From: Nitrosospira multiformis
GTDB lineage: Bacteria; Pseudomonadota; Gammaproteobacteria; Burkholderiales; Nitrosomonadaceae
DNA length: 64,000 bases
Reading direction: 5' to 3'
NCBI RefSeq assembly: GCF_900110185.1
Contig: NZ_FOCT01000004.1
Location: 62,001-126,000, forward strand
Positions 1 through 64,000 of the stretch are shown here, one piece after another. Under the pieces are notes generated by a model. That model searched no databases. It was not told where the DNA came from and saw only the letters and a program-made list of their open reading frames with translations. Position numbers and translations under genes: made by a program. The first letter of the stretch is position 1, and the number at the start of each line of letters is the position of its first letter.

Positions 1-359
1 ATGGCGTCTCGCACTGTGCCGAGCGTAGGGGGATTTTCACGATTTTCGTCATCGACTACGGCTTCTATTGCCCGTGTAAGTGCCTCGCTCGCATCGCTTC
101 TCACAAAATCAATGGCCAACGCATCTCCTCCATATTCCTCGATCAATACATCGAGTTCGTCAAGGAGTGAGGCGTCCATGTCGAAATGGTGCAGTCGCTC
201 AGCTTCATCCAATGCAGAAGGCAGCAGACCGGCGATGAAAGTCCGAACCGTGACAAGCGTAACAGGCTGTTCTGCATCCGGATCGTTGACACGGCTGTCG
301 ATAAGCAGCGAGAGATTGGGGCTGACCCGGGTGTCAACATCTACTGGATAACGTATCAT
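1..359 (-). CDS. Hypothetical protein, partial (runs off left edge)
   Basis: An open frame runs from an ATG at 357-359 leftward to the window edge with no stop, giving 119 residues of an acidic, helical protein that begins MIRYPVDVD. I do not recognise a family. The composition (many Asp, Glu, Ala, Leu, with segments such as SLLDELDVLIEEYGGDALAI) looks like real coding sequence, unlike the overlapping frames. No signal peptide or membrane segment is visible. The ribosome-binding site is weak. It lies downstream of pstS on the same strand, but about 375 bases away, so co-transcription is doubtful. Confidence 0.55.
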   Translation of the reverse strand, partial: MIRYPVDVDTRVSPNLSLLIDSRVNDPDAEQPVTLVTVRTFIAGLLPSALDEAERLHHFDMDASLLDELDVLIEEYGGDALAIDFVRSDASEALTRAIEAVVDDENRENPPTLGTVRDA

Positions 360-734
360 GGTCTTGTACTCTGAAAGTTTTGCTGGGGTTACGAATAGCT
401 ATAACTCGGTCTTTCCTTTCATTTACCTTTCATCTGCTGCCGCAAGCTGCAGGCAGGTGTATACGACAGCGATTTGATTATTGATGGTTGTTTTTCAGTT
501 TAGGTTTCAGTATGAAAAAGTCAATTCGACCTTATTCTGGATTGCCTGTCGCCGTAATGAGGTGCTGCTGATCTTGGGCGGATGAAGCACGTGGCTGGTG
601 GATTTATTGAGAAGGACGCTCTCGCCGGCTAGTTCGCTCGGGCTACTGCTGGTTTGACGGGCTATCCCTTTGCTCGCGTTAGGACAGCCCTTTTCTTCTA
701 GAATGGAAAATATTGTCAAGAAAGAATCAGCAGG
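360..734. other. Intergenic stretch, no convincing gene
   Basis: No frame here looks coding. It contains an imperfect hairpin: GGGCTATCC at 659-667 and GGACAGCCC at 682-690 pair with one mismatch, followed on the plus strand by TTTTCTTCT. The T-run is on the wrong strand to terminate pstS, so its role is unclear. Confidence 0.4.
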
Positions 735-1730
735 TCAAAGACTGGCCTCACGCTTGAGCAATTCTTCGATCTGAACCCCCACCTCCGGCTGGCCGTTAAA
801 AACTGTGCCAAGCTTCTTCTTGTTCAGGTGTTCCAGGTTAGTGGTGTAAGCTTGAGCCGGCAGCGGAAAGTATTTGACTTCCTTTACCAGAGGCGATGCA
901 TTTTTCATATAGAACTCAAGAAATTCCCTGACCTCGGGTTTTTCCGTCGCCTTGATGCTGATGTAAATGAAAATCGGGCGAGACAATGGTTGGTAGCTTC
1001 CATCTTCCACCGTTTCAACCGATGGAATAATACCGCCTTTGCCTCCATCAACAGCGAGCGCCCTAAGCTTTTTCTGATTTTCGTTGTAGTAAGCGAAGCC
1101 AAAATACCCGAGTGCGTTTTTATCGCTCGCTACCCCCTGTACCAGCACGTTGTCGTCTTCGGAAGCGGTGAAATCCCCCCGACTCGACTTGGCCTTTCCA
1201 ACAATGGCTTCCGTAAAGTAATCAAAGGTGCCGGAATCTGCTCCCGGGCCGTAAAGTTTTATCGGTTCATCCGGCCATGCCGAGTTTACCTGCTTCCAAC
1301 TGGTTATTTTCCCTTGGGCATCGGGTTCCCAAATCTTCTTCAAATCTGCAACGGTAATGACTTTAACCCAATCATTTCTAGGATTTGCCACGACCGTCAA
1401 TGCATCGTACGCCACTGGCATTTCAACGTATTGCACCCCGGCAGCTTTACATGCGTCCATTTCTTTTTTCAGGATAGGACGCGAAGCGTTGGCGATGTCT
1501 ATCTCACCGCGGCAAAATTTCTTGAAGCCGCCTCCCGTGCCTGAAATACCAACTGTGACTTTAGCGGCACCCTTCTTGGCTATTTGAAAATCTTCCGCCA
1601 CCGCCTCGGTAATGGGAAAAACAGTGCTGGAACCGTCAATTTTTATGACTGGCTCAGCATGCACGACGCTGACAGCTCCAAGCAGTGCGCCCAATACTAC
1701 TACTATCTCAATACGCAGCAATTTCAGCAT
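735..1730 (-). CDS. pstS: Phosphate ABC transporter substrate-binding protein PstS
   Basis: A 331-residue periplasmic phosphate-binding protein of the PstS family. Residues 1-25 form a signal peptide ending VVHA|EP. The mature protein opens with the family's IDGSSTVFPITEAVAEDF segment, then GISGTGGGFKKF and DIANASRPI, which in this family line the phosphate pocket, and later GADSGTFDYF. Length is typical. It would deliver phosphate to a PstCAB permease, but no pstC, pstA or pstB lies in this window. The phosphate-selective porin gene is directly upstream on the same strand, so the two probably serve one phosphate-starvation response. Confidence 0.93.
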   Translation of the reverse strand: MLKLLRIEIVVVLGALLGAVSVVHAEPVIKIDGSSTVFPITEAVAEDFQIAKKGAAKVTVGISGTGGGFKKFCRGEIDIANASRPILKKEMDACKAAGVQYVEMPVAYDALTVVANPRNDWVKVITVADLKKIWEPDAQGKITSWKQVNSAWPDEPIKLYGPGADSGTFDYFTEAIVGKAKSSRGDFTASEDDNVLVQGVASDKNALGYFGFAYYNENQKKLRALAVDGGKGGIIPSVETVEDGSYQPLSRPIFIYISIKATEKPEVREFLEFYMKNASPLVKEVKYFPLPAQAYTTNLEHLNKKKLGTVFNGQPEVGVQIEELLKREASL

Positions 1731-1840
1731 TTTGTTCTCCTAAAGAGGGTTTTATTATTTCCTTTTGCAGGCTAGTTATGACACGGGATGACTTGAGCAT
1801 AAAACAGGAGACGGAGCAAGGTTAAGAAGCTCCGGCGCCC

Positions 1841-1881
1841 TGAGTGTCCCCTGAGTGTCCCCTGAGTGTCCCCTGAGTGTC
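1841..1881. repeat. Four 11-base direct repeats between porin and pstS
   Basis: The unit TGAGTGTCCCC occurs three times in perfect tandem and a fourth copy ends GTGTCAT. It lies about 110 bases upstream of the pstS start, between the porin stop and pstS. The 11-base period and the GTGTC(AT) core recall the spacing and core of PhoB half-sites, but the match to CTGTCAT is partial and the orientation points away from pstS. It may be only a simple tandem repeat. Confidence 0.7.
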
Positions 1882-1953
1882 ATTCGGCCATTCTTTGCAT
1901 TCTTTGTTAGGGCCGCTGTCTGTATTTCACCCACTTCCTCAAGCGAACCGGAA

Positions 1954-3453
1954 TCAGAAGGCTATTTGACTGCGGAACATGAAAGTGTTCAGGTCATCCG
2001 GCTTGCCCCCGCTTGCGGTCACGAGCGGTGAATCCTTGATTTCCAATATCCTGTCGTAATTGAACATGAAGCGAAGATTGTTGTTCACGTACCAGTTCAG
2101 GGCAGCAGTAAAGTTTTTCATCTCGCCTGCCCTGAAGGCGCCGTCGTTCAGGTCTACCCCGGCGATACGTGCTGCCAGTTCCCATGCGCCCCATCCGCCC
2201 TTGGAAAAGCTGAAGTTCCGGGTCGGTTCTACTCTGTGAAACTTTCCTTCTTTGTACTGGCGCGATTCTCCCGTGAGCGTCCACGCAGCTTCTCCGTACC
2301 ATCCATGGAAGTTCAGTGAATCCAGGCCGTTTCTACGGCCAATCCAGCTATGGGTATACTCACCTCCCGCGCTGAATGGTCCATAGACGCCGCTGGCCTC
2401 CAGCCCCAGCATCTTGACGTCCTCGACATTTCCCAAGGCACCCGAATCAATCGGAAAGAGGTTGGTTATATGCGAGGTTTCGTGCCTGAATCTCACGCCA
2501 TTTGAGGGGCCAAATAGCTGGCCGCTGCCACTCGGTCTGCGATAATTTCCTGCCACACCCAAATGGACAATCCTTGTCTTTTCGTCAAGGGGTGCAAAAG
2601 TGATGCGCGAATTGGTTCCCCAACTTTCATCCAGACTGTCGTTATTAGCGTCGATTGACTCCCCAAAAAGACCGACCTGTCCGGTCCAGTTCTTACCTCT
2701 ACTTGACAGGTTTACACCGATAGCGCGGTCTACGAGCGGTGCGTTGAGCACATTCATTAACGATCTTTCCATAAACATGAGATCGTTGGAGCTTTCCTGT
2801 AACTCGCGGCTGAAAGCCTGTTTCTGATGGCCGACGTTGACCTTTGCGAAATCCAGCCCTCTATATGAGATAAACATGTCCTTGACGCCGACTTGGTTAT
2901 CAGCGAAGTCGACCTGGCTCTTGAAATCCCAATCTTTAAAGAAAGTGCCTGCAAACTCCAGTCGCCCCCGGCGCAGCTCTGCGCCATCATTGGCTTGAAC
3001 CGGAACCCCGCCTCTAAAAAAATGATCATTACTACTGTGCGTGTAATCCGTATGAATCCGGCCACCGATCTTGAACTTGAAGTTCTTGTCTGCTGTTTCA
3101 AATTGCAAGCCGTTTTTATCCAGCTTGAGTTGCTTTTCGCTTTCCTTGAAACGTTCCTCAAGGGACTCAACCTTGCCAACGAGCTGCGCACGTTCCGCTT
3201 TTTCTTTTATTCTCGCATTTCTGTCGCCGGGCGCTGGCTGATCAGCTCTCTCTACCTCCGGTGCGGGCAATGCATTTATTGATGGAGTACCTTGGACTCT
3301 TTCATAGGTACCAAGGGGTTCTCGGTCAGGTCCGGGCTCTGCAAATATATGCTTGGTTTTGGTATCAACATAAAGATCAATCGCAAAAGCCCCGGATGAT
3401 GTGCCGGCTCCCATGACAGTGACCGCTGCTAACATAAGTTTCAAATATTTCAA
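1954..3453 (-). CDS. Phosphate-selective porin, OprP/OprO family
   Basis: A 499-residue outer-membrane beta-barrel protein. Residues 1-24 are a signal peptide (MKYLKLMLAA...GAFA). Residues about 75-110 are a charged heptad-like segment (KEKAERAQLVGKVESLEE) suited to a coiled coil, as in OprP-type porins that trimerise. From about 118 the sequence becomes a barrel with alternating aromatic strands (FKFKIGGRIHTDYTHSS), ending with the C-terminal phenylalanine FRSQIAF expected of outer-membrane proteins. It would admit phosphate or polyphosphate to the periplasm. The Pho box upstream and pstS downstream support regulation by phosphate starvation. The exact substrate is inferred. Confidence 0.88.
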   Translation of the reverse strand: MKYLKLMLAAVTVMGAGTSSGAFAIDLYVDTKTKHIFAEPGPDREPLGTYERVQGTPSINALPAPEVERADQPAPGDRNARIKEKAERAQLVGKVESLEERFKESEKQLKLDKNGLQFETADKNFKFKIGGRIHTDYTHSSNDHFFRGGVPVQANDGAELRRGRLEFAGTFFKDWDFKSQVDFADNQVGVKDMFISYRGLDFAKVNVGHQKQAFSRELQESSNDLMFMERSLMNVLNAPLVDRAIGVNLSSRGKNWTGQVGLFGESIDANNDSLDESWGTNSRITFAPLDEKTRIVHLGVAGNYRRPSGSGQLFGPSNGVRFRHETSHITNLFPIDSGALGNVEDVKMLGLEASGVYGPFSAGGEYTHSWIGRRNGLDSLNFHGWYGEAAWTLTGESRQYKEGKFHRVEPTRNFSFSKGGWGAWELAARIAGVDLNDGAFRAGEMKNFTAALNWYVNNNLRFMFNYDRILEIKDSPLVTASGGKPDDLNTFMFRSQIAF

Positions 3454-3544
3454 AGCTGTGCTCCAGTTTTAGTCCTTATTGCTCATGCTTACGAAAAACC
3501 GGGGCAAGAATACGGGAGAGAAATGACGGACTTATTACCCTTTT

Positions 3545-3562
3545 GTAACCGTTTTATGACAA
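3545..3562 (-). promoter_or_regulatory. Pho box upstream of the porin gene
   Basis: On the minus strand the sequence reads TTGTCAT-AAAA-CGGTTAC: two 7-base half-sites spaced 11 bases apart around an A-run, close to the consensus CTGTCAT-AWAW-CTGTCAC bound by PhoB. It lies 92 bases upstream of the porin start codon and points toward it. The first half-site matches at six of seven positions, the second less well. Confidence 0.65.
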
Positions 3563-4124
3563 AAGGTAGGTTTGAGCGATGATGACCGGTGTGAATGCCT
3601 GAATGTTTTCATCATGATCGTGACGTAGGACGAGCGGCAAACTGGCTTTTACTTTGGCTGCGCGACGGGGTGCTACTTATACTTAGGGAGTTTCAAGAAA
3701 AGAACCAGAGGAGCAGCTTACTCCAGGGCCCTCCACCTTACTGGAGGCTGTCCGCTCTTTCTTAAAGCGAGAATGAGGGTTAATGGGTGCTATGCCTAGG
3801 GTAGGCCCTATACTGTTTTTCCAGAGCACTACGGATTCAGGGAAACCGACAAGCTCTTCTTCGTGCACTAAGGGGATAAAGAGCCTTTTTTCGCGGATCG
3901 TAAGGCAAGTTCGAAATGATGTTATTCATGCACTCGATATAGCCTCCTTGGTCCTGATATACACTGCGTATTCACACATGGTTGACTCCCCACTAATGAG
4001 ATTCGGTTCGCACACCATACTACCGGCCTGTTACAGCATTTTTAAGGGCTCCGACAAAAAACTCGTGGAAAATTAGATGTACACGCTGGCGCCCGGATAT
4101 AACCAAACCGGCATCACCTTGTAG
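3563..4124. other. Intergenic stretch, no convincing gene
   Basis: About 560 bases between the divergent porin and MFS genes. Short open frames exist on both strands but none has a recognisable protein or convincing start. It must hold the MFS promoter, which I could not place. Confidence 0.4.
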
Positions 4125-5393
4125 ATGGATCACAGATGGAGGAACAAGTCAGTGAAAGCGGGCCCGGGGCGCAGGATACTTGCCCGTTTACTTATCCCTG
4201 CGGAGGCAGCTGAAACAGCTTTCCCGTTACTGGCAGGTCGCGCATTGCGCGCTTTTGGCGATGGCTATGTTGCTGTGCTTTTGCCCGCTTATCTACTGGC
4301 GTTGGGATTTGATCAACTGGACGTAGGCTTTTTAACTACAGCAACGTTAGCCGGGTCAGCTTTGGCGATTCTGGGGATTGGTACAGTTGGCTACAGATGG
4401 ACAGCTCGTCGACTGCTGCTATCCGCCGCCTTGTTAATGGCAGTTACCGGCCTTGGCCTTGCGAGCATCTCGTCGTTTTGGCCACTGTTTGTTGTCGCAT
4501 TCGTAGGAACACTTAATCCTGGTTCGGGCGATGTAAGCGTGTTTTTGCCACTGGAGCATGCCCACCTGGCACAAGCAGCTCGCGGCAATGCACGGACCGC
4601 GCTGTTCGCCCGTTATTCGCTTATTGGCTCCCTGAGCGCCGCTGTTGGTGCTTTAGCTGCTGGCATCCCCTCCTGGCTTGTGCCATGGTCCGGTCTTTCA
4701 TTAATTGATGGCCTGCGCATAATGTTCTTGCTGTATGGCCTGCTCGGCGGGGTAGTCTGGCTGCTGTATCGAACTCTGCCGGCGGTCGAGGTCGAGGCGG
4801 CTCCCCTGCCGCAGCCGTTGGGTCCCTCACGCGGCATTGTGTTTAAGCTTGCCATGTTATTCAGCATTGATGCGTTTGCCGGAGGGCTGCTGGGGAATTC
4901 ACTGTTGACGCTCTGGCTCTTTGAGCGGTTTGGACTGTCGCTCGGACAGGCCGGAACATTCTTCTTCTGCACCGGACTCTTATCGGCCGGATCCCAGCTT
5001 GCTGCACCGGCCATCGCACGCAAAATCGGGCTGCTAAACACCATGGTCTTCACTCACATCCCTGCTAGCGTGTGTCTCATTTTTGCTGCAATCGCCCCAG
5101 ATCTCGAGGCCGCGCTCGCTCTGCTGTTTGTACGCAGCGCATTATCGCAGATGGATGTGCCGACACGTACTGCCTATGTAATGGCTGTGGTCACCCCGGC
5201 AGAGCGCGTTGCTGCGGCAAGCTTCACCGCCGTATCCCGAAGCCTTGCTTCGATCGCAAGCCCAACCTTGACCGGTGCCTTGCTGGCCAGCGGGCTGCTG
5301 AGCGCGCCGCTAATTGCTTGTGGAGCTTTGAAGATGGCCTATGATCTGGCTTTGCTAATATCCTTCAGGCGCCTGAATGTTCCGCTGGATTGA
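4125..5393 (+). CDS. MFS transporter
   Basis: A 422-residue integral membrane protein of the major facilitator superfamily. About twelve hydrophobic helices can be traced, the first near residues 45-65 (YVAVLLPAYLLALGFDQLDVGF) with a loop between helices 2 and 3 (VGYRWTARRLLL) resembling the basic MFS motif A, and a central hydrophilic link near 215-240. Proline- and glycine-rich helices in the second half (ASIASPTLTGALLASGLL) fit the fold. The substrate cannot be deduced. The first 30 residues are basic and not conserved-looking, so translation might begin further inside. It appears to be a single-gene unit. Confidence 0.85.
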   Translation: MDHRWRNKSVKAGPGRRILARLLIPAEAAETAFPLLAGRALRAFGDGYVAVLLPAYLLALGFDQLDVGFLTTATLAGSALAILGIGTVGYRWTARRLLLSAALLMAVTGLGLASISSFWPLFVVAFVGTLNPGSGDVSVFLPLEHAHLAQAARGNARTALFARYSLIGSLSAAVGALAAGIPSWLVPWSGLSLIDGLRIMFLLYGLLGGVVWLLYRTLPAVEVEAAPLPQPLGPSRGIVFKLAMLFSIDAFAGGLLGNSLLTLWLFERFGLSLGQAGTFFFCTGLLSAGSQLAAPAIARKIGLLNTMVFTHIPASVCLIFAAIAPDLEAALALLFVRSALSQMDVPTRTAYVMAVVTPAERVAAASFTAVSRSLASIASPTLTGALLASGLLSAPLIACGALKMAYDLALLISFRRLNVPLD

Positions 5394-5434
5394 GAATTGA
5401 AATAAACGAAAAGTCTGCATTAATTCTTGAAAGT

Positions 5435-5533
5435 ATGAGGTACAAACGCACCATCCTTCGATGGGTGGCAGCATTCGAAGCCGTCAAGGGTATATTGGTC
5501 GAATTTGCCCACATGACGGCCTCCAAGAGATAG
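5435..5533 (+). pseudogene. Remnant resembling the N-terminus of a DUF2127 membrane protein
   Basis: A 32-residue open frame begins MRYKRTILRWVAAFEAVKG and stops at 5531-5533. The RWVAAFEAVKGILVEFAHM pattern resembles the first helix of DUF2127 (predicted small membrane proteins), whose full length is usually well over 100 residues. Nothing downstream continues it; a short tandem repeat follows. I read it as a gene remnant, but a segment this short could match by chance. Confidence 0.3.
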
Positions 5534-5581
5534 AGATAGTCGATGGGCTTGTCAGCCATTTTCATCTCAATCCCACTACTC

Positions 5582-5609
5582 GCTACCCGCTACCCGCTAC
5601 CCGCTACCC
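5582..5609. repeat. Tandem GCTACCC repeat
   Basis: Four perfect copies of the 7-base unit GCTACCC, a short simple repeat between the DUF2127-like remnant and the end of the phosphoribosyltransferase gene. Possible slippage site; no function is evident. Confidence 0.8.
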
Positions 5610-5647
5610 GCATATTTTCCTGGAAACTGCCAGTACCGGGAGAAGGA

Positions 5648-6274
5648 TCAGGCAGCTGCAAGGATGGCGATAACCTCTTCATCCGTTATCTGCGGAAAAT
5701 CCATGTAAAACTGCGCTACAGCGTAGAAGTTGATGGGACTGGAAAGACATACTACGCGGTCAGCATTGTTGCGCACTTTTTCCACCGTATCGGGCGGTGC
5801 CACGGGTACCGCGCAGATCAATTCCCCCGGTTTCTTCGCTCGAAGGGCATGCAATGCGGCTATCATGGTCGAGCCGGTAGCCAGCCCATCATCGACTACG
5901 ATCACTATTCGTCCGGCGGGATCGATCGGCGGCCGTACCGGGGTATATTGAGCGCGGCGCTGCCGTATCGTTTCCAGTTGTGTGGAAACTTCGTCTTTGA
6001 TGTATTTCTCATCCGCGCCCACATCGCTGGCGTAACTCGTAAGATAAACCCATCCGGTTTCGTCGACGGAACCAATCGCGAATTCGGGATTGCCTGGTGC
6101 CCGTACTTTACGCACCAGCACCACGTCCAGTTCACCTTCCAGTTCATCGGCAATAATTTTGGCCATTGGCACTGCGCCTCTGGGAATAGCCAGAACCAGC
6201 GGATTTTTACCGCGGTATTCTGAAAGCGCTTCCGCAAGCTTCCTGGCTGCTGCCGCGCGATTTTCAAAATACAT
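5648..6274 (-). CDS. Phosphoribosyltransferase family protein
   Basis: A 208-residue type I phosphoribosyltransferase-fold protein. The PRPP-binding signature is clear near residues 121-134: IVIVVDDGLATGSTM. An N-terminal segment (NPLVLAIPRGAVPMAKIIADEL) and VLVRKVRAPGNPEFAIGSV match the predicted phosphoribosyltransferases often found beside stress or erythromycin-esterase-like genes rather than a dedicated purine or pyrimidine salvage enzyme. The base substrate is therefore unknown. It ends an apparent two-gene unit with polX, whose stop codon lies 44 bases upstream. It is a different protein from the apt product near 57.6 kb. Confidence 0.87.
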   Translation of the reverse strand: MYFENRAAAARKLAEALSEYRGKNPLVLAIPRGAVPMAKIIADELEGELDVVLVRKVRAPGNPEFAIGSVDETGWVYLTSYASDVGADEKYIKDEVSTQLETIRQRRAQYTPVRPPIDPAGRIVIVVDDGLATGSTMIAALHALRAKKPGELICAVPVAPPDTVEKVRNNADRVVCLSSPINFYAVAQFYMDFPQITDEEVIAILAAA

Positions 6275-6318
6275 GGCTGCTCCCGATCACGTGTTTATTT
6301 TCAGTATAGGTGAATTTT

Positions 6319-8121
6319 TTACCTGACATTTTTACCTGATCGGATTTGGCGCTTGATTTGCCGTTTATACGGGCCGTAGGTGTTGGAGCTTCGCATCGTA
6401 TGGGCAATGCGTATCCGCAATTCCTCGAGAGGGCGAGTGTTGAGCACATTCTGTTTTTCCAGCCAGCCGCGCCTTGCCTGACCGATACCAAAGCGCAGGT
6501 TCGCGAAATCAAAAGTGCTGTGAGCGTCGGAATTGATGCTGACCAGCACCCCTTCCTCCTTGGCCATCTGGCAGTAGATATCAAGCAAATCCAACCGCTC
6601 GGGCTGGGCATTGAGTTCGAGGAAGCATCCACGGCGTCCTGCTTCACGGATAATGCGGGGCATATCGATATCATAAGGCGGGCGTTGCGGGATAAGGCGA
6701 TTGTTGGGATGCGCAAGAATGGTGAAATGAGGATGTTCCATTGCGCGCAGTATCCGCTCGGTCTGCCTCGCCCGCGGGAGCTCGAACTTGCTGTGGACTG
6801 CCCCTACAACCAGATCGAGTTGCGCCAGCACGTGATCCGGCAGGTCCAGAGTGCCATCCTCCAGGATGTCCACCTCGATTCCCTTGAGCAGGGTAATTCC
6901 TTCCAGTTCTTCATTCAGCGCGTCGATCTCATCGCACTGGCGCTTCAGCCGTAGAGGATCGAGGCCGCGTGCGACTCTCAGGTCGCGTGAATGATCCGTG
7001 ACGGCAATATATTCCAGGCCATGCGATTTGCCGGCCAGCGCCATTTCGCGCAATGTGTTATGGCCATCCGTGGCTTTTGTGTGAGTATGCAGATCTCCCC
7101 GCAAGTCGCATAGCTCGACCAGGCGCGGCAATTTCCTGGTTCGCGCCACGTCTATTTCACCCCGGTTCTCGCGCAACTCGGGTGGAATAAAGGATAGCCC
7201 GGCGGCACGATAGACCGATTCCTCGGTCTCGCCCGCGATACGGTTTTTACCCCGGAACACGCCGTATTCGTTGACTTTCAACCCTTTTTTCTGGGCGATA
7301 TACCGTACCGCAACATTATGGGCTTTTGATCCGGTAAAATAGTGCAGGGCAGCGCCGTAGCTTTCGTCTGCGACCACGCGCAGGTCCACCTGCAAGCCGC
7401 ATTTCAGGACCACGCTGGCGCGAGTGCTTCCGACCGCAAGTATTTCGGCGACCTCTTCGTACCCCATGAAGTGCTCCATGACAGTATTGCCGGGTGCGGC
7501 CGTGACAACGATATCGAGGTCACCCACTGTTTCGCGCATGCGCCTATAGCTGCCGGCGACAGTCGCTTCCTTGACTCCGGGAACGTCTGCTAGAAACGCG
7601 CGCAGCGGCTCCGCGTATTGTGCCGCCACCGCCAGCTTGAAACGTCCTTTCTGATCGGCATGCGCCTCGATCGCCTGGAGGATGTTGAGCTCGGTTTTCT
7701 CGCCAAAACCGGGTAGGCCACGAATGCGTCCCTCGCGCGCCGCGCTATAAAGCTGCTCGACAGTCTGGACATCCAGGTCGTGATAAAGATGTCGGACCCG
7801 CTTCGGCCCAAGGCCGGGCACTTTCAGAAGCTCTGTCACTGCGGGGGGAAGCTCGGTTTGCAGCCGGTCCAGCAAGGCGCAGTGGCCGGTGGCAACAATT
7901 TCTTCAATCTTGCCTGCAAGATCGCGCCCTATGCCGGGAAGCTCTGTCAGGTCTTCCTTGTTTTCGAGCAGCACGTACGCCTCGGTGGAAAGGGCGCCTA
8001 TTGCCTGGGCTGCGTTGCGGTAGGCGCGTATCCGAAAAGGGTTTGCGCCTTCGATCTCAAGCAGATTGGCAATCTCTTCGAAGACGGCGGCGATATCGGC
8101 ATTATGGCTGGGCATGAGCAT
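6319..8121 (-). CDS. polX: DNA polymerase X family protein with PHP domain
   Basis: A 600-residue bacterial family-X DNA polymerase, thought to act in gap-filling repair. The N-terminal about 130 residues are an 8-kDa-like helix-hairpin-helix region (LTELPGIGRDLAGKIEEI; VPGLGPKRVRHLYHDL). The palm carries GSYRRMRETVGDLDIVV, with the paired aspartates that bind catalytic metals. The C-terminal third is a PHP domain (DLHTHTKATDG, YIAVTDHS, VVGAVHSKFEL, INSDAH) that in this family gives 3'-5' exonuclease or phosphoesterase activity. Methionines 1 and 3 are both possible starts; a GGGA sequence six bases before the third favours it. Length fits the family. Confidence 0.93.
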   Translation of the reverse strand: MLMPSHNADIAAVFEEIANLLEIEGANPFRIRAYRNAAQAIGALSTEAYVLLENKEDLTELPGIGRDLAGKIEEIVATGHCALLDRLQTELPPAVTELLKVPGLGPKRVRHLYHDLDVQTVEQLYSAAREGRIRGLPGFGEKTELNILQAIEAHADQKGRFKLAVAAQYAEPLRAFLADVPGVKEATVAGSYRRMRETVGDLDIVVTAAPGNTVMEHFMGYEEVAEILAVGSTRASVVLKCGLQVDLRVVADESYGAALHYFTGSKAHNVAVRYIAQKKGLKVNEYGVFRGKNRIAGETEESVYRAAGLSFIPPELRENRGEIDVARTRKLPRLVELCDLRGDLHTHTKATDGHNTLREMALAGKSHGLEYIAVTDHSRDLRVARGLDPLRLKRQCDEIDALNEELEGITLLKGIEVDILEDGTLDLPDHVLAQLDLVVGAVHSKFELPRARQTERILRAMEHPHFTILAHPNNRLIPQRPPYDIDMPRIIREAGRRGCFLELNAQPERLDLLDIYCQMAKEEGVLVSINSDAHSTFDFANLRFGIGQARRGWLEKQNVLNTRPLEELRIRIAHTMRSSNTYGPYKRQIKRQIRSGKNVR

Positions 8122-8370
8122 TCCCGTTTGCTTCCGTCGACAAGCACTTTGCTGATTTTGTGGGGAAAGTTGCTGATCGAGGATTCACATGGTCAGTTTA
8201 GTATATTCAGGGGAGCATGCGGGCTCAGCCGGGGCAGCAAGGGTTCCAGGATGCAACTGTTACGCTTGACACGACAAAGGGGTTCTCCTATAGCTTGTAG
8301 TGTGTACTCCGATTTTAGCGCCGTTTTAGCGCGATAAAAAGCAAGCGGGAGAGTGCAGATAGGAGGGTCA

Positions 8371-8865
8371 ATGGAAGAGCAAAGGGGAAATTTTAGAGAA
8401 GTTGCTTGGGTAGACCGAGTGATGGATCAAGGATATTTATGTATGCCAACCCAGACTCAGACTTCATCCTACTTCGAGCATGATGCAGACATCGGCATTA
8501 TCGGACGCGGCGATACGCTGGAGCAGGCATTCGAGACAGCTGCTCAAGCAGTGTTCGGCATAGTCACGCCTCTGGATAAGGTGCAGCCGCAGACTTCGGT
8601 CAAGATAGAGTTCGAAGAATCAGATCACGAACTGGCGCTGGTGACATGGCTGAATCTGTTGCTGGGGAAGGCGCGTGAACTCGGCATGGTTTTCAGCCGC
8701 TTCCATGTGCAGCGCCGGGAAAATCTGTGGTCCACCGAAGCTCTTGGTGAAAAATGGCGCGAAGTAATGGAGCGTGGAGTAGAAGTCAAAGGTGCGACGC
8801 TGACCATGCTTTCCGTCAAACAGACCGGAGCAATGTGGGAAGTGCGCTGTATAGTGGATGTGTGA
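8371..8865 (+). CDS. Archease family protein (RtcB cofactor)
   Basis: Archease-like protein that activates RtcB RNA ligase by promoting its guanylylation. The conserved core begins SSYFEHDADIGIIGRGDTLEQAFE, the signature of the family, and ends with the short beta strands VKGATLTMLSVKQ and MWEVRCIVDV. The aspartates of the metal site (DADIG and the final D) are present. AGGAGG lies four bases before this ATG; an alternative ATG at 8443, after AAGGA, gives 140 residues, the usual family length, so the first 24 residues may not be translated. The rtcB gene follows after 56 bases on the same strand, which strongly supports the call. Confidence 0.87.
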   Translation: MEEQRGNFREVAWVDRVMDQGYLCMPTQTQTSSYFEHDADIGIIGRGDTLEQAFETAAQAVFGIVTPLDKVQPQTSVKIEFEESDHELALVTWLNLLLGKARELGMVFSRFHVQRRENLWSTEALGEKWREVMERGVEVKGATLTMLSVKQTGAMWEVRCIVDV

Positions 8866-8921
8866 GATCGGCTCCCAGATGAAACGATATAAATTGAACG
8901 GCACTAACGCCAGGAGATGAT

Positions 8922-10349
8922 ATGAATCTGGAACAACTGCGCCAACTGCAACCTTATCTCTGGACATTGCCGCGCACACCAGGCGAAGAGCGTGCGGAGG
9001 TCCTCCTGTACGGCGGCGCACCCTTGCTCGTCAGCATGGACGACAAGGTACTCGAGCAGATCGCCAACGTTGCTTCCCTGCCGGGTCTGGTCGGGGCTGC
9101 AATGACCATGCCGGATGCACATTGGGGATACGGTTTTCCCATAGGGGGTGTTGCGGCTTTCGATGCTGAACAGGGGGGGGTGATTTCCGCAGGCGGTGTC
9201 GGCTTCGATATTTCGTGCGGCATACGCTGTCTGCGCAGCAATCTCAATCTGGAGGATGCAGTAGAGCATTTTCCCGAACTTGGGAACGCCTTGTTCCACG
9301 CCATCCCCGCCGGTGTGGGCGAAGAGGGCGAGATCAAGCTGAACCCGGAGCAGCTCGACCAGGTGATGCACGGCGGTGCACACTGGGCGGTACAGGAAGG
9401 TTATGGTACCCCCGCAGATCTGGATTATATTGAAGAACGGGGGCGAGTTGCAGGGGCTGTTCCGGATAACGTATCCGAACTTGCCAAAAAGCGCCAGCGC
9501 GGGGAGATGGGCACGCTCGGCTCGGGCAATCATTACCTGGAAGTACAGGTGGTGGACCGCATCTTCGATCCTGCTGCCGCGCTGGCGTTTGGCCTGCATG
9601 AAGGGCAGATCCTGATTTCGATACATTGCGGTTCGCGTGGATTGGGGCACCAGATCGGCACCGATTATCTGGTGCTATTGGCAAAAGCAGCCAGTCGCAT
9701 AGGCATTCATTTACCCGACCGTGAACTCGCCTGTGCACCCATTAAGTCGCCCGAGGGTCAGCAATATATGGGCGCCATGAATGCTGCAATCAATTGCGCC
9801 CTTGCCAACCGGCAAATCCTGACACACCTTACGCGTTCCGTATTTACAGAAATTTATCCCCAGGCCGCGCTTGAAACCTTGTTTGATGTTTCGCACAATA
9901 CCTGCAAGGCCGAAACCCACCAGGTCGATGGTGAATCACGGCTGCTCTACGTGCACCGCAAGGGCGCCACACGCGCATTCGGGCCGGGGCACCCCATGCT
10001 ACCGGAACGCTACCGCCAGGTAGGACAACCCGTCGTTATCGGTGGAAGCATGGGGACAGGTTCCTACATTCTCGTTGGTGACAGCGAAAATCCCGCCTTT
10101 GCCTCTTCAAGCCACGGTGCAGGTCGGGCCATGAGCCGGCATCGGGCGCTCGCGCGGTGGAAAGGACGCGCGCTGTTGGACGAGCTGGCGCAACAAGGTA
10201 TTCTGATTCATACCCGCTCCATGCGCGGTGTGGCGGAAGAAGCCCCGGGCGCCTATAAGGATGTCGATCTGGTGGCGGAGGCCACGGAAGAAGCCGGGCT
10301 CGCCCGGCGCGTCGCATTTCTCCGGCCCAAAGTCTGCGTTAAGGGTTAA
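8922..10349 (+). CDS. rtcB: RNA-splicing ligase RtcB
   Basis: A 475-residue tRNA/RNA ligase of the RtcB family, which joins 2',3'-cyclic phosphate and 5'-hydroxyl RNA ends using GTP and Mn2+. Family motifs appear in order: MPDAHWGYGFPIGG, GGVGFDISCGIRC with the metal-binding aspartate and cysteine, GTLGSGNHYLEVQ, IHCGSRGLGHQIG, VHRKGATRAFGPGH and MRGVAEEAPGAYKDVD. Its size matches the long form found in archaea and many bacteria. It follows the archease gene as a likely two-gene operon. There is no rtcA or RtcR regulator in the window, so the arrangement differs from the E. coli rtcBA unit. Confidence 0.96.
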   Translation: MNLEQLRQLQPYLWTLPRTPGEERAEVLLYGGAPLLVSMDDKVLEQIANVASLPGLVGAAMTMPDAHWGYGFPIGGVAAFDAEQGGVISAGGVGFDISCGIRCLRSNLNLEDAVEHFPELGNALFHAIPAGVGEEGEIKLNPEQLDQVMHGGAHWAVQEGYGTPADLDYIEERGRVAGAVPDNVSELAKKRQRGEMGTLGSGNHYLEVQVVDRIFDPAAALAFGLHEGQILISIHCGSRGLGHQIGTDYLVLLAKAASRIGIHLPDRELACAPIKSPEGQQYMGAMNAAINCALANRQILTHLTRSVFTEIYPQAALETLFDVSHNTCKAETHQVDGESRLLYVHRKGATRAFGPGHPMLPERYRQVGQPVVIGGSMGTGSYILVGDSENPAFASSSHGAGRAMSRHRALARWKGRALLDELAQQGILIHTRSMRGVAEEAPGAYKDVDLVAEATEEAGLARRVAFLRPKVCVKG

Positions 10350-10433
10350 GGAACACTGAACAAATTCCTCGCAGGCGCGATGGACTTGTCCGATGGTTCC
10401 TCGGCAATATAAAAACTTTTTTCAAGGAGTGAT

Positions 10434-10907
10434 ATGTATCAACGTATCCTGGTTCCAATAGACGGCAGCGCGACCTCCGCTCTTGCACTCCAGGAAGTCT
10501 CGAAACTTGCAAAGCAGCACAGCACCCAGGTGGAACTGGTATATGTCATGGCTGATATTCATTTGATGGATGCCAACAGCTACATCAATTACGATGAAAT
10601 GAAGGAATCCCTGGAGAGAACCGGCAGGAAGATATTGGCGGAGGCGCAAACATTGATGCAACAGGCAGGGGTTGCAGCCGAAGTGAAATTACTGGAAGCG
10701 GGTGGCGAGCGCATTGCCGGCGTAATACTCGAAGAAGCAAGGCGCTGGTCGGCCGAGTTGATCGTAATTGGCACACATGGCCGTTCCGGTTTCAGTCGCG
10801 TCCTGTTCGGGAGTGTCGCGGAAGGGATGGTCCGTATGGCACATATTCCCGTGCTGCTCATCCGCGGCGACAAAAGCCAGTTGCGTGAAAAGGAGCGCGC
10901 GACATAG
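10434..10907 (+). CDS. Universal stress protein, UspA family
   Basis: A 157-residue single-domain Usp protein. It starts MYQRILVPIDGSATS and ends with the ATP-binding motif G-2x-G-9x-G-S seen in GTHGRSGFSRVLFGSVAE, so it belongs to the nucleotide-binding class. A strong AAGGAG lies seven bases before the start. Such proteins usually respond to starvation or energy stress. The next gene, a ribosome-hibernation factor, would act under similar conditions, but a 97-base gap separates them and no shared promoter was identified. Confidence 0.92.
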   Translation: MYQRILVPIDGSATSALALQEVSKLAKQHSTQVELVYVMADIHLMDANSYINYDEMKESLERTGRKILAEAQTLMQQAGVAAEVKLLEAGGERIAGVILEEARRWSAELIVIGTHGRSGFSRVLFGSVAEGMVRMAHIPVLLIRGDKSQLREKERAT

Positions 10908-11004
10908 TCCTGGCAGCCTGGCGGAGGCTCCGGTCTTTCAGGCCTGTCTTATACGTTACGTTACGCCTGGTGCAATAGATTCTATCATCGAGAGGACATA
11001 AGTC

Positions 11005-11592
11005 ATGAAATTGCAACTTCAGATCACTACACGCGATATTCCCCATTCTGAGGCACTGGAAAACCATATTCGGCAAAAAACGGAAAAGCTCGAGACTTTT
11101 TATCCCCAGATCATGGGATGCAGGATAGTCGTCGAGGTTCCTCACAAACACAAACACCAGGGCAACCTGTTCAATGTGCGGCTGGACATTACAGTGCCGG
11201 GAAAGGAGCTTGTGGTGACCCGCGAACCGAACGAGGATGTGTACGTTGCGCTGCGCGATGCGTTCGACGCCGCAAAGCGCCAGCTCGAAGACTACGGGCG
11301 GCGTCAGCGCGGGGAAGTCAAGGCGCATGCGCCCGTCCTGCATGGAAAGGTGGTGCGGCTGATGCCCGAGGAAGGCTATGGTTTCGTCGAAACTTCGGGT
11401 GGGCAGGAGTTGTACTTTCATCGCGAAAATCTTGCCAACAATAACTTTGAGCAATTGGAAGAAGGAAGCGAGGTGCAATTCCTCGAAGATATCGGCAGTG
11501 AAGGTTTTCAGGCAAAACGCGTCAGTACCGGCAAGCATCACGTAGAAGAACCCGAAGAAGCAGAGCCGCGCTTAACGGGTTCGGGGGATTAG
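11005..11592 (+). CDS. Ribosome hibernation factor (HPF/RaiA) fused to a cold-shock domain
   Basis: A 195-residue two-domain protein. Residues 1-100 are the ribosome-associated S30EA fold of HPF/YfiA proteins (MKLQLQITTRDI, LENHIRQKTEKLETFYP, NEDVYVALRDAFDAAKRQLEDY), which inactivate ribosomes in stationary phase. Residues about 112-170 are a cold-shock/S1-like domain with HGKVVRLMPEEGYGFVET and ELYFHREN, the two RNA-binding motifs. The tail is acidic and probably disordered. This replaces the dimerisation domain of long HPF, so it may act on ribosomes or RNA in another way. The neighbour upstream is a universal stress protein. Confidence 0.9.
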   Translation: MKLQLQITTRDIPHSEALENHIRQKTEKLETFYPQIMGCRIVVEVPHKHKHQGNLFNVRLDITVPGKELVVTREPNEDVYVALRDAFDAAKRQLEDYGRRQRGEVKAHAPVLHGKVVRLMPEEGYGFVETSGGQELYFHRENLANNNFEQLEEGSEVQFLEDIGSEGFQAKRVSTGKHHVEEPEEAEPRLTGSGD

Positions 11593-11665
11593 ACTAAGTC
11601 CGGCGCACTCGACCGAAGAATGTAAAGTGCAGGGAGCAAAGCGGCAAAGGGGATAGGAGACTGCC

Positions 11666-12247
11666 ATGAAAATGGACATAGGCACTGGTGATGCCCTTAT
11701 GATAGTGGATGTGCAAAACGACTTTCTGCCTGGCGGAAGCCTTCCTGTACCGGCGGGAGATGAAGTCATCCCAAACCTTAACCGGTATATCGCAGCTTTT
11801 CTTTTTCGCGAATTACCTATTTTCGCTACCCGCGACTGGCATCCGCCTGATCACTGCTCCTTTCACCAGCAAGGAGGGCCCTGGCCTGCGCACTGTATTG
11901 CCGGCACGCAGGGCGCGGCATTTCCGGCGAATCTTGAAATTCCCTGTGACACGCATATCGCATCCAAGGCCACCTCCAGGGAGAAAGATGCTTATTCCGG
12001 TTTTTCGGAGACAGAACTGGATGCCATGCTGAAATCTGCAGGAATTTCCCGCGTTTTCATCGGTGGCCTGGCTACGGATCATTGCGTCCTCAGTACCGTA
12101 CGGGATGCCTTGAACCAAGGGTATGACATCTTTGTTCTCCAGGATGCAGTGCGGGGGATGGATGCCGACGCGAGCCGCGCCGCACTGGAGGAAATGGCCC
12201 ATCTGGGCGCAAAACTCATCGATTTCGAAACCATCGTCCCTGAGTGA
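11666..12247 (+). CDS. pncA: Nicotinamidase
   Basis: A 193-residue isochorismatase-fold hydrolase that converts nicotinamide to nicotinate. The catalytic triad is visible: Asp in IVDVQNDFLPGG, Lys in the ASKATSREKDAYSGF segment, and the nucleophile Cys in GGLATDHCVLST. The metal site is represented by DWHPPDHCSF. The cis-peptide context and the length are normal. It overlaps pncB by four bases, so the nicotinate produced would pass to an enzyme made by translational coupling from the same message. Confidence 0.94.
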   Translation: MKMDIGTGDALMIVDVQNDFLPGGSLPVPAGDEVIPNLNRYIAAFLFRELPIFATRDWHPPDHCSFHQQGGPWPAHCIAGTQGAAFPANLEIPCDTHIASKATSREKDAYSGFSETELDAMLKSAGISRVFIGGLATDHCVLSTVRDALNQGYDIFVLQDAVRGMDADASRAALEEMAHLGAKLIDFETIVPE

Positions 12248-13617
12248 ACCCACTCTCCAGCCCGTTGCTGACCGACCATTACCAGTTGACCATGCTGGAG
12301 AGCTACCTTCAGCAAGGAATGCAGGAAACCGCGGTATTCGAGCTGTTTTTCCGCAAGCTTCCCCCGACCCGGAATTTCCTGGTGGCGGCGGGCCTGGAAC
12401 AGGCGCTGGAATTCCTTGAGAACCTGCATTTTTCAGCCGGAGAGTTGGCATGGCTCAAGCCCCGGTTTGGACGCGCCCTTGTAAATTACCTTGAACACTT
12501 CCGCTTTACCGGCGATGTACATGCAATGCCGGAAGGGACTCTTTTTTTTCCGGATGAGCCCATTCTCCGAATCACGGCGCCACTGCCGCAAGCCCAGTTC
12601 GTTGAATCGCGTCTCATCAACCTGCTGCATTTCGAAACCCTGATCGCCTCAAAGGCAGCACGCTCAGTGCTGGTTGCGCCCGGCAAACTCCTGGTGGATT
12701 TCGGCATGCGCCGGGCACATGGAGCGGAAGCCGCGTTGCTTGCCGCCCGCGCAAGTTATCTTGCCGGTTTTTCCGGCACATCAACAGTACTTGCGGCGGC
12801 AATATATGGCATGCCTTCGTTCGGCACCGTTGCTCATTCCTACATTCAGGCCCATACAGACGAGACTGCCGCTTTCGAACATCTTGTGCGTTGCCATCCG
12901 AAAAACTCGACGCTGCTGATCGATACCTACGACACCGAGGCGGCTGCCATAAAGGTCGTCAGCTTGGCCCGCAAACTTGCACAGGATGGCATCGAGGTGA
13001 GTGGCGTTCGGCTGGACAGCGGCGACCTGGGAATGCATGCACGTCGCGTGCGCCGGATACTCGACGAGGGGAGGCTTGAAAAAACCCGCATCTTTGCCAG
13101 CGGTAATCTGAATGAAAATCGGGTGCATGAACTGATTTCATCCGGCGCTCCCATCGACGGCTTTGGCGTGGGTACTGCATTAGACGTGTCGAGCGACGCG
13201 CCGGCGCTGGATTGCGCTTATAAGCTGCAGGAGTACGCCGGCAAGGCCCGCCGCAAACGCTCCGAGGGAAAAGCGACATGGCCGGGTCGCAAGCAGGTGT
13301 ATCGCAAATATGATCCGGATGGTCGCGCAGTGCGCGATGTTGTTGCATTGGAAAAGGACGATCCGCATGAGGGCGAGCCTCTAATCGTCCCTATGATGCG
13401 GAATGGGCGGCGCATTGACGGGATTAACGGGAATAGGAAGCTGGAGGCCATCCGCGGGCAAACAGTGGCGAACTATGCCCGCCTGCCGGAACCCCTCAGA
13501 TCGCTTGAAACGGTCTCCGCTTACCCGGTCGAAATCTCCGCCTCGCTGCAGGCTCTGGCAAAAAAGGTGGATGACGAGTGCCGCCCCATTACCTCTATCC
13601 AGAACCTTCGCATCTGA
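12244..13617 (+). CDS. pncB: Nicotinate phosphoribosyltransferase
   Basis: A 457-residue enzyme of the NAPRTase family that makes nicotinate mononucleotide from nicotinate and PRPP for NAD synthesis. Motifs include LLTDHYQLTMLESYLQQG at the start, VDFGMRRAHGAEAALLAARA, FGTVAHSYIQ and VRLDSGDLGMHARRVR. It starts at GTG within the GTGA that also ends pncA; the overlap decides the start. Together with pncA it provides the complete nicotinamide-to-NaMN branch of the salvage pathway. Confidence 0.94.
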   Translation: MNPLSSPLLTDHYQLTMLESYLQQGMQETAVFELFFRKLPPTRNFLVAAGLEQALEFLENLHFSAGELAWLKPRFGRALVNYLEHFRFTGDVHAMPEGTLFFPDEPILRITAPLPQAQFVESRLINLLHFETLIASKAARSVLVAPGKLLVDFGMRRAHGAEAALLAARASYLAGFSGTSTVLAAAIYGMPSFGTVAHSYIQAHTDETAAFEHLVRCHPKNSTLLIDTYDTEAAAIKVVSLARKLAQDGIEVSGVRLDSGDLGMHARRVRRILDEGRLEKTRIFASGNLNENRVHELISSGAPIDGFGVGTALDVSSDAPALDCAYKLQEYAGKARRKRSEGKATWPGRKQVYRKYDPDGRAVRDVVALEKDDPHEGEPLIVPMMRNGRRIDGINGNRKLEAIRGQTVANYARLPEPLRSLETVSAYPVEISASLQALAKKVDDECRPITSIQNLRI

Positions 13618-13685
13618 GCTGGTGTTGGCCTGACCTTTGTATCCTGCCGGTGCTCGAGGATACCTTCAGAGGAGTATGGGTCGGC

Positions 13686-14390
13686 TCATGCAACTGCCTC
13701 GTTGAGTGTGCCAGCCAGCAGGCTGCGTAACGCATGCCATCGCCAGCCGCCCTTGAGAATATGTTTCTGATTGACTTCCAGTTCGATTCCGACGTAAGCA
13801 TTGGCAGGAAATCGGCGACGCAGGTAGGTGGGGAAACCATTTACCGATCCGGTGTAGGGATAGTTGCGGCGTACCCTTAAATCGGGCACATGCGCGGCAA
13901 GGCACGCCCGCCAGCGGGTGCACAGCTCTTGCTCAAGATGGCGTGAGGGATCATAAAGCAGTCCGATATCGGTATTGCGAACCTCCCCATTCAATTCGGG
14001 AGTGAAGCTGTGTGAGGAGATGTGGATTACCCTCAGGCCGGAGCGAATGGCATCTGCGATGTTCGCTTCCACCCAAGTGCGATAGGGCAAGTAGTGGTTC
14101 TTCAGAATCTCCTGGCGGACAGCGCCAGGGGTGTTGCGCGTCGCTTCCGAATAAAGCTGGGGGTGACCGATCGAGCGGTTGAGGTCGATCAGCAGACGGC
14201 TTGTTGTGGCGGCGAACAATGGCGAGTGCAGCGCCATGGCAAGTTTTTTAGCCAAGCCCAAAGCACCGCTGTCATAGCCCCGGTGGCTGTGCAACAAATG
14301 CTCGTAGCCTTCGAACAGCGGACGGTAGCGCGGTGGAATGCGGTTACCCCCATGTTCACAACTGATTAAAAAATGAATATTCATCGGCAT
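13686..14390 (-). CDS. N-formylglutamate amidohydrolase family protein
   Basis: A 234-residue zinc-dependent amidohydrolase related to HutG-type N-formylglutamate deformylases. The metal-binding features are LISCEHGGNRIPPRY at the start, LIDLNRSIGHP, and IHISSHSFTPELNG. It lies in a minus-strand cluster with a GCS2 ligase (30 bases upstream) and a C39 protease, and no histidine-degradation gene is nearby, so it probably does not serve histidine use. In other proteobacteria this trio travels with a RimK-type ligase and is thought to modify or process a peptide; that role is inferred. Confidence 0.85.
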   Translation of the reverse strand: MPMNIHFLISCEHGGNRIPPRYRPLFEGYEHLLHSHRGYDSGALGLAKKLAMALHSPLFAATTSRLLIDLNRSIGHPQLYSEATRNTPGAVRQEILKNHYLPYRTWVEANIADAIRSGLRVIHISSHSFTPELNGEVRNTDIGLLYDPSRHLEQELCTRWRACLAAHVPDLRVRRNYPYTGSVNGFPTYLRRRFPANAYVGIELEVNQKHILKGGWRWHALRSLLAGTLNEAVA

Positions 14391-14420
14391 TTTGTTGAAG
14401 TCATGCGCAACTCATTCAAC

Positions 14421-15659
14421 TCATTTCAGAAACATGCGGTCTTCGTCCAGGCAATCGCACAGCTCGCGGTAGACCGTCTCCAGCCGCCTCCTGCTGAAGT
14501 CGGAACCAATCGCATTCAGGATGCGGCGCGCAAGCGGGCCCTCTCTTAAAATGGTTTGCAGCGCTTCCCGACAGCTTTTTCCTTGCCTGGGTTCGATCGG
14601 CATCCCAGGCTCGATGAGATGCCGCCACAGAATGCCAGCCGTGCAGTCCATACCCGGAAAACCCATCAGGCGAAGGTATTCCACATTATCGATTACGGCT
14701 TGCTCTGCGTCACGGATGCAGTCATGCATGATCCTGACCAATGCTTCCGTGGCGATAGATTGCTGCTCGGTCAGCGGCGCGTAAGCTTCGCTGTAGAGCG
14801 CATGTACGATATTGATCGCAGCAGCGGCGATGGCAAAGTCAGCACTCGAGCATTCCTGGGTATCGATTACGCGGATCTCGATAGCGTTACGGTCAAATCG
14901 GGGAATTTCCCCGCGCGCATTGAGCCATTCATGCTGTAGCATTTCTTTCGGATCGAGTGCTGCAATTTCGCGGTACATCGGCGCCAGAATTTTTTCTTCA
15001 TAGGCGGCGGCATTGGAGATTGTTTCCGGGATTACCCGGCCGATGGTCGAGGGTACCTTCAGCTGGTGCTCGCAGTAATTTACCATCCGGAAATCCAGGA
15101 AACCAGAGTACCCGCCTTCAGCGATTGGCGAGCTTGCCGCTATCGCTGGAAGAATGGGCAGCAACAGCCGCACCGCGGCGTGAAGTCGCGCAAATTCATT
15201 GTCATTTGCGAAAGGCATGTTGAGGTGCATGCTTTGCAGGTTGGCCCAGCCGTGTCTTCTGCAGTCGAAGATATGGTCGTAGGCCAGATAGATTTCCGCC
15301 TGCTCGTGCGGCCAGAGGCGGGTCTCCGTGCGGGGATTCATCCAGGGGTGCATGCCGGTCGGCATGAGCCGTGTGTTCATCGATTCGAGCACCTTGCTGA
15401 TCCGCCGGATTTCGCCCTGAAACGCGACAGACAGAGAGGAAATGTCTGGCTGCGGGTCGATATTTTTCAGTTCGAGCAGATGCAGCACCAGTTCGTTCGA
15501 CCATCCCAACTGGCCATTCCTGGCCTCGGATGTAAACGCACCAGTAAGCTTTCGCAGCAACTCGTCGGCCATGGGAACAACCGCAAGCGTCTTCCGGTCG
15601 ACAATCATGTACTCCAGTTCGATGCCATAACCTGCAAAGGCCGGCAACACCGCAGTCAT
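14421..15659 (-). CDS. GCS2-type carboxylate-amine ligase
   Basis: A 412-residue member of the glutamate-cysteine ligase family 2 (YbdK-like). The ATP-grasp-related glutamine-synthetase fold begins GYGIELEYMIVDRKT and contains HLLELKN, MHLNMPFANDNEFARLH and IEIRVIDTQECSSADFA. These enzymes couple an amino acid or amine to a carboxylate with ATP. It is longer than E. coli YbdK (about 370). Its start overlaps the stop of the C39 protease gene by four bases (ATGA), pointing to coupled translation. The true substrate is unknown; conversion of glutamate to gamma-glutamylcysteine is only one possibility. Confidence 0.85.
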   Translation of the reverse strand: MTAVLPAFAGYGIELEYMIVDRKTLAVVPMADELLRKLTGAFTSEARNGQLGWSNELVLHLLELKNIDPQPDISSLSVAFQGEIRRISKVLESMNTRLMPTGMHPWMNPRTETRLWPHEQAEIYLAYDHIFDCRRHGWANLQSMHLNMPFANDNEFARLHAAVRLLLPILPAIAASSPIAEGGYSGFLDFRMVNYCEHQLKVPSTIGRVIPETISNAAAYEEKILAPMYREIAALDPKEMLQHEWLNARGEIPRFDRNAIEIRVIDTQECSSADFAIAAAAINIVHALYSEAYAPLTEQQSIATEALVRIMHDCIRDAEQAVIDNVEYLRLMGFPGMDCTAGILWRHLIEPGMPIEPRQGKSCREALQTILREGPLARRILNAIGSDFSRRRLETVYRELCDCLDEDRMFLK

Positions 15660-16396
15660 GTTGTTTCACCCGGCCCGCCTCGTGTTCGGATGACGAGCAG
15701 ATTGGCATCATGTGTCACGATGCCCAGCAGCACGGAGCACAATACCCGGTCGATGTTGCTCCAGTACTCCTGGGCCGGGCCATATGGATCGGCGACAAGA
15801 ACGGTACGCTTCTCGCGGTCATAACCGGTGAGTACGACAAAATGCCCGGCCGGAAAACCACGCACGTCGTCCGGTATGTCATTTGGCCCGTATTCTCGCG
15901 GAGCGCGGTAGAGGAAGGTGGAGCTCAGGCCAGTCAGGATAGGCAGGCCGCGCCGTAAAAGGCCGTGGATGAGGGATTGGGAGAGGTCTGTGAGACGTAA
16001 TCGCCCGCCTAAACGCAGAAACTCCAGATAACCCTCCGTGGCCCGTCGCAATCTCAAGTCCGACTTGATCTCGCGTTGCCGTTGCAGGCGTTCTGTGATA
16101 TCCACGTCCGATGTGAACCAGGTTGGATCGAAAACTTTCAGGTTATATGTGTAAATGGTGGCATGGAAACCGTTGCGGAGGGCATCGCAACCTAGAAAAA
16201 CGGCAAAAGTTCCTCCACCGTTTTCAAGTTTGTGGGTGCGGTGAATGATGGTGTCCAGCAGCTCCGTCTTGCCTAGATAGCTGTAGATGGCATGCAGGCA
16301 CGTCGGACCACATGTCGTTTCATCGGGTTGCGGCAGTGTTTTGACGGGTAAGCGCAGTGTTGTTCTGAGCATGGCAAATGGGCGACAAAGGCGCAT
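15656..16396 (-). CDS. C39-like cysteine protease
   Basis: A 246-residue papain-fold protein of the C39/BtrH-like group. The catalytic cysteine lies in QPDETTCGPTCLHAIYSYLG, the histidine in PAGHFVVLTGYD and the downstream aspartate in VLVADPYGP. There is no signal peptide and no ABC transporter domain, so it is a free cytosolic enzyme, unlike bacteriocin exporters with a C39 leader peptidase. It begins the three-gene operon with the GCS2 ligase and N-formylglutamate amidohydrolase. A gene for a RimK-like ATP-grasp ligase, usual in related clusters, is missing here. Confidence 0.82.
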   Translation of the reverse strand: MRLCRPFAMLRTTLRLPVKTLPQPDETTCGPTCLHAIYSYLGKTELLDTIIHRTHKLENGGGTFAVFLGCDALRNGFHATIYTYNLKVFDPTWFTSDVDITERLQRQREIKSDLRLRRATEGYLEFLRLGGRLRLTDLSQSLIHGLLRRGLPILTGLSSTFLYRAPREYGPNDIPDDVRGFPAGHFVVLTGYDREKRTVLVADPYGPAQEYWSNIDRVLCSVLLGIVTHDANLLVIRTRGGPGETT

Positions 16397-16540
16397 GTCA
16401 AGACAAGCATCGCTGTAGCGTAAAGAACATAGGGATCAGCCATGAGGCTGTCCCTCGGTCAGGCTTGTTCGAAGTCCCTCTATAAAGATTAGGTGATGCG
16501 CTGGAAGAAATCCAGTTCGTGGAGCACGATTCGTCAGGCT

Positions 16541-16562
16541 CCCTCTCCCCTGGGGGAGAGGG
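16541..16562. repeat. REP-like palindrome CCCTCTCCCC/GGGGAGAGGG
   Basis: A perfect 10-base inverted repeat with a two-base loop, followed by a further GGGGAGAG. Palindromes of this type are dispersed between genes in many proteobacterial chromosomes. It lies in the 360-base gap between the C39 gene and the kinase gene, where no coding sequence is visible. Confidence 0.7.
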
Positions 16563-16755
16563 ATGGGGAGAGAGTGGCAGTCGAAGAGAATCGAGCAATT
16601 CTCAACCCTGAAGTAGGCCGAGTTCTGCTCGGTCAATACTCCTGTCGGACAGAGCTGCCCTGCAATCTACGTTCGCCCTGATTCTGAGTCTGCCGAAGGA
16701 TCGGGGCGAGCAAGATCAACGAGAGCTGCCTGATTTGTTGAAACAGCAGTTGGAG

Positions 16756-18384
16756 TCATCTTCCATCCAGCAACCGCTCCAGTTTCTTCCAGGCGCTATC
16801 CTCGCTGCCAAAACCTTCTTTCTCGTTGACGAACTCTACTGTGTAAGCCTGTTCCTGCGGCATCAGCGCTTCCTCTTTTTCCTGTAACAGTTTCAATACT
16901 GCCAGATCAGCCTCGGAGGCATCGCTTGATTCGTTTTGCCGTTTTACGATGCGGCTTTCCATTGTTTCGGAGGACGCTTTCAGCGATGCAATCACAAACG
17001 GCACCGACAGTTTATTCGCCAGCATTCGGAAATGCTCACGCTCTTCCCGTTTCAGAAAGGCGGCATCCACAATTACCGGAGAGCCTGCGGCCAGCAGTTC
17101 TCGCGCCAAATCATGCAGTCGCGCATAAGTTCGCACTGTAGCCTTCGCATGATAAATGCCGTCCGCCTGCGAGTGACTGTCTGCCAACGCCGCTAATCCG
17201 AATAAACGCTTGCGCTCCACGTCCGATCTTATGCGTATGGCTTGTAGTTTTTCCAGTGCTGCCTGTGCGAAAGTCGTTTTGCCCGATCCCGGCAAACCGT
17301 GGGTAATCATCAGGGCAGGCCGCTGTTGGGCAAGGCATGTCGCGGCGAGATCAAGAAAACTGCTGCAGGATGCCAGCGCTGCTATCTTGTCCCGTTTGGG
17401 GAGGTTGGCCTGACCAGCGCGAATGGCGCTAACCATCGCACGCACTGTGGCGCGATAGACGAGATAGAAACGCAGCAAGGGCAGACCCCCATAATCACCC
17501 GTAGTTTCCAGATAGGCATTGAGGAAGCGATAGGCAAGTTCAGACTCCTGGCGATGCAGCAGGTCCATGACGGTAAAGGCGACTTCGTTCATTACATCGA
17601 TCCAGCGTAAGGAGGGGCTGAACTCGATACAATCGAAAGGAACAGGTCGTCCACGAATCAGCGCAATATTGCCCAGATGCAGGTCGCCATGACATTCGCG
17701 CACAAAACCCTCGGCAAGCCGCCGTTCCAGATGCTCCTTGCGTACGCCATACTCAGTCTCCATGGCCTCCCGCAATCCGGCCACACGGGCTTCATTTTCA
17801 GTGCCAGCCCACGCTGCTTGTAATTGCTCGAAAGTCTGCAATACCGCCGCATGTGTTGCAGCGGCTGATCCAAGCCCGGCCGCAGGTTCAGCCGAGGGCA
17901 GACCCTCATGGAAATGCGCGATCGTTGCCGCCAGGCTATCCATATGCTCTGGGAGAATCCTGCCGTGCTCGGCCAGCCTGTCCAGTTGTTGGGAAGCAGC
18001 GAAGCGGCGCATTTTCACTGCATATTCGATAGCCGGTTCAGCACTGATTTCCGGTATTTCAGCTGTGCCGCCGAGGGGAATGACATCCAGATAGAGTTGG
18101 GGTGCAAGGCGCCGGTTGAGCCGCAACTCTTCCTCACAATAATGGCGGCGTGATGACAAATCGGTAAAGTCGAGGAAACCCAGATCGACCGATTTCTTTA
18201 TTTTGTAGGCATAGCGTCCCGCCAGCAGTACCCAGGAAATATGCGTTTCCATTACTCGCACCCGTTTTACCGGGTGGGGATAGCGGCGAGGATCCAGCAA
18301 GGCAGTGATTAATCTGCCTTGAACGTCTCCCTCAGCCTGCGGGATATCGGGCGGCCTCTTCGCTTGGGTGATTGAATCTTTCAT
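16756..18384 (-). CDS. Aminoglycoside-phosphotransferase-like domain fused to an AAA kinase
   Basis: A 542-residue fusion. The N-terminal about 340 residues resemble APH-like kinases: ETHISWVLLAGRYAYKIKKSVDLGFLDF supplies a nucleotide lysine, and VRECHGDLHLGNIALI with FDCIEFSP are the catalytic loop and metal-binding aspartate. The C-terminal domain is a P-loop kinase with MITHGLPGSGKTTFAQ (Walker A) and a following SDVERKRLFGL, as in zeta-toxin or polynucleotide-kinase-like enzymes. This fusion is widespread in proteobacteria; its substrate is unknown. The DHH phosphoesterase gene lies 61 bases upstream on the same strand, so the two may be co-transcribed. Confidence 0.85.
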   Translation of the reverse strand: MKDSITQAKRPPDIPQAEGDVQGRLITALLDPRRYPHPVKRVRVMETHISWVLLAGRYAYKIKKSVDLGFLDFTDLSSRRHYCEEELRLNRRLAPQLYLDVIPLGGTAEIPEISAEPAIEYAVKMRRFAASQQLDRLAEHGRILPEHMDSLAATIAHFHEGLPSAEPAAGLGSAAATHAAVLQTFEQLQAAWAGTENEARVAGLREAMETEYGVRKEHLERRLAEGFVRECHGDLHLGNIALIRGRPVPFDCIEFSPSLRWIDVMNEVAFTVMDLLHRQESELAYRFLNAYLETTGDYGGLPLLRFYLVYRATVRAMVSAIRAGQANLPKRDKIAALASCSSFLDLAATCLAQQRPALMITHGLPGSGKTTFAQAALEKLQAIRIRSDVERKRLFGLAALADSHSQADGIYHAKATVRTYARLHDLARELLAAGSPVIVDAAFLKREEREHFRMLANKLSVPFVIASLKASSETMESRIVKRQNESSDASEADLAVLKLLQEKEEALMPQEQAYTVEFVNEKEGFGSEDSAWKKLERLLDGR

Positions 18385-18445
18385 GACGATGATCGATAAC
18401 CTGGCCGGCAGGTTTGAGGGTAATGCCCAATATTAACCCGGCGTA

Positions 18446-19399
18446 TTAGCCAAACTGCTCTGCGAAGCGGGCAAGGAAGGTATCGAGCGCGCTTTCGGGC
18501 AAATTGTTGATACCGGCCGCTGCCTTGCGTCCTCCCCCTGTTTCAAACTTCATGCAGAGCATGTCGGCGCCCTGGGGGTTCGCCAATGGCGCCCGCACAC
18601 TGATTTTATAGCCACCCGCCCGGTCGATCGTAATGACTGCATGTGCGCATGCCGGATTGTCGTTCGCAAGCTTGTTGGCAAAAACACCGCTTACCCGTCT
18701 TGCCCATGCCGCATCCGGAAGGAGATAGGCAGCGTGATGCGCATGCCGCAGCAGGGGACGCAACGATGCCGTCATCCGGGTATCCTCCAGAAATCCTGCT
18801 GCAAGCTCCTTGAAGGCAGCCGATTCGGCGATAAAATCGAATGGATCGGGGTAGGGCGCCATTGCCTCATACAATGTAAGAGGATGAAAATGCAGGTCTT
18901 CCAGAGTCTCGCCGTAGCTGTTGTAATTAAGGCATTCACCCAGGTGTGCGAGCTTCTCTATCTGCGGTTGGACCAGTCCATTCTGTAGTGCGAGTCTACT
19001 GGCGCTTTCGCTGATGTTATCTCCAAAAGCTGCGGCAATCGCCCAGAAACGGTATTTTCCTTCCAGATGGCGGTCGACCAGCAGGCTTGTGCATACTCCC
19101 GCGGATGTATCGATGTGCGTGGTCAAATTGGGATGGACGGGTATCTCTCCGGCATAATGATGGTCGAAATACTCTATGGCCACCCCCGCTTCCAGCAGTT
19201 GCACGAGGGCAGCACGATTGCTGTTCAGGGAGATGTCGAGCACTGTCACCCGCTCGTCTGCCTGGGCCTTGACCCGCTCGAGCAGATGGATATCGCGCTT
19301 TAATCCTGTCACCAATTCTGTGCGAACAGGATTGTTCAGCAGAAGCTGATGGACGGCACAAAGACCGTCTGCATCTCCATTAAAAACATGATGATTCAT
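18446..19399 (-). CDS. DHH family phosphoesterase
   Basis: A 317-residue DHH-superfamily hydrolase. It opens with HHVFNGDADGLCAVHQLLL, has VTVLDISLNSN and the DHH motif in IEYFDHHYAGE, then AFGDNISESASRLA. The C-terminal part ends with a glycine-rich GGGRKAAAGINNLPE typical of DHHA1. Known relatives cleave phosphodiester bonds in short RNAs or cyclic dinucleotides, but the branch with this short form is uncharacterised to my knowledge. It may be co-transcribed with the downstream kinase fusion. Confidence 0.82.
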   Translation of the reverse strand: MNHHVFNGDADGLCAVHQLLLNNPVRTELVTGLKRDIHLLERVKAQADERVTVLDISLNSNRAALVQLLEAGVAIEYFDHHYAGEIPVHPNLTTHIDTSAGVCTSLLVDRHLEGKYRFWAIAAAFGDNISESASRLALQNGLVQPQIEKLAHLGECLNYNSYGETLEDLHFHPLTLYEAMAPYPDPFDFIAESAAFKELAAGFLEDTRMTASLRPLLRHAHHAAYLLPDAAWARRVSGVFANKLANDNPACAHAVITIDRAGGYKISVRAPLANPQGADMLCMKFETGGGRKAAAGINNLPESALDTFLARFAEQFG

Positions 19400-19570
19400 A
19401 TTGAATTTTCAGATACCCCCGCCTTATGCTGCATCAATGAACAGGCCTTCGCGCCCGTATCTGTGTGAGATTCCATCGTTCGTTATTTTTCGATTTGGGT
19501 GGCCCGCCGGCCTCGACTATACTCACATCATCAATAAATTTAATCAACCCACCCGCACAATGAGCTCATC

Positions 19571-20362
19571 ATGAAAAAAATCATCTCAGCCGCTGCATTG
19601 TTTTTCTTGAGTTCCCTGGGACAGGCTGCCATACAGGGGAAGGAAGTCACCTACACCGCCAATGGCACGACACTCAAAGGTTACCTTGCATATGATGATG
19701 CAATAACACATAACCACCCTGCGGTGCTGGTGGTGCATGAATGGTGGGGCCTCGACGATTACGCGCGGAAACGCGCAAAGATGCTGGCGGAATTGGGCTA
19801 CACCGCGTTGGCAGTCGATATGTACGGCGAGGGCAAGCAGGCTCATCATCCGGATGAGGCCTCCAGATATTCGGGAGAACTGAAGAAGAATCTACCTTTG
19901 GCGAAAAAACGCTTTGAAGCTGCCTTGAGTTTCCTGCAGAAGCAGGAGAATGTCGATCCGAGGAACATCGCGGCGCTGGGTTATTGTTTTGGCGGCAGTG
20001 TCGCCCTGGAAATGGCTCGTCAGGGTGAAAATTTGAAAGGTGTAGCCAGCTTTCATGGCGGTTTGGCGACCGAGCACCCCGCTCAAAAGGGCAAGGTGAA
20101 GGCGCAAATTATCTCTTTTACCGGCATGGCTGATCCCATGATACCGGCCGAGCAGGTAGCGGCATTCAAGCGGGAAATGGAAAACGCCGGGGTAAATTAC
20201 AAGGCGGTCACCTTCCCCGGCGCCAAGCATAGTTTTACCAACCCCGAGGCCGATGACTACGGGCGCGAATTCAATTTGCCGCTCGCTTACGACGCGCAAG
20301 CTGACAAGGCTTCGTGGAAGGAGACGGAACGTTTCCTGGCGGAGGTATTCAAGGCAAGATGA
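19571..20362 (+). CDS. Exported dienelactone hydrolase family protein
   Basis: A 263-residue alpha/beta hydrolase of the DLH family with a signal peptide (MKKIISAAALFFLSSLGQAA). The catalytic triad is seen as Cys in AALGYCFGGSVALEM, Asp in GMADPMIPAEQ and His in FPGAKHSFTNPEADDYG. The lid motif VVHEWWGLDDYARKRA is also typical. The export signal suggests a periplasmic carboxylesterase rather than a classical chloroaromatic-degradation enzyme; no other catabolic genes are nearby. The substrate is unknown. Confidence 0.9.
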   Translation: MKKIISAAALFFLSSLGQAAIQGKEVTYTANGTTLKGYLAYDDAITHNHPAVLVVHEWWGLDDYARKRAKMLAELGYTALAVDMYGEGKQAHHPDEASRYSGELKKNLPLAKKRFEAALSFLQKQENVDPRNIAALGYCFGGSVALEMARQGENLKGVASFHGGLATEHPAQKGKVKAQIISFTGMADPMIPAEQVAAFKREMENAGVNYKAVTFPGAKHSFTNPEADDYGREFNLPLAYDAQADKASWKETERFLAEVFKAR

Positions 20363-20606
20363 TGCGCCCCGGAGTATGCTGGTTTTTGTAGTCTCGAATG
20401 AGAGAGGGCTGGAAACACTCTGCACGACGTGCGGGAATTATGTGGCAATCCAGGATATTTGCGTACTTCAGGCACAGGCAGGGTGGCGCGCTGACGCAGC
20501 CATTTATAAGTCCAGTCTTAACGCTGCTTGAAGGCACAGGCGCTGATGAAGGAGTACAAAGACTTTGACTGCAGAACCTGCCTGGCCTCCTTCCCAGCGT
20601 CCCAGC

Positions 20607-20635
20607 GGTGAACGCGGGCGCGTTCACCTCTTTCT
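20607..20635 (+). terminator. Rho-independent terminator
   Basis: A perfect 9-base stem (GGTGAACGC / GCGTTCACC) with a four-base loop, followed on the plus strand by CTCTTTCTTTTTATTTTTT. It lies 245 bases after the dienelactone hydrolase stop and just beyond the end of the convergent ABM gene. The 245 bases between contain no evident gene, so the transcript has a long 3' region or a separate small RNA. Confidence 0.75.
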
Positions 20636-20658
20636 TTTTATTTTTTCACTTTCCCAGT

Positions 20659-20961
20659 TCAGCTCGGGAGTTTGACGCCAAGGATATCCACATGCTCGAT
20701 TTGCGGTGGCTCAGCCAGCAAATCGGCTGCATTTGCCATCAGTGCAGCAGCGATCGGGCCGGACAAATGTGCTGATCTTCCAGCCTCGTCCACAAATGCA
20801 TCAAAAATACCAAAAGTCGATGGGCCGAGCCGCAGGGCAAACCAGATCGGTGTGGTGGTTTCCTGATTTGCCATTGAAAGCCCCTGCTTGAGAAAGCTTT
20901 CTACGTCCGCTTCCTTTCCCGGTTTGGCTTGTAACCGCACAAACAGCGCAACTGTTACCAT
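20659..20961 (-). CDS. ABM-domain monooxygenase-like protein (YgiN type)
   Basis: A 100-residue antibiotic-biosynthesis-monooxygenase (dimeric alpha-beta barrel) protein. Motifs: MVTVALFVRLQAKPGKEADVE, then TTPIWFALRLGPSTFGIFDAF and ILGVKLP at the end. I chose this ATG over one 27 bases upstream because GAAAGGAA sits seven bases before it. The gene is divergent from a GlxA-type regulator, 101 bases away, which may control it. The oxidised substrate is unknown; quinols are one possibility for the family. Confidence 0.83.
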   Translation of the reverse strand: MVTVALFVRLQAKPGKEADVESFLKQGLSMANQETTTPIWFALRLGPSTFGIFDAFVDEAGRSAHLSGPIAAALMANAADLLAEPPQIEHVDILGVKLPS

Positions 20962-21062
20962 CTTGATTTCCTTTCGCATGTTGAACAATAAGGCTCAGAC
21001 TTTAAATATCGGGAGGATTTCTGCCAAGTGGCGATATTGACAATTTTGATATAATTTACGCC

Positions 21063-22070
21063 ATGCGTATTCATATTCTTGCGCTCGACCAGGTTTTTGA
21101 CACTGGATTATCAACGCTCCTGGACACCCTGAGTATCGCGAACGATCTCGCGGTTTCTGCCAACGCATTGACGCGATTTGACCTGACTATCGTGGGTGTG
21201 CGCCGGAGTATTCGTACCAGTCAGGGATTTTCTGTACCGGTAGTGTCAGCGCCGCGATGCGGCCCTCCGGATGTGGTATTGATTCCCGCGCTTGGGGCAA
21301 AAATGCCGGAAACGCTGCGGTTGGCCCTTGAGCGGCCGGATGTGTGCGAGGCGGGCGACCTTTTGCGGCAGTGGTCCAGAGAGGAGGTTCTTATCGGCGC
21401 CGCCTGCACTGGAACCTTCGTTCTCGCCGATACTTTGCTTCTCAATGACCGAAGCGCCACCACATCATGGTGGCTTACCCCCTTGTTTCGTGAACGTTAT
21501 CCCCGCGTGCGCCTGGAGGAATCGCGCATGGTGGTAAGCTCGCCGGGATTGGTTACTGCGGGTGCTGCACTGGCACATATCGATCTGGCGCTTTGGCTTA
21601 TACGCCAAAGCAGTCCCACGCTCGCAGAAATGACAGCGCGTTATCTGTTGATAGAACCACGAGCGTCACAGGCGGTTTTTGCAATTCCTGATCACCTTGC
21701 ACATGCCGATCCACTGGTTCAGCGATTCGAATGCTGGGCGCGCCACAGGCTGGGTGAACGTTTCTCGCTGAGCGAAGCAGCCAGTGCGACAGGTACAAGC
21801 GAGAGAACGCTTTCGCGCCGCCTAAAGGCCGTCCTGGGAAAATCCCCGCTTTCTTATTTTCAGGATCTTCGTATTGAGCGCGCTGTATATCTCCTGAGAA
21901 CGAGCAACGATAATGTAGACGCGATTGCTGCCCAGGTGGGTTATGCGGATGGTACAACCTTGCGCACCCTTCTTCGCCGCAGGGTCGGTCGAACGGTGAG
22001 CGAGCTTCGAACCAGGACCCGGGAGATTTCCAGTTCGTTCAACGACTCTCAAGCGCAGGATATCGAGTGA
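21063..22070 (+). CDS. GlxA-type transcriptional regulator (DJ-1/PfpI + AraC HTH)
   Basis: A 335-residue regulator. Residues 1-185 are a DJ-1/PfpI domain (MRIHILALDQVFDTGLSTLLD; GAACTGTFVLADTLLLNDRSATTSWW with the elbow cysteine). Residues about 225-325 are an AraC/XylS double helix-turn-helix (FSLSEAASATGTSERTLSRRL; SYFQDLRIERAVYLLRTSN; VDAIAAQVGYADGTTLRTLLR). It probably regulates the divergent ABM gene from the 101-base shared intergenic region. The inducer is unknown. Confidence 0.9.
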   Translation: MRIHILALDQVFDTGLSTLLDTLSIANDLAVSANALTRFDLTIVGVRRSIRTSQGFSVPVVSAPRCGPPDVVLIPALGAKMPETLRLALERPDVCEAGDLLRQWSREEVLIGAACTGTFVLADTLLLNDRSATTSWWLTPLFRERYPRVRLEESRMVVSSPGLVTAGAALAHIDLALWLIRQSSPTLAEMTARYLLIEPRASQAVFAIPDHLAHADPLVQRFECWARHRLGERFSLSEAASATGTSERTLSRRLKAVLGKSPLSYFQDLRIERAVYLLRTSNDNVDAIAAQVGYADGTTLRTLLRRRVGRTVSELRTRTREISSSFNDSQAQDIE

Positions 22071-22267
22071 CAAAAAGTATCGCGAAAATAAGCTGTGCCA
22101 CGTTCGCACACTGACTACCTGCGCCCGTCATTTGTAGTTCATTCGGGCGTATTGAAAATTCCTGCTTCGATCATCTTTGGACTATAAAAGATTTAAATCG
22201 CCAAGTTTGCATATATTAGACGCCAGATGGCTTGCTTTCTTCTCGATATCGCTTTATCATCATTTTC

Positions 22268-22726
22268 ATGACTTCTTTTATCTCACCCGTGGCCCGCAAA
22301 CCGTTTTCCGCCTCGAACATTCTAGGCGGCAAGCAGATACTCCACGCTGATCCACGTTCGGCGGTTGAGTGGATAGAGCTTGTGCGCAGGGGCATCCCCG
22401 CCCCGGCGATCGACGCAGTTCTGGGGCTTGTGGACCTGCGGCAAGGCGAACTCTCCCGCGCCCTGGATATCCCGGAGCGCACGCTGGTGCGGCGAAAGAA
22501 GGAAGGAGTGCTCAACTGTGAGGAATCCGGCAAATTGCTGCGCCTGGCGCGGGTTGTTGAACGTGCCGGCGAGGTGTTTGAGGACGGATCCCTGGCGCTG
22601 GACTGGATCAAGTCGCCCAACGCCAGCTTGGGCGGAGCCACCCCCCTGTCCATGCTGGATACTGATCTTGGCGCCGATTCAGTGATGACTATTCTTGGCC
22701 GGATCGAGCACGGTATTTTCACTTGA
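22268..22726 (+). CDS. Antitoxin, Xre/MbcA/ParS family (RES-Xre system)
   Basis: A 152-residue antitoxin. The middle holds an Xre-like helix-turn-helix (VLGLVDLRQGELSRALDIPERTLVRRKKEG) and the C-terminus is the DUF2384 toxin-binding domain (LRLARVVERAGEVFEDGSLALDWIKSPNASLGGATPLSML). I chose the ATG at 22268; an upstream TTG at 22232 would add a hydrophobic stretch and seems less likely, though neither has a good ribosome-binding site. Its stop overlaps the toxin start by four bases. As in related pairs it probably represses its own promoter. Confidence 0.88.
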   Translation: MTSFISPVARKPFSASNILGGKQILHADPRSAVEWIELVRRGIPAPAIDAVLGLVDLRQGELSRALDIPERTLVRRKKEGVLNCEESGKLLRLARVVERAGEVFEDGSLALDWIKSPNASLGGATPLSMLDTDLGADSVMTILGRIEHGIFT

Positions 22727-23202
22727 AGTTGACGGTGTGGCGTATCGTCACACGCCGCTTCGCCGCTTCCGCATTTTCCGGCGAGGGTGCGCGGTTGTTC
22801 GGCGGCCGCTGGAATCGCAAGGGCGAGCCGGTAGTGTACACGGCGCAGAGCAGGTCACTCGCCTTTCTCGAAATGCTCGTTCAGGACGAGCCGCTGCGCG
22901 CTAATTATCTCCTGATTCCCGCGGAAATTCCTGGTGATATCCCCAGACTGGAAATCGATGCCGAACAGCTCCCTGAGAACTGGCGAACTCTCGAGAGCCG
23001 TAGAAACCTCGAGGAAATCGGCAGCCGGTGGCTGCGTGATGCCAGATACTGCGTGATGGACGTTCCCAGTGTTGTAATTCCCGCTGAGCGAAACCTGCTG
23101 CTCAACCCGGCACACCCTGATTTCCGCAGAATCCGGATAGGTCAACCGGAAAACCTCAAGAGCGATCTGCGGCTACTGCGAAATCTATCCGCAGCAAAGT
23201 GA
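22723..23202 (+). CDS. RES-domain NAD-consuming toxin
   Basis: A 159-residue RES toxin. Characterised members degrade NAD+ and arrest growth until the Xre/ParS partner binds. Arg and Glu of the active site are visible in ARLFGGRWNRKGEPVVYTA and LAFLEMLV. It starts at TTG inside the TTGA that ends the antitoxin frame, so translation is coupled. Length is normal for the family and the frame is intact, so the pair is probably functional. Confidence 0.87.
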   Translation: MKLTVWRIVTRRFAASAFSGEGARLFGGRWNRKGEPVVYTAQSRSLAFLEMLVQDEPLRANYLLIPAEIPGDIPRLEIDAEQLPENWRTLESRRNLEEIGSRWLRDARYCVMDVPSVVIPAERNLLLNPAHPDFRRIRIGQPENLKSDLRLLRNLSAAK

Positions 23203-23247
23203 ATAAGGGATATTGCTCGTTGCCTAGTCGATGCAGGAATAGCCGGT

Positions 23248-23691
23248 TCAGTCGCTGACCGGCACATAAACCAGATTGAGGCTTTCCACCTCAACCGGCC
23301 ATGGAGCGCGTGGCGGCTTGTCCGGTTCATCCACTTCCAGGCACAACTCTACGTGGCCATCCGAGATCGCGCTCGGGGGAAGAGGAATGGTGTAGGTTGC
23401 AGTTGCTGCTTCATGGTGTAGTGTTCCTGGTGCTCCGTACGGCGATATCGTGCCGAACAGGGTTCCATCCGGCGCAGTGACGCGGATTTCCGCCTGTTTG
23501 GGAAGCGCGCGCGTACGGACTTCAACCCAGACCTTTTCATTGCCGGAAACCGGGCGCGGAAGCGTGAGTTCGATCACGCCCTGTTGCGTCTCGCCCTGCG
23601 CAAAAGCGCCATTTCCCAGTATGGACGAGAATATCAGAACGGCAATTACCGTGGCGAAGCGTAGCTGCCCTCTACATTTCGCAGCAATCAA
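23248..23691 (-). CDS. Exported protein of unknown function, downstream of tyrosinase
   Basis: A 147-residue protein with a signal peptide (RFATVIAVLIFSSILGNGAFA|QG). The mature part is all-beta-like (GVIELTLPRPVSGNEKVWVEV, ATATYTIPLP) and ends with VESLNLVYVPVSD; I do not recognise a family. It overlaps the end of the tyrosinase gene by four bases (ATGA), so it was made to be co-translated with that enzyme and may be its secreted partner or copper helper. The frame is intact although the tyrosinase is broken. Confidence 0.65.
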   Translation of the reverse strand: MIAAKCRGQLRFATVIAVLIFSSILGNGAFAQGETQQGVIELTLPRPVSGNEKVWVEVRTRALPKQAEIRVTAPDGTLFGTISPYGAPGTLHHEAATATYTIPLPPSAISDGHVELCLEVDEPDKPPRAPWPVEVESLNLVYVPVSD

Positions 23692-24970
23692 TGCGCCTCC
23701 ACAACGACGGAAAGTACCTCCGCTTTCGGTTCCGTGCCAGGGGCATGTCCCGCCATCTGTACTCCCAGTTTTACCATTCGCTCCGAAACAATCCGGATAT
23801 TCAACGCCCCGCTGTCTGCAAGCTGCGCGTTCTGCCGCATTGCCTCGATCGTGCCCGATAAAGGCACGGTAAAGGTAACGGGGGCCTGTATGGTGTGATG
23901 ACCGAACATCGAGAGGGTGCCGACGTAGTGAGGACTGGATGGGTCCGTTCGACTGTTCCCATCATCCACCATTACGGCAAAATCATGATGGTGCGCCAGC
24001 GGCGGCAGCGCCAAGGTGATCTTTGCATACAATTGCGGCGCTTCCGCCTGTGCACGCAGGCCAAGCAGCGGAGACGGAAGTGTCACGATAGCGCTTGCCG
24101 CCTGCTCTCCACTCACCACGGAACGGCTGATCTGAGCCCGGGTGCTCTCGGAGGGTACGGCTGTGCGCATCAGTGAGGCGAACATGGGAGGCGCAACCAC
24201 TTCCTCACCGGAGCCGGGCTCGTAATCGTAATTGAAATCCCCGATAGCCGCGTAGTCCCCGGCAGTTCTTTTCTTCACCGGCTTTCCCTTTGCATCGACA
24301 AAGAACAGAAACGGTTCTCTCGACCAGGCGTCTAAATCCGCGCCTTCGGGCAAGGCAGGATATCCCCTCGCCAACTGCTTGCGGGTCCATACGTCCCAAA
24401 GCCGATCGATATTCGCATGGTGCAGGAAAAAAAGCGGGTCGACAGGCGATAGATTGGCCTGCATGAAGCCGCCGTTGTTGGTGGTGTTGCCTTTGGGATC
24501 GGTAAAGATGCCGCCGACGCAATTGTGCACCCTGTTGTGCGGCTGTCCTTCCAGCACGCCAAATCCGGTGAGGGCACTGTGACCGAGGGTCTTGGGGCTG
24601 GCAAACGTGAGGAAATCGCGAGGGGCCAGCGCATCCAGCAATGTTTGCAGGGAGACGGCCTTCGTTGTTTTTCCATCGAGCTCCGGCACCAGTTCCCGTG
24701 CGGGCAATCCATCGTGTGAGTGAGCGCGATGCGATACCAGTTGCGCGGGTCCTCCGGCGGGAGCTTGAGCATCCTGGCGATAGCCCTCTTGTAGCTTTCG
24801 ATGGCGCGCTTTGCCCCAGGGTTCAGAACATTCAAACGCCGATACTTCGCTTTCCCTTGCGCCTGGGCTCCGAAAGGCAGGACAGAAGCGCCGATAGCGG
24901 CGGTGCTCGCCGCCGCAGCTTTCAGGAATGTGCGCCGGGACATGGTGGATGAGAACAATTTTGGCTGCAT
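23688..24970 (-). pseudogene. Tyrosinase, inactivated by internal deletion and frameshift
   Basis: The N-terminal frame begins at 24970 with MQPKLFSSTMSRRTFLK, a Tat signal for export of a folded copper enzyme, and reaches ALTHTMDCPHGNW near 24702. The next codons are out of frame. The second frame continues VPELDGKTTKAVSLQTLL and includes HSALTGFGVLEGQPHNRVHN and LSPVDPLFFLHHANIDRLWD, the CuB ligands. The usual segment after HGNW, including the third CuA histidine in WHR, is missing. So about a hundred residues appear to have been deleted with a frame change. The C-terminal part to 23688 is open. The product would be inactive. Confidence 0.82.
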
Positions 24971-25614
24971 GGATTAAACCCTGTTTATGGTTATCGATTC
25001 TGGATAAAGCTGAACGGATAAAGTCGGATGGATAAAGCTTGACGGGATGGCGAGCACAGGCACGCAATTTCCCGGAAATGAGAAGCGACGGGAGGTTAAA
25101 AGAAACTTTCCGAAAGAACCTTTCTTTCAGCCATGCGTTTCAGCCTCCTGTCTCGTCCCGCTCAGGCATTTGGCATGGCCGCGAAGAATCAGGATTAGAT
25201 AACCAAATGGAAGCGAGGAGTAGCTGTAAAATCTTACAGGTAGCGGTTCAGGTGGGTGAGGTGTAGTTGGTGTAATTGCGGGGACAGTCTCCTCAGGAAA
25301 CTCTCTAGAAGCGGGAACGGCGGCGGGGTGCGGAATTGGAAGGCAACCAATAAAAGCTGATTCTCCTGCCACAATCTTGATCAGTGCAGAAAACTCAAGC
25401 CCAGACACGAGCTTAGCGAGTTATCAACAGAGCTATCCACGAGCTATCCACGCCAATCGGGGAAAACTTCATTTGGCATCAAGTTTCAAAGAAAGCTGCT
25501 TTTGCTCACACACTACCACTCGGGAGCGAGGTCTATCAAGCACTCGGTCCTCAGCACCTGTCGGATTTCCACCCACGGTTAACCTAAAGCCTCTAATCGG
25601 GACTTAAGCGCAAT
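24971..25614. other. Intergenic stretch with DnaA-box-like repeats
   Basis: No convincing gene. At 25421-25452 lie TTATCAACA, CTATCCACG and CTATCCACG at 11-12-base spacing, each one or two mismatches from the DnaA box TTATCCACA; another, on the minus strand, is CTATCCACA near 26934-26942. These could be chance or remnants of an origin. A minus-strand frame at 25127-25408 is proline-rich and unrecognised. Confidence 0.35.
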
Positions 25615-26883
25615 CTATGAACGCTTGGCTCGACGTTTGGTTTGTTCACGCTGCCGCGTTGTTTCGTCCCTTCTGAGCTTTCGGTCGGCCTTGTGGAAGG
25701 CAGTGGGAATGGCGTCACGCATGGCAACGAGGCAGCTCATTTCAACCATCCGATCCAAGTCTTTTGGCCGCCCGATAAGTGCGCCTGTAATCCTGACCAT
25801 CGGGTAAGCGGTGTTCTGCCCTGGCTCTACAAGTCCGGCGTTACTCCTCCCGGCGATAGGAATATTGGAGCCCATATCGGTAAGCCTGAAGAACATTGCT
25901 CGCGCCCCTGCATGTATGTTGAAGTTGGCGAGTTTGTAGTATGTGTTCATACCGGACTGATCGGCAGCCGCTTGGAGCTTTTTAAAATCTGGCCTCTTGT
26001 CTTTGAGGTGTTCGGCGGCCCAGCCATATTCGTGGCGGAAGCTCGGACTGTAGCGCTGAATAGCTTCGGCGTAGGCCTCTTCGATGCGCTTGCGCTCTCT
26101 CGGCGCTATTGGCTCATAGCCAAGAGGAACCTGCTTTTCATCGTAATCGTCCGCCTGTTTCTTCACCTCAACAATATCGTGATCGATATAGCGACGAGCT
26201 AACTCTTCGTCCCCATCCTCAATGATAGTGGCAATGACGCCTATTTCGTGGAGTGTCCGCCAGCGAGCTATCGCGCCGTCGGCAAAACCGTTCTCCATTA
26301 GCGTTATGATCTCGTCCGCGACTTGACATGCGCGGACATGAAGCCTGCCAAGGACAAAACGCCTGTGCACGTACTTCTTCGATTTCGACTTGCGATGCCG
26401 CCGATGAACGTCTGCGCCTATCTCGCGTATCGATTGCAGCAGCATTCTGAGAAGCGACAGCCCCTCGCCCCATCTCTCTTCCAGTCGAGCCTGAAACTCC
26501 TCGCACTCGTAGCGCTGGATAGCTTCATAAACCTCCCAACTCGCTCTCAGTGCGGAAAAGAGCTGTGCACCACCCTTGGCGATCGTCTCCTGGATAACTT
26601 CCGGCATTGCCTCGGATATGCGAACGATGAACTTCTGAATCTCTTTCCCATCGTTTTCATCAAAGACAAGCTTCAGATTTCGGTAATCGTTCGGTGTCTC
26701 CGTATTCCCGTCGTTCCAATGGAAATCCTCACCATTGGCGTTCAGAATATGATCGACCAAAGCGTCGAAGCCGTCCTGCGGAAGCTCGATCTCTTGCTCT
26801 TTGAGTTTTCGCTCCAAGATGGGCTTTAGGGCCACTCTTGGTAGCTTGGCTATCTGCTCGCGCAGCACATTTTGAATCGTTCT
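25615..26883 (-). CDS. DUF5677-like protein of unknown function
   Basis: A protein of about 422 residues. The second half (from RRFVLGRLHVRACQVADEIITLMENG through GAIARWRTLHEIGVIATII, YYKLANFNIHAGARAMFFRL and LIGRPKDLDRMVEMSC) resembles DUF5677, helical proteins often carried on accessory DNA. The first 150 residues are helical and charged; the C-terminus is basic (TTRQREQTKRRAKRS). I chose MRTIQNVLREQIAKLP; an ATG 45 bases upstream adds a short Cys-containing extension. Neither has a clear ribosome-binding site. It lies just outside the inferred island border, and its function is unknown. Confidence 0.6.
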   Translation of the reverse strand, partial: RTIQNVLREQIAKLPRVALKPILERKLKEQEIELPQDGFDALVDHILNANGEDFHWNDGNTETPNDYRNLKLVFDENDGKEIQKFIVRISEAMPEVIQETIAKGGAQLFSALRASWEVYEAIQRYECEEFQARLEERWGEGLSLLRMLLQSIREIGADVHRRHRKSKSKKYVHRRFVLGRLHVRACQVADEIITLMENGFADGAIARWRTLHEIGVIATIIEDGDEELARRYIDHDIVEVKKQADDYDEKQVPLGYEPIAPRERKRIEEAYAEAIQRYSPSFRHEYGWAAEHLKDKRPDFKKLQAAADQSGMNTYYKLANFNIHAGARAMFFRLTDMGSNIPIAGRSNAGLVEPGQNTAYPMVRITGALIGRPKDLDRMVEMSCLVAMRDAIPTAFHKADRKLRRDETTRQREQTKRRAKRS

Positions 26884-27192
26884 CATGCGGGATTCTAGTT
26901 CCAATTGTGTTCCGCAGGAACAGCACATCGGTAAGCTGTGGATAGCAAGGCATGGCTATCAGCGGATACTTTAACAGGCTGTCCCCGCCTACATTGAGAG
27001 GCAAAGCTGCGGGTCGAGCGCGAAGATGCTGCTTGATCCCGTGCAGTCGGACGGCAAGTTGATTACATGTCCGCTGCAACGCCACGGCGCGCTAATGGCT
27101 AGGCGCTGGATGATCATTGAGGAGGCGTTCAACTGGGACACTTAGAACCGCCGAAACCCTTACCCTTTAAGGGAGGTTTGAAGCAAGCAATT
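26884..27192. other. Gene-poor stretch left of the island border
   Basis: About 300 bases with no recognised gene. A plus-strand frame from 26975 to 27145 ends ...LITCPLQRHGALMARR and then MIIEEAFNWDT before its stop. It has the look of a degenerate C-terminus of an unrecognised protein, but there is no start signal or family evidence. The chromosomal side of the island junction is at its right edge. Confidence 0.35.
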
Positions 27193-27206
27193 TGGCGGAG
27201 AGAGAG
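27193..27206. repeat. Distal attachment site (attL-like) of the island
   Basis: TGGCGGAGAGAGAG, identical over 14 bases to the 3' end of tRNA-Ser(GGA) at 57324-57337. It is followed by ACCGCC, so GGCGG and CCGCC form a small inverted repeat here that is absent from the tRNA copy. The integrase gene is adjacent. Confidence 0.65.
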
Positions 27207-27338
27207 ACCGCCAACCTACCGTTTCATGGTGTCTCAGCAAGTCCTATAAGTACCGGTTCTATTTATGGTTTTTGCAAATCCTTGCCTTGACGTGTTCCAG
27301 GTTGTCCCATAGTATCCCAGTCTCAAATGTAGGTAGAA

Positions 27339-28544
27339 ATGGGGGTAGAAATGAGACGCCAAACGTGCAAATTATCAGCAAAAGAAGTATCTAACAAGAA
27401 AAAGCCGGGTTACTACTGTGATGGCGCTGGACTCTATCTTCAGGTAAGCGACTCCGGCAGCAAATCCTGGATATTCCGTTATACCTTGAACGGCAAGAAC
27501 CGGCACATGGGGTTAGGCCCAGTTCATACTGTCTCCCTGGCTGATGCACGCACTGCCGCCGTTCAATGTCGGCAATTACTGCTTCGTAAAATGGATCCGA
27601 TCTCAGCACGTGATGCTGAGCGTACACAGCAGTCACTTGAAGCAGCAAGATCAATGACTTTTTCCGAGTGTGCTGCTCTCTATATTAAAGCCCATCGCTC
27701 CAGCTGGAAGAACACAAAACATGCCGATCAGTGGACAAATACCATCAAGACTTATTGCGGACCTGTCATAGGCCCGTTATCCGTCCAGGATGTCGATACG
27801 AAGCTGATTATGAAGGTGCTAGACCCGATCTGGGAGCAGAAACCGGAGACAGCTAGCCGATTACGCGGGCGTATAGAAGCTGTACTTGATTGGGCTACAG
27901 TCAGAGGTTATCGAGAAGGAGATAATCCCGCCCGATGGCGAGGATATCTTAGTCATGCGCTACCTTTGCTTAAAAAGAAACTCAGAGTAAAACATCATCC
28001 AGCTTTACAGTTCGGGCAGATGGCAGAATTTATGGGGTTGCTTCGAGCAGAGGAAGGCATTGCTGCAAGAGCACTGGAATTCCTCATTCTCACAGCCGCA
28101 CGAACCAGTGAGGTTATCGGTGCAAAATGGGAAGAGTTGGATCTAAAGGCTGCAATCTGGACTATTCCAGGTACGCGCATGAAAGCGGATGACCTGCATC
28201 GAGTACCACTTTCGGGAAGAGCCCTGGAAATTATCTTGAACCTGGAGAAGATCAAGCAAAGCGATTATGTATTTCCAGGCCAGAAGATCGAAAAGCCTCT
28301 AAGCAATAACGCCATGCTTAAGGTACTCGAACGTATGGGAAGAACTGATATAACCGTGCATGGTTTTCGCTCATCTTTTCGGGACTGGGCTTCGGAATAC
28401 ACAAATTTCCCAAGAGATGTATGTGAGATGGCGCTTGCTCATACAATAAGCAATAAAGCAGAAGCAGCCTATCGTCGAGGAGATTTGTTCGAGAAGCGGA
28501 GGGTATTGATGGAAGAATGGGCAGGGTATTGCGGCTATAAGTAA
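27339..28544 (+). CDS. P4-type tyrosine recombinase (island integrase)
   Basis: A 401-residue site-specific recombinase. The N-terminus is the DUF4102 arm-binding domain (KKKPGYYCDGAGLYLQVSDSG; SLADARTAAVQCRQLL); the catalytic domain carries Arg in LTAARTSEVIGAKWEEL, His-x-x-Arg in VHGFRSSFRDWASE, a later histidine in MALAHTISN and the tyrosine nucleophile in KAEAAYRRGDLFEKRR. All catalytic positions are intact. Two ATGs twelve bases apart could start it. It lies next to the att copy at 27193 and should catalyse integration and excision at tRNA-Ser, although it sits at the end distal to the tRNA. Confidence 0.94.
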   Translation: MGVEMRRQTCKLSAKEVSNKKKPGYYCDGAGLYLQVSDSGSKSWIFRYTLNGKNRHMGLGPVHTVSLADARTAAVQCRQLLLRKMDPISARDAERTQQSLEAARSMTFSECAALYIKAHRSSWKNTKHADQWTNTIKTYCGPVIGPLSVQDVDTKLIMKVLDPIWEQKPETASRLRGRIEAVLDWATVRGYREGDNPARWRGYLSHALPLLKKKLRVKHHPALQFGQMAEFMGLLRAEEGIAARALEFLILTAARTSEVIGAKWEELDLKAAIWTIPGTRMKADDLHRVPLSGRALEIILNLEKIKQSDYVFPGQKIEKPLSNNAMLKVLERMGRTDITVHGFRSSFRDWASEYTNFPRDVCEMALAHTISNKAEAAYRRGDLFEKRRVLMEEWAGYCGYK

Positions 28545-28642
28545 TTGGTCAATTCCGTTATTCACTATTCTATAGCTTCTATTTTTAAGCTATAGAATAA
28601 GACAACAACTTAAGTTTCGGCATATTCAAGGGAGTAATTAGC

Positions 28643-28813
28643 ATGAAAGCTTATTCTTACTTATACATCATAAATACAAGATTTTTGAAATTGCTTCTTG
28701 GAACGCTGCTATTTCTTCAGATCGGATTTATCAACGGCTACGCCCAAGAGTGGGAGCTTGGAACTTTAAAGCTCATGACGAGTGACCCGCCCCCGAAATC
28801 AGTACCGGTCTAA
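28643..28813 (+). pseudogene. 5' end of an exported-protein gene cut by an IS3-type element
   Basis: The frame has a good ribosome-binding site (GGAG at 28631-28634) and begins MKAYSYLYIINTRFLKLL, then LLGTLLFLQIGFINGYAQEW, a signal peptide cleaved near YAQ|EW. After about 45 residues the sequence runs into the IS-derived tail DPPPKSVPV and stops. The original protein cannot be identified from the remaining mature residues. Confidence 0.5.
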
Positions 28814-29265
28814 AGTGGAAAATTCCGGCTTCGCAGGCCTGTCGGGCAAGGCGTTTCCCTTGCCCGGTGGGCGAATTCAGCGGGTGTTGCCCACTGCAAT
28901 GCAGAATGGGGACACATCTCGTTATAGTACTGCCGCCACTCGTCAATCTTGCGCCTGGCGTCCTCCAAAAACAAGAACCAGTGTGCGTTGAGGCACTCCT
29001 GCCGGAACCGTCCATTGAAGCTTTCCACCTGGGCGTTGTCGGTGGGCTTGCCTGGACGGCTGAAGTCGAGTTCGATGCTGCGCTCATAGGCCCATTTGTC
29101 CATAACCCTGCAGATGAATTCGCTGCCATTGTCGACTTTGATAATGCTGGGCAAGCCACGCCTGGTTGCAATGTGGTTGAGCGTATTCACGACATCCTCT
29201 CCTTTCAGGCTCTGGCCCACCTCCATGGCTAAGCTCTCCCGCGTATAGTACTGGAGCAAGCTGCA
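28780..29265 (-). pseudogene. IS3-family transposase fragment (C-terminal DDE half)
   Basis: The minus-strand frame carries the second half of an IS3-type integrase-core transposase: YYTRESLAMEVGQSLKGEDVV, then IIKVDNGSEFICRVMDKWAYE with the second catalytic Asp and SRPGKPTDNAQVESFNGRFR with the catalytic Glu, ending HSALQWATPAEFAHRARE. The part before YYTRES, including the first catalytic Asp and the OrfA region, is lost. The fragment ends by joining a second, oppositely oriented transposase piece near 29265-29275. It is inactive. Confidence 0.8.
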
Positions 29266-29271
29266 CAGTTT

Positions 29272-29615
29272 CGTAGGTTGCCTCTGGCAATTCGCACTGA
29301 CCAGGGGCCGGAATTCAGCAGCAAGGCGCTGGCTCAATGGGCTTATCAGAATGGCGTTCAGCTCAAGTTGATCGAGGCAGGAAAGCCGACACAGAATGCC
29401 TATATCGAGAGCTTCAATGGCCGTTTTCGGGATGAGTGCTTGAACGATCCTGGTTTATCAGCCTGGCTGAGGCACGGATTCGGATATCAGCCTGGCGGCG
29501 CGACTACAACGAGCATCGACCTCACAGTGCACTAAATTACCTAACCCCGTCAGAATTTGCAGCCAACTGCCGTATGCAAAACGAAATCAACGGCTGCGAA
29601 AGAGAAAGTAGCTAA
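29272..29615 (+). pseudogene. Second IS3-family transposase fragment, frameshifted
   Basis: Plus-strand frame beginning LPLAIRTDQGPEFSSKALAQW, with IEAGKPTQNAYIESFNGRFRD holding the catalytic Glu. Near 29450 a one-base loss (GATCCTGG where GATCACTGG would be expected) shifts the frame; the next frame continues WFISLAEARIRISAWRRDYNE and HSALNYLTPSEFAANCR to a stop at 29613-29615. It differs clearly from the minus-strand fragment, so two distinct IS3-type elements meet here, each lacking its 5' half. Confidence 0.78.
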
Positions 29616-29675
29616 TTTTAAAAGAACTTTACTAGAACGCCCTTGGTGCTACTACCGGAGGCACATCAATTGAGC

Positions 29676-30854
29676 TTAAACAAACCCGGCAAAGTGCTCG
29701 GTTTTAATCTTTTTTGCCACTGCCTGTCCAATGGACTGAAGTTCATCGATGTGCTCTACTGAATCCAGTTTCTGAACATTTTCTGGCTTGATGTCTGACA
29801 GCCCCAGGTCTTTCAATCCCTCGGAAGTTAAATTCGCGTTATAGCGCAGATAAGTAAACAATTTACTCGATCCGGCTGGCGCGGCAACACCGATCATATC
29901 CCCTACCTCCCGGTCCAAGCTATCACCCACCAGGCATTTCCCAAATACCCGGCAGAGGAAATCCTGCTCATTCAGCGCAGCAGCCATCAAGGCAGAAGGA
30001 AGCGATGTGGCGTTATAAAGTAGGTTCATTTTGTCGGGATCCAAATCGGTATTGGCATCAGCGCTTGTACCGGTTCCAATCGATACAATGAGCATCTGAT
30101 CCTCCCCGGTGGCCCAGTTCATTTGGTAGGGCTTGACTGTGGCCATCAGGAATGCCTGGAAAGCAGGATTATTGTATGTGGTGATCCCTCCATCGACGAA
30201 TATAAAATCCTTTTTTCCCAGTTTCACGACTTCCGGTGGAAAATATACAGGTGCGGCCGTACTTGCTCGTACCAGTTGCCACAACGGCAGATACAGGTTG
30301 CAGTTTTCCCGAACCCTTCCGTCAGGACGCGTCGTCTGGTTGTACATCGCAAAGGGATTATTGGAAATAGGCCAGGGAGAGTCAGTGGTGGCATTACGCA
30401 TTACCATCATCAGAACAGTTTTGAGTTGGTTGCTACCCAGCAGAAGGTCTTTCTCTGTCTGCTGATGTTTGAAGATTTGGCGTAATTTGTTGGCGAGATT
30501 TTCGTCCTCATACTTGTAACGCATTCGTTTGAGTAAAGATGCCTTGTCAAACATATCGCTGCCACTTTTGACATAAAAATCCCTGATATCGGAGACCTTC
30601 ATGCCAACGGAAATGCACGCGGCAATGATCGCGCCTGTGCTGGTACCGGCAACGAAATCAAAATAATGCGAAAGGCTGAAATCGTCCTCGTTCTTTTTGC
30701 CAAGTTTCTGACGCAATATACTCTCGATCCCAGCCAAGATTTCGACCGTGATCATTCCACGAATACCGCCCCCATCAAGCGCGAGAATTTTTTTCGGTCC
30801 CGATAACTTTATACGATTTCTCACCTGCTCGTTTTGAATAGCAGCATCTTGCAT
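29676..30854 (-). CDS. Patatin-like phospholipase
   Basis: A 392-residue patatin-family lipid acyl hydrolase. Residues 24-33 hold LALDGGGIRG (oxyanion loop), 70-74 GTSTG with the nucleophile serine, and 221-223 DGG with the catalytic aspartate, so the Ser-Asp dyad is complete. There is no signal peptide. I chose this start because AAGGAGA precedes it by four bases; the longer frame would run into the upstream gene. It lies 59 bases after the giant TIR-STAND-WD40 gene on the same strand. Patatins are known effectors that damage membranes in several anti-phage systems (for example CapV in CBASS), which suggests an effector role here. Confidence 0.9.
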   Translation of the reverse strand: MQDAAIQNEQVRNRIKLSGPKKILALDGGGIRGMITVEILAGIESILRQKLGKKNEDDFSLSHYFDFVAGTSTGAIIAACISVGMKVSDIRDFYVKSGSDMFDKASLLKRMRYKYEDENLANKLRQIFKHQQTEKDLLLGSNQLKTVLMMVMRNATTDSPWPISNNPFAMYNQTTRPDGRVRENCNLYLPLWQLVRASTAAPVYFPPEVVKLGKKDFIFVDGGITTYNNPAFQAFLMATVKPYQMNWATGEDQMLIVSIGTGTSADANTDLDPDKMNLLYNATSLPSALMAAALNEQDFLCRVFGKCLVGDSLDREVGDMIGVAAPAGSSKLFTYLRYNANLTSEGLKDLGLSDIKPENVQKLDSVEHIDELQSIGQAVAKKIKTEHFAGFV

Positions 30855-30913
30855 ATTGTCTCCTTGCGATTGTTTCTTCTTAACATTCGAGTTATCTGAA
30901 TCAATAGTATTGT

Positions 30914-33900
30914 TTATACTTCCGCCGCGGGAATCATCAACTCCAAGCATTGCTGCTCATAGGGAATATTTGGCGAGATCCATTTTCGCCATTCCTCACG
31001 GCTCATGTTACGGATGAGTTTTTTACATAGCTCATTAGGCCAGACCTTTGGGCCCGGCCACAAGCGCAGAATTTTGTCTCCACTGCCCGAGACGATGCGA
31101 CTGCCATCCGGACTGGAGGCCACGCTTTCTACCCCAGCCTCATGGCCGCGCAGAGGCTCGCCGATGGGCTGGCCGGTCTGCGCGTCCCACAGGCGCACAG
31201 TCCTGTCCTCGCTGCCCGAGACGATGTGGCTGCCATCCGGGCTGAAGGCCACGCTCGTTACGCTATCCATATGGCCGCGCAAGGGCTCGCTGATGGGTTG
31301 GCCGGTCTGCGCGTCCCACAGGCGCAGGGTGCTGTCCCAACTGCCGGAGACGATGTGGCTGCCATCCGGGCTGAAGGCCACGCTTGTTACTATACCCTCA
31401 TGGCCGCGCAGAGGCCCGCCGATGGGCTGGCCGGTCTGCGCGTCCCACAGGCGCAGAGTCCTGTCCTCGCTGCCCGAGACGATGCGACTGCCATCCGGGC
31501 TGAAGGCCACGCTCGTTACGCTATGCATATGGCCGCGCAAGGGCTCGCTGATGGGTTGGCCGGTCTGCGCGTCCCACAGGCGCAGGGTGCTGTCCCAACT
31601 GCCGGAGACGATGTGGCTGCCGTCCGGGCTGAAGGCCACGCTTGTTACTATACCCTCATGGCCGCGCAGGGGCCCGCCGATGGACTGGCCGGTCTTGGCG
31701 TCCCACAGGCGCAGCGTCCTGTCCTCACTGCCGGAGACGATGCGGCTGCCATCCGGGCTGAGGGCCACGCTTGTTACTATATCCCCATGTCCGCGCAGGG
31801 GCCCGCCGATGGGCTGGCCAGTCTTCGCATCCCACAGGCGCAGGGTCTTGTCCTCATTGCCGGAGACAATGTAGCTGCCATCCGGGCTGAAGGCCACGCT
31901 TTCTACCCCAGCCTCATGTCCCCGCAGGGGCTCACCGATGGGCTGGCCGGTCTTCGCCTCCCACAGGCGCAGGGTCTTGTCCTCATTGCCGGAGACAATG
32001 TAGCTGCCGTCCGGGCTGAAGGCAACGCTTGTTACTATACCCCCATGTGCGCGCAGGGGCCCGCCGATGGGCTGGCCGGTCTTCGCATCCCACAGGCGCA
32101 CAGTCCTGTCCCTACTGCCCGAGACGATGCGGCTGCCATCGGGGCTGAAGGCCACGCTTTCTACCCAAGCCTCATGTCCGCGCAGGGGCCCGCCGATGGA
32201 CTGGCCGGTCTTCGCGTCCCACAGGCGCAGAGCCCTGTCCCTACTGCCCGAGACTATGCGGCTGCCATCGGGGCTGAAGGCCACGCTTTCTACCTCAGCC
32301 TCATGTCCGCGCAGGGGCTCGCCGATGGGCTGGCCGGTCTTCGCATCCCACAGGCGCAAAGTCCCGTCCAAACTACCGGAGACGATGCGGCTCCCATCCG
32401 GGCTGAAGGCCACACTGAATACTGGGCCCCCATGGCCGCGCAGAGGCTCGCCGATGGGCTGGCCGGTCTTGGCGTCCCACAGGCGCAGCGTCCTGTCCTC
32501 ACTGCCGGAGACGATGCGGCTGCCATCCGGGCTGAAGGCCACGCTTTCTACCTCAGCCTCATGTCCGCGCAGGGGCTCGCCGATGGGCTGGCCGGTCTGC
32601 GCGTCCCACAGGCGCACAGTCCTGTCCACACTGCCGGAGACGATGCGGCTGCCGTCCGGACTGAAGGCAACGCTTTCTACCCAAGCCTCATGGCCGCGGA
32701 GGAGTCCGCCGATGGGCTGGCCGGTCTTGGCGTCCCACAGGCGCAGGGTACTGTGCACACTGCCGGAGACGATGCGGCTGCCGTCCGGGCTGAAGGCAAC
32801 GGCTATGATTGGCGCATCTGCAGCCATGATCTTTTTCGTGTCCCGTTTGCTTATCAACATGGTTAGCAGTCCGGATTCTACTTCTTTGATTGGCGTCATG
32901 CGCCATGCGGCAACTAATTGCAGGATTGCCCGCTCGTCACCACCTGCCTGCAAACCGTTTGCTATCGCCTGGCTTTCTACAGCAAGCCTAAGACCATTTG
33001 TTTGCATTTGTGCCATCTCCGCCTTTATTTGTTGCTCCTTTGCATCAAAAAAGGCATAAATAGCATATATGAGAGCAACCAACACAACGCCAATCGCCGA
33101 CTGCAGTTGGCGTTTGCGCCTTAACAATCGTTCTGTAGCTCGTGTTTGCTCTGCTGCCAGCGCCTTTGCTGCCTCTTCCCTTTGCTTTGCAGCTATCAGC
33201 TCAGTTTCAGCCACCTGCTGCTTAGCCTGTGCAAGTTTTTCTAAAACACGTTGCTTTTCTTCGATTTTTTGGCGCTCCAAGTATGCAATAGAATTAGCAT
33301 GCAAGCGCGACCGCTCGATAAATTTTCTCTCGATTTCGGTAATCTCACTTTTTCGGATATCAAACCAATGTTCCGCTTCGGTTAGAAGATTTCCCGTAAG
33401 TAAGATGTCTCTGTCTTCTTGATTGGTTCTCCACTTAACCACATAGGTGGCAAGTTGGCTGCGCCACATGAAGAAATATGCATCAGGAATTGAATCCCCA
33501 TTCCCGAAATAATGCATAGGATTGGGGCTGGCGAGGGCGATCCAAATGCCACTGCTTGTAGGCGCTGATTCGCCTTGGGGACGTTTCCGCCAGATATCGA
33601 TTAGACCCCTCATCGCTAATAAATCGCGGAGTCTCTCAGCATCAGTTGCCACAATTGCCGGTATTGTTTCCGCTTCCGACCACACCTGCGATTGAGCGAC
33701 TAATTCCAGGCGCTCGTCCAATTTGGTCAGGTTTTTGAAGAGTACCTTTACAGCTGCTCTATCTATTTCGTTAAACGAGGCCAACACATTATCGATGTGC
33801 CTTTGGAAAACACCTCGAAGATGACCAAGGGCATCCAAACTTTTGTTTGTCAGCCAACCACGGCGGCGTTCATTCCACAACAAAACAAGGGTGATTTGGA

Positions 33901-36007
33901 TTTGAAAGACCGCATTTTTGGCATCCCCTGCGCTTTCAATTAATCTTTCAGTCAGGCCGTTTTCTAGAAGATGTCCAGCCTCGCGGGCCGGCTGTTCAAT
34001 CGCCCGACGCAAGGATTCGCCTTCCAGTTTTTCAAGTATGACCCTGTGACAACCTTGCCTTTGCCATGATTGAAGAACCGAATCATATTCTTCGTCATGC
34101 AGCACACCCCGCCATACTAGGAGCACCCGCAAGGAGGATGTGGTAAGAGTTAACAGGGATTGAATTTTTTTTAAACGAAGGGCGAAGGATGAAATAGGCG
34201 TTTCAGTAAAACTATCGATATTATCGATAATGACTAAAGTTCTCGATTTAGCCGGGTCTTTCCCTGAAATAGCCGTGTCGAAACTCAAAGCTGGCGATGC
34301 GAGAAATTCCTCGGTATCGGCATCGAGCTGAATAGATTTTTGACTGGAAGATCCCAACCTTAACCGTGGTAATACTCCGCCATAAATTAGAGATGTTTTT
34401 CCTGTCTTTGCAGCGCCTTCTAACAGTACGACTGGGTGCATCTCAAGCGCCGCGATTAAAACCCCGATCTCCTCATCGCGGCCATAAAAAAAGCGAGTGT
34501 CATCTTCCAAATAGGCATGTTCGCCGGGATAGGGGCACTGAATGTTTATGTCCATCCCGTTGCCAAGCTTGTTGGCCGCTACTGTACGCTTTGCGAGCAA
34601 TATAATTTCACGAAGACCATCTTCATGTATTTCTTCCCGAAAATTTATCCCTACGTAATTATCTAGGCCGTACGATTGAAGGGCTGACAACTGGGCGCCC
34701 GGCAGAAATATGGGAATAATCTGTTTTTTATCGCTACGTCTAACGAAATTCAGCAGCTTGGCTCGCCAAGGGGAGTCCGATGAATGACCAAAACAAACGA
34801 GAACGTGGGCACTGTAATCCAGTGCTCGTTCGATTTCCTCCGACCAAAGAGCTCCCATGTTCAGAGAGGCATCGATAAACACTTTCATTCCCCGCGTTTC
34901 AAGCTCCCGAGACAAGAACAACGCCACATCCCTATCGCTCTGTCCATAATCAATAAAGAAATCGAATCCGGAGGTTGCGCGAGAAACGTCTGCATGGAGC
35001 AGAGTTATTTCAGGACTTACTTGGCCGCGTAACCGGGCAAGGGCTTCATTGCGAAGCCTGTAGAGCGGGTCGCCAGCATTTGCAAGAAGAACCAAGGCAT
35101 CGGCCAGTCGTTCAAAAGCTCCACTAACTGCTGACGTCCGGTCCGCATTCACAAAATCATCGCCAACCAGCTGCTCTTCAACGGCAAACTCGGGTAGATA
35201 TGGCAGGATCAGATTCCGGTAACCGATACCAATTTCGGCCAGTGCAAGGGGTAAGCCTTCTGATCCAAGCTCACGCTCGAATGCTGCCAAGAACTTGTCT
35301 CGCATTGGATGATTGTCAGCCACGCGGGCAGGAATAGCTAAAATATCAAGCTTCCGTCCGTATCTGAGGCCCAGTACACTGTCCGACAAAAAATCCCGGG
35401 CGACATCCCGGGTCCCTTCCAGATTTTGATAGTTGGGGGCGCACATGAGGACTGCGACATCGGCTAACTGATAAGCACACACCCCCCCCATCTCGGTTAC
35501 GCCAGTACGACTGTCAACCAGAACAACATCGTAGCCTTGCTCCGATTCTGTCCACTGTCCCCGCAGCCATTGAAAAAAAATATCTCCCTTCCAGTTGTAG
35601 AAAAAATCCTGCCAATCAAAGCTACGCACCGCAAGCGCGTAGTCCCGTATCTTTCCTACTGGTTCCCGTTGCCCTGCTGTCAGTAGATCAACACGTCCCC
35701 CACGAGAGCTTGCTGCAACAATAGCTGGCGAAATGAAACGGTCAAGCCTTTTGAAAGCCGGATTTTCAAATTCTGCCTCATCCGAAAGGGCACGCCGGTA
35801 GTCTTGTAACAGATCCATCAGCCCCAACTCGCCGCGTTTCAAACGGCTGCGTTCATTATCGAAAAAATAGCGTTCGAGTCCTGGCGCTTCCAGATCAAAA
35901 TCGACGGCTAAAACTCTCATGCCCCGGCGGGCAAGCAAGTGGGCAACGGCAGCCAGCGCCATTGACCGCCCTACACCGCCTTTATAGCTATAAAACGTAA
36001 TTATCAT
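30914..36007 (-). CDS. Giant KGGVGR ATPase - TIR - STAND - WD40 protein
   Basis: A 1697-residue multidomain protein. In order: residues 1-300, a MinD/ParA-like ATPase of the KGGVGR variant (YSYKGGVGRSMALAAVAHLL; VVLVDSRTGVTEMGG); 348-460, a TIR domain (FDFFIDYGQSDRDVALFL; LWSEEIERALDYSAHVLVCF, where NADase TIRs have their catalytic Glu); about 505-900, a STAND-type NTPase with Walker A GAAKTGKTS at 531-539 and Walker B LVIIDNIDSF; about 900-962, a charged coiled coil; 966-990, one membrane helix (AIGVVLVALIYAIYAFFDA); 1064-1650, fourteen WD40 repeats; then a short conserved tail (LWPGPKVWPNELCKKL). It probably senses a target through the WD40 part and fires the TIR and/or the downstream patatin. 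The exact combination is unusual; function is inferred. Confidence 0.88.
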   Translation of the reverse strand: MIITFYSYKGGVGRSMALAAVAHLLARRGMRVLAVDFDLEAPGLERYFFDNERSRLKRGELGLMDLLQDYRRALSDEAEFENPAFKRLDRFISPAIVAASSRGGRVDLLTAGQREPVGKIRDYALAVRSFDWQDFFYNWKGDIFFQWLRGQWTESEQGYDVVLVDSRTGVTEMGGVCAYQLADVAVLMCAPNYQNLEGTRDVARDFLSDSVLGLRYGRKLDILAIPARVADNHPMRDKFLAAFERELGSEGLPLALAEIGIGYRNLILPYLPEFAVEEQLVGDDFVNADRTSAVSGAFERLADALVLLANAGDPLYRLRNEALARLRGQVSPEITLLHADVSRATSGFDFFIDYGQSDRDVALFLSRELETRGMKVFIDASLNMGALWSEEIERALDYSAHVLVCFGHSSDSPWRAKLLNFVRRSDKKQIIPIFLPGAQLSALQSYGLDNYVGINFREEIHEDGLREIILLAKRTVAANKLGNGMDINIQCPYPGEHAYLEDDTRFFYGRDEEIGVLIAALEMHPVVLLEGAAKTGKTSLIYGGVLPRLRLGSSSQKSIQLDADTEEFLASPALSFDTAISGKDPAKSRTLVIIDNIDSFTETPISSFALRLKKIQSLLTLTTSSLRVLLVWRGVLHDEEYDSVLQSWQRQGCHRVILEKLEGESLRRAIEQPAREAGHLLENGLTERLIESAGDAKNAVFQIQITLVLLWNERRRGWLTNKSLDALGHLRGVFQRHIDNVLASFNEIDRAAVKVLFKNLTKLDERLELVAQSQVWSEAETIPAIVATDAERLRDLLAMRGLIDIWRKRPQGESAPTSSGIWIALASPNPMHYFGNGDSIPDAYFFMWRSQLATYVVKWRTNQEDRDILLTGNLLTEAEHWFDIRKSEITEIERKFIERSRLHANSIAYLERQKIEEKQRVLEKLAQAKQQVAETELIAAKQREEAAKALAAEQTRATERLLRRKRQLQSAIGVVLVALIYAIYAFFDAKEQQIKAEMAQMQTNGLRLAVESQAIANGLQAGGDERAILQLVAAWRMTPIKEVESGLLTMLISKRDTKKIMAADAPIIAVAFSPDGSRIVSGSVHSTLRLWDAKTGQPIGGLLRGHEAWVESVAFSPDGSRIVSGSVDRTVRLWDAQTGQPIGEPLRGHEAEVESVAFSPDGSRIVSGSEDRTLRLWDAKTGQPIGEPLRGHGGPVFSVAFSPDGSRIVSGSLDGTLRLWDAKTGQPIGEPLRGHEAEVESVAFSPDGSRIVSGSRDRALRLWDAKTGQSIGGPLRGHEAWVESVAFSPDGSRIVSGSRDRTVRLWDAKTGQPIGGPLRAHGGIVTSVAFSPDGSYIVSGNEDKTLRLWEAKTGQPIGEPLRGHEAGVESVAFSPDGSYIVSGNEDKTLRLWDAKTGQPIGGPLRGHGDIVTSVALSPDGSRIVSGSEDRTLRLWDAKTGQSIGGPLRGHEGIVTSVAFSPDGSHIVSGSWDSTLRLWDAQTGQPISEPLRGHMHSVTSVAFSPDGSRIVSGSEDRTLRLWDAQTGQPIGGPLRGHEGIVTSVAFSPDGSHIVSGSWDSTLRLWDAQTGQPISEPLRGHMDSVTSVAFSPDGSHIVSGSEDRTVRLWDAQTGQPIGEPLRGHEAGVESVASSPDGSRIVSGSGDKILRLWPGPKVWPNELCKKLIRNMSREEWRKWISPNIPYEQQCLELMIPAAEV
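31060..32815 (-). repeat. Fourteen near-identical 129-base WD40 repeats
   Basis: Fourteen units of 43 codons, each of the form V.SVAFSPDGSRIVSGS..D.TLRLWD followed by KTGQPIGGPLRGH. Most units differ at only a few residues, mainly in the positions after VSGS, after the tryptophan, and at the end of the unit. Repeats 9-10 and 11-12 are almost the same pair, pointing to a recent 258-base duplication. Fourteen repeats would make two seven-bladed propellers. High identity makes the region unstable by recombination. Confidence 0.92.
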
Positions 36008-36028
36008 CGCAGGGGGTATCGTTTACTA

Positions 36029-37753
36029 TTACCCCAATAACTCATCAATTTTGTTTACCAAGTTCGGCTGACTGGAGAATCCGTCCGCTTCGATGATCAG
36101 CCGCGGAATCGCTACACGTAGCCAACGGCAAACGCGTTCCTCGTTGTTGAGTGCCAGCTCGCACTGAGGGTCCTGTTCCGCTTTAAATCGGCTTACGATC
36201 GATCCAATGTGAAGAAATGAAAATTCGCCGAGTAATCTATGAGTGGACAGATGTGCGGGGTCGCAGGGACTGATTGAAACAATCGCACTTCGGGACGTCG
36301 CCAGTAAAATTCTGCTGGCCTCCCGTAGGCGCGGGTGCAGTAAAGCGAGTTCGTCAACCATAAAGAGGCATCCTTTGTCTCGTAAACTCAGGATCACGCG
36401 TTTCGAACCCTCCATGTCGTCCAAATACTCATCCAAGCTGTAATGCCGTACGATTATTTCCGCATCATGCAGGAGTTGTCGTTCACGTGAGCCACGCGAT
36501 GCCTTATTAATGTCATTGACTACATCTTGAATTAACTGCTGAACTGTTCGAAACGAGGAGCCGAAGCACCGCCAGTGAACGCGTGCATTTCCATACATTC
36601 CACGCGGCCAGTCGTTGTGAAGAGCACTGGCTGCACTGGCAAGCTGCTTAAATTGCCTCAACCGCTGATCCCTTTCCTCCTCGTCGAAACGCATGATCAG
36701 ATCAGGCTCAGCTTTGACTAAGCTCTCGGCCTCGTCTAAGGTCGGAGCAATTACGATACATGGAAGTGCAAGTCGCGGTTCATTAGTTACTGTCGCCAGG
36801 CTGCGGAACTCATCGCAAATTTGCTTTACCGCTGCTAATGGAAATTGACTCAACTGTCCGGAGTTCATAGAGATGGAGTTTAGAGGTTGCCATTCAGGTG
36901 GCAAATGTTGAGGATCAATGTCTAGACAGAGTAAAACCGCGAGGCCTTGCCGCTGGCGCAAAATGTTTATTACCCGGCCAAATCGAGGCGAGCCTTCTAA
37001 AGTTGTCATACGCGGCAGTGACGTTGGTGTTACGAGCAAGCAACAAAGCTGTCCTGCCTGCAATCCCTGGTCAAGTTGCCATGCGATATCATTGCCTGGA
37101 GAACTTAACTCGGCTATAGAAAAAAAAGTTGGAGCATGTTTAATGATCTGATCACGTATATCATCATCTGAGCCTCGTAGACTTAATATCGTTACGGGCC
37201 GCAAGGCGCAATTCCAGTGCTTGCGTGGATCGAATATCGGTTGTCCGGGCGCTTGATCTCGATGAAATCGTGTTCGGGCACTTATAACCTCTTCAGTCAA
37301 TCGAAGCTGGAGTTCGTTGCTGTTACTGAATTCATAAGATTGCTGTTCTCGCTTACACCGGTCTCTAAAACTCTCTATGCGCTCTGCTGTTTTCTGATGT
37401 TTGATAGCATCTATGTGCTCCTCAGAAAATCCACCCTTTTTTAAATAAATCAGACGAGGAATATTTCTGCCTTCTGTTCTACACGCCTCGTATTCGAGCT
37501 CAGTTATGGATTTGGCATTTTTATCATGTTCCCCATCCGGAACCCATCCGTAACGCCTACCTATTATGCCGATATATAGATTGCATTGATGAACATCGCT
37601 GATGCAGGTCGCTACCGTCTTTTTTTCGCTTGCCCTATAGCTATCCATCACTAAACCATGGCGCCGAAGAACATTGATTGCAACGTCTCTTTCCTCCTTG
37701 AGATCTTCTATTGTTGAAGAAAGATAAATCCGAAACTCAGGCAAATTGGTCAT
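36029..37753 (-). CDS. DUF4062-domain protein of the TIR-STAND operon
   Basis: A 574-residue protein. Residues 1-100 are a DUF4062 domain (FRIYLSSTIEDLKEERDVAI; CNLYIGIIGRRYGWVP; SITELEYEACRTEGR), a TIR-like Rossmann module often found at the N-terminus of STAND immune proteins. The remaining 450 residues have no domain I can name; one segment (CLFMVDELALLHPRLREASRILLATSRS) resembles an NTPase Walker B region, but no Walker A is evident. It lies 21 bases upstream of the giant KGGVGR-TIR-STAND gene, so the two are almost certainly co-transcribed; it may be a sensor or regulatory partner. Confidence 0.72.
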   Translation of the reverse strand: MTNLPEFRIYLSSTIEDLKEERDVAINVLRRHGLVMDSYRASEKKTVATCISDVHQCNLYIGIIGRRYGWVPDGEHDKNAKSITELEYEACRTEGRNIPRLIYLKKGGFSEEHIDAIKHQKTAERIESFRDRCKREQQSYEFSNSNELQLRLTEEVISARTRFHRDQAPGQPIFDPRKHWNCALRPVTILSLRGSDDDIRDQIIKHAPTFFSIAELSSPGNDIAWQLDQGLQAGQLCCLLVTPTSLPRMTTLEGSPRFGRVINILRQRQGLAVLLCLDIDPQHLPPEWQPLNSISMNSGQLSQFPLAAVKQICDEFRSLATVTNEPRLALPCIVIAPTLDEAESLVKAEPDLIMRFDEEERDQRLRQFKQLASAASALHNDWPRGMYGNARVHWRCFGSSFRTVQQLIQDVVNDINKASRGSRERQLLHDAEIIVRHYSLDEYLDDMEGSKRVILSLRDKGCLFMVDELALLHPRLREASRILLATSRSAIVSISPCDPAHLSTHRLLGEFSFLHIGSIVSRFKAEQDPQCELALNNEERVCRWLRVAIPRLIIEADGFSSQPNLVNKIDELLG

Positions 37754-37857
37754 AAGTTGCCTTTATAATTAGATGAGTCAAGATGTGTTTTTATAATACA
37801 AGCTAAAATTATTTGCTCTGACTCAAATAGCATTTCTTCCTGTGCAACATTTAGCTT

Positions 37858-37974
37858 TCAGGCCCCCCAATCGAAGTCCAGGAACACGTCCCATCCCTTG
37901 CCCAGGAACCATTCCTTGATGGTAACCGCCTGAAGTTCATCTACTCTGGAATGACTCAGGAACAGGTTGGACAT
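37858..37974 (-). pseudogene. Remnant of a TIR-domain gene (N-terminus only)
   Basis: A 38-residue frame, MSNLFLSHSRVDELQAVTI followed by KEWFLGKGWDVFLDFDWGA and a stop, matches the first two strands of a TIR domain (SHS...WL...G..VFLDFD) and resembles the other TIR remnant at 41.4 kb. The rest of the domain is gone. It sits just downstream of the protease gene and upstream of the DUF4062 gene, and marks a lost third TIR gene in this strand series. Confidence 0.7.
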
Positions 37975-37985
37975 GGCGTTTCCAG

Positions 37986-39521
37986 CTAGACTGCGGAAAC
38001 CGGCTGGCTCAGGATCGCAATCCGGATCTCGTTCAGCACAATGCCTTCGTTGAGCTTCTTTTCCTCGATGGCGCGGTGGTGCAGCGCGATGGAGTCGAGC
38101 TGGCGCGTGAAGACCGGCGATCCGGAATTGCCGCCGATCGTGGGACTGCGATAGCGGATGTAATGCTTTTCGTATTCCGCTAGGCTGTTGTCGTAGAGCG
38201 ACACGGCTAATTCTTGCCCGCCTGGATGCCCGATGACATAGATGCGCTGCTCAGCAACCTTTGCGGGATCGATCTTGGGCAAATCTGCACAGGGAGCAAG
38301 CGTGTAGCAGGTGCCCGGCATGTCGATCGCGAGGATGCTGACATCGAGTGCAAAACGCGGCGAGCTGAAGAGCAGTTCACCCAGCTTGATCTTGGGCCGG
38401 CCGGGAAGCCGCGTGAATTCGGCCACAGCTTGCTGGGGCCGCAAGGGAGCCCGATCGGCAGGGTCCTGACTGATGACGTGCGAATTGGTGAGCAGCACGA
38501 TCCTGCCAGCCCAAACAGGGTTGAGCAGGCCGCCTGCGACCAGGAAGCCAGTTCCTTCCGGTCTACCGGTTGTACCATTGCTGATGCGGGCAATGGCATT
38601 ACAGCGCTCGTACAGACTGTCGAGCCATTGCAGGTAGACGATATTCTCATCCCCCCACACGGCTTCGAACCCTTCGGTTTTCAGTTCTCCCTTCGGCTGA
38701 AGAGGCTGTTCCACAGTGGCTCCCTCTTTCTGCAGTGCGGCAAACTCGAGTGGCGGAAGCAGCACTTGTCCCAGCGGCGTTTTTTCAAGCTGCCAGACTT
38801 CCTTCAGTTGTCGTAGCGTGCTGCCCAGCTCGAATGCATCTGCATCTGGATGGTGGAGGTACTTCGAGATACAAACGAGTGCAGCGTCTTTGTTTCCTCG
38901 CGCAACGCACGCTTCCATTGCAGTCGCATAATCCCATATGCCGCCCACTCCCTGATCGTCAATGTCGGCGAAGATTTCCCCGGCAATCTTAGCGGGGTCG
39001 AGGTCGTAGGCCAGTTGTATGTTATCGCGCTGGGCACGGGCGGCAAGTGCTGCAATATTGATTCCCTGCCAGCGGTAGTCGCCGGTGCGATTCTGCCAAT
39101 CCAGTGAGTAAGCCGAGATGGCACTACGAAGATCTTCGGGATGGTGCTGATTGATGTACTGCTGCTTGTACGCCCGGCCAATTAGGCCCCGTATTTCCGG
39201 GCCCTCGACCGGATCGTTGCCGTGTTTTGCCGAGAGATCTTCGAGCGCCCGCAGGGCCTGCGTGATGCGATTCTGGTCGAGCAGCGCCTGCGCCCATTGT
39301 CGGCGGATGACTGGATGTGAATGCCCGGAGGCGATAAATATGCTAGCGACGCGCTCCATGTCGGCAAAACGCCGCTTTCGGCGCATCAAGGCGAGCGTCT
39401 TCTTGATCTGGGAAAGCGTAAAGCCTGAAGGGTCGATGCGATCGGTGAGGTCGCGAATGTCGAGGTAACGATATTCGCGCAGCGCCAGGGCGAGTTCAGT
39501 TAGAAATTCGGCGGCGTCCAT
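37986..39521 (-). CDS. TPR (TRAFs-binding-like) protein with trypsin-like protease domain
   Basis: A 511-residue protein without signal peptide. Residues 1-65 form a small helical domain (FLTELALALREYRYLDIRDL) that resembles effector-associated domains. Residues 70-270 are TPR-like and match the MAP3K TRAFs-binding (DUF4071) type, with IRGLIGRAYKQQYINQHHPED and YRWQGINIAALAA. Residues about 310-500 are a chymotrypsin-fold protease with His in LLTNSHVIS, Asp in FALDVSILAI and Ser in GGNSGSPVF, a complete triad. The related TPR architecture in the 41.5-43.5 kb gene suggests the two proteins act together, with this one as an intracellular protease effector. Confidence 0.82.
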   Translation of the reverse strand: MDAAEFLTELALALREYRYLDIRDLTDRIDPSGFTLSQIKKTLALMRRKRRFADMERVASIFIASGHSHPVIRRQWAQALLDQNRITQALRALEDLSAKHGNDPVEGPEIRGLIGRAYKQQYINQHHPEDLRSAISAYSLDWQNRTGDYRWQGINIAALAARAQRDNIQLAYDLDPAKIAGEIFADIDDQGVGGIWDYATAMEACVARGNKDAALVCISKYLHHPDADAFELGSTLRQLKEVWQLEKTPLGQVLLPPLEFAALQKEGATVEQPLQPKGELKTEGFEAVWGDENIVYLQWLDSLYERCNAIARISNGTTGRPEGTGFLVAGGLLNPVWAGRIVLLTNSHVISQDPADRAPLRPQQAVAEFTRLPGRPKIKLGELLFSSPRFALDVSILAIDMPGTCYTLAPCADLPKIDPAKVAEQRIYVIGHPGGQELAVSLYDNSLAEYEKHYIRYRSPTIGGNSGSPVFTRQLDSIALHHRAIEEKKLNEGIVLNEIRIAILSQPVSAV

Positions 39522-39597
39522 GTTGAGGAGTTTTTTGTGCAGCGCTACATTATTTGTATTTTCTATGTTGTTTGCATTTTTCCTTTAAGAGCAGCGC

Positions 39598-40371
39598 TCA
39601 AAGATCCGGCAGCGCAGCTATGTATTCATTAGTATAGGCTTTGATCTTGTCCTTGATCTTGTCGCGGATGCTCTCCAGCACCGTATCGTTGACGGTGACC
39701 TTCCCGGAGCAGTTCTCCAGTTCCACACGGTCCTTCCGGATCTTGAAGAACAGAACCTGGGTCAGGATCGATTCCGCCTTCAAGGTAAAGGCCATCATCG
39801 TAATGAAGAAGTCGTCATTTTCCCCCGGCTGAGCCAGCGAGACCTGGAAGTGGGCAGTATTGAGAGTTTTGCTTTCACGGTCGAAGAGCGTGATCCAGGG
39901 TTTGTTCGGATCCATGGATTTCATCGCTTCCAGGGTGGACACCACCAAGGCAAGCGCCGTGGGGGCCGGCCCCAGGAGGACGGTAGCGACCTTAATGATC
40001 GCTTCATGCGCTTCCAGGCCGTCGGCGTGCTCTTTGTAGGAGGAGAAACCTTTGTCTTGGAGGACCCACCCAAGATTTTCCAGCACATCGAAATAGGCTT
40101 TGTACCAGTCGATGATGCGGGTCTTGTCAGGCACTTTCTTGTTGGCGGCAAGCTGGGCAAGCAGGCTACAGTTGGCGATGTCCTGCCGTCGCTCCGCTGA
40201 GACGCCCTTTACAAAGGAGACGATGTCGGAGGCAACCACCATCGCCTGGTTCTTCTGTGCATCGAAGTCGATGACAGGACCGCGGTCGATGGCTTCAAAA
40301 CCAGACGAGGACTCGGGAAGCTCTACGTTGTTCAGGAAATGATGGGCAGATGCGGGGGTGATAGTATTCAT
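39598..40371 (-). CDS. Hypothetical protein between TIR remnant and protease genes
   Basis: A 257-residue soluble protein with no family I recognise. The N-terminal half is helical (AMVVASDIVSFVKGVSAERR; LLAQLAANKKVPDKTRIIDW), with a hydrophobic stretch LLGPAPTALALVVSTLEAM that might touch membrane, and the C-terminal half looks beta-rich (AHFQVSLAQPGENDDFFI; FKIRKDRVELENCSGKVTV). It lies 76 bases upstream of the TPR-trypsin gene on the same strand and is probably co-transcribed; it could be the substrate, inhibitor or pore-like partner of the protease, none of which is shown by sequence. Confidence 0.6.
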   Translation of the reverse strand: MNTITPASAHHFLNNVELPESSSGFEAIDRGPVIDFDAQKNQAMVVASDIVSFVKGVSAERRQDIANCSLLAQLAANKKVPDKTRIIDWYKAYFDVLENLGWVLQDKGFSSYKEHADGLEAHEAIIKVATVLLGPAPTALALVVSTLEAMKSMDPNKPWITLFDRESKTLNTAHFQVSLAQPGENDDFFITMMAFTLKAESILTQVLFFKIRKDRVELENCSGKVTVNDTVLESIRDKIKDKIKAYTNEYIAALPDL

Positions 40372-40476
40372 GGCGCTCTCCTATGGTTTGTTGAAAGCTT
40401 ATTCAAGTCATGCGATGAAACGACACAGCTTTAAAACTGCACGGCAGTCAGGGATATTATGCCGAAATTTATTCTT

Positions 40477-41533
40477 TCAAAGCGTAGCCCGCGCTTGAGG
40501 CTGCGATTCATCCGAAGGGATTGGCAGGCCCGGACATTGCTCTACGTAGGGAATGTCAGGGGATACCCATTTTCGCCATTCCTTACGGCTCATGTTGCGG
40601 GTGAGTTTTTTGCATAGCTCATCAGGCCAGACCTTTGGCCCCGGCCACAGGCGTAAGGTGCTGTCGTCACTGCCGGAGACGATGCGGCTGCTATCCGGGC
40701 TGAAGGCCACGCTCCATACCCGACCCTCATGGCCGCGCAGGGGCTCGCCGAGGGGCTGGCCGGTGTTCGCATACCACAGGCGCAGCGTGTTGTCCCCACT
40801 GCTGGAGACGATGCGACTGCCATCCGAGCTGAAGGCCACACTGGTTACAATATTCGCATGGCCGCGCAGGGGCTCTCCGATGGCTTGACCGGTGTTCGCG
40901 TTCCACAGGCGCAGGGTGTTGTCCCTACTGCCGGAGATGATGCGGCTGCCATCCGGGCTGAAGGTCACGCTCGTCACTGCACTCTCATGCCCGCACAGGG
41001 GCTCAGTTATGGGGTGGCCGGTCTTTGCGTCCCACAGGCGCAGGGTCCTGTCCATACTGCCGGAGACGATGCGGCTACCATCCGGGTTGAAGGCTACACT
41101 GAAAACTGATCCCGTATGGCCGCGCAGGGGCTCAGCTATGGGCTGGCCGGTTCTCGCGTCCCACAGGCGTAAGGTGCTGTCCCTACTGCCCGAGACGATG
41201 CGGCGGCCATCCGGACTGAAGGCCACGGCTTTTACCGGCGCATCCGCAGCCATGATCTTCAAAGTACCCCGCTTATCTATCAGCATGGCCAGCAAGCCTG
41301 ATTCGATCTCGCTGGCTGGCGCTGTACGCCGGTGAAGTTAAAAAGAGAAAAGCCTCGCTTCGGCTGTGGGCTTTTGATAGCCTCTCTTTCCAGCGCTCCC
41401 CGATTTTGATTCCGGTTTCTGGATCGAAATCCAGAAATACTTCATCCTTCCACCCCTGGGATTCCAGCCATACTTTCATGGCGAGTGCCTCCCGATTATT
41501 CTGGCTGGAATGGCTCAGAAAAATTCTGGCCAT
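40477..41533 (-). pseudogene. Collapsed TIR - WD40 gene (middle deleted)
   Basis: The first frame (from 41533) is the start of a TIR domain: ARIFLSHSSQNNREALAMKV, WKDEVFLDFDPETG and SRSEAFLFLTSPAYSAS. Near 41335 the coding sense shifts frame and continues as ASEIESGLLAMLIDKRG, matching the region just before the WD40 repeats of the giant protein, then five WD40 repeats and the same tail (LWPGPKVWPDELCKKL). The STAND domain and the rest of the TIR are missing. It is a decayed relative of the 30.9-36.0 kb gene but with a directly N-terminal TIR. A separate WD40 product from an internal start (41295) cannot be excluded. Confidence 0.8.
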
Positions 41534-41537
41534 GGCG

Positions 41538-43520
41538 CTATCCCAGATCTTTCGTTTTGATCCAGGTCACTTGCCCGGTTCTACGTTGAACCTCTTCATA
41601 CATATGAGCTGTACCACCCCGCCCGTCCCCTTTGTTGCCGTCCCAGAGGCAAATGAATTGGACCTTCTTGATGCCGTAAGAGAGGGCAGTGTAGAGCAAC
41701 CAAAGATTGCAGCGCTCATAAGTATCCACACCCTTGGGTGCCGGTCCGAGCTCATCCGGGAGGATCCGTGGTGGGAATTTTAGGGTAGAGATGAGCGCAT
41801 AGTAGCGCTGCCGCCATTGCTCGCCTTTGTCGGAGGGAAGAATGGATTTTTGAATGAATGTGGGTTCCGGAAAAGGCAACAGGAGCTGCAGGCGCACCCC
41901 GCGCTTCTTGCATGCTTCCAAAAATAGGATATCCCCGCCGCTTGCTCCTTGGGCAAGGGCGAGGTCATCCGCACCTGCCCCTAATTCATCCAGCGCTTCA
42001 CCGATCTTTTGTGCTGCTGTTTCGGCTTTGCTCTCTGGAAACCGGGAGTTAGCGCGGTCAGGCTCGTCAATCCTATGACCGCTGAAAAGCAGCACCTGGC
42101 GCGGCTCCCATTTCTTTTCAGGTTCGTCGAGTTCATTCAACGCGCGTTCAAAGACGGCCATTCCCGCAGCAACCGTATCCGGACGAAAGCCGAGGTCGTT
42201 CAGCAGGCGCAATTGCGCATAAGGCGAGTCGACGTAGAACCAGTTGTTGCCGCTACGGGTGAGCGCCTCCTTGTAAGCTGCTTTGACATTAGCGGGAGTA
42301 CCATCCAGTACTTCAAGATCACCTAAGGTTGCCTTGGCCCAATATATATTGCTTGCGTCAGTCTCGCATTCAGCGGCAAAGCGTACTGCGCCTGCCATGA
42401 TGCGTGCCATATTCTCGTAGCGCGCATCGCTGGTAAGATGCTGGTAAAGATGCATCAGGGTGAGGGCATTGATCCCGGAAAAATAGTGGCGAGGATCGTG
42501 TCTGAAGCCGCTGGCATAACTTTCGATGGCAGCACGGAGCAGGGCATCCTCATATGCGGCATCTTCAGACATCTGTTCTGGTGTACTTCCCCGTCGGTGC
42601 CATTTTGCGATCCAGGCATCCTTGTCTACCCGGCCAAGCAGTGCCCAGGTTTCAGCGTCACGAGGATGGTTCTTTAATACCCCTTGGTAATGCAACCGTG
42701 CCCGATCCAGCGAATGGCCGGGTTCTTTGGCCAGGGCTAGCCGTTGCAGGCACATGCCTTTTTCCCGAAGACCATTGAGGTTGTCCGGCTCAACCGAAAG
42801 ACCGCGTTCCAGTTGCTCGAGAGCAAAACAAAAACGTCCCCCCTTGCGCAGAGCTTCTCCGGCCTTGATCCTGGCCTCAGCGCGAAAGGCCGCCACTGGC
42901 GCTTCATCTGCCAGCAACAGCAGATCGCCGATATGACGGGTCGAGCAAGCCAGGGAAACGCGGTTCTCCCAAGCATCGTGCTGCTGCCAGAATTCCCGTA
43001 CGTCTCCTACACGCAACGACTTCCAGTCCGGCTCCTGCAGGTTGGGCAATAAATGATAAACCGGGCTTTCCTTGCGCTCGTGCCATGAAGCCATGGTTGC
43101 CTTGACCATATCGGTCAGACGCTGGCGATCGCTTTCCAGTGTCGCGAGGTCGGGTTTGCCGTTTGAAAGGCTATAGCGCAGCTTGCGCTGGGTGTAGAGA
43201 TCAAAAGCTGGGCAGAGACCCCCGCAAACCAATACGAGGCCACGTGCGCGCAGGGCATGCCGTATCCCTAGTTCATACCAGACGTTGGGATTGTCAATCG
43301 TGAGGTCTGCAATAACCAGGTCGGCAATCAGCAGTTCCTGGAACATATCGCTGATGATATCACCAGCGCGCTGCTCCTCATCAGCACGGAAGGTTTCCAG
43401 TCCCGCAGCTTCTAAAGCAGGATAGATATAGTCCGAATATACGGCATTGAAGTCGATCAGTTGACCGTCAGGACCGGGCTTGGAACCGAAGGGCATGGCA
43501 ACGAAGGCGTGCGGTTTCAT
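41538..43520 (-). CDS. DrHyd-like - TRAFs-binding TPR - SLOG-like protein
   Basis: A 660-residue protein. Residues 1-150 resemble the nucleoside-deoxyribosyltransferase/TIR-like fold (KPHAFVAMPFGSKPGPDGQL; DLVIADLTIDNPNVWYELGI). Residues about 190-440 are TPR of the MAP3K TRAFs-binding (DUF4071) type (FALEQLERGLSVEPDNLNGL; ETWALLGRVDKDAWIAKW; YFSGINALTLMHLYQHL). Residues about 470-600 form a Rossmann-like domain (RQVLLFSGHRIDEPDR; LALAQGASGGDILFLEACKK) compatible with SLOG nucleotide-sensing modules. Similar domain orders are known from predicted bacterial conflict proteins and resemble the regulatory core of animal ASK kinases. It probably senses or makes a nucleotide signal; not demonstrated. 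The TIR-WD40 remnant follows after four bases. Confidence 0.75.
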   Translation of the reverse strand: MKPHAFVAMPFGSKPGPDGQLIDFNAVYSDYIYPALEAAGLETFRADEEQRAGDIISDMFQELLIADLVIADLTIDNPNVWYELGIRHALRARGLVLVCGGLCPAFDLYTQRKLRYSLSNGKPDLATLESDRQRLTDMVKATMASWHERKESPVYHLLPNLQEPDWKSLRVGDVREFWQQHDAWENRVSLACSTRHIGDLLLLADEAPVAAFRAEARIKAGEALRKGGRFCFALEQLERGLSVEPDNLNGLREKGMCLQRLALAKEPGHSLDRARLHYQGVLKNHPRDAETWALLGRVDKDAWIAKWHRRGSTPEQMSEDAAYEDALLRAAIESYASGFRHDPRHYFSGINALTLMHLYQHLTSDARYENMARIMAGAVRFAAECETDASNIYWAKATLGDLEVLDGTPANVKAAYKEALTRSGNNWFYVDSPYAQLRLLNDLGFRPDTVAAGMAVFERALNELDEPEKKWEPRQVLLFSGHRIDEPDRANSRFPESKAETAAQKIGEALDELGAGADDLALAQGASGGDILFLEACKKRGVRLQLLLPFPEPTFIQKSILPSDKGEQWRQRYYALISTLKFPPRILPDELGPAPKGVDTYERCNLWLLYTALSYGIKKVQFICLWDGNKGDGRGGTAHMYEEVQRRTGQVTWIKTKDLG

Positions 43521-43787
43521 ATGGGCTCAAGGAACGGAGGAAATTCTTGTTTTAGTTTTAGATAAAGAAGCAGATAGGTTCAGTATAGGACGTGTTCTAT
43601 TTCTATACGTAAAAAGTGTTGACACGAAGGCTTTAGTCTAGGTCGATTCTGTAGCCATCTCTCCCCATTGTTTCCAGTCAGATAGCAATTTACGCGTTGC
43701 ATTATCGAAAGCCATCTACGGCTGCACAGAGTTCGTAGAGCTTTGTGGACGCGTTGTCATTTTCGTCTGTCCCAGTGGCGCAAGGTG

Positions 43788-43803
43788 GATTAGTACACTA
43801 ATC
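43788..43803. promoter_or_regulatory. Perfect inverted repeat upstream of the TIR operon
   Basis: GATTAGT-AC-ACTAATC, two 7-base arms around a 2-base centre, 60 bases before the TIR gene start and in the 343-base divergent gap to the DrHyd-TPR gene. An AT-rich stretch with TTAATATTCC follows. Symmetry and position suit an operator for a dimeric repressor, but no regulator gene is adjacent. The rest of the gap shows no gene. Confidence 0.5.
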
Positions 43804-43863
43804 TTAATATTCCATTATTTAATGTAATCCACAGGAATCGGGCGTAAAAGGATCAAAAGAACA

Positions 43864-44889
43864 ATGGAAAGTGAGATTAGTCGCGTTTTCGTTAGTCATG
43901 CCTCGAAAGACAAGCGCTCCAGAGTACGTCCGTTAGTAGAGGCTTTGGCGTTGGAAGGCGTTAGCCTCTGGCTCGATCGTCCTGGTGCTGGCGCGGACGA
44001 TTTTGGTTTCGACGAAAAATTCATTCGCAAGTACGATATCAAGGGTTTGGTGGCTGGACTAGACTGGGACACTCAGATTCTTGAGGCGCATCGTTCCTGT
44101 GGCGTGGTGCTCGCCTGCGTTTCCCGCGCCCTATGCAAGGAGCGTCAAGTTCTGGTCCACGAATTGGTGCTGGCACGGTATGCTGGCAAACTGGTCTCCT
44201 GTGTTATTGATGACCTGCCGTTTGAAGAAATACCGTCAGATTTGGGGCTACTAGACATCTCAAAGCTTCAGTCTCCAAGAGTAGATGTGGCAGTCCTGAT
44301 GCAGGCTGTAAACGAGCTAAAGGCAAACTGTAACCTTTCGCCAGCTAACTTCGATCCTCCGCTCGCTTCGCAATGGCAAATCCTGCGGCAGCTTGTTTCA
44401 GACATCAACCAGGTCTTCGCCCGGCGAGGTCTAACAAGAGTGTCAGAAGCCGACATGGACGTGGTCCGTGCAACCTTGCGAGCAATACCTGTGGATCCTA
44501 TGGTTCGCGCATTCGAAATCCCATTTTTCGTGATCGAATTATTCGCTGCGCGGTTGCAGGAGCCAGACGCAGCTCGCCGGCATTTCAAGCTTTCGATGGA
44601 CCTAGCTCTTCAGTGCGCCGATGCTGAACACACTCCTCTACAGAGCGTCGTATCGTTAGGTGATGTCATTAACCCTGATAAGAATCCACCCATCGCGTTT
44701 TGGGGGGACGTCCTGACCGCTGCGGGGTATAAATCACGCCGTACGCTCGCCGCACTGCTGCTTGCGCCTGGCCCTCTCGCCCCCGGAAATCTTCCTGACA
44801 ACACTGCACGAGAACTTAGCAATTTTGTCGCGTGGCTTACCAACCCTAACATGACTCGACCCACTTCTGACTGGAGTTCCGCGATATGA
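43864..44889 (+). CDS. TIR-domain protein, first gene of a three-gene operon
   Basis: A 341-residue soluble protein. Residues 5-135 are a TIR domain: RVFVSHASKDKRSRVRPLVEAL, VSLWLDRPGAG, ILEAHRSCGVVLACVSRALCK and LVSCVIDDLPFEEIP. The residue equivalent to the NADase glutamate is probably in the DTQILEAHRSC segment. Residues 150-341 are helical and unrecognised (LRQLVSDINQVFARRG; FFVIELFAARLQEPDAARRHF), perhaps a sensor or oligomerisation part. Its stop overlaps the next gene by four bases (ATGA). Pairing of a cytosolic TIR protein with a large exported protein is uncommon among described systems. Confidence 0.82.
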   Translation: MESEISRVFVSHASKDKRSRVRPLVEALALEGVSLWLDRPGAGADDFGFDEKFIRKYDIKGLVAGLDWDTQILEAHRSCGVVLACVSRALCKERQVLVHELVLARYAGKLVSCVIDDLPFEEIPSDLGLLDISKLQSPRVDVAVLMQAVNELKANCNLSPANFDPPLASQWQILRQLVSDINQVFARRGLTRVSEADMDVVRATLRAIPVDPMVRAFEIPFFVIELFAARLQEPDAARRHFKLSMDLALQCADAEHTPLQSVVSLGDVINPDKNPPIAFWGDVLTAAGYKSRRTLAALLLAPGPLAPGNLPDNTARELSNFVAWLTNPNMTRPTSDWSSAI

Positions 44890-47228
44890 AAACTAAAACC
44901 CCCGTTACACCCGCAGGAAACACCATGCTCATGAAATTAGCAATGATTCTTCTCATGGGAATAGTGCTTTTGTCTCTGCCGCTCCCCGTACGAGCCGACA
45001 CTCCAATTATCGAAGTGGGTGCACAAGAAACTATTCAGCTGCTGAGCAATCAACTCGCCGAAAGCCGGAAACAGACGTACTCAGAGCTCTCCAGGCTTGG
45101 ATTCGGAGCTGAAGTTGCTGCTCTGCAGAAACAGGGAGTTGGCCTCATAAACAATTTTTCGGCAAGCTCGGTTATCGAAAGTCTATATAGGCGCGCCGAA
45201 ACTAGAAAGCGGGGCGAAGGGGCCCGCTTCTTGGCCATCCTCTACAAGGACGCAGCAAGTAACTCGGCTGCCATTAGTAGAGACCCGTACTTCGTGAAGC
45301 TGAAGAATCGGTTTTCTGGAGATGAGCTTGATATCCGGAAACAACCTATCCAGTTTGCCCCCGTCTCTGAAATACCAAAGCTTTTGAATGGGCCTCCCTT
45401 GCCCAAACAGGTGGAAAAGGCAATTGGCTTCCTCTCGGAGGCTTATTCGGGGCGAGGCCTCGCTCAGATGCGTGTATTGGCGCTGCGCACATTCCGTGCC
45501 CGAGACTTCAACGCGCGAGCATTTGAGCGTACTCTGCTTGAATCCACTACACCTGAAGAGGCCCTACGCAAACTGGTCAAGATCGGCACGCCCCAGCCGA
45601 AGGCGGAAGTCGCGTTGCGCACACTTATGTTGGACGCCATGGCGCGAAGCGCGTCGCTAAGTATAGATCCAGCTGCCATAGAAGTTATGAAAGAACTTTC
45701 GCGCGACTTACCACTTGAGCAGCAGCGTTATGCAGCCGCCGAGGACATTCTTCCGAGCCGCATGACCCAGATGACCGAGGCGCAGGATGCAAAGCAACCG
45801 GGCAAGATTGAGAAATCGGAACGGAAGGACGTGATAGCGTCATTGGACGGCAACGGCGGGGATGGGCTTAAGGAGAAATCGAAGCTTACATCACATCCCG
45901 ATGCAGTGAATTTCCGTAATTCCTATGAGAAATACATCGATGAGACGTTCGAGAAGAGAAATAATGACACAAGCTCGAAAACGAACCCATCACGCTTTTC
46001 GAACTCAACAACGCCCCCGCGTACTTCACGTTTATTTTCCGTAGCGAGTGTATCCCCCGCAGCCGGCCGCGGTGTATCAGTTGGTGCAAAGGTAACAAGC
46101 GATATCAAAGCGAAGCCAGCTAGCGCGATTTGGTTGGCAAACGACATGGACAATCGATTTGGGCGGCTGTTTGTCCTCTTCCCTCCAAAATCGGGTTCCG
46201 CACCCGTCGTCGCAGCATCACGTGTCCTCTTTACCGACAGCTTCCGAGCCGCACAAGCGGTGTTGTCTTCAAGCCATAACCCGACCTCAGTGTTTCAGGA
46301 GGGTGAGATCCTCGTGCTAATGAGCATGGATCCAAGTAGTGCCGTGACGAGGGAGGCTTCAAAGAAACAGCAGGAAAAGATCAACGCCGTAAGGATGGCA
46401 GGAATTGAAAAGCTCACTGAAACCGAGAAACGTCGTCTTATCCAGCTCTCACAAGCCCTCAAAGGTATCGGAGACAATCCACATCTCGACGCTAATGCTG
46501 AGGCGGATGCGAGAAAAAAATTGACGGAGCTGATTTCGCTGTCCTCGAAGGGCGTAGACCGGCTAGATAAAAAATATATTAACAACGCTATGGAGGAGAT
46601 AGCAGAACTCTCAGCGGAACGAGGAGTAGTTACCCACCCGGCATTGTTTGGGCGTGAACTAGCATGGTCCACCATTCGGATCGATTTCTGGTACAACCAA
46701 CTCAACGCGCTAGCAAAGGAAGCTCAAACTATGAACGGAGGCAGGAAGATACCGCAAAATCTCAAGAGGATCGCACCACGGGACATGGACACTTGGCAAT
46801 ACTATGAGCGCGGCTCTCGTATTTCTCTCCGGTCGGAGGGTGGAAAAGCGCTCAAATTGGTGGTGACATCTCTTGCGAATGACACAAACCCCGCTGTTTC
46901 CAGTGCCGGCGAGCGTAGCCATTTTTCTGTTGCGATGTTCAGTCAGCTTCCTGGTACAGGTTCGACTCCTGCTGAAGACGGTTTGTTTCGCCGCCCTGAT
47001 GTCGAGAAAGAATATCAACCTCTCCTAGACTGGTTAGCCACTAATCACCACGATTTTATGCGGCTCAACGATTTCTCAGAATCATTCTCCCTATTGCGCT
47101 GGTTGGGTTCAATTGGAACAAGCGTGACCGTGGAGAATATTGCACAAGACCGCACGGCCCTAGCGACACCTGATCGCGTCGATGTTCGCAAGGGACCGTA
47201 CATTGGATCGGAATTTGGGCGCGAGTGA
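44886..47228 (+). CDS. Large exported protein of unknown function, TIR operon
   Basis: A 780-residue protein with a signal peptide (LAMILLMGIVLLSLPLPVRA|DT). The mature part is mostly helical and charged, with leucine-rich heptad-like segments (TIQLLSNQLAESRKQTYSEL; EKINAVRMAGIEKLTETEKR), a low-complexity Ser/Thr/Pro stretch near residues 355-400, and a later aromatic region (LAWSTIRIDFWYNQLNALAK). I recognise no domain. Overlaps of four bases with the genes on both sides show coupled translation with the TIR protein and the small third protein. It could be an envelope sensor or an effector; there is no direct evidence. Confidence 0.72.
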   Translation: MKTKTPVTPAGNTMLMKLAMILLMGIVLLSLPLPVRADTPIIEVGAQETIQLLSNQLAESRKQTYSELSRLGFGAEVAALQKQGVGLINNFSASSVIESLYRRAETRKRGEGARFLAILYKDAASNSAAISRDPYFVKLKNRFSGDELDIRKQPIQFAPVSEIPKLLNGPPLPKQVEKAIGFLSEAYSGRGLAQMRVLALRTFRARDFNARAFERTLLESTTPEEALRKLVKIGTPQPKAEVALRTLMLDAMARSASLSIDPAAIEVMKELSRDLPLEQQRYAAAEDILPSRMTQMTEAQDAKQPGKIEKSERKDVIASLDGNGGDGLKEKSKLTSHPDAVNFRNSYEKYIDETFEKRNNDTSSKTNPSRFSNSTTPPRTSRLFSVASVSPAAGRGVSVGAKVTSDIKAKPASAIWLANDMDNRFGRLFVLFPPKSGSAPVVAASRVLFTDSFRAAQAVLSSSHNPTSVFQEGEILVLMSMDPSSAVTREASKKQQEKINAVRMAGIEKLTETEKRRLIQLSQALKGIGDNPHLDANAEADARKKLTELISLSSKGVDRLDKKYINNAMEEIAELSAERGVVTHPALFGRELAWSTIRIDFWYNQLNALAKEAQTMNGGRKIPQNLKRIAPRDMDTWQYYERGSRISLRSEGGKALKLVVTSLANDTNPAVSSAGERSHFSVAMFSQLPGTGSTPAEDGLFRRPDVEKEYQPLLDWLATNHHDFMRLNDFSESFSLLRWLGSIGTSVTVENIAQDRTALATPDRVDVRKGPYIGSEFGRE

Positions 47229-47461
47229 GCTCGGGAAATGTTCTGGGATTGCTTGGGCTAACTCCCAAAGAACTTCCGCAAGAACGATCAAATGTTAACA
47301 TTTACTCACCTCGAGACGGAGCAAGGCGCCTTTATTGGGAGTTCAGCGAGGATGGCGATCTGACCACTCGGGAATCGATCGAATCTATATTAGATACCGA
47401 GCCAGATCGCCGACAAGAGCTTGGGCGTTGCATGACGCTTTCATCCCCAGTCTTGTCATAA
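47225..47461 (+). CDS. Small protein, third gene of the TIR operon
   Basis: A 78-residue acidic protein (SSGNVLGLLGLTPKELPQER; ARRLYWEFSEDGDLTTRE). It starts at GTG inside the GTGA that ends the previous gene; this overlap is the main reason to believe it. No family is recognised and there is no signal peptide. It could be an accessory or immunity-type partner. Alternatively the frame is fortuitous. Confidence 0.5.
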   Translation: MSSGNVLGLLGLTPKELPQERSNVNIYSPRDGARRLYWEFSEDGDLTTRESIESILDTEPDRRQELGRCMTLSSPVLS

Positions 47462-47541
47462 TCGATATGAGACGAATCAACCCATTCGTAAAGCCGCCGA
47501 GCTAGGCGGTTTCCCCGGGACAGGCGGATTCACTAGTTTCC

Positions 47542-47760
47542 TCACTCTTTCGCCGAAGCGAGGATGTCCCGCAGCTTTGAGTGCAGCATGTTCACCGTCA
47601 GTCCGTCAGCGTTGGCGAAGTAAATTTTTGGATAACGCTCCGCGCTTCGCAAGCGCTCCAGATTTGCTCGCGGCACGGGACCCTAGTCCTCGTCCCGTTC
47701 ATAGTGCGTGTCATGCGGAGTGCCCTCCTCGGACCGGCAATGATCACCCCCTTGCGTCAT
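47542..47760 (-). pseudogene. Small gene interrupted by an in-frame TAG
   Basis: Reading from an ATG at 47758-47760, the frame runs MTQGGDHCRSEEGTPHDTHY then ERDED, meets TAG at 47683-47685, and continues in the same frame through ANLERLRSAERYPKIYFANA and DGLTVNMLHSKLRDILASAK to a stop at 47542. The second part is strongly protein-like. Either a 73-codon gene has one nonsense mutation or a 44-residue protein starts at the GTG at 47676. No family is recognised. Confidence 0.35.
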
Positions 47761-48728
47761 ACCGCGCCATCTAAGCTTCCCACTAGTGTAGGAGAGAGCA
47801 GGGGTGCAAGGTTCCAAAACGGGAGTCAATAGGGGTAGGCGCTCCTAATATCCGGATAAAGCTCGAAGATATCCAGCTGCCCTCGTGTTAACCACAGCTC
47901 TAGTCAGGTGGCCTCCTACAAGGTGTATAAGCGCTCGGTTGGATATATTTGTCGAGCTTTTTCAAAGTCTCATTGCCAGTTGCGATGAGATTTTCCTGCA
48001 CGTTTACCCTGAGGTTCAGGCAATCTAGCCTTGGGCGGTAGCTACGGAATCTGCTGACAGTGGATAAGAAAGTTTGTATGGTCTCACGTTCTACCCCTTG
48101 CGTTGTTCGCTCTTCAGACCTCGCACCCGTCGGCATATATGATTATGTGCCAGTAAGTGGCTGAAGAGCCCTTGGCGTGATGAGCTGTACATGAGTAAAG
48201 GATGTCGAGAGGTTAGATCCGGCAGTAGGAATAAGGGCTACATATCCTTGAATGACTGTTGCCGAGATTACATTTCTCTAATGTCACAAAATGAATGGCC
48301 CCTTTGAGATTTCGCGGATATCCCAGGTAACTTCTCAGACACTTCTATCAGCTCAAATCGAAACTGCTAAACCCGTCCATAATGACCCCCCCTTTCTCAA
48401 TTTCGCGCACATCATTTTTTGCCTAAGCGCTCGGGTTCCAGGCAAAAAGCCCTTGAGTTTTGACCCCCCTATCCCCTTGTGAGAGTTTGTTCTCATAGCT
48501 GCTTTTTCTCTTCCAAGTTTCTATGTATAGACGCGAATTAAGTGAAATAAGTGAAGAAAGGCATGGCTACTGGGTTTGCGATGTTTTATTAAAGGTAAGA
48601 AAAGGTAAATTAAGCACGAGGTGAAGAGTCGTTCGATCATCCACATGCTCTCTCAGCACCTTTTTTCGCCCTTTTCTTACCCTTAATTCTCCGCTCTGTA
48701 CTCGGTGAATCGGCTTTTCTACCTTTTC
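47761..48728. other. Gene-poor stretch inside the island
   Basis: Nearly a kilobase with no gene I can support. A minus-strand frame at 47900-48136 has no recognisable protein. The sequence CTTTTCTTAC occurs near 48671 and 48723 and inverted (GTAAGAAAAG) near 48597, close to the end of the primase-helicase gene; these short inverted copies might form a terminator-like fold or mark an old junction. Confidence 0.35.
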
Positions 48729-51107
48729 TTACTTCTTTTCATAAGGAAAATATCTCAGCACCGGTCGTCCTCCTGTGGCCTCCTTGCGCTGTTCGATCAG
48801 TGGCGGCGCAAGATTGAGCAGCAACTCGAGCGCGTTCCTCACCTCCTTGATCCGCTTGTTTAGCCACATTCCCTGCAAGGCTGTAAGCGTGAGGCCAGGG
48901 TTTTTAATAATCTTCTCCAGCACCTCGGTTACAAAGGGAGCGAGAGCCCCTTCATCGTCCTTACAATTGAAGACGTAGGTTATGCTCGCATTCCAATATT
49001 CGATCCACGCAAACGCGGCGTGCAAGTCTGTGGGCTCGATGACAACACGCCCCTCCATGGCAGCAAAAATCATCGCGAGCATCCGGGCGTACATTTCCGA
49101 GCGGGCAAGCAGGCTTCCCCCTCTGCCCTCACGGTCACGGCTGATCCACTTGTATTGCTCAACCCACAGTTCGCGCGCTGCCTCACTCAGGATCACTTCA
49201 CGCACATTATTTGCGTGCAGATCCCCATTTGTTACCACCACTATCATATTCGCCACCCGCTCCCCCAGTTCCTCGATAGTCCCCTTCGGCGTGGGCTGGG
49301 GTAATGCGACCAGCTTGGGTCGATATACATGAGCCATAAGGAAACGGTTCAAGAGCCCGTTCGCCACATCGTTCTCGGTAGCTCTGATACGCAGCTCATG
49401 ACCAGTGATGTGTCCGGTAATACACACATGGGGCCGGCTTGCGCTGATAGGGTCTGTTTTTGTGAGTGTCTTGATATCGTGACCATCAAATACCGTACGG
49501 ATCGTAGCGGACAAATTATTATTGTCACGGCGCACGTGCGAAAAGACATTATCAAATTCGGTCTCGATCACAAGCATCCGCTTATCAAGAACGCCAGCAT
49601 CGCCCCCTTTGCCTTTTTCATCAGCTTCACGGGGGTCCCTGATGTGCATGGCAATGCCTTCACCCGTTGAGAGAGCCCCCTTATAGACATTGAGGTAATC
49701 ATGGAGCCCGGTTCGTTCATTGATGATTACCTCCGCACGCTTGAAGATCTTGGTGACCGTCACTTCGGATGTTCCTTTCCGCGCCTTCCCACTCTTGCCC
49801 ACGATAAGTACGAAAGGTCGGCAATGTATGACTGCGTCTCCGATAGGCTGGAAAATGCCTCGCCCCATCAGCGCACTGAAATAAGATATGGCGTTTGCGG
49901 CAACCGCAACCGGATGGGCTTCACTGCTATCACAGGCGGCAGTGACGATGTCTCGGATCAGGGGAACAAAACCCACCTCTGCCATTTGCGGCTGGTCCCG
50001 GAGAGGAATCTCGGCAAAATCTGTGCTGCTTATTACCTTCGGCCTTCCGGATGCTTCTATCTCATGCAAAGACACAACATTCGCCTCTGTCATCGCCGGA
50101 GCGGCAATCGGGAGTCCCGCTGTACTTTCAAGCTGTGAGTCCTCATTTAAATAATGCTCTAGAGCATCAGAGGTCGGCTCTGGAAGATGAGCAGGCTTTT
50201 GCGCCACGGCGAAAGCGTGCCGTACTGCTTCCTGCCCCACCAGCACGTGCAGGTCATTGAAGTCGGTAGGTCGACTCCCCATGTCACACTGGGAGAAGTT
50301 GGGCACAGCCAATAGGGCGTCGACGGCTATCGCAGCTTGGGTCGCCTTGGTCAGCCCCGGATTACCTTCAGTCCATTGATCATGATCAGCGCACAGAATA
50401 ATGGTTGACTCCGGATGATGCCTTCTTATTGCCTTCGACACGGGCAGGAGATTACCGGCGTTGAACGCGACAGCCACCGAATGACCTGTTACTTCATGAA
50501 TGCTGCAAGCAGTAGCAAAGCCTTCGGCGATACACACTGCCTCAGCTGGTTCACCCAGCAGACAATATCCGCCAAAGATTTCGCCATCCTTCAGAAACAG
50601 CTTGCTTCCATCCTCCTTGATGAATTGCAAACTGGTCAGCTTCCCGTCAATATAGATGGGAATGATCAGCCGTTTGCCAAGCTGCCGGAGGCTGTCATGA
50701 GGACGAATACTTTTCCTGACCAGATAGGTGTGATCAGGATTTGGATTCGTGCCGATGTTGTACAGTTTGGATGCTCGCTCTGCCGCCTCGGCATGCAAGC
50801 GATCGCGCTCGTTTTTTGCTTCCTGCCGTGCCTTTTCAATCTGCACCTGATAAGCCTTCCACTCAGGTGGTAATAGGCCCTCCAGATTTTTTGCATGCCA
50901 AGTGATCTGCTGTCCTGACTTGAAGTCTCCAAACACGGCGATATTGCCATCGGGAAAAAGCTTGACGTAACCGCTAGCATTGCCGTTGACCTTATTGCCG
51001 ACCGGAAAGCGGAAAAATCCACCTCCGCTTGGCTTCAGCGGTTCTGGTCTGTACTGATGTCGATGCATGAATTCGACCAGAGCAGGGGGTAAAGATGCCC
51101 TGATCAT
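48729..51107 (-). CDS. Toprim primase - DUF3987 helicase-like replication protein
   Basis: A 792-residue replication protein. Residues 1-300 contain a DUF927/primase-like start and a toprim domain (AVCIAEGFATACSIHEVTGH; TIILCADHDQWTEGNPGL; DFNDLHVLVG), residues about 350-780 a DUF3987 helicase-like domain (PFVLIVGKSGKARKGTSEV as Walker A; MLVIETEFDNVFSHVRRD as Walker B). Proteins of this design replace P4 alpha-type primase-helicases on integrative elements and satellites. It overlaps the next upstream gene by four bases (ATGA) and lies in a module with alpA and a repeat region that may be its origin. Confidence 0.86.
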   Translation of the reverse strand: MIRASLPPALVEFMHRHQYRPEPLKPSGGGFFRFPVGNKVNGNASGYVKLFPDGNIAVFGDFKSGQQITWHAKNLEGLLPPEWKAYQVQIEKARQEAKNERDRLHAEAAERASKLYNIGTNPNPDHTYLVRKSIRPHDSLRQLGKRLIIPIYIDGKLTSLQFIKEDGSKLFLKDGEIFGGYCLLGEPAEAVCIAEGFATACSIHEVTGHSVAVAFNAGNLLPVSKAIRRHHPESTIILCADHDQWTEGNPGLTKATQAAIAVDALLAVPNFSQCDMGSRPTDFNDLHVLVGQEAVRHAFAVAQKPAHLPEPTSDALEHYLNEDSQLESTAGLPIAAPAMTEANVVSLHEIEASGRPKVISSTDFAEIPLRDQPQMAEVGFVPLIRDIVTAACDSSEAHPVAVAANAISYFSALMGRGIFQPIGDAVIHCRPFVLIVGKSGKARKGTSEVTVTKIFKRAEVIINERTGLHDYLNVYKGALSTGEGIAMHIRDPREADEKGKGGDAGVLDKRMLVIETEFDNVFSHVRRDNNNLSATIRTVFDGHDIKTLTKTDPISASRPHVCITGHITGHELRIRATENDVANGLLNRFLMAHVYRPKLVALPQPTPKGTIEELGERVANMIVVVTNGDLHANNVREVILSEAARELWVEQYKWISRDREGRGGSLLARSEMYARMLAMIFAAMEGRVVIEPTDLHAAFAWIEYWNASITYVFNCKDDEGALAPFVTEVLEKIIKNPGLTLTALQGMWLNKRIKEVRNALELLLNLAPPLIEQRKEATGGRPVLRYFPYEKK

Positions 51108-51400
51108 GACACCTCCTTTGCCAGAAATTCCCGAACAGCAGCTAACACTGCCCTTTGTCTTCGTCCCCCGCGGCGATGTTTAGCCGTACAATTTTGGCAT
51201 AGTTGGCAGAGATGCAGTATTGGTAAACGCAGGCCATCCGGTGCAACATGCAATTCTGCAGACGGCTGAAAAAGCGCTGTGAAAGGTTTGAGGCAGGATG
51301 CGCAGCACGTGTATTTGAGGATTGTGACTGGCAGCTGATGCTTTTCCTCCAGCAGCTGAAGGAGTCTTTTGCCCCGCGGCACTTCAACGAAGTCATCCAT
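51104..51400 (-). CDS. Small Cys-rich putative zinc-binding protein
   Basis: A 98-residue protein with cysteine pairs TCCASCLKP and CQLCQNC, spaced as in a zinc ribbon (C-x2-C ... C-x2-C), then a basic segment HRRGGRRQRA. Similar small proteins sit before toprim/DUF3987 genes on other elements. Its stop overlaps the primase-helicase start by four bases. It probably binds DNA or helps replication; no family name can be given. Confidence 0.65.
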   Translation of the reverse strand: MDDFVEVPRGKRLLQLLEEKHQLPVTILKYTCCASCLKPFTALFQPSAELHVAPDGLRLPILHLCQLCQNCTAKHRRGGRRQRAVLAAVREFLAKEVS

Positions 51401-51541
51401 TAGGGGTCCTCCGAAATTGATTGGTAGCGTTTAATTGGCTGATAGCGGTAGGGCGTATAGAACTAGATAAGCCCGGAAGCAAGACATCGGGAGATGTGAG
51501 TTCTCCTACAAGCCTCAGGAAAGAGGACAAAAATAGTGTGT

Positions 51542-51904
51542 TCATTTCTCTCCCTTTCCTGACTTAGCACGCGGCCGACTCGCTATCCACGCGTGTATCT
51601 CCTCGCCCCGCCATCCAACTGCTGACCCCGAGAGCTTTACCCGCTTCGGAAACAAGCCAAGAGCTTCGAGCCGATATATTGATGATCTGGAAAGACCAGT
51701 TAGCGGCTTCACCCGCTTCATCCTATAAATTGCGTCCCGGTTGTTGACCTCAAAAGCTGGGACTATCTCACTTGTTTTGCAGGGCGAATCGCCTATGTCC
51801 AACTTGGTAGTTTGTGGCACAAGCAGGGCGGTCTGGGTTGAGGAGCTGGATTGCCGGCGGGGAGCATCAAGGGGTGGGAATACTGCTTTGAATTGGGTTT
51901 TCAT
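51542..51904 (-). CDS. AlpA-family regulator
   Basis: A 120-residue protein whose C-terminal half is an AlpA/excisionase-type winged helix-turn-helix (YRMKRVKPLTGLSRSSIYRLEALGLFP; VGWRGEEIHAWIASRP). The N-terminal 50 residues are Ser/Thr/Pro-rich and probably disordered. AGGAGG lies four bases before the ATG, so the start is firm. In P4-like islands AlpA controls integrase expression and excision. The iteron-like region just upstream could include its operator. Confidence 0.88.
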   Translation of the reverse strand: MKTQFKAVFPPLDAPRRQSSSSTQTALLVPQTTKLDIGDSPCKTSEIVPAFEVNNRDAIYRMKRVKPLTGLSRSSIYRLEALGLFPKRVKLSGSAVGWRGEEIHAWIASRPRAKSGKGEK

Positions 51905-51972
51905 AATGCCTCCTATGAGATACCAAGCACGCTAACGGTGTTGCTTTGGTATAGAAGCAGTGTCAGTCACCG

Positions 51973-52073
51973 TTTTTGAAATTTCAAAAATGGCGGAAAA
52001 TGGCGGATTTTGGCGAGAATGTGGCGAAAATTTGCCTAAAATTTAGGCAGGCTTGGCGTAAAATGGCGAAAAC
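51973..52073. promoter_or_regulatory. Iteron-like region with two palindromes, candidate origin/operator
   Basis: In order: a perfect 18-base palindrome TTTTTGAAATTTCAAAAA (51973-51990); TGGCG units at 51991, 52001, 52011 and 52022, spaced 10-11 bases (one helical turn); a perfect 17-base palindrome TGCCTAAA-A-TTTAGGCA (52033-52049); two more TGGCG units at 52054 and 52064. Each unit is followed by an A/T-rich stretch. It lies 69 bases upstream of alpA near the replication genes. Phased repeats suggest cooperative protein binding, as in a replication origin or a multimeric operator. Confidence 0.65.
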
Positions 52074-52427
52074 GTGAGCTGACTGGATAGAATGACCTTT
52101 AGAGGGATAGCTCGGAAGACAAGGCCAATTTTAGGTATTGACAACAGCCGTGTAAGCAGCTGGTTAAACAGTTTCAGTAGATGCGAATTTCTCAACTTTT
52201 GGAAGAAATTTACTGCTAGCTGAGGAATGGGGAATTCAGGCGACAGTTAATTTGGCACAGTGGGCGCTATCGGATAGAGAGGTATTTAAAAAATCCCCTT
52301 GTTATCGAAGCGAATTCGTTCTGTAGTAAAAGGGCGCAATGTTAGCGATAAGGATGAATGATAGAGTCGAAAAAATCCTGGGTTTTTCCATTCATCGGAA
52401 GTGTTGTTTCCATTGCAGCAATAATTG

Positions 52428-53237
52428 TTAATTATAGAGGTGAGTGTCATTCTCTCCAGTAAAGAGCTCTTTCATGCTCCTGCTGCGTCGTGGAAGGTTA
52501 TTTGCTAATTTCTGATCGATTTGGCGGCGCGTGCAATTCGTATTGTTTTTGATAAGCCATTCCCCAACGAGAAAAGGGTTATAACAGATCTCGGTTAGAC
52601 CTTGTTGTCTGGCATTTATCAGCCCATTGCGCGCAGCCCTTTCGAAGTAATTCTTCCATGTTTCTTTGTCTATCATGTTAAACAACGCTGCTATTCCTGC
52701 CCTTGTTAATGGGTCAAACAACGCGGCAAGGTGTTCTTCATCTGAGTTTGCAGGGGGCGAGGAAATTAGAGGAATTTTTGGCGTGCTAACCGCAACAGAA
52801 CCTGGCTCATAGCCGTCAAGGACAATAAGTGACGTAAGCGCGTGTCCTTTATTTTTGGGTAGATGCATTGAGTATAGGGTCAAATATTGTCGTAACTGAT
52901 ACTCAAAAAAAAGCACGTTGTTACCCGATTCCCTGAGTTCAGTTTCTTCATCTGTTTTTTTCTCTGAAGGGATCTGTTCTGAAGCTCTCCGTGCCTTTTT
53001 TTCAGCTAATGCATCGTTAGCCACTCGATATAAGCCCAGCAGCAGCAATATTTGGCATGCTAAAGCTTGACGTTCGGTCATTAACGATTTTTTCTTGGCA
53101 AGTATTCTTCCCAGCATCCAATCCGCCCGACCTTTTCCTATTCCTGGTCCAGCTACGGTTCGATAATTCTCGGGGACTAAATCCCCTAAGTCGTGCAATA
53201 TTTGGGCGCGAATCAATACCAGATCACCCTCATCCAT
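52428..53237 (-). CDS. Hypothetical protein of the island replication module
   Basis: A 269-residue soluble protein, not recognised. It is largely helical (QALACQILLLLGLYRVANDALAEKK; FFEYQLRQYLTLYSMHL) with a C-terminal segment LARAGIAALFN-like (RAGIAALFNMIDKETWKNYFERAARNG; residues about 180-205) that recalls helical proteins encoded on P4-like islands. GAGGG precedes the ATG by five bases. It lies between the iteron region and the SIR2 gene. A regulatory role is guesswork. Confidence 0.55.
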   Translation of the reverse strand: MDEGDLVLIRAQILHDLGDLVPENYRTVAGPGIGKGRADWMLGRILAKKKSLMTERQALACQILLLLGLYRVANDALAEKKARRASEQIPSEKKTDEETELRESGNNVLFFEYQLRQYLTLYSMHLPKNKGHALTSLIVLDGYEPGSVAVSTPKIPLISSPPANSDEEHLAALFDPLTRAGIAALFNMIDKETWKNYFERAARNGLINARQQGLTEICYNPFLVGEWLIKNNTNCTRRQIDQKLANNLPRRSRSMKELFTGENDTHLYN

Positions 53238-53392
53238 AATTTCCCTCTTTAATTCGTCTGAAGAAACAAATTGGTAGCCCTATGAGTCTTTGATCTCCTG
53301 CACAGCCTCTTCTGACGGACGTCTATCTTTAAAACACGTAGGCAGCGAGCATTCACGTTCTGCCTTTCCAACTATAAAGTGAAAGGTTCGGA

Positions 53393-56300
53393 TTAGATAA
53401 ATCCGGCGCGTGCGAGCGATTCGTCCAACTCGCGTTTTAGGCTTGTTTCTAGCGCTGAAAGGCGGTCAACAATCGCAAGAACATCTGCTTGGTGATACGC
53501 TGGCAGAAGAGGACACAGATAGATGAGCAGCTTTGCTATATCGGCAGGAAACCTGGTTAACAAATCAGACTTTCGCAACTCATGAACCAAATTACAGTGC
53601 TCCAGGCGAGTAAGGGGCGCTGAGACGGCAAGATTGACACCAGCCGGAAATAGTTCATCTAAATGCGGCAGCCAATTTAGCATTGTCGCCATCTCAGTCT
53701 CAGTCGGCGGTACTGAAGTAGACGTTAAGCGGTTTTTCCAATACCCGTAGATCCAGCGGTCCCACAGGCTTTGCCGCGTAAGTGCAGATGCATGACGGAG
53801 CAAGACACCTAGGCGATAGGCGAAGCTATTTCGATCATCGGCAGAGCCGTGGTGTAACAGGACGGGCAACAGATCGGAAGCGGGATTGTCTATATGGAAG
53901 GCAGCCAGTACAGCGAAGAGCTCGACGAATCGGCGACGATTCCCGATTGCCTCTGTATTTAGCTTTGTAGCCGCGGCAAGAAACGCCGGTTTTAATGCCT
54001 CTGCAAAAGAGCCGTACAAATTTCCCCACGTGAGAAAGCCGTCCCACGCCTGCTTGAATTTGCTCAAATCACCAGAAGTAAATAATGGAATGACATGTTC
54101 CCGAGTCCACTTTTCATCCACTCGAAATAAAAAACCCGCTTGACTGGCCAGTACGGCTCTGCCCATCCCCCCTACAACGCTCCCGTCCTCAACAACCGAG
54201 GTAAAGAGCTCAAGGTCGCTATCCGGCAAACTTAATTCCTCACAAGTTTCGCCGCGGAGTCTCTGGGAAAGCGCCCCTATCCAGAATTTTATCAAGATAC
54301 CGCCTGGGTGATTTATTGCTCTGATAAGCCAGTCTGTCTCGACGTCTTCTTCATCCTCCCGTGGGAGTATTCGCCATAGATCGCTGGCTACAATCTGAGC
54401 TTCCTCGAGCACTACTGGCATGACTGGTTGATCTTGATCACGCATCAGAGCGCAAAGCAAGTCCGCAACCTCGCGCGCATATCTTGATTGAAGCTCCTCG
54501 CGGGCCACGCTTTTCAGCAAGACCTTCCATTCATCAGGTTCTAGCTGTGCTTCCGTTAGACCTGTGATGAGTGATGCCCACAAGTCGGAGTCCCATTGTG
54601 TGCGTACGGAAAGAGCAACATCAAGGGCGAATGCCCACGGCGAACATCGCTTGCAAGCTTCTTGTATGACTAAAAGCAGTCCTTCACGATTAGGGCCATC
54701 AAAGAAGCTGCCTTTAAAGCTCAACAAGTCTTCCAACTGCTCAGATGGAGGCTGAGCGAGGATTTGCTCAACTGTCCAGGGACTCTCCATTGCCCATTCA
54801 CCGGAGCATACCCGGTGTTCTAGATCAGGATAGTCCCTGGGAATCCAATGCGGATATTCTGCTCTAATCGGAGCTAATGCTTCTTCTATCAATGGGCATG
54901 CAGGGTCTGCTTGCTTCAGCCAGTCGAGCCAGTTGAAACGTTCTCTTGCTGTTCGTTCCACAATAATTACACCTGCGGCATCGCTAACCTCATGCTGAAT
55001 TACCGCGTTGATTAATGTTTCCCGCATACCCTTGCTTGCTTTGGGATAAGCCTGAGCCGCGGCACGATAAACTTCGTGGTGTTCTGCAAGGAGGTATAAC
55101 CCTACCTGGGTCAATAACCAAGTGAGCTTCTCGTCCGCAGATTTGTTTGGGTGTACGATAGATGCGTGGATGGCCAAGCGTCTCAGCAAGGGCACTTCAG
55201 AAACAATCAGCTGCTCCATCCAACTTTCGAGTAGTATTGGCTTGTGGCTTGCAAGCCATTCGAGCGTATCCCGGCCCGCGTCAATCAGCACATCCATTGG
55301 ATCAGGATAGCGGTCTTGTTCATGCGGCTCTATTGCAGAGCGATCCCACGTGTGGTCTCCCCAATCGTAACGCCCTGTATTCCAAGCTTGCCGTATGTAA
55401 TGTATTTCCTCTAGTTTTCGAACAATACCGGAGAGCAGTGGCTGTGCAATGAGTTCAAGGTTAGGCTTCAACTGGTTTTCCCATACTTCATTCAGGTTGA
55501 AATGCTCGCCTTTGAGGGGAGTATTCAGTTCGAAGCGAGGGGACTCTTCCTCTCCCTCATGCTTGTAGCCAGCTTTAATGCTCAGACGACAGCTTGCCAT
55601 GAATAAGAACACTTCCATTGCAAGCGGAATGCACCCTTGCTTGCCGCATCGCGTTGCCAACCATTCCAATAGATGAGGGTGCGGATAAGCCGGGGTACAC
55701 GCGAGCAAGATGGAAACCCATTGTGAAAGTGTATTGGCGCTAAGCTCCTTCTGCTCGTCTAGCGCCAACGCTCGCCCGAAGGCCCACCAACACTCCGGGT
55801 TAAGACGCATCTTGTTATTGACGATTAGTCGGATGACCTCGTGGGCGTGATCAATAACGTAATTATTTGCAAGCCACTCTACTAGCAGTTTGTCCCGGTC
55901 ATTTAAGGAGGCGTTATCAAAAAGCTTGCTAAGTTGATTGCGCGTATTAAGCCATGCTGGCCATTCACTCTTCCGTGCGGAATTTAGCAGAAAACGGGTT
56001 GTGTGGACCTCCCGTAATCCCTCTTCGATTTCACTTATGGTTCGAGCATCTTCGGGAGGCAACTGACTACCGATTTCGGTAAGTCTCGTTTGCCAATCGA
56101 GCACTCCTCGGGCAGCCCGATCTGCCAAGCACTGAATCCCATCATATAGCTCCTGATAGGTATTCTCCTGTGTAGCCTTCTGAAAAAGGATTGGAGAAAT
56201 GCCATATAGCCTCCAATTTCCGTCTTCTTCGGTTAATGCATAGCGCTCCCCGGGGCCCTTAACTGGAAGCGCACGAGCAAGGTACTTCATCACCACATCA

Positions 56301-56896
56301 CTGTGGCTGTAACCTACAAACAGCACCGTATAAGTTCTGAAAACATCTAATAAGAAGCGTCGTGCCCATCCTTCAGTAAGATAGGCGCGGCCAAAATCTG
56401 CATCGGTCAGTACTATTTCCTTTGGGCGTTTCAACACACCGTGCACGTGTACAAGACCCCTGAAGTCTCGTCCCAGCGGTAAGGCTGGAGCGCTGTAAAT
56501 ATCAGGTGGCCTTCCAAATACAGTTTGTGCAGCTGTCGCAAAGTGCAAATCAAAGTTTGTGGTAACGAGCCTTACGTTTTCAGGACTTCGGAAAATGCGT
56601 ATCAAATCGAGGTGCAAAGCAGTCGGCTCACTAGCCGGATCTGATAACAGATTGGCGACTTCCTGGTGAACTCTCACACCTTGATGCTGAAGACGCCCGA
56701 GGAAGTGATCTACTGGCTCGTGCTCTATTCGAGAAAGAGCGGAGCTTCTAGCAATCTCTCCTGCTAGGTTTAAAAAATCAGGTAGATTGGCGGGCGGTCC
56801 AACCGATACTCCGGCGCCGGCAAAGATCACAAGCCGGTCATCCCGGATCGCGTCTATCAAGTTATAGGGTATTTGAAGAGGCCCGAGCTGAGGCAT
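53393..56896 (-). CDS. Large SIR2-domain protein, probable NAD-depleting defence protein
   Basis: An 1167-residue protein. Residues about 15-260 are a SIR2-type fold (DRLVIFAGAGVSVGPPANL with the NAD-binding loop; RLVTTNFDLHFATAAQTVFG, where TTNFD carries the catalytic Asn; VHVHGVLKRPKEIVLTDADF with the His; TVLFVGYSHSDVVMKYLA). The remaining 900 residues are helical without a recognisable P-loop and end in the DUF4020-like part. This is the design of defence-associated sirtuins such as DSR and related single-protein systems, in which a C-terminal sensor activates NAD+ cleavage. It lies at the tRNA end of the island as a single gene with an AT-rich promoter region. Confidence 0.8.
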   Translation of the reverse strand: MPQLGPLQIPYNLIDAIRDDRLVIFAGAGVSVGPPANLPDFLNLAGEIARSSALSRIEHEPVDHFLGRLQHQGVRVHQEVANLLSDPASEPTALHLDLIRIFRSPENVRLVTTNFDLHFATAAQTVFGRPPDIYSAPALPLGRDFRGLVHVHGVLKRPKEIVLTDADFGRAYLTEGWARRFLLDVFRTYTVLFVGYSHSDVVMKYLARALPVKGPGERYALTEEDGNWRLYGISPILFQKATQENTYQELYDGIQCLADRAARGVLDWQTRLTEIGSQLPPEDARTISEIEEGLREVHTTRFLLNSARKSEWPAWLNTRNQLSKLFDNASLNDRDKLLVEWLANNYVIDHAHEVIRLIVNNKMRLNPECWWAFGRALALDEQKELSANTLSQWVSILLACTPAYPHPHLLEWLATRCGKQGCIPLAMEVFLFMASCRLSIKAGYKHEGEEESPRFELNTPLKGEHFNLNEVWENQLKPNLELIAQPLLSGIVRKLEEIHYIRQAWNTGRYDWGDHTWDRSAIEPHEQDRYPDPMDVLIDAGRDTLEWLASHKPILLESWMEQLIVSEVPLLRRLAIHASIVHPNKSADEKLTWLLTQVGLYLLAEHHEVYRAAAQAYPKASKGMRETLINAVIQHEVSDAAGVIIVERTARERFNWLDWLKQADPACPLIEEALAPIRAEYPHWIPRDYPDLEHRVCSGEWAMESPWTVEQILAQPPSEQLEDLLSFKGSFFDGPNREGLLLVIQEACKRCSPWAFALDVALSVRTQWDSDLWASLITGLTEAQLEPDEWKVLLKSVAREELQSRYAREVADLLCALMRDQDQPVMPVVLEEAQIVASDLWRILPREDEEDVETDWLIRAINHPGGILIKFWIGALSQRLRGETCEELSLPDSDLELFTSVVEDGSVVGGMGRAVLASQAGFLFRVDEKWTREHVIPLFTSGDLSKFKQAWDGFLTWGNLYGSFAEALKPAFLAAATKLNTEAIGNRRRFVELFAVLAAFHIDNPASDLLPVLLHHGSADDRNSFAYRLGVLLRHASALTRQSLWDRWIYGYWKNRLTSTSVPPTETEMATMLNWLPHLDELFPAGVNLAVSAPLTRLEHCNLVHELRKSDLLTRFPADIAKLLIYLCPLLPAYHQADVLAIVDRLSALETSLKRELDESLARAGFI

Positions 56897-57323
56897 TTAT
56901 ATTTATTATTGTAACAATAAGACGCTTTAAAATTGATTTGGCATTGACAGGGATTACTTGGCGGTACTCCTCCGGCCTCATCGAAATCCGATGACCATCG
57001 ATATACCTACACAATGCGCAGTTATCGTTATAACGGTTCTTTTAGAAAAAGGATAAGATTCCGCCGCAGGCAAGTAATTTTTGCCTGCCTAGAATAGTAA
57101 AAGTTACGGCGTTATTGTTTCAGGATAAGTAGCTGCTTGCTTGGATTGTTAAACTAGGCTGAATGCCAGTTAGAACGGGCAAAAATCACTGCCAGAAAGC
57201 TATCCCGTCGTAGAAATTCCCAGATAGCAGAAGAGGTGAAGATTTTAAAGTGGTGGTAAAGATGTAGGTAGGATTAGGAGGTTAAATAAATATACAGAGA
57301 TTTCAAGAAATTATATTAAGTAA
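56897..57323. other. Gene-free stretch between SIR2 gene and tRNA-Ser
   Basis: No coding sequence is evident. It is AT-rich near the SIR2 start and must hold that gene's promoter. A perfect 8-base hairpin (GCAGGCAA / TTGCCTGC at 57066-57088) lies in the middle without a T-run. The rest, up to the tRNA, is probably the attachment arm of the island. Confidence 0.45.
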
Positions 57324-57337
57324 TGGCGGAGAGAGAG
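57324..57337. repeat. tRNA-side attachment site (attR-like) of the island
   Basis: TGGCGGAGAGAGAG, the CCA end plus acceptor-stem bases of tRNA-Ser, identical to 27193-27206. This is the usual crossover segment for P4-type integrases that use a tRNA 3' end. Confidence 0.65.
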
Positions 57338-57415
57338 GGATTCGAACCCTCGGTACGGTTTGACCCGTACGCACGCTTTCCAGGCGTGTACCTTAAACCA
57401 CTCGGCCATCTCTCC
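57324..57415 (-). tRNA. tRNA-Ser(GGA)
   Basis: A 92-base serine tRNA read on the minus strand. The 5' end GGAGAGA pairs with TCTCTCC, followed by G and an encoded CCA. The anticodon loop CTGGAAA between CACGC and GCGTG gives anticodon GGA. There is a long variable arm (TGCGTACGGGTCAAACCGTACC) and a T loop GGTTCGAATCC. The island joins at its 3' end and rebuilds it completely, so the tRNA stays functional. Confidence 0.96.
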
Positions 57416-57569
57416 TGTTGAGGGTTCCAGGAAGGAACCCGGCAAAGGGCGCAAAGGATACACCAGAACGCTATCCCCGGCAACTTTACGGTAGTATAGC
57501 CGAAAGCGGCTCATCCGTATCGGCGGCCTCCGAATCCTTTGACCCAAAAAACCAGAAACAGGAAGTAGC

Positions 57570-58097
57570 ATGCAGATCAAATCCCGCATCCGCACCATCG
57601 CCCATTATCCCCATGAAGGCATCATGTTTCGGGATATCACTACGCTGCTGAAAGACCCGGTCGGGTTGCGCGCGACGGTTCAGGAAATTGCCAGCCGCTA
57701 CAAGACCATGAAAATCGACAAAGTGGCCGGGATTGAATCACGCGGCTTCATTATCGGTGCGCCGGTTGCCTACGAGCTTGGCGTGGGGTTTGTGCCGGTG
57801 CGCAAGAAGGGCAAGTTGCCTGCCGAAACACGTGGGCGCGATTACCAGCTGGAATATGGCAGCGACCGCATCGAGATTCATGTGGATGCGATTCAGAAGG
57901 GCGAGCGGGTGCTGTTGGTGGATGATCTGATTGCTACCGGTGGGACTGCAGAGGCTGCCGCTGGCTTGATACAGGAGATGGGCGGCGAGGTGGTGGAGTG
58001 TGGTTTTGTCATCGACCTGCCGGATATCGGGGGCAGGGCGCGGCTGGAAGGCCAGGGCCTCAAGGTGTTTGCACTGTGCGAGTTTGAGGGGAACTGA
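57570..58097 (+). CDS. apt: Adenine phosphoribosyltransferase
   Basis: A 175-residue enzyme that makes AMP from adenine and PRPP. Features: IAHYPHEGIMFRDITTLLKDP at the start, KVAGIESRGFIIGAPVAYEL, the flexible loop RKKGKLPAETRGRDYQLEYG, and the PRPP motif RVLLVDDLIATGGTAEAA. All are typical of Apt and the length is normal. It is the first chromosomal gene after the tRNA. The ATG at 57570 follows CAGGAAG. Confidence 0.95.
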   Translation: MQIKSRIRTIAHYPHEGIMFRDITTLLKDPVGLRATVQEIASRYKTMKIDKVAGIESRGFIIGAPVAYELGVGFVPVRKKGKLPAETRGRDYQLEYGSDRIEIHVDAIQKGERVLLVDDLIATGGTAEAAAGLIQEMGGEVVECGFVIDLPDIGGRARLEGQGLKVFALCEFEGN

Positions 58098-58167
58098 TCT
58101 CTGGCCGGGATGGAACCTATAATGATTTATATAAACGCATTATCTATGGTCAAGAAGGGTACTCATA

Positions 58168-58776
58168 GTGTGTGTTGTCCTGCTGCTCATCTTCATACTG
58201 GCTCCGGTCGCATCTTTAGCCGCTCAAGCTCAGGATTATGCGGCGTGGTCAAAAAAGAACCTTGATGGTTCGTGGACGCGGACCACGGAGATTGCTGTTG
58301 CCGCCTCATCTCTTCCCTCTCTGGAGCCTAAGGATATCGGCAAATTTTGCCCGACCTATAAACACTTGCCACACGAAAAAAGGATTCAGTTTTGGGTGGG
58401 TCTGCTTTCGTCCATGGCGGAATTCGAAAGTAACTTTAATCCTAAAGCGGCTGCCAGAGGGCCCTCCAAAGACGTGTTCAGAAGGCGGGATACAAATCGA
58501 GGACTGCTGCAAATATCAAAACAAAGCGCAAACCAGCCGGGCTATAGCTGTGGCATCAAGAAAGCAAAACATCTGCACGATCCCGCCATTCATCTCCCCT
58601 GTGCGGTAAAGATATTGTCTAAATGGGTCAGTGCGGATCATGTAATAGCGTCATATAAGGGGAATAAAAAAAACAGGGGTGGGGGACGCTATTGGGCTGT
58701 GCTCCAGGAAAAAAATGGCCGCCTGCCTGCAATATCAAGTTTTACCAGAAACCTGTCAGTTTGTCGGAAGGGCTGA
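58168..58776 (+). CDS. Exported lysozyme/transglycosylase-like protein
   Basis: A 202-residue protein starting at GTG (AAGAAGGG nine bases before it) with a signal peptide (VVLLLIFILAPVASLA). The middle segment WVGLLSSMAEFESNFNPKAA with the downstream RGLLQISKQSANQPGYSCG matches the lysozyme-like fold: the Glu in EFESNF is the probable catalytic acid and GLLQIS the substrate motif. Four cysteines fit disulfides after export. It may trim peptidoglycan; whether it is a hydrolase or a lytic transglycosylase cannot be told. Confidence 0.7.
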   Translation: MCVVLLLIFILAPVASLAAQAQDYAAWSKKNLDGSWTRTTEIAVAASSLPSLEPKDIGKFCPTYKHLPHEKRIQFWVGLLSSMAEFESNFNPKAAARGPSKDVFRRRDTNRGLLQISKQSANQPGYSCGIKKAKHLHDPAIHLPCAVKILSKWVSADHVIASYKGNKKNRGGGRYWAVLQEKNGRLPAISSFTRNLSVCRKG

Positions 58777-58856
58777 ATGAATCCCGGCGGCCTTGGTTTC
58801 ATGCTTTTGGGGAGAGGCGGCATCACTCTATCAAGTTCAGGTACTAGGCCACGTTT

Positions 58857-60548
58857 CTAAAACCGGAAGTTGTACTGGACGTAAAACAGGTCGGGCGAGA
58901 CGCGGGGCGCCTGCGCTTTCAGGAAGTCGCCCGCAAACAGTTTCGAATACCCTATCAGCACGTCTCCGTGCCGATCGACGTGTATGTTGAAACGGAAGTC
59001 GATCTCGTCCCCTACGTAACTGCCGGATTGGCCGGTTGCGTCTCTAAGGGTGGGGGCGCCAGCGGCGTTGTACAGGAAATCGCGCTTGTTCGCGAGATAG
59101 AAGCGGTGGTACTGGGCGGTGAAATGGGCCCAGGGCAGGGGGTGCAGATTGAGCTGGGCGTTGAAGTCGTGAATGTTCTGCCTGCCGACGCGATCGATCC
59201 ATCCCAGGTAATAATTGCCGAAGGGAAAAAGCTGGTTGAAGGTTGTGCGGCTGCCATCGGTCAGATTGTTGTCACCGGAGGCAAAGTCGTAGCGCAGCCA
59301 GAATTGCGGATTCAGCGGCTTTCCCTTGAAGTGGTAGCCAGCACCGGAGGCGACGGCAAAGGCCGAGATATCCTGGTTGGAATACTGACCGAACTGGTAC
59401 ATGCCCTCCAGTTCGTACAGGAACTGGTTGTAGTCTCCCGCCAGGCGGCTGCCGAGCGTATGCGTGATCGAATCGCCCCTGATGCTGTTTCTGCCCACGG
59501 CAAGATTGCGATTGTCATCCAGGCTCAGGAAATAGAAATCGGCCAACTGCCCTTTCATGGGCTTGTATGTTCCCCATAAGCCGAAGAATTCGCGCTTCTC
59601 ATCCCAGTTATCGAAGTTGTTTCTTTCCGTCACCATCGGGCGTACCCAGAATGCATCCAGGTCAAACGTGGGCGTACGCCAGAACCCCTTCACACCCTGG
59701 AAAGTGCGGCGGGTGTTGACCCAATCGAGCGTGGAAATCAGCCGTTGCGAGCCATAAAGCAATTCCTGCCGCCCCACGCGCAGATAAGCAGGACCGTCCT
59801 TGATGTTGGCGACTTTGATGTCCGCAAAAACATTCAGCATATCCGTGTGGTTGACATCCGTGGCCAACGGTGCCAATGCCTGGCCGAAAGTGCGCGCATC
59901 CAGAAACTCCGCAAACAGCCGGATCCGGTCCTGATACCAGAGATCGGCATGAAAGCGGCTGCGGATCATGTGGTAGTTGTCGCTGGTATTGGTCAGGCGC
60001 GCGTCGGATTCCCGCATATACCGGTACCAGAAGTTGCCCCCAAATGACAAGAGGAAGTCATCGCCTAGATGGATGCGCTTGATGGGATCGAAAATATCCT
60101 TCTCATGTTCGGGCTTTTCGAGATAGCGGAAATCGATATCGAAAGCCGGCGTGGTCATGAGGGCATAGGGCGCATAGGGAGAAACGGGCGGGTTCTCACG
60201 CTTGTTGCCGGTTATATGATCCCAAAGCGAGTAGTATCCCGGTCCTGAGGGGGCGATGGCGAACATGCCGGGGCGGGAAGGGGCGGTTATGGGTGGCACT
60301 TTCGACCAGTCGAACCGGCTGCTCCCGTCACTGTTCTTTGCAGGTTCTGATGCTTCCGATGTTATCGGAGCTATGGTGGTGCTACCGGCGGGAGCAGAGT
60401 CTGCCGCAGAAACCTGGAGCGTAAGGCCGAGCACGCCTGCCAAGCCGAATTTCACAAACGATTCCAATGTGCGCTGTGTAGAGATTGAAATGGAGATGGA
60501 GTTTTTGGCAGGCGTGAATGAAGCAGACAGGCAATCAGGCAGATGCAT
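58857..60548 (-). CDS. Alginate-export-type outer-membrane porin
   Basis: A 563-residue beta-barrel protein of the alginate export family (AlgE-like, PF13372). A signal-like hydrophobic stretch (FVKFGLAGVLGLTLQVSAA) sits after an unusual 30-residue N-terminal extension, so the true start may be internal. The barrel region begins HLGDDFLLSFGGNFWYRYMRE and includes YLRVGRQELLYGSQRLIST, WVRPMVTERNNFDNWDEK and HTLGSRLAGDYNQFLYEL; the protein ends in the aromatic FYVQYNFRF typical of outer-membrane barrels. No alginate-synthesis genes are near, so it may transport another substrate. Confidence 0.85.
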   Translation of the reverse strand: MHLPDCLSASFTPAKNSISISISTQRTLESFVKFGLAGVLGLTLQVSAADSAPAGSTTIAPITSEASEPAKNSDGSSRFDWSKVPPITAPSRPGMFAIAPSGPGYYSLWDHITGNKRENPPVSPYAPYALMTTPAFDIDFRYLEKPEHEKDIFDPIKRIHLGDDFLLSFGGNFWYRYMRESDARLTNTSDNYHMIRSRFHADLWYQDRIRLFAEFLDARTFGQALAPLATDVNHTDMLNVFADIKVANIKDGPAYLRVGRQELLYGSQRLISTLDWVNTRRTFQGVKGFWRTPTFDLDAFWVRPMVTERNNFDNWDEKREFFGLWGTYKPMKGQLADFYFLSLDDNRNLAVGRNSIRGDSITHTLGSRLAGDYNQFLYELEGMYQFGQYSNQDISAFAVASGAGYHFKGKPLNPQFWLRYDFASGDNNLTDGSRTTFNQLFPFGNYYLGWIDRVGRQNIHDFNAQLNLHPLPWAHFTAQYHRFYLANKRDFLYNAAGAPTLRDATGQSGSYVGDEIDFRFNIHVDRHGDVLIGYSKLFAGDFLKAQAPRVSPDLFYVQYNFRF

Positions 60549-60775
60549 AGCAGGATTTCAGGGACTTCGGAAAAAAATGCCCGCAACTATAGCAAAGTCA
60601 GCGTGGATTTTAAACTGATGAGCAAAGCATGCTTCGGTCTGTGCGCTATCTGAGTTGCATCCACGCTGGCATGACATGATGACATGCCTTGGCTTATTGC
60701 CTGCCGGATCCGGCATGTCGGGATTTCCGATGTTCGGATGAACAGGTTCCAAAGGTTCCAAAAAAGATTGCGCCT

Positions 60776-61189
60776 CTACCTGTAAAACTTCCCCTCGCGC
60801 TCCGGCTGGTAGATGATCTCCTCTATCCGTACCTTGATAGTGCCGCCCCCCGGACGTGGCCACTCTATCTCGTCGCCTGTGGAAAGCCCAAGCAGGGCGC
60901 TGCCAACCGGCGCAAGCACGGAAATTTTGTCACCGGACCCGTCAACATCTTTTGGATAGACCAGCGTCAGACGGAAGTCCTGGCCTGAGGAATCGATGCT
61001 GAACCGTACTGTGGAGTTCATGGTTACCACCGTGGGCGGTATTTGCTCGGGCTCGACGATTTCGGCGCGTTCGAGCTCGGCTTGCAGTTCCGCACTGCCA
61101 GGAACCGCGTTGGCCGGAAGCGACTCGAGCAAGGTCTCCAACCTGTCCAGGTCCTGGGATGTCAATATGATATGCGGTCTGCTGTTCAT
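60776..61189 (-). CDS. rnk: Nucleoside diphosphate kinase regulator Rnk
   Basis: A 137-residue GreA/GreB-related protein. It has the short N-terminal helical part of Rnk (IILTSQDLDRLETLLESLP) rather than the long coiled coil of Gre factors, and the C-terminal FKBP-like domain (DFRLTLVYPKDVDGSGDKIS; ILAPVGSALLGLSTGDEIEW). It probably binds RNA polymerase without stimulating transcript cleavage, and links to nucleotide pools. The gene is a single unit. Confidence 0.88.
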   Translation of the reverse strand: MNSRPHIILTSQDLDRLETLLESLPANAVPGSAELQAELERAEIVEPEQIPPTVVTMNSTVRFSIDSSGQDFRLTLVYPKDVDGSGDKISVLAPVGSALLGLSTGDEIEWPRPGGGTIKVRIEEIIYQPEREGKFYR

Positions 61190-61524
61190 TTCAACCTCGT
61201 CTCAAGTTCGGTCATCGCCCCGTTATTTCCCCTTACTACGTTGCCGGCGCTTACTGCTGCTGTCTTCCTGATTTCCAGTGCCGGTTCCTCGCCGGAAGTT
61301 TTGATCGGGCCGATCGGATAGGATGCCACTGATTCTATCATCAAATGTCATGATATTACCGGAGCAGCAGTGGGAGTTCCTATGCTGCTTTTATGAGCAC
61401 TCCCGTTCGTCGGGATTAACGAATCAAGTACCGTTCGCCTTTGACCCCTCATCGTATTGAGCGTAGAGTCGAATAACGAGCATACGACGAACACATAATT
61501 TCTTTTTTTTGAGGAGCGGTGGCC

Positions 61525-62205
61525 ATGCAATCTCCAACTATTGTAAATCCCTCCCAATTGGACCCGGTCAATCCGGCAATCGAAAAGTATATGCGCAGCC
61601 TGGTGGGCCGAACTGATCATCCGGTGTTGACCGAAATGGAGGCGCTTGCTGCTAAAAACAATTTTCCTATCGTTGGCCGCCTGGTCGGCGTTTTTCTGGA
61701 GACACTGGCTAAAACGATCGATGCCAAACGTATTTTCGAGTTTGGCAGCGGCTACGGCTATTCAGCTTACTGGTTCGCAAAAGCAGCCGGGGCGGACGGA
61801 AAGGTGATCTGTACCGATGGCGATCCTCAGAACAAGGAAAAGGCCGAACAGTATCTCAAGTCTGCCGATCTGCTGGAGAGGATCGATTTTCGTACTGGCA
61901 TCGCACAGGAGATATTCGGGCAGACCGAAGGATTATTCGATATCTGCTACAACGATGCGGACAAGGGGGATTATCCGGAAATCTGGCGTATGGCAAAGGA
62001 CAGGATTCGTCCGGGTGGCCTATATATTGCCGATAACGTGCTTTGGCATGGAAGGGTGGCGGTTGAACGTTATGTTGATATTGTTCCCGGATGGACCGAA
62101 GCTATTCTTGAGCACAACAAACTGATCTTCAACGATCCGGAATTTGACGCTTTCATAAATCCGACGCGGGACGGCGTCGTCGTGGCGCGAAGAAAGTTAC
62201 AATGA
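61525..62205 (+). CDS. SAM-dependent O-methyltransferase (CCoAOMT-like)
   Basis: A 226-residue class I methyltransferase of the O-MT family 3. SAM motif I is IFEFGSGYGYSAYWFAKAAG; VICTDGDPQNKEKA follows; metal-binding aspartates are in CYNDADKGDYPEIW and IADNVLWHGRVAV. GAGGAG lies eight bases before this ATG; a GTG six bases upstream also lies in frame but too near the ribosome site. It probably methylates a catechol-like small molecule. A terminator-like hairpin follows. Confidence 0.9.
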   Translation: MQSPTIVNPSQLDPVNPAIEKYMRSLVGRTDHPVLTEMEALAAKNNFPIVGRLVGVFLETLAKTIDAKRIFEFGSGYGYSAYWFAKAAGADGKVICTDGDPQNKEKAEQYLKSADLLERIDFRTGIAQEIFGQTEGLFDICYNDADKGDYPEIWRMAKDRIRPGGLYIADNVLWHGRVAVERYVDIVPGWTEAILEHNKLIFNDPEFDAFINPTRDGVVVARRKLQ

Positions 62206-62236
62206 CATGCTATTTGTAATCCATCTCCAATGCCAA

Positions 62237-62267
62237 GAGCCCTGAATCTCTGGAGAGAGCAGGGCTC
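62237..62267 (+). terminator. Terminator-like hairpin after the O-methyltransferase gene
   Basis: GAGCCCTG and CAGGGCTC form a perfect 8-base stem around a 15-base loop, 32 bases after the methyltransferase stop. The following sequence is CTGAAAAATATCC rather than a T-run, so it may be a Rho-dependent or processing signal instead of a standard terminator. Confidence 0.45.
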
Positions 62268-62558
62268 CTGAAAAATATCCAAATAAAATATCGAAGGCTC
62301 AGATCCGGCGGCCCGGCGGCTCAAGTCGAAAGAAAGTTTTTATAATTTTTTGTTGTATTTCTGAATGAGATGTGCAAAACTGGTTTCCAGTAAAGTTGTA
62401 GCGCGAAACTAGGGTTCCGGCTTCATTTCTCGAAGTGTCTGGTCCGAGAGTTTCCGGCTTCGTCATGACGAGGCTCCACGGAGGGATAAAAGCCCGGGAG
62501 ATCATGTAGTTATTACATTGATTCCTGGAGTTTTAACCGCCGAAAAAGGAGACTTGTC

Positions 62559-62753
62559 ATGTACTCTCCCTCCGTATTTTTCCGCATTTCTGCAATTGTC
62601 GCGCATGGCTTTAATGCCTCCCGCATTTTCGTGCCTGCGTCCATACTCCTCGATCTTGTTTTTCCGGCTGGTACTTCCGGGTATCCCGCTTTTAGCGCTT
62701 CTGGGAGAAGGTCGGCGTGTCATTGGCAGAACAAAAACTTCCCGCTTGTTTAG
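62559..62753 (+). CDS. Possible small ORF with good ribosome-binding site
   Basis: An open frame of 64 codons beginning MYSPSVFFRISAIVAHG. AAAAAGGAG lies seven bases before the ATG, stronger than most sites here. The first half is hydrophobic (FVPASILLDLVFPAGTSGYP); no family is recognised. It precedes the permease gene by eleven bases. It could be a leader peptide or chance. Confidence 0.25.
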   Translation: MYSPSVFFRISAIVAHGFNASRIFVPASILLDLVFPAGTSGYPAFSASGRRSACHWQNKNFPLV

Positions 62754-62764
62754 AAAGGGTTATC

Positions 62765-64000
62765 ATGCCTGTAGAGGAAAGCCGCGGCGCCGTCGTCCCT
62801 CCCGCTCCTCCTGATACACCTCCTGCTTCTGCCCCTGACGTTGTGCTCGTCACCGGCGACAAGCTTCACCGCAGCATGAGCGTATGGAACAGCTTTACGC
62901 TCGGCTTCGCGGTTGTTTCCCCCGTGGTGGGGCTTTACGCCATCATCAGCGTTCAGACCACTGTGACAGGAGGTGGATGGTTTGGCGCGCTGGTTACCTG
63001 TCTCGTCATGCAACTGCTCGTGGCCACGGTCTATGCCGAGCTGTCTTCACAATTCCCCATTGCAGGAGGCGCATACAAATGGGCGCGCCAACTTGGGGGA
63101 GTGACTACCGGGCAATTTGCCGGTGTCATCTACGTCAGTTCCACTATCGCCATGCTCACCACCACCGCCTATACGGGTGGCGTCTGGCTTGCCCTGTTTT
63201 TTGGAGCCGAGAGCGAAACCGGCCCGGCATTCGTGATCTGGGGCGCAGTATTCCTCCTCCTGTGCACCATTATCAACCTGGTCAACGTCAATATCTTCAA
63301 GTTGGTCATCACAATGGGAGTTTATGCGGAAGTTGTCGGTTCCCTAGGCGTGGCGTTGCTGCTGTTCCTGTTTTTCAGGCAGCATTCTTTTTCCGAACTG
63401 TTCCAGCATCTCGGCACAGGCACCGCGCCAGACCAGTTATCCGCGTTTCTTGCAGCGCTGGCGATCGCCGGGTGGGCATTCATCGGTTTTGATGCCTGCT
63501 CCACCATTGCGGAGGAAACGCACGAACCCAAGAGGATGGTGCCGCGTGCCGTCTTCTTCTCTTTATGCATGGTGGGATCGGTGGTGCTTTTCAACTCCGC
63601 CGCGCTGACACTGGCGTTCGATCGCGAGGCGCTGATTACTGCGAGCGCCACTTCTGATCCGATTACGCCTGTGATTACCGGCAGTTTTGGCGAGTGGGCG
63701 GAAAAGCCATTTTTAGCGATCGTCATGGTCGCATTCCTGGCTTGCGGCGCCTCGGTGGTGAAATATACCTCGCGTATCGTGTATTCCATGGCGCGCGAAG
63801 GCAATATGCCCGCTGTTCTCAGCCGTTTGGGGCCCGACAAGACACCCCGTAACGCCGTTATCTGTACGGTATCACTGGCAGGATTGGGATTGCTGTTCGG
63901 CTTGAATGATGGCGCCGTAGCTACCGTGATTGCCTTCGGTACGGGGGGACTTTACGCCATGTTTTCCATGACGACCGGCGTGGGTTTATTCACGCGCCTT
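62765..64000 (+). CDS. APC-family amino-acid permease, partial (runs off right edge)
   Basis: The first 412 codons of an amino acid-polyamine-organocation transporter. A proline-rich cytosolic N-terminus (PPAPPDTPPASAPDVVL) precedes HRSMSVWNSFTLGFAVVSPV, then helix 1-3 features: VVGLYAIISV, SSQFPIAGGAYKWARQLGGV (family signature near helix 3), and FIGFDACSTIAEETHEPKRM, the conserved loop after helix 6, and IVYSMAREGNMP. AGAAAGGG lies seven bases before the ATG. The type resembles GABA/amino-acid permeases of the BAT1-like group. Substrate specificity is not determinable. Confidence 0.88.
   Translation, partial: MPVEESRGAVVPPAPPDTPPASAPDVVLVTGDKLHRSMSVWNSFTLGFAVVSPVVGLYAIISVQTTVTGGGWFGALVTCLVMQLLVATVYAELSSQFPIAGGAYKWARQLGGVTTGQFAGVIYVSSTIAMLTTTAYTGGVWLALFFGAESETGPAFVIWGAVFLLLCTIINLVNVNIFKLVITMGVYAEVVGSLGVALLLFLFFRQHSFSELFQHLGTGTAPDQLSAFLAALAIAGWAFIGFDACSTIAEETHEPKRMVPRAVFFSLCMVGSVVLFNSAALTLAFDREALITASATSDPITPVITGSFGEWAEKPFLAIVMVAFLACGASVVKYTSRIVYSMAREGNMPAVLSRLGPDKTPRNAVICTVSLAGLGLLFGLNDGAVATVIAFGTGGLYAMFSMTTGVGLFTRL

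Follow-up and report, generated by a model that had tools for sequence, protein, structure and literature searches.

The window analysed here, a stretch of 64,000 nucleotides from Nitrosospira multiformis (contig NZ_FOCT01000004.1), a member of an ammonia-oxidising genus, carries on its minus strand the gene of a giant STAND (NLR-like) protein, the C-terminal part of which is formed by an array of WD40 units. The following features are located in and around this gene, with the units numbered in protein order:

27339-28544, plus strand: tyrosine integrase (Pfam Phage_integrase, Arm-DNA-bind_3), possible island edge
29676-30950, minus strand: patatin-like phospholipase (Pfam E 1.5e-25; PADLOC phospholipase effector models)
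30914-36007, minus strand: giant STAND (NLR-like) protein of 1697 aa, a single open frame
30917-31060, minus strand: C-terminal tail of the giant protein past the last blade, 58% identical over 43 aa to the relative in Nitrosospira sp. Nl5 and matched in 26 fetched loci
31022-32827, minus strand: 14 WD40 units of 129 bp (exactly 43 codons, in register; 2 x 7 blades), C-terminal part of the giant ORF
31151-31666, minus strand: near-exact two-unit duplication, units 10-11 (31409-31666) and 12-13 (31151-31408)
33038-33109, minus strand: predicted membrane helix (about aa 967-990) between NTPase and WD40 units, hydropathy up to 2.2
33671-34534, minus strand: nSTAND1 NTPase (aa 492-779; Pfam PF20703, E 1.5e-35)
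34604-34960, minus strand: TIR_2 domain (aa 350-468; Pfam E 1.9e-14), catalytic Glu possibly missing
35849-36001, minus strand: ParA/CbiA-like P-loop start (aa 3-53; Pfam CbiA, E 4.5e-7)
36029-37753, minus strand: DUF4062 protein (Pfam E 2.5e-20), ending 21 bp upstream of the start of the giant gene
37986-39521, minus strand: TPR-S and trypsin-like protein (Pfam)
39598-40371, minus strand: 257-aa protein without Pfam family, matched in four fetched loci, two of which are the same Nl5 contig
40477-41295, minus strand: remnant NLR, five WD40 units (second array) and tail (TRF, unit parsing)
41333-41533, minus strand: remnant NLR, TIR start, 76% identical to aa 1-67 of the Nl5 NLR
41538-43520, minus strand: TPR-S protein (Pfam PF20308), 81% identical in Nitrosospira sp. 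Nl5

The patatin gene lies downstream of the giant gene and its start overlaps the end of the latter by 37 bp, while DUF4062 has been reported as a TIR-like NADase (PMC13174449). A related locus is found in Nitrosospira sp. Nl5 (G109), a member of the same genus, comprising a patatin gene (80% identity), a TIR/pterin-dehydratase gene, counterparts of the TPR-S/trypsin protein (81% over 356 aa), the 257-aa protein (82% over 79 aa) and the TPR-S protein (81%), and a TIR-nSTAND1-WD40 gene with 14 units. To this last gene corresponds the remnant at 40477-41533 of the window, where the TIR start and the five blades are split by an internal deletion. The giant gene sits three genes from this remnant and its product shares with the Nl5 NLR a related stalk (60% over 145 aa), though its N-terminal part outside the stalk has no match in Nl5, even if both proteins carry TIR and nSTAND1 domains. 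As stalk and tail are related and the N-terminal half is unmatched, a related sensor module has therefore been joined to different N-terminal halves. The last 61 aa of the integrase recur with 85% identity at one end of the Nl5 stretch that was fetched, and the patatin, DUF4062, TPR-S and trypsin genes together with this integrase suggest, as far as gene content can tell, a mobile conflict island that is partly common to Nitrosospira sp. Nl5. Few TPR-S relatives have a WD40 array next to them: of 241 loci, 80 were kept, and 10 of these showed such an array (several of them incomplete). The remnant array was considered as a current donor of units to the giant gene and rejected, since none of its units exceeds 86% identity to a unit of the giant protein and no recent copying is visible.

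Several further genes were noticed in this region. A transposase (rve) fragment lies at 28813-29337, between the integrase and the patatin gene, and a TIR gene and, after it, the gene of a 780-aa protein with no Pfam match occupy 43864-47228. In the Nl5 locus, the trypsin-like protein (L014:4873-5745) has Asp at the position of the presumably catalytic His of the window copy.

With regard to the giant protein itself, an alignment of five sequences (17-25% identity to the query) places Asn where most of the other TIR domains have Glu, in the column which presumably holds the catalytic Glu motif, and because of this Asn the TIR domain of the giant may be inactive, with the reservation that alignment identity is low. 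An AlphaFold model of the last 653 residues, of moderate confidence (pLDDT 75, pTM 0.49), has strands in blade order and repeated blades, and the best PDB match in both sequence and fold was 2ymu, the 14-blade WRAP double propeller, with Apaf-1 as the next fold match. A close orthologue of the whole giant protein was found neither in genomes of the window's genus nor in the genome contigs or the class sample. The contig scan with its N-terminal part gave nine stretches and no relative, the class sample gave its own genome alone (1 of 369), and a plasmid search yielded 11 records with partial matches only. On a Pseudanabaena plasmid, a ParA-like relative of the start of the giant is located near MoxR, SAV_2336-related and caspase-family genes.

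The helix between NTPase and WD40 units appears to be a recurrent feature of the relatives. In 38 arrays the upstream sequence was long enough for this comparison, and 31 of these show a hydrophobic helix at most 170 aa before the first blade; the N-terminal flank of this helix carries the higher net charge in 28 of these 31, and if only Lys and Arg are counted, this flank is the richer one in 22, even with the other in eight and the poorer one in one. Since membrane helices tend to be oriented according to the positive-inside rule, this charge bias of the N-terminal flank would place the propellers in the periplasm, and hydropathy and charge consequently suggest a periplasmic sensor for the giant protein. 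A limited literature search, which is weak evidence of absence, gave no description of a membrane-anchored periplasmic WD40 STAND sensor; location of STAND sensors in the cytoplasm or periplasm is discussed for another sensor fold in part of an earlier study (PMC10907252).

TRF reports the WD40 part of the giant gene as one 129-bp tandem array (31058-32801, 13.5 copies, score 2306). The initial annotation had described fourteen nearly identical 129-base repeats at 31060-32815, with repeats 9-10 copied as 11-12. Number, length and location of the repeats were borne out, while both ends had been set slightly short. The copy is likewise real, with 6 of 258 bases differing between the two unit pairs (1 and 5 differences per 129 bases, 4 of the 6 altering the amino acid) in this 49-contig draft genome, in which misassembly of near-exact repeats is possible; the numbering, however, was one too low, since the copied units are 10-11 and 12-13. 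"Nearly identical" is true of some pairs and overstated as a whole, because pairwise identity across all 14 units averages 81% at the DNA level (range 55-99%) and 76% at the protein level, and the 12 full internal units reach a mean of 86% DNA identity. The divergent units of the array are the first and the last.

A search with the C-terminal part of the giant protein found matches in 37 of 125 genomes of the family, with one genome per species. Forty stretches were fetched, 38 of them for arrays, which together with the window and two earlier loci gave 44 ORFs with at least four units (ORFs with fewer units were dropped); these loci are chosen matches and no random sample, and a single profile, built from the window units, served to find all units. 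After exclusion of six contig-edge arrays from the tally, the 38 arrays uncut by a contig end have 14 units in 20 cases and 13 in seven, the set also including short arrays with five (two), seven, eight, nine and 11 (one each) and ten units (two). Within these counts, L086 was taken as 14 and looks like 15 by spacing, L087 has a gap, and the neighbouring 14-unit and 5-unit frames of L084 may be one broken gene. A change in repeat number, which had been anticipated as the visible outcome of fast evolution, was therefore discarded as the main signal, 14 being the commonest count across species.

The arrays of the family differ strongly in how their blades relate to those of other species. In frozen arrays, each blade is most similar to the blade of the same index in the relative (e.g., 0.94 versus 0.67 or 0.94 versus 0.56 for blades of other index), and pairs with 83% N-terminal identity keep a register of 0.76-0.79 versus 0.58-0.59, while in frozen arrays of the L081/L068 type with 76-79% N-terminal identity the register is weak (0.68-0.72 versus 0.65-0.67). 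In homogenised arrays, position is uninformative: the window array and the remnant score 0.80 for same-index and 0.80 for other-index blades, the Nl5 and window arrays 0.74 and 0.73, and the remnant shows no blade register with the Nl5 NLR, though their TIR starts are 76% identical. Between the window array and the nearest relatives found, among which there is no close orthologue of the giant protein, the blades no longer correspond one to one. The best-controlled case is a homogenised pair of another protein, whose N-terminal parts share 87% identity over 595 aa and where the best register reaches 0.82 versus 0.80 for all pairs, one partner ending at five units at a contig end. Across the 43 ORFs with at least five units, every scored internal unit had its best match in its own array in nine, none or one did so in 27, and seven were intermediate, among them the Nl5 NLR with 7 of 12 internal units; the outcome of this measure varies with the presence of a close orthologue in the sample.

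The initial annotation had also invoked recombination as a source of change. Inside the units of the window array, decay of linkage disequilibrium is not significant (P = 0.12; 42 of 190 site pairs fail the four-gamete test), so that reshuffling at this level is not apparent there, while the decay is significant in L052, L060 and L014 and not in the frozen arrays L081 and L061; L077 had no usable units for this test. One of these arrays, L061 (7443-11312), has retained its 14 units, with an N-terminal part up to 93% identical to that of its relatives, while its blades have dropped to 0.74-0.75 versus 0.88-0.93 among the other orthologues, which possibly reflects turnover at constant repeat number.

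The expectation that the units differ mainly at a few positions was confirmed by the per-codon alignment, and their location at surface residues is supported. Replacement change in units 2-13 peaks at codons 6, 8 and 24, followed by 5, 18, 4 and 26. According to DSSP on the model of unit 10, codons 4-6 form the loop before strand a, codon 8 lies in strand a and codons 24-27 make up the turn between strands b and c, and the most variable codons are thus in loop or strand positions that belong to the WD40 top face in the fungal model. In fungal HNWD proteins, codons 7, 9, 25 and 27 are positively selected around the constrained codons 8 and 26 and form the top interaction face, as described in part of PMC1805685; shifted by one, these are codons 6, 8, 24 and 26 of the window units, around 7 and 25. 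At these four codons, which were taken from that study after the window profile had been seen, dN/dS among units 2-13 is 3.14 (bootstrap 2.21-3.84; 0 of 500 below 1), a value that is approximate as for any dN/dS within a recombining array, and codons 7 and 25 have no replacements. A six-codon set, picked after the window profile had been seen and in the light of the fungal work, gave 2.66 compared to 0.17 for the remaining codons. When changes were counted by parsimony on a tree from which the variable codons had been left out, the ratio was 3.0 (P = 4e-6), and 31 pooled units of the genus gave 1.57 (P = 1.7e-4). An HNWD-type excess of replacements around constrained codons is hence present in the window array by a counting method, not by FEL; all selection tests exclude units with fewer than 40 of 43 codons, the window's first and last unit among them.

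Comparable values were obtained for other strongly homogenised arrays. In the four arrays whose units average 0.85 DNA identity or more and include a sufficient number of full ones, dN/dS at the four codons is 3.14 (the window array), 2.77 (2.09-3.43), 2.11 (1.36-2.83) and 1.24 (0.87-1.82, an interval including 1), i.e., clearly above 1 in three of the four. Less homogenised arrays mostly lack the excess at the six codons (Nl5 0.75, L062 0.60, G103 0.62, L084 0.64), with L076 at 1.32. Frozen arrays range from 0.2 to 0.9 within the array where calculable, with synonymous change near saturation, and nine frozen pairs compared at the same blade between species, some arrays being part of two pairs, have values of 0.04-0.23 at the four codons, this between-species value being a different measure from the within-array one. 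The excess at the four codons, the constraint elsewhere and the low values of the frozen pairs support a diversifying recognition surface in the window array; of the fast-evolving surface proposed initially, the diversification (dN/dS of about 3 versus about 0.2) is consequently supported, and a change in repeat number is not supported across species.

An alternative reading would be a young propeller, amplified recently from one or a few blades as proposed for WRAP and now drifting, in which the variable codons are the least constrained ones and no arms race takes place. Highly repetitive prokaryotic WD40 proteins are in fact described as common and mostly young in parts of PMC5587647, and continuous amplification of propellers in parts of PMC9218822. 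In line with this, the four replacements that have arisen since the latest duplication in the window array (units 11 versus 13) fall on codons 5, 18, 28 and 41 and none on codons 6, 8, 24 or 26. Relaxed constraint, however, predicts a dN/dS of at most 1, in contrast to the observed value of about 3 with a lower bound above 2, and units 2-13 differ synonymously (pS = 0.24), which argues against a brand-new amplification. We therefore regard drift of a young array as an unlikely explanation.

Quite unlikely in our view is a static, asymmetric binding site, in which each blade is tuned to a fixed ligand and the blades were made different once and are preserved since. Frozen arrays of the same family would fit such a scenario well, their blades being different and their top-face codons conserved across species as described above. 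The units of the window, in contrast, are far more alike synonymously (0.24 versus 0.59-0.80 in frozen arrays), and the loss of blade correspondence with the relatives compared, which include no close orthologue, speaks against preservation as well. Writing of the variable codons by a diversity-generating retroelement, a mechanism that diversifies STAND sensors in multicellular bacteria (PMC10907252, in part), was rejected as highly improbable, since no reverse transcriptase (0 RVT_1 matches in the 99% complete genome) and no template repeat was found, the unit DNA query hitting, besides the two arrays, no more than a short and weak stretch on another contig, which lies in a second WD40 gene.

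The closest known system is WRAP of Nostoc (Nostoc punctiforme Npun_R6612, PDB 2YMU), which, according to passages of two reports, consists of 14 highly similar blades in two 7-blade propellers, forms the C-terminal part of a STAND protein and is coupled to a TIR-STAND gene (PMC9218822; PMC6805158). The giant protein of the window shares with WRAP, judged by its domains, a STAND NTPase (nSTAND1) in the same protein and 14 units in register. It differs in its other N-terminal domains and in the units, as those of WRAP hardly differ and show no synonymous changes, while those of the window have the synonymous differences and the top-face replacement excess given above; the predicted membrane helix of the giant may be a further difference. 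The same reports, citing Dunin-Horkawicz et al. (2014), show that WRAP and a rapidly turning-over role in innate immunity are known already. For highly repetitive prokaryotic WD40 proteins in general, a conserved framework with diverse interaction hotspots has been described (Hu et al., 2017; PMC5587647), sections 7, 10 and 11 of that work containing neither a site-specific selection test nor a contrast of frozen and homogenised arrays.

Fungal HNWD NLRs (HET-D, HET-E, HET-R) likewise combine an NTPase with a homogenised WD40 array, with the same four selected and two constrained codons (PMC1805685), and a double 7-blade clamp has been modelled for them (PMC12222747). As far as these sources report, they have HET and NACHT domains, usually 11 conserved repeats in active alleles and repeat-number polymorphism (PMC1805685; PMC12222747; for further biology see PMC2873952 and PMC4986451), whereas the giant protein features TIR_2 and nSTAND1 domains instead of HET/NACHT, a predicted membrane helix and 14 units. 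The cassette also resembles Swarozyc, a DUF4062 NADase (PMC13174449), by the domain alone, and differs from it by the position of the DUF4062 gene, which adjoins the NLR-like gene and the patatin gene. Propeller and TPR parts occur in NTP-dependent conflict systems, too (Kaur et al., 2020; PMC7159879, in part), and the genes around the ParA-like relative on the Pseudanabaena plasmid are a further resemblance to them. Unlike these systems, the 16 window proteins scanned contain no MoxR-vWA pair. TIR and trypsin parts are further components of NTP-dependent conflict systems. Our literature search on diversifying selection in bacterial WD40 STAND proteins returned WD40-repeat papers concerning fungi and, otherwise, a BREX survey.

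We consider it on balance probable that the array serves a bacterial NLR-like (STAND) conflict receptor as its module for ligand recognition, and that this receptor is encoded on a mobile island of a Nitrosospira-type bacterium. Starting from the homogenisation and the replacement excess observed, we infer that the 14 units could fold into two 7-blade propellers which clamp a foreign protein, most likely phage-derived. Ligand binding would release the nSTAND1 domain for oligomerization, and the partner patatin and DUF4062 proteins would be candidate effectors that kill or arrest the cell. The single membrane helix would leave the propellers in the periplasm and the NTPase and TIR domains in the cytoplasm. 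Units may be exchanged and re-amplified inside the array by gene conversion or paired unequal crossing-over, while selection would hold their count near 14 and favour new top-face residues.

More tentatively, these proteins could represent a membrane-spanning class of bacterial NLRs with a periplasmic double-propeller receptor that exists in two modes, i.e., frozen on a fixed ligand, or homogenised and re-amplifying with renewal of the fungal-type top-face codons, and with a receptor module that is combined with different N-terminal signalling halves in one mobile island. If so, recognition geometry and selected codons would be common to these bacterial receptors and the fungal receptors for non-self, and frozen and diversifying versions would occur side by side within a single bacterial family that includes members of Nitrosospira and Nitrosomonas. 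Such a family would offer a natural control for what fixes a propeller versus what makes it diversify, and receptor specificity might become readable from a few codons per blade.

Two additional observations concern possible defence genes and longer arrays. In the window, a SIR2-like and DUF4020 protein is encoded at 53393-56896 and is possibly another defence gene. At L017:8399-13087, a second NLR-like gene of the same genome carries 17 WD40 units, mostly of 42 aa.
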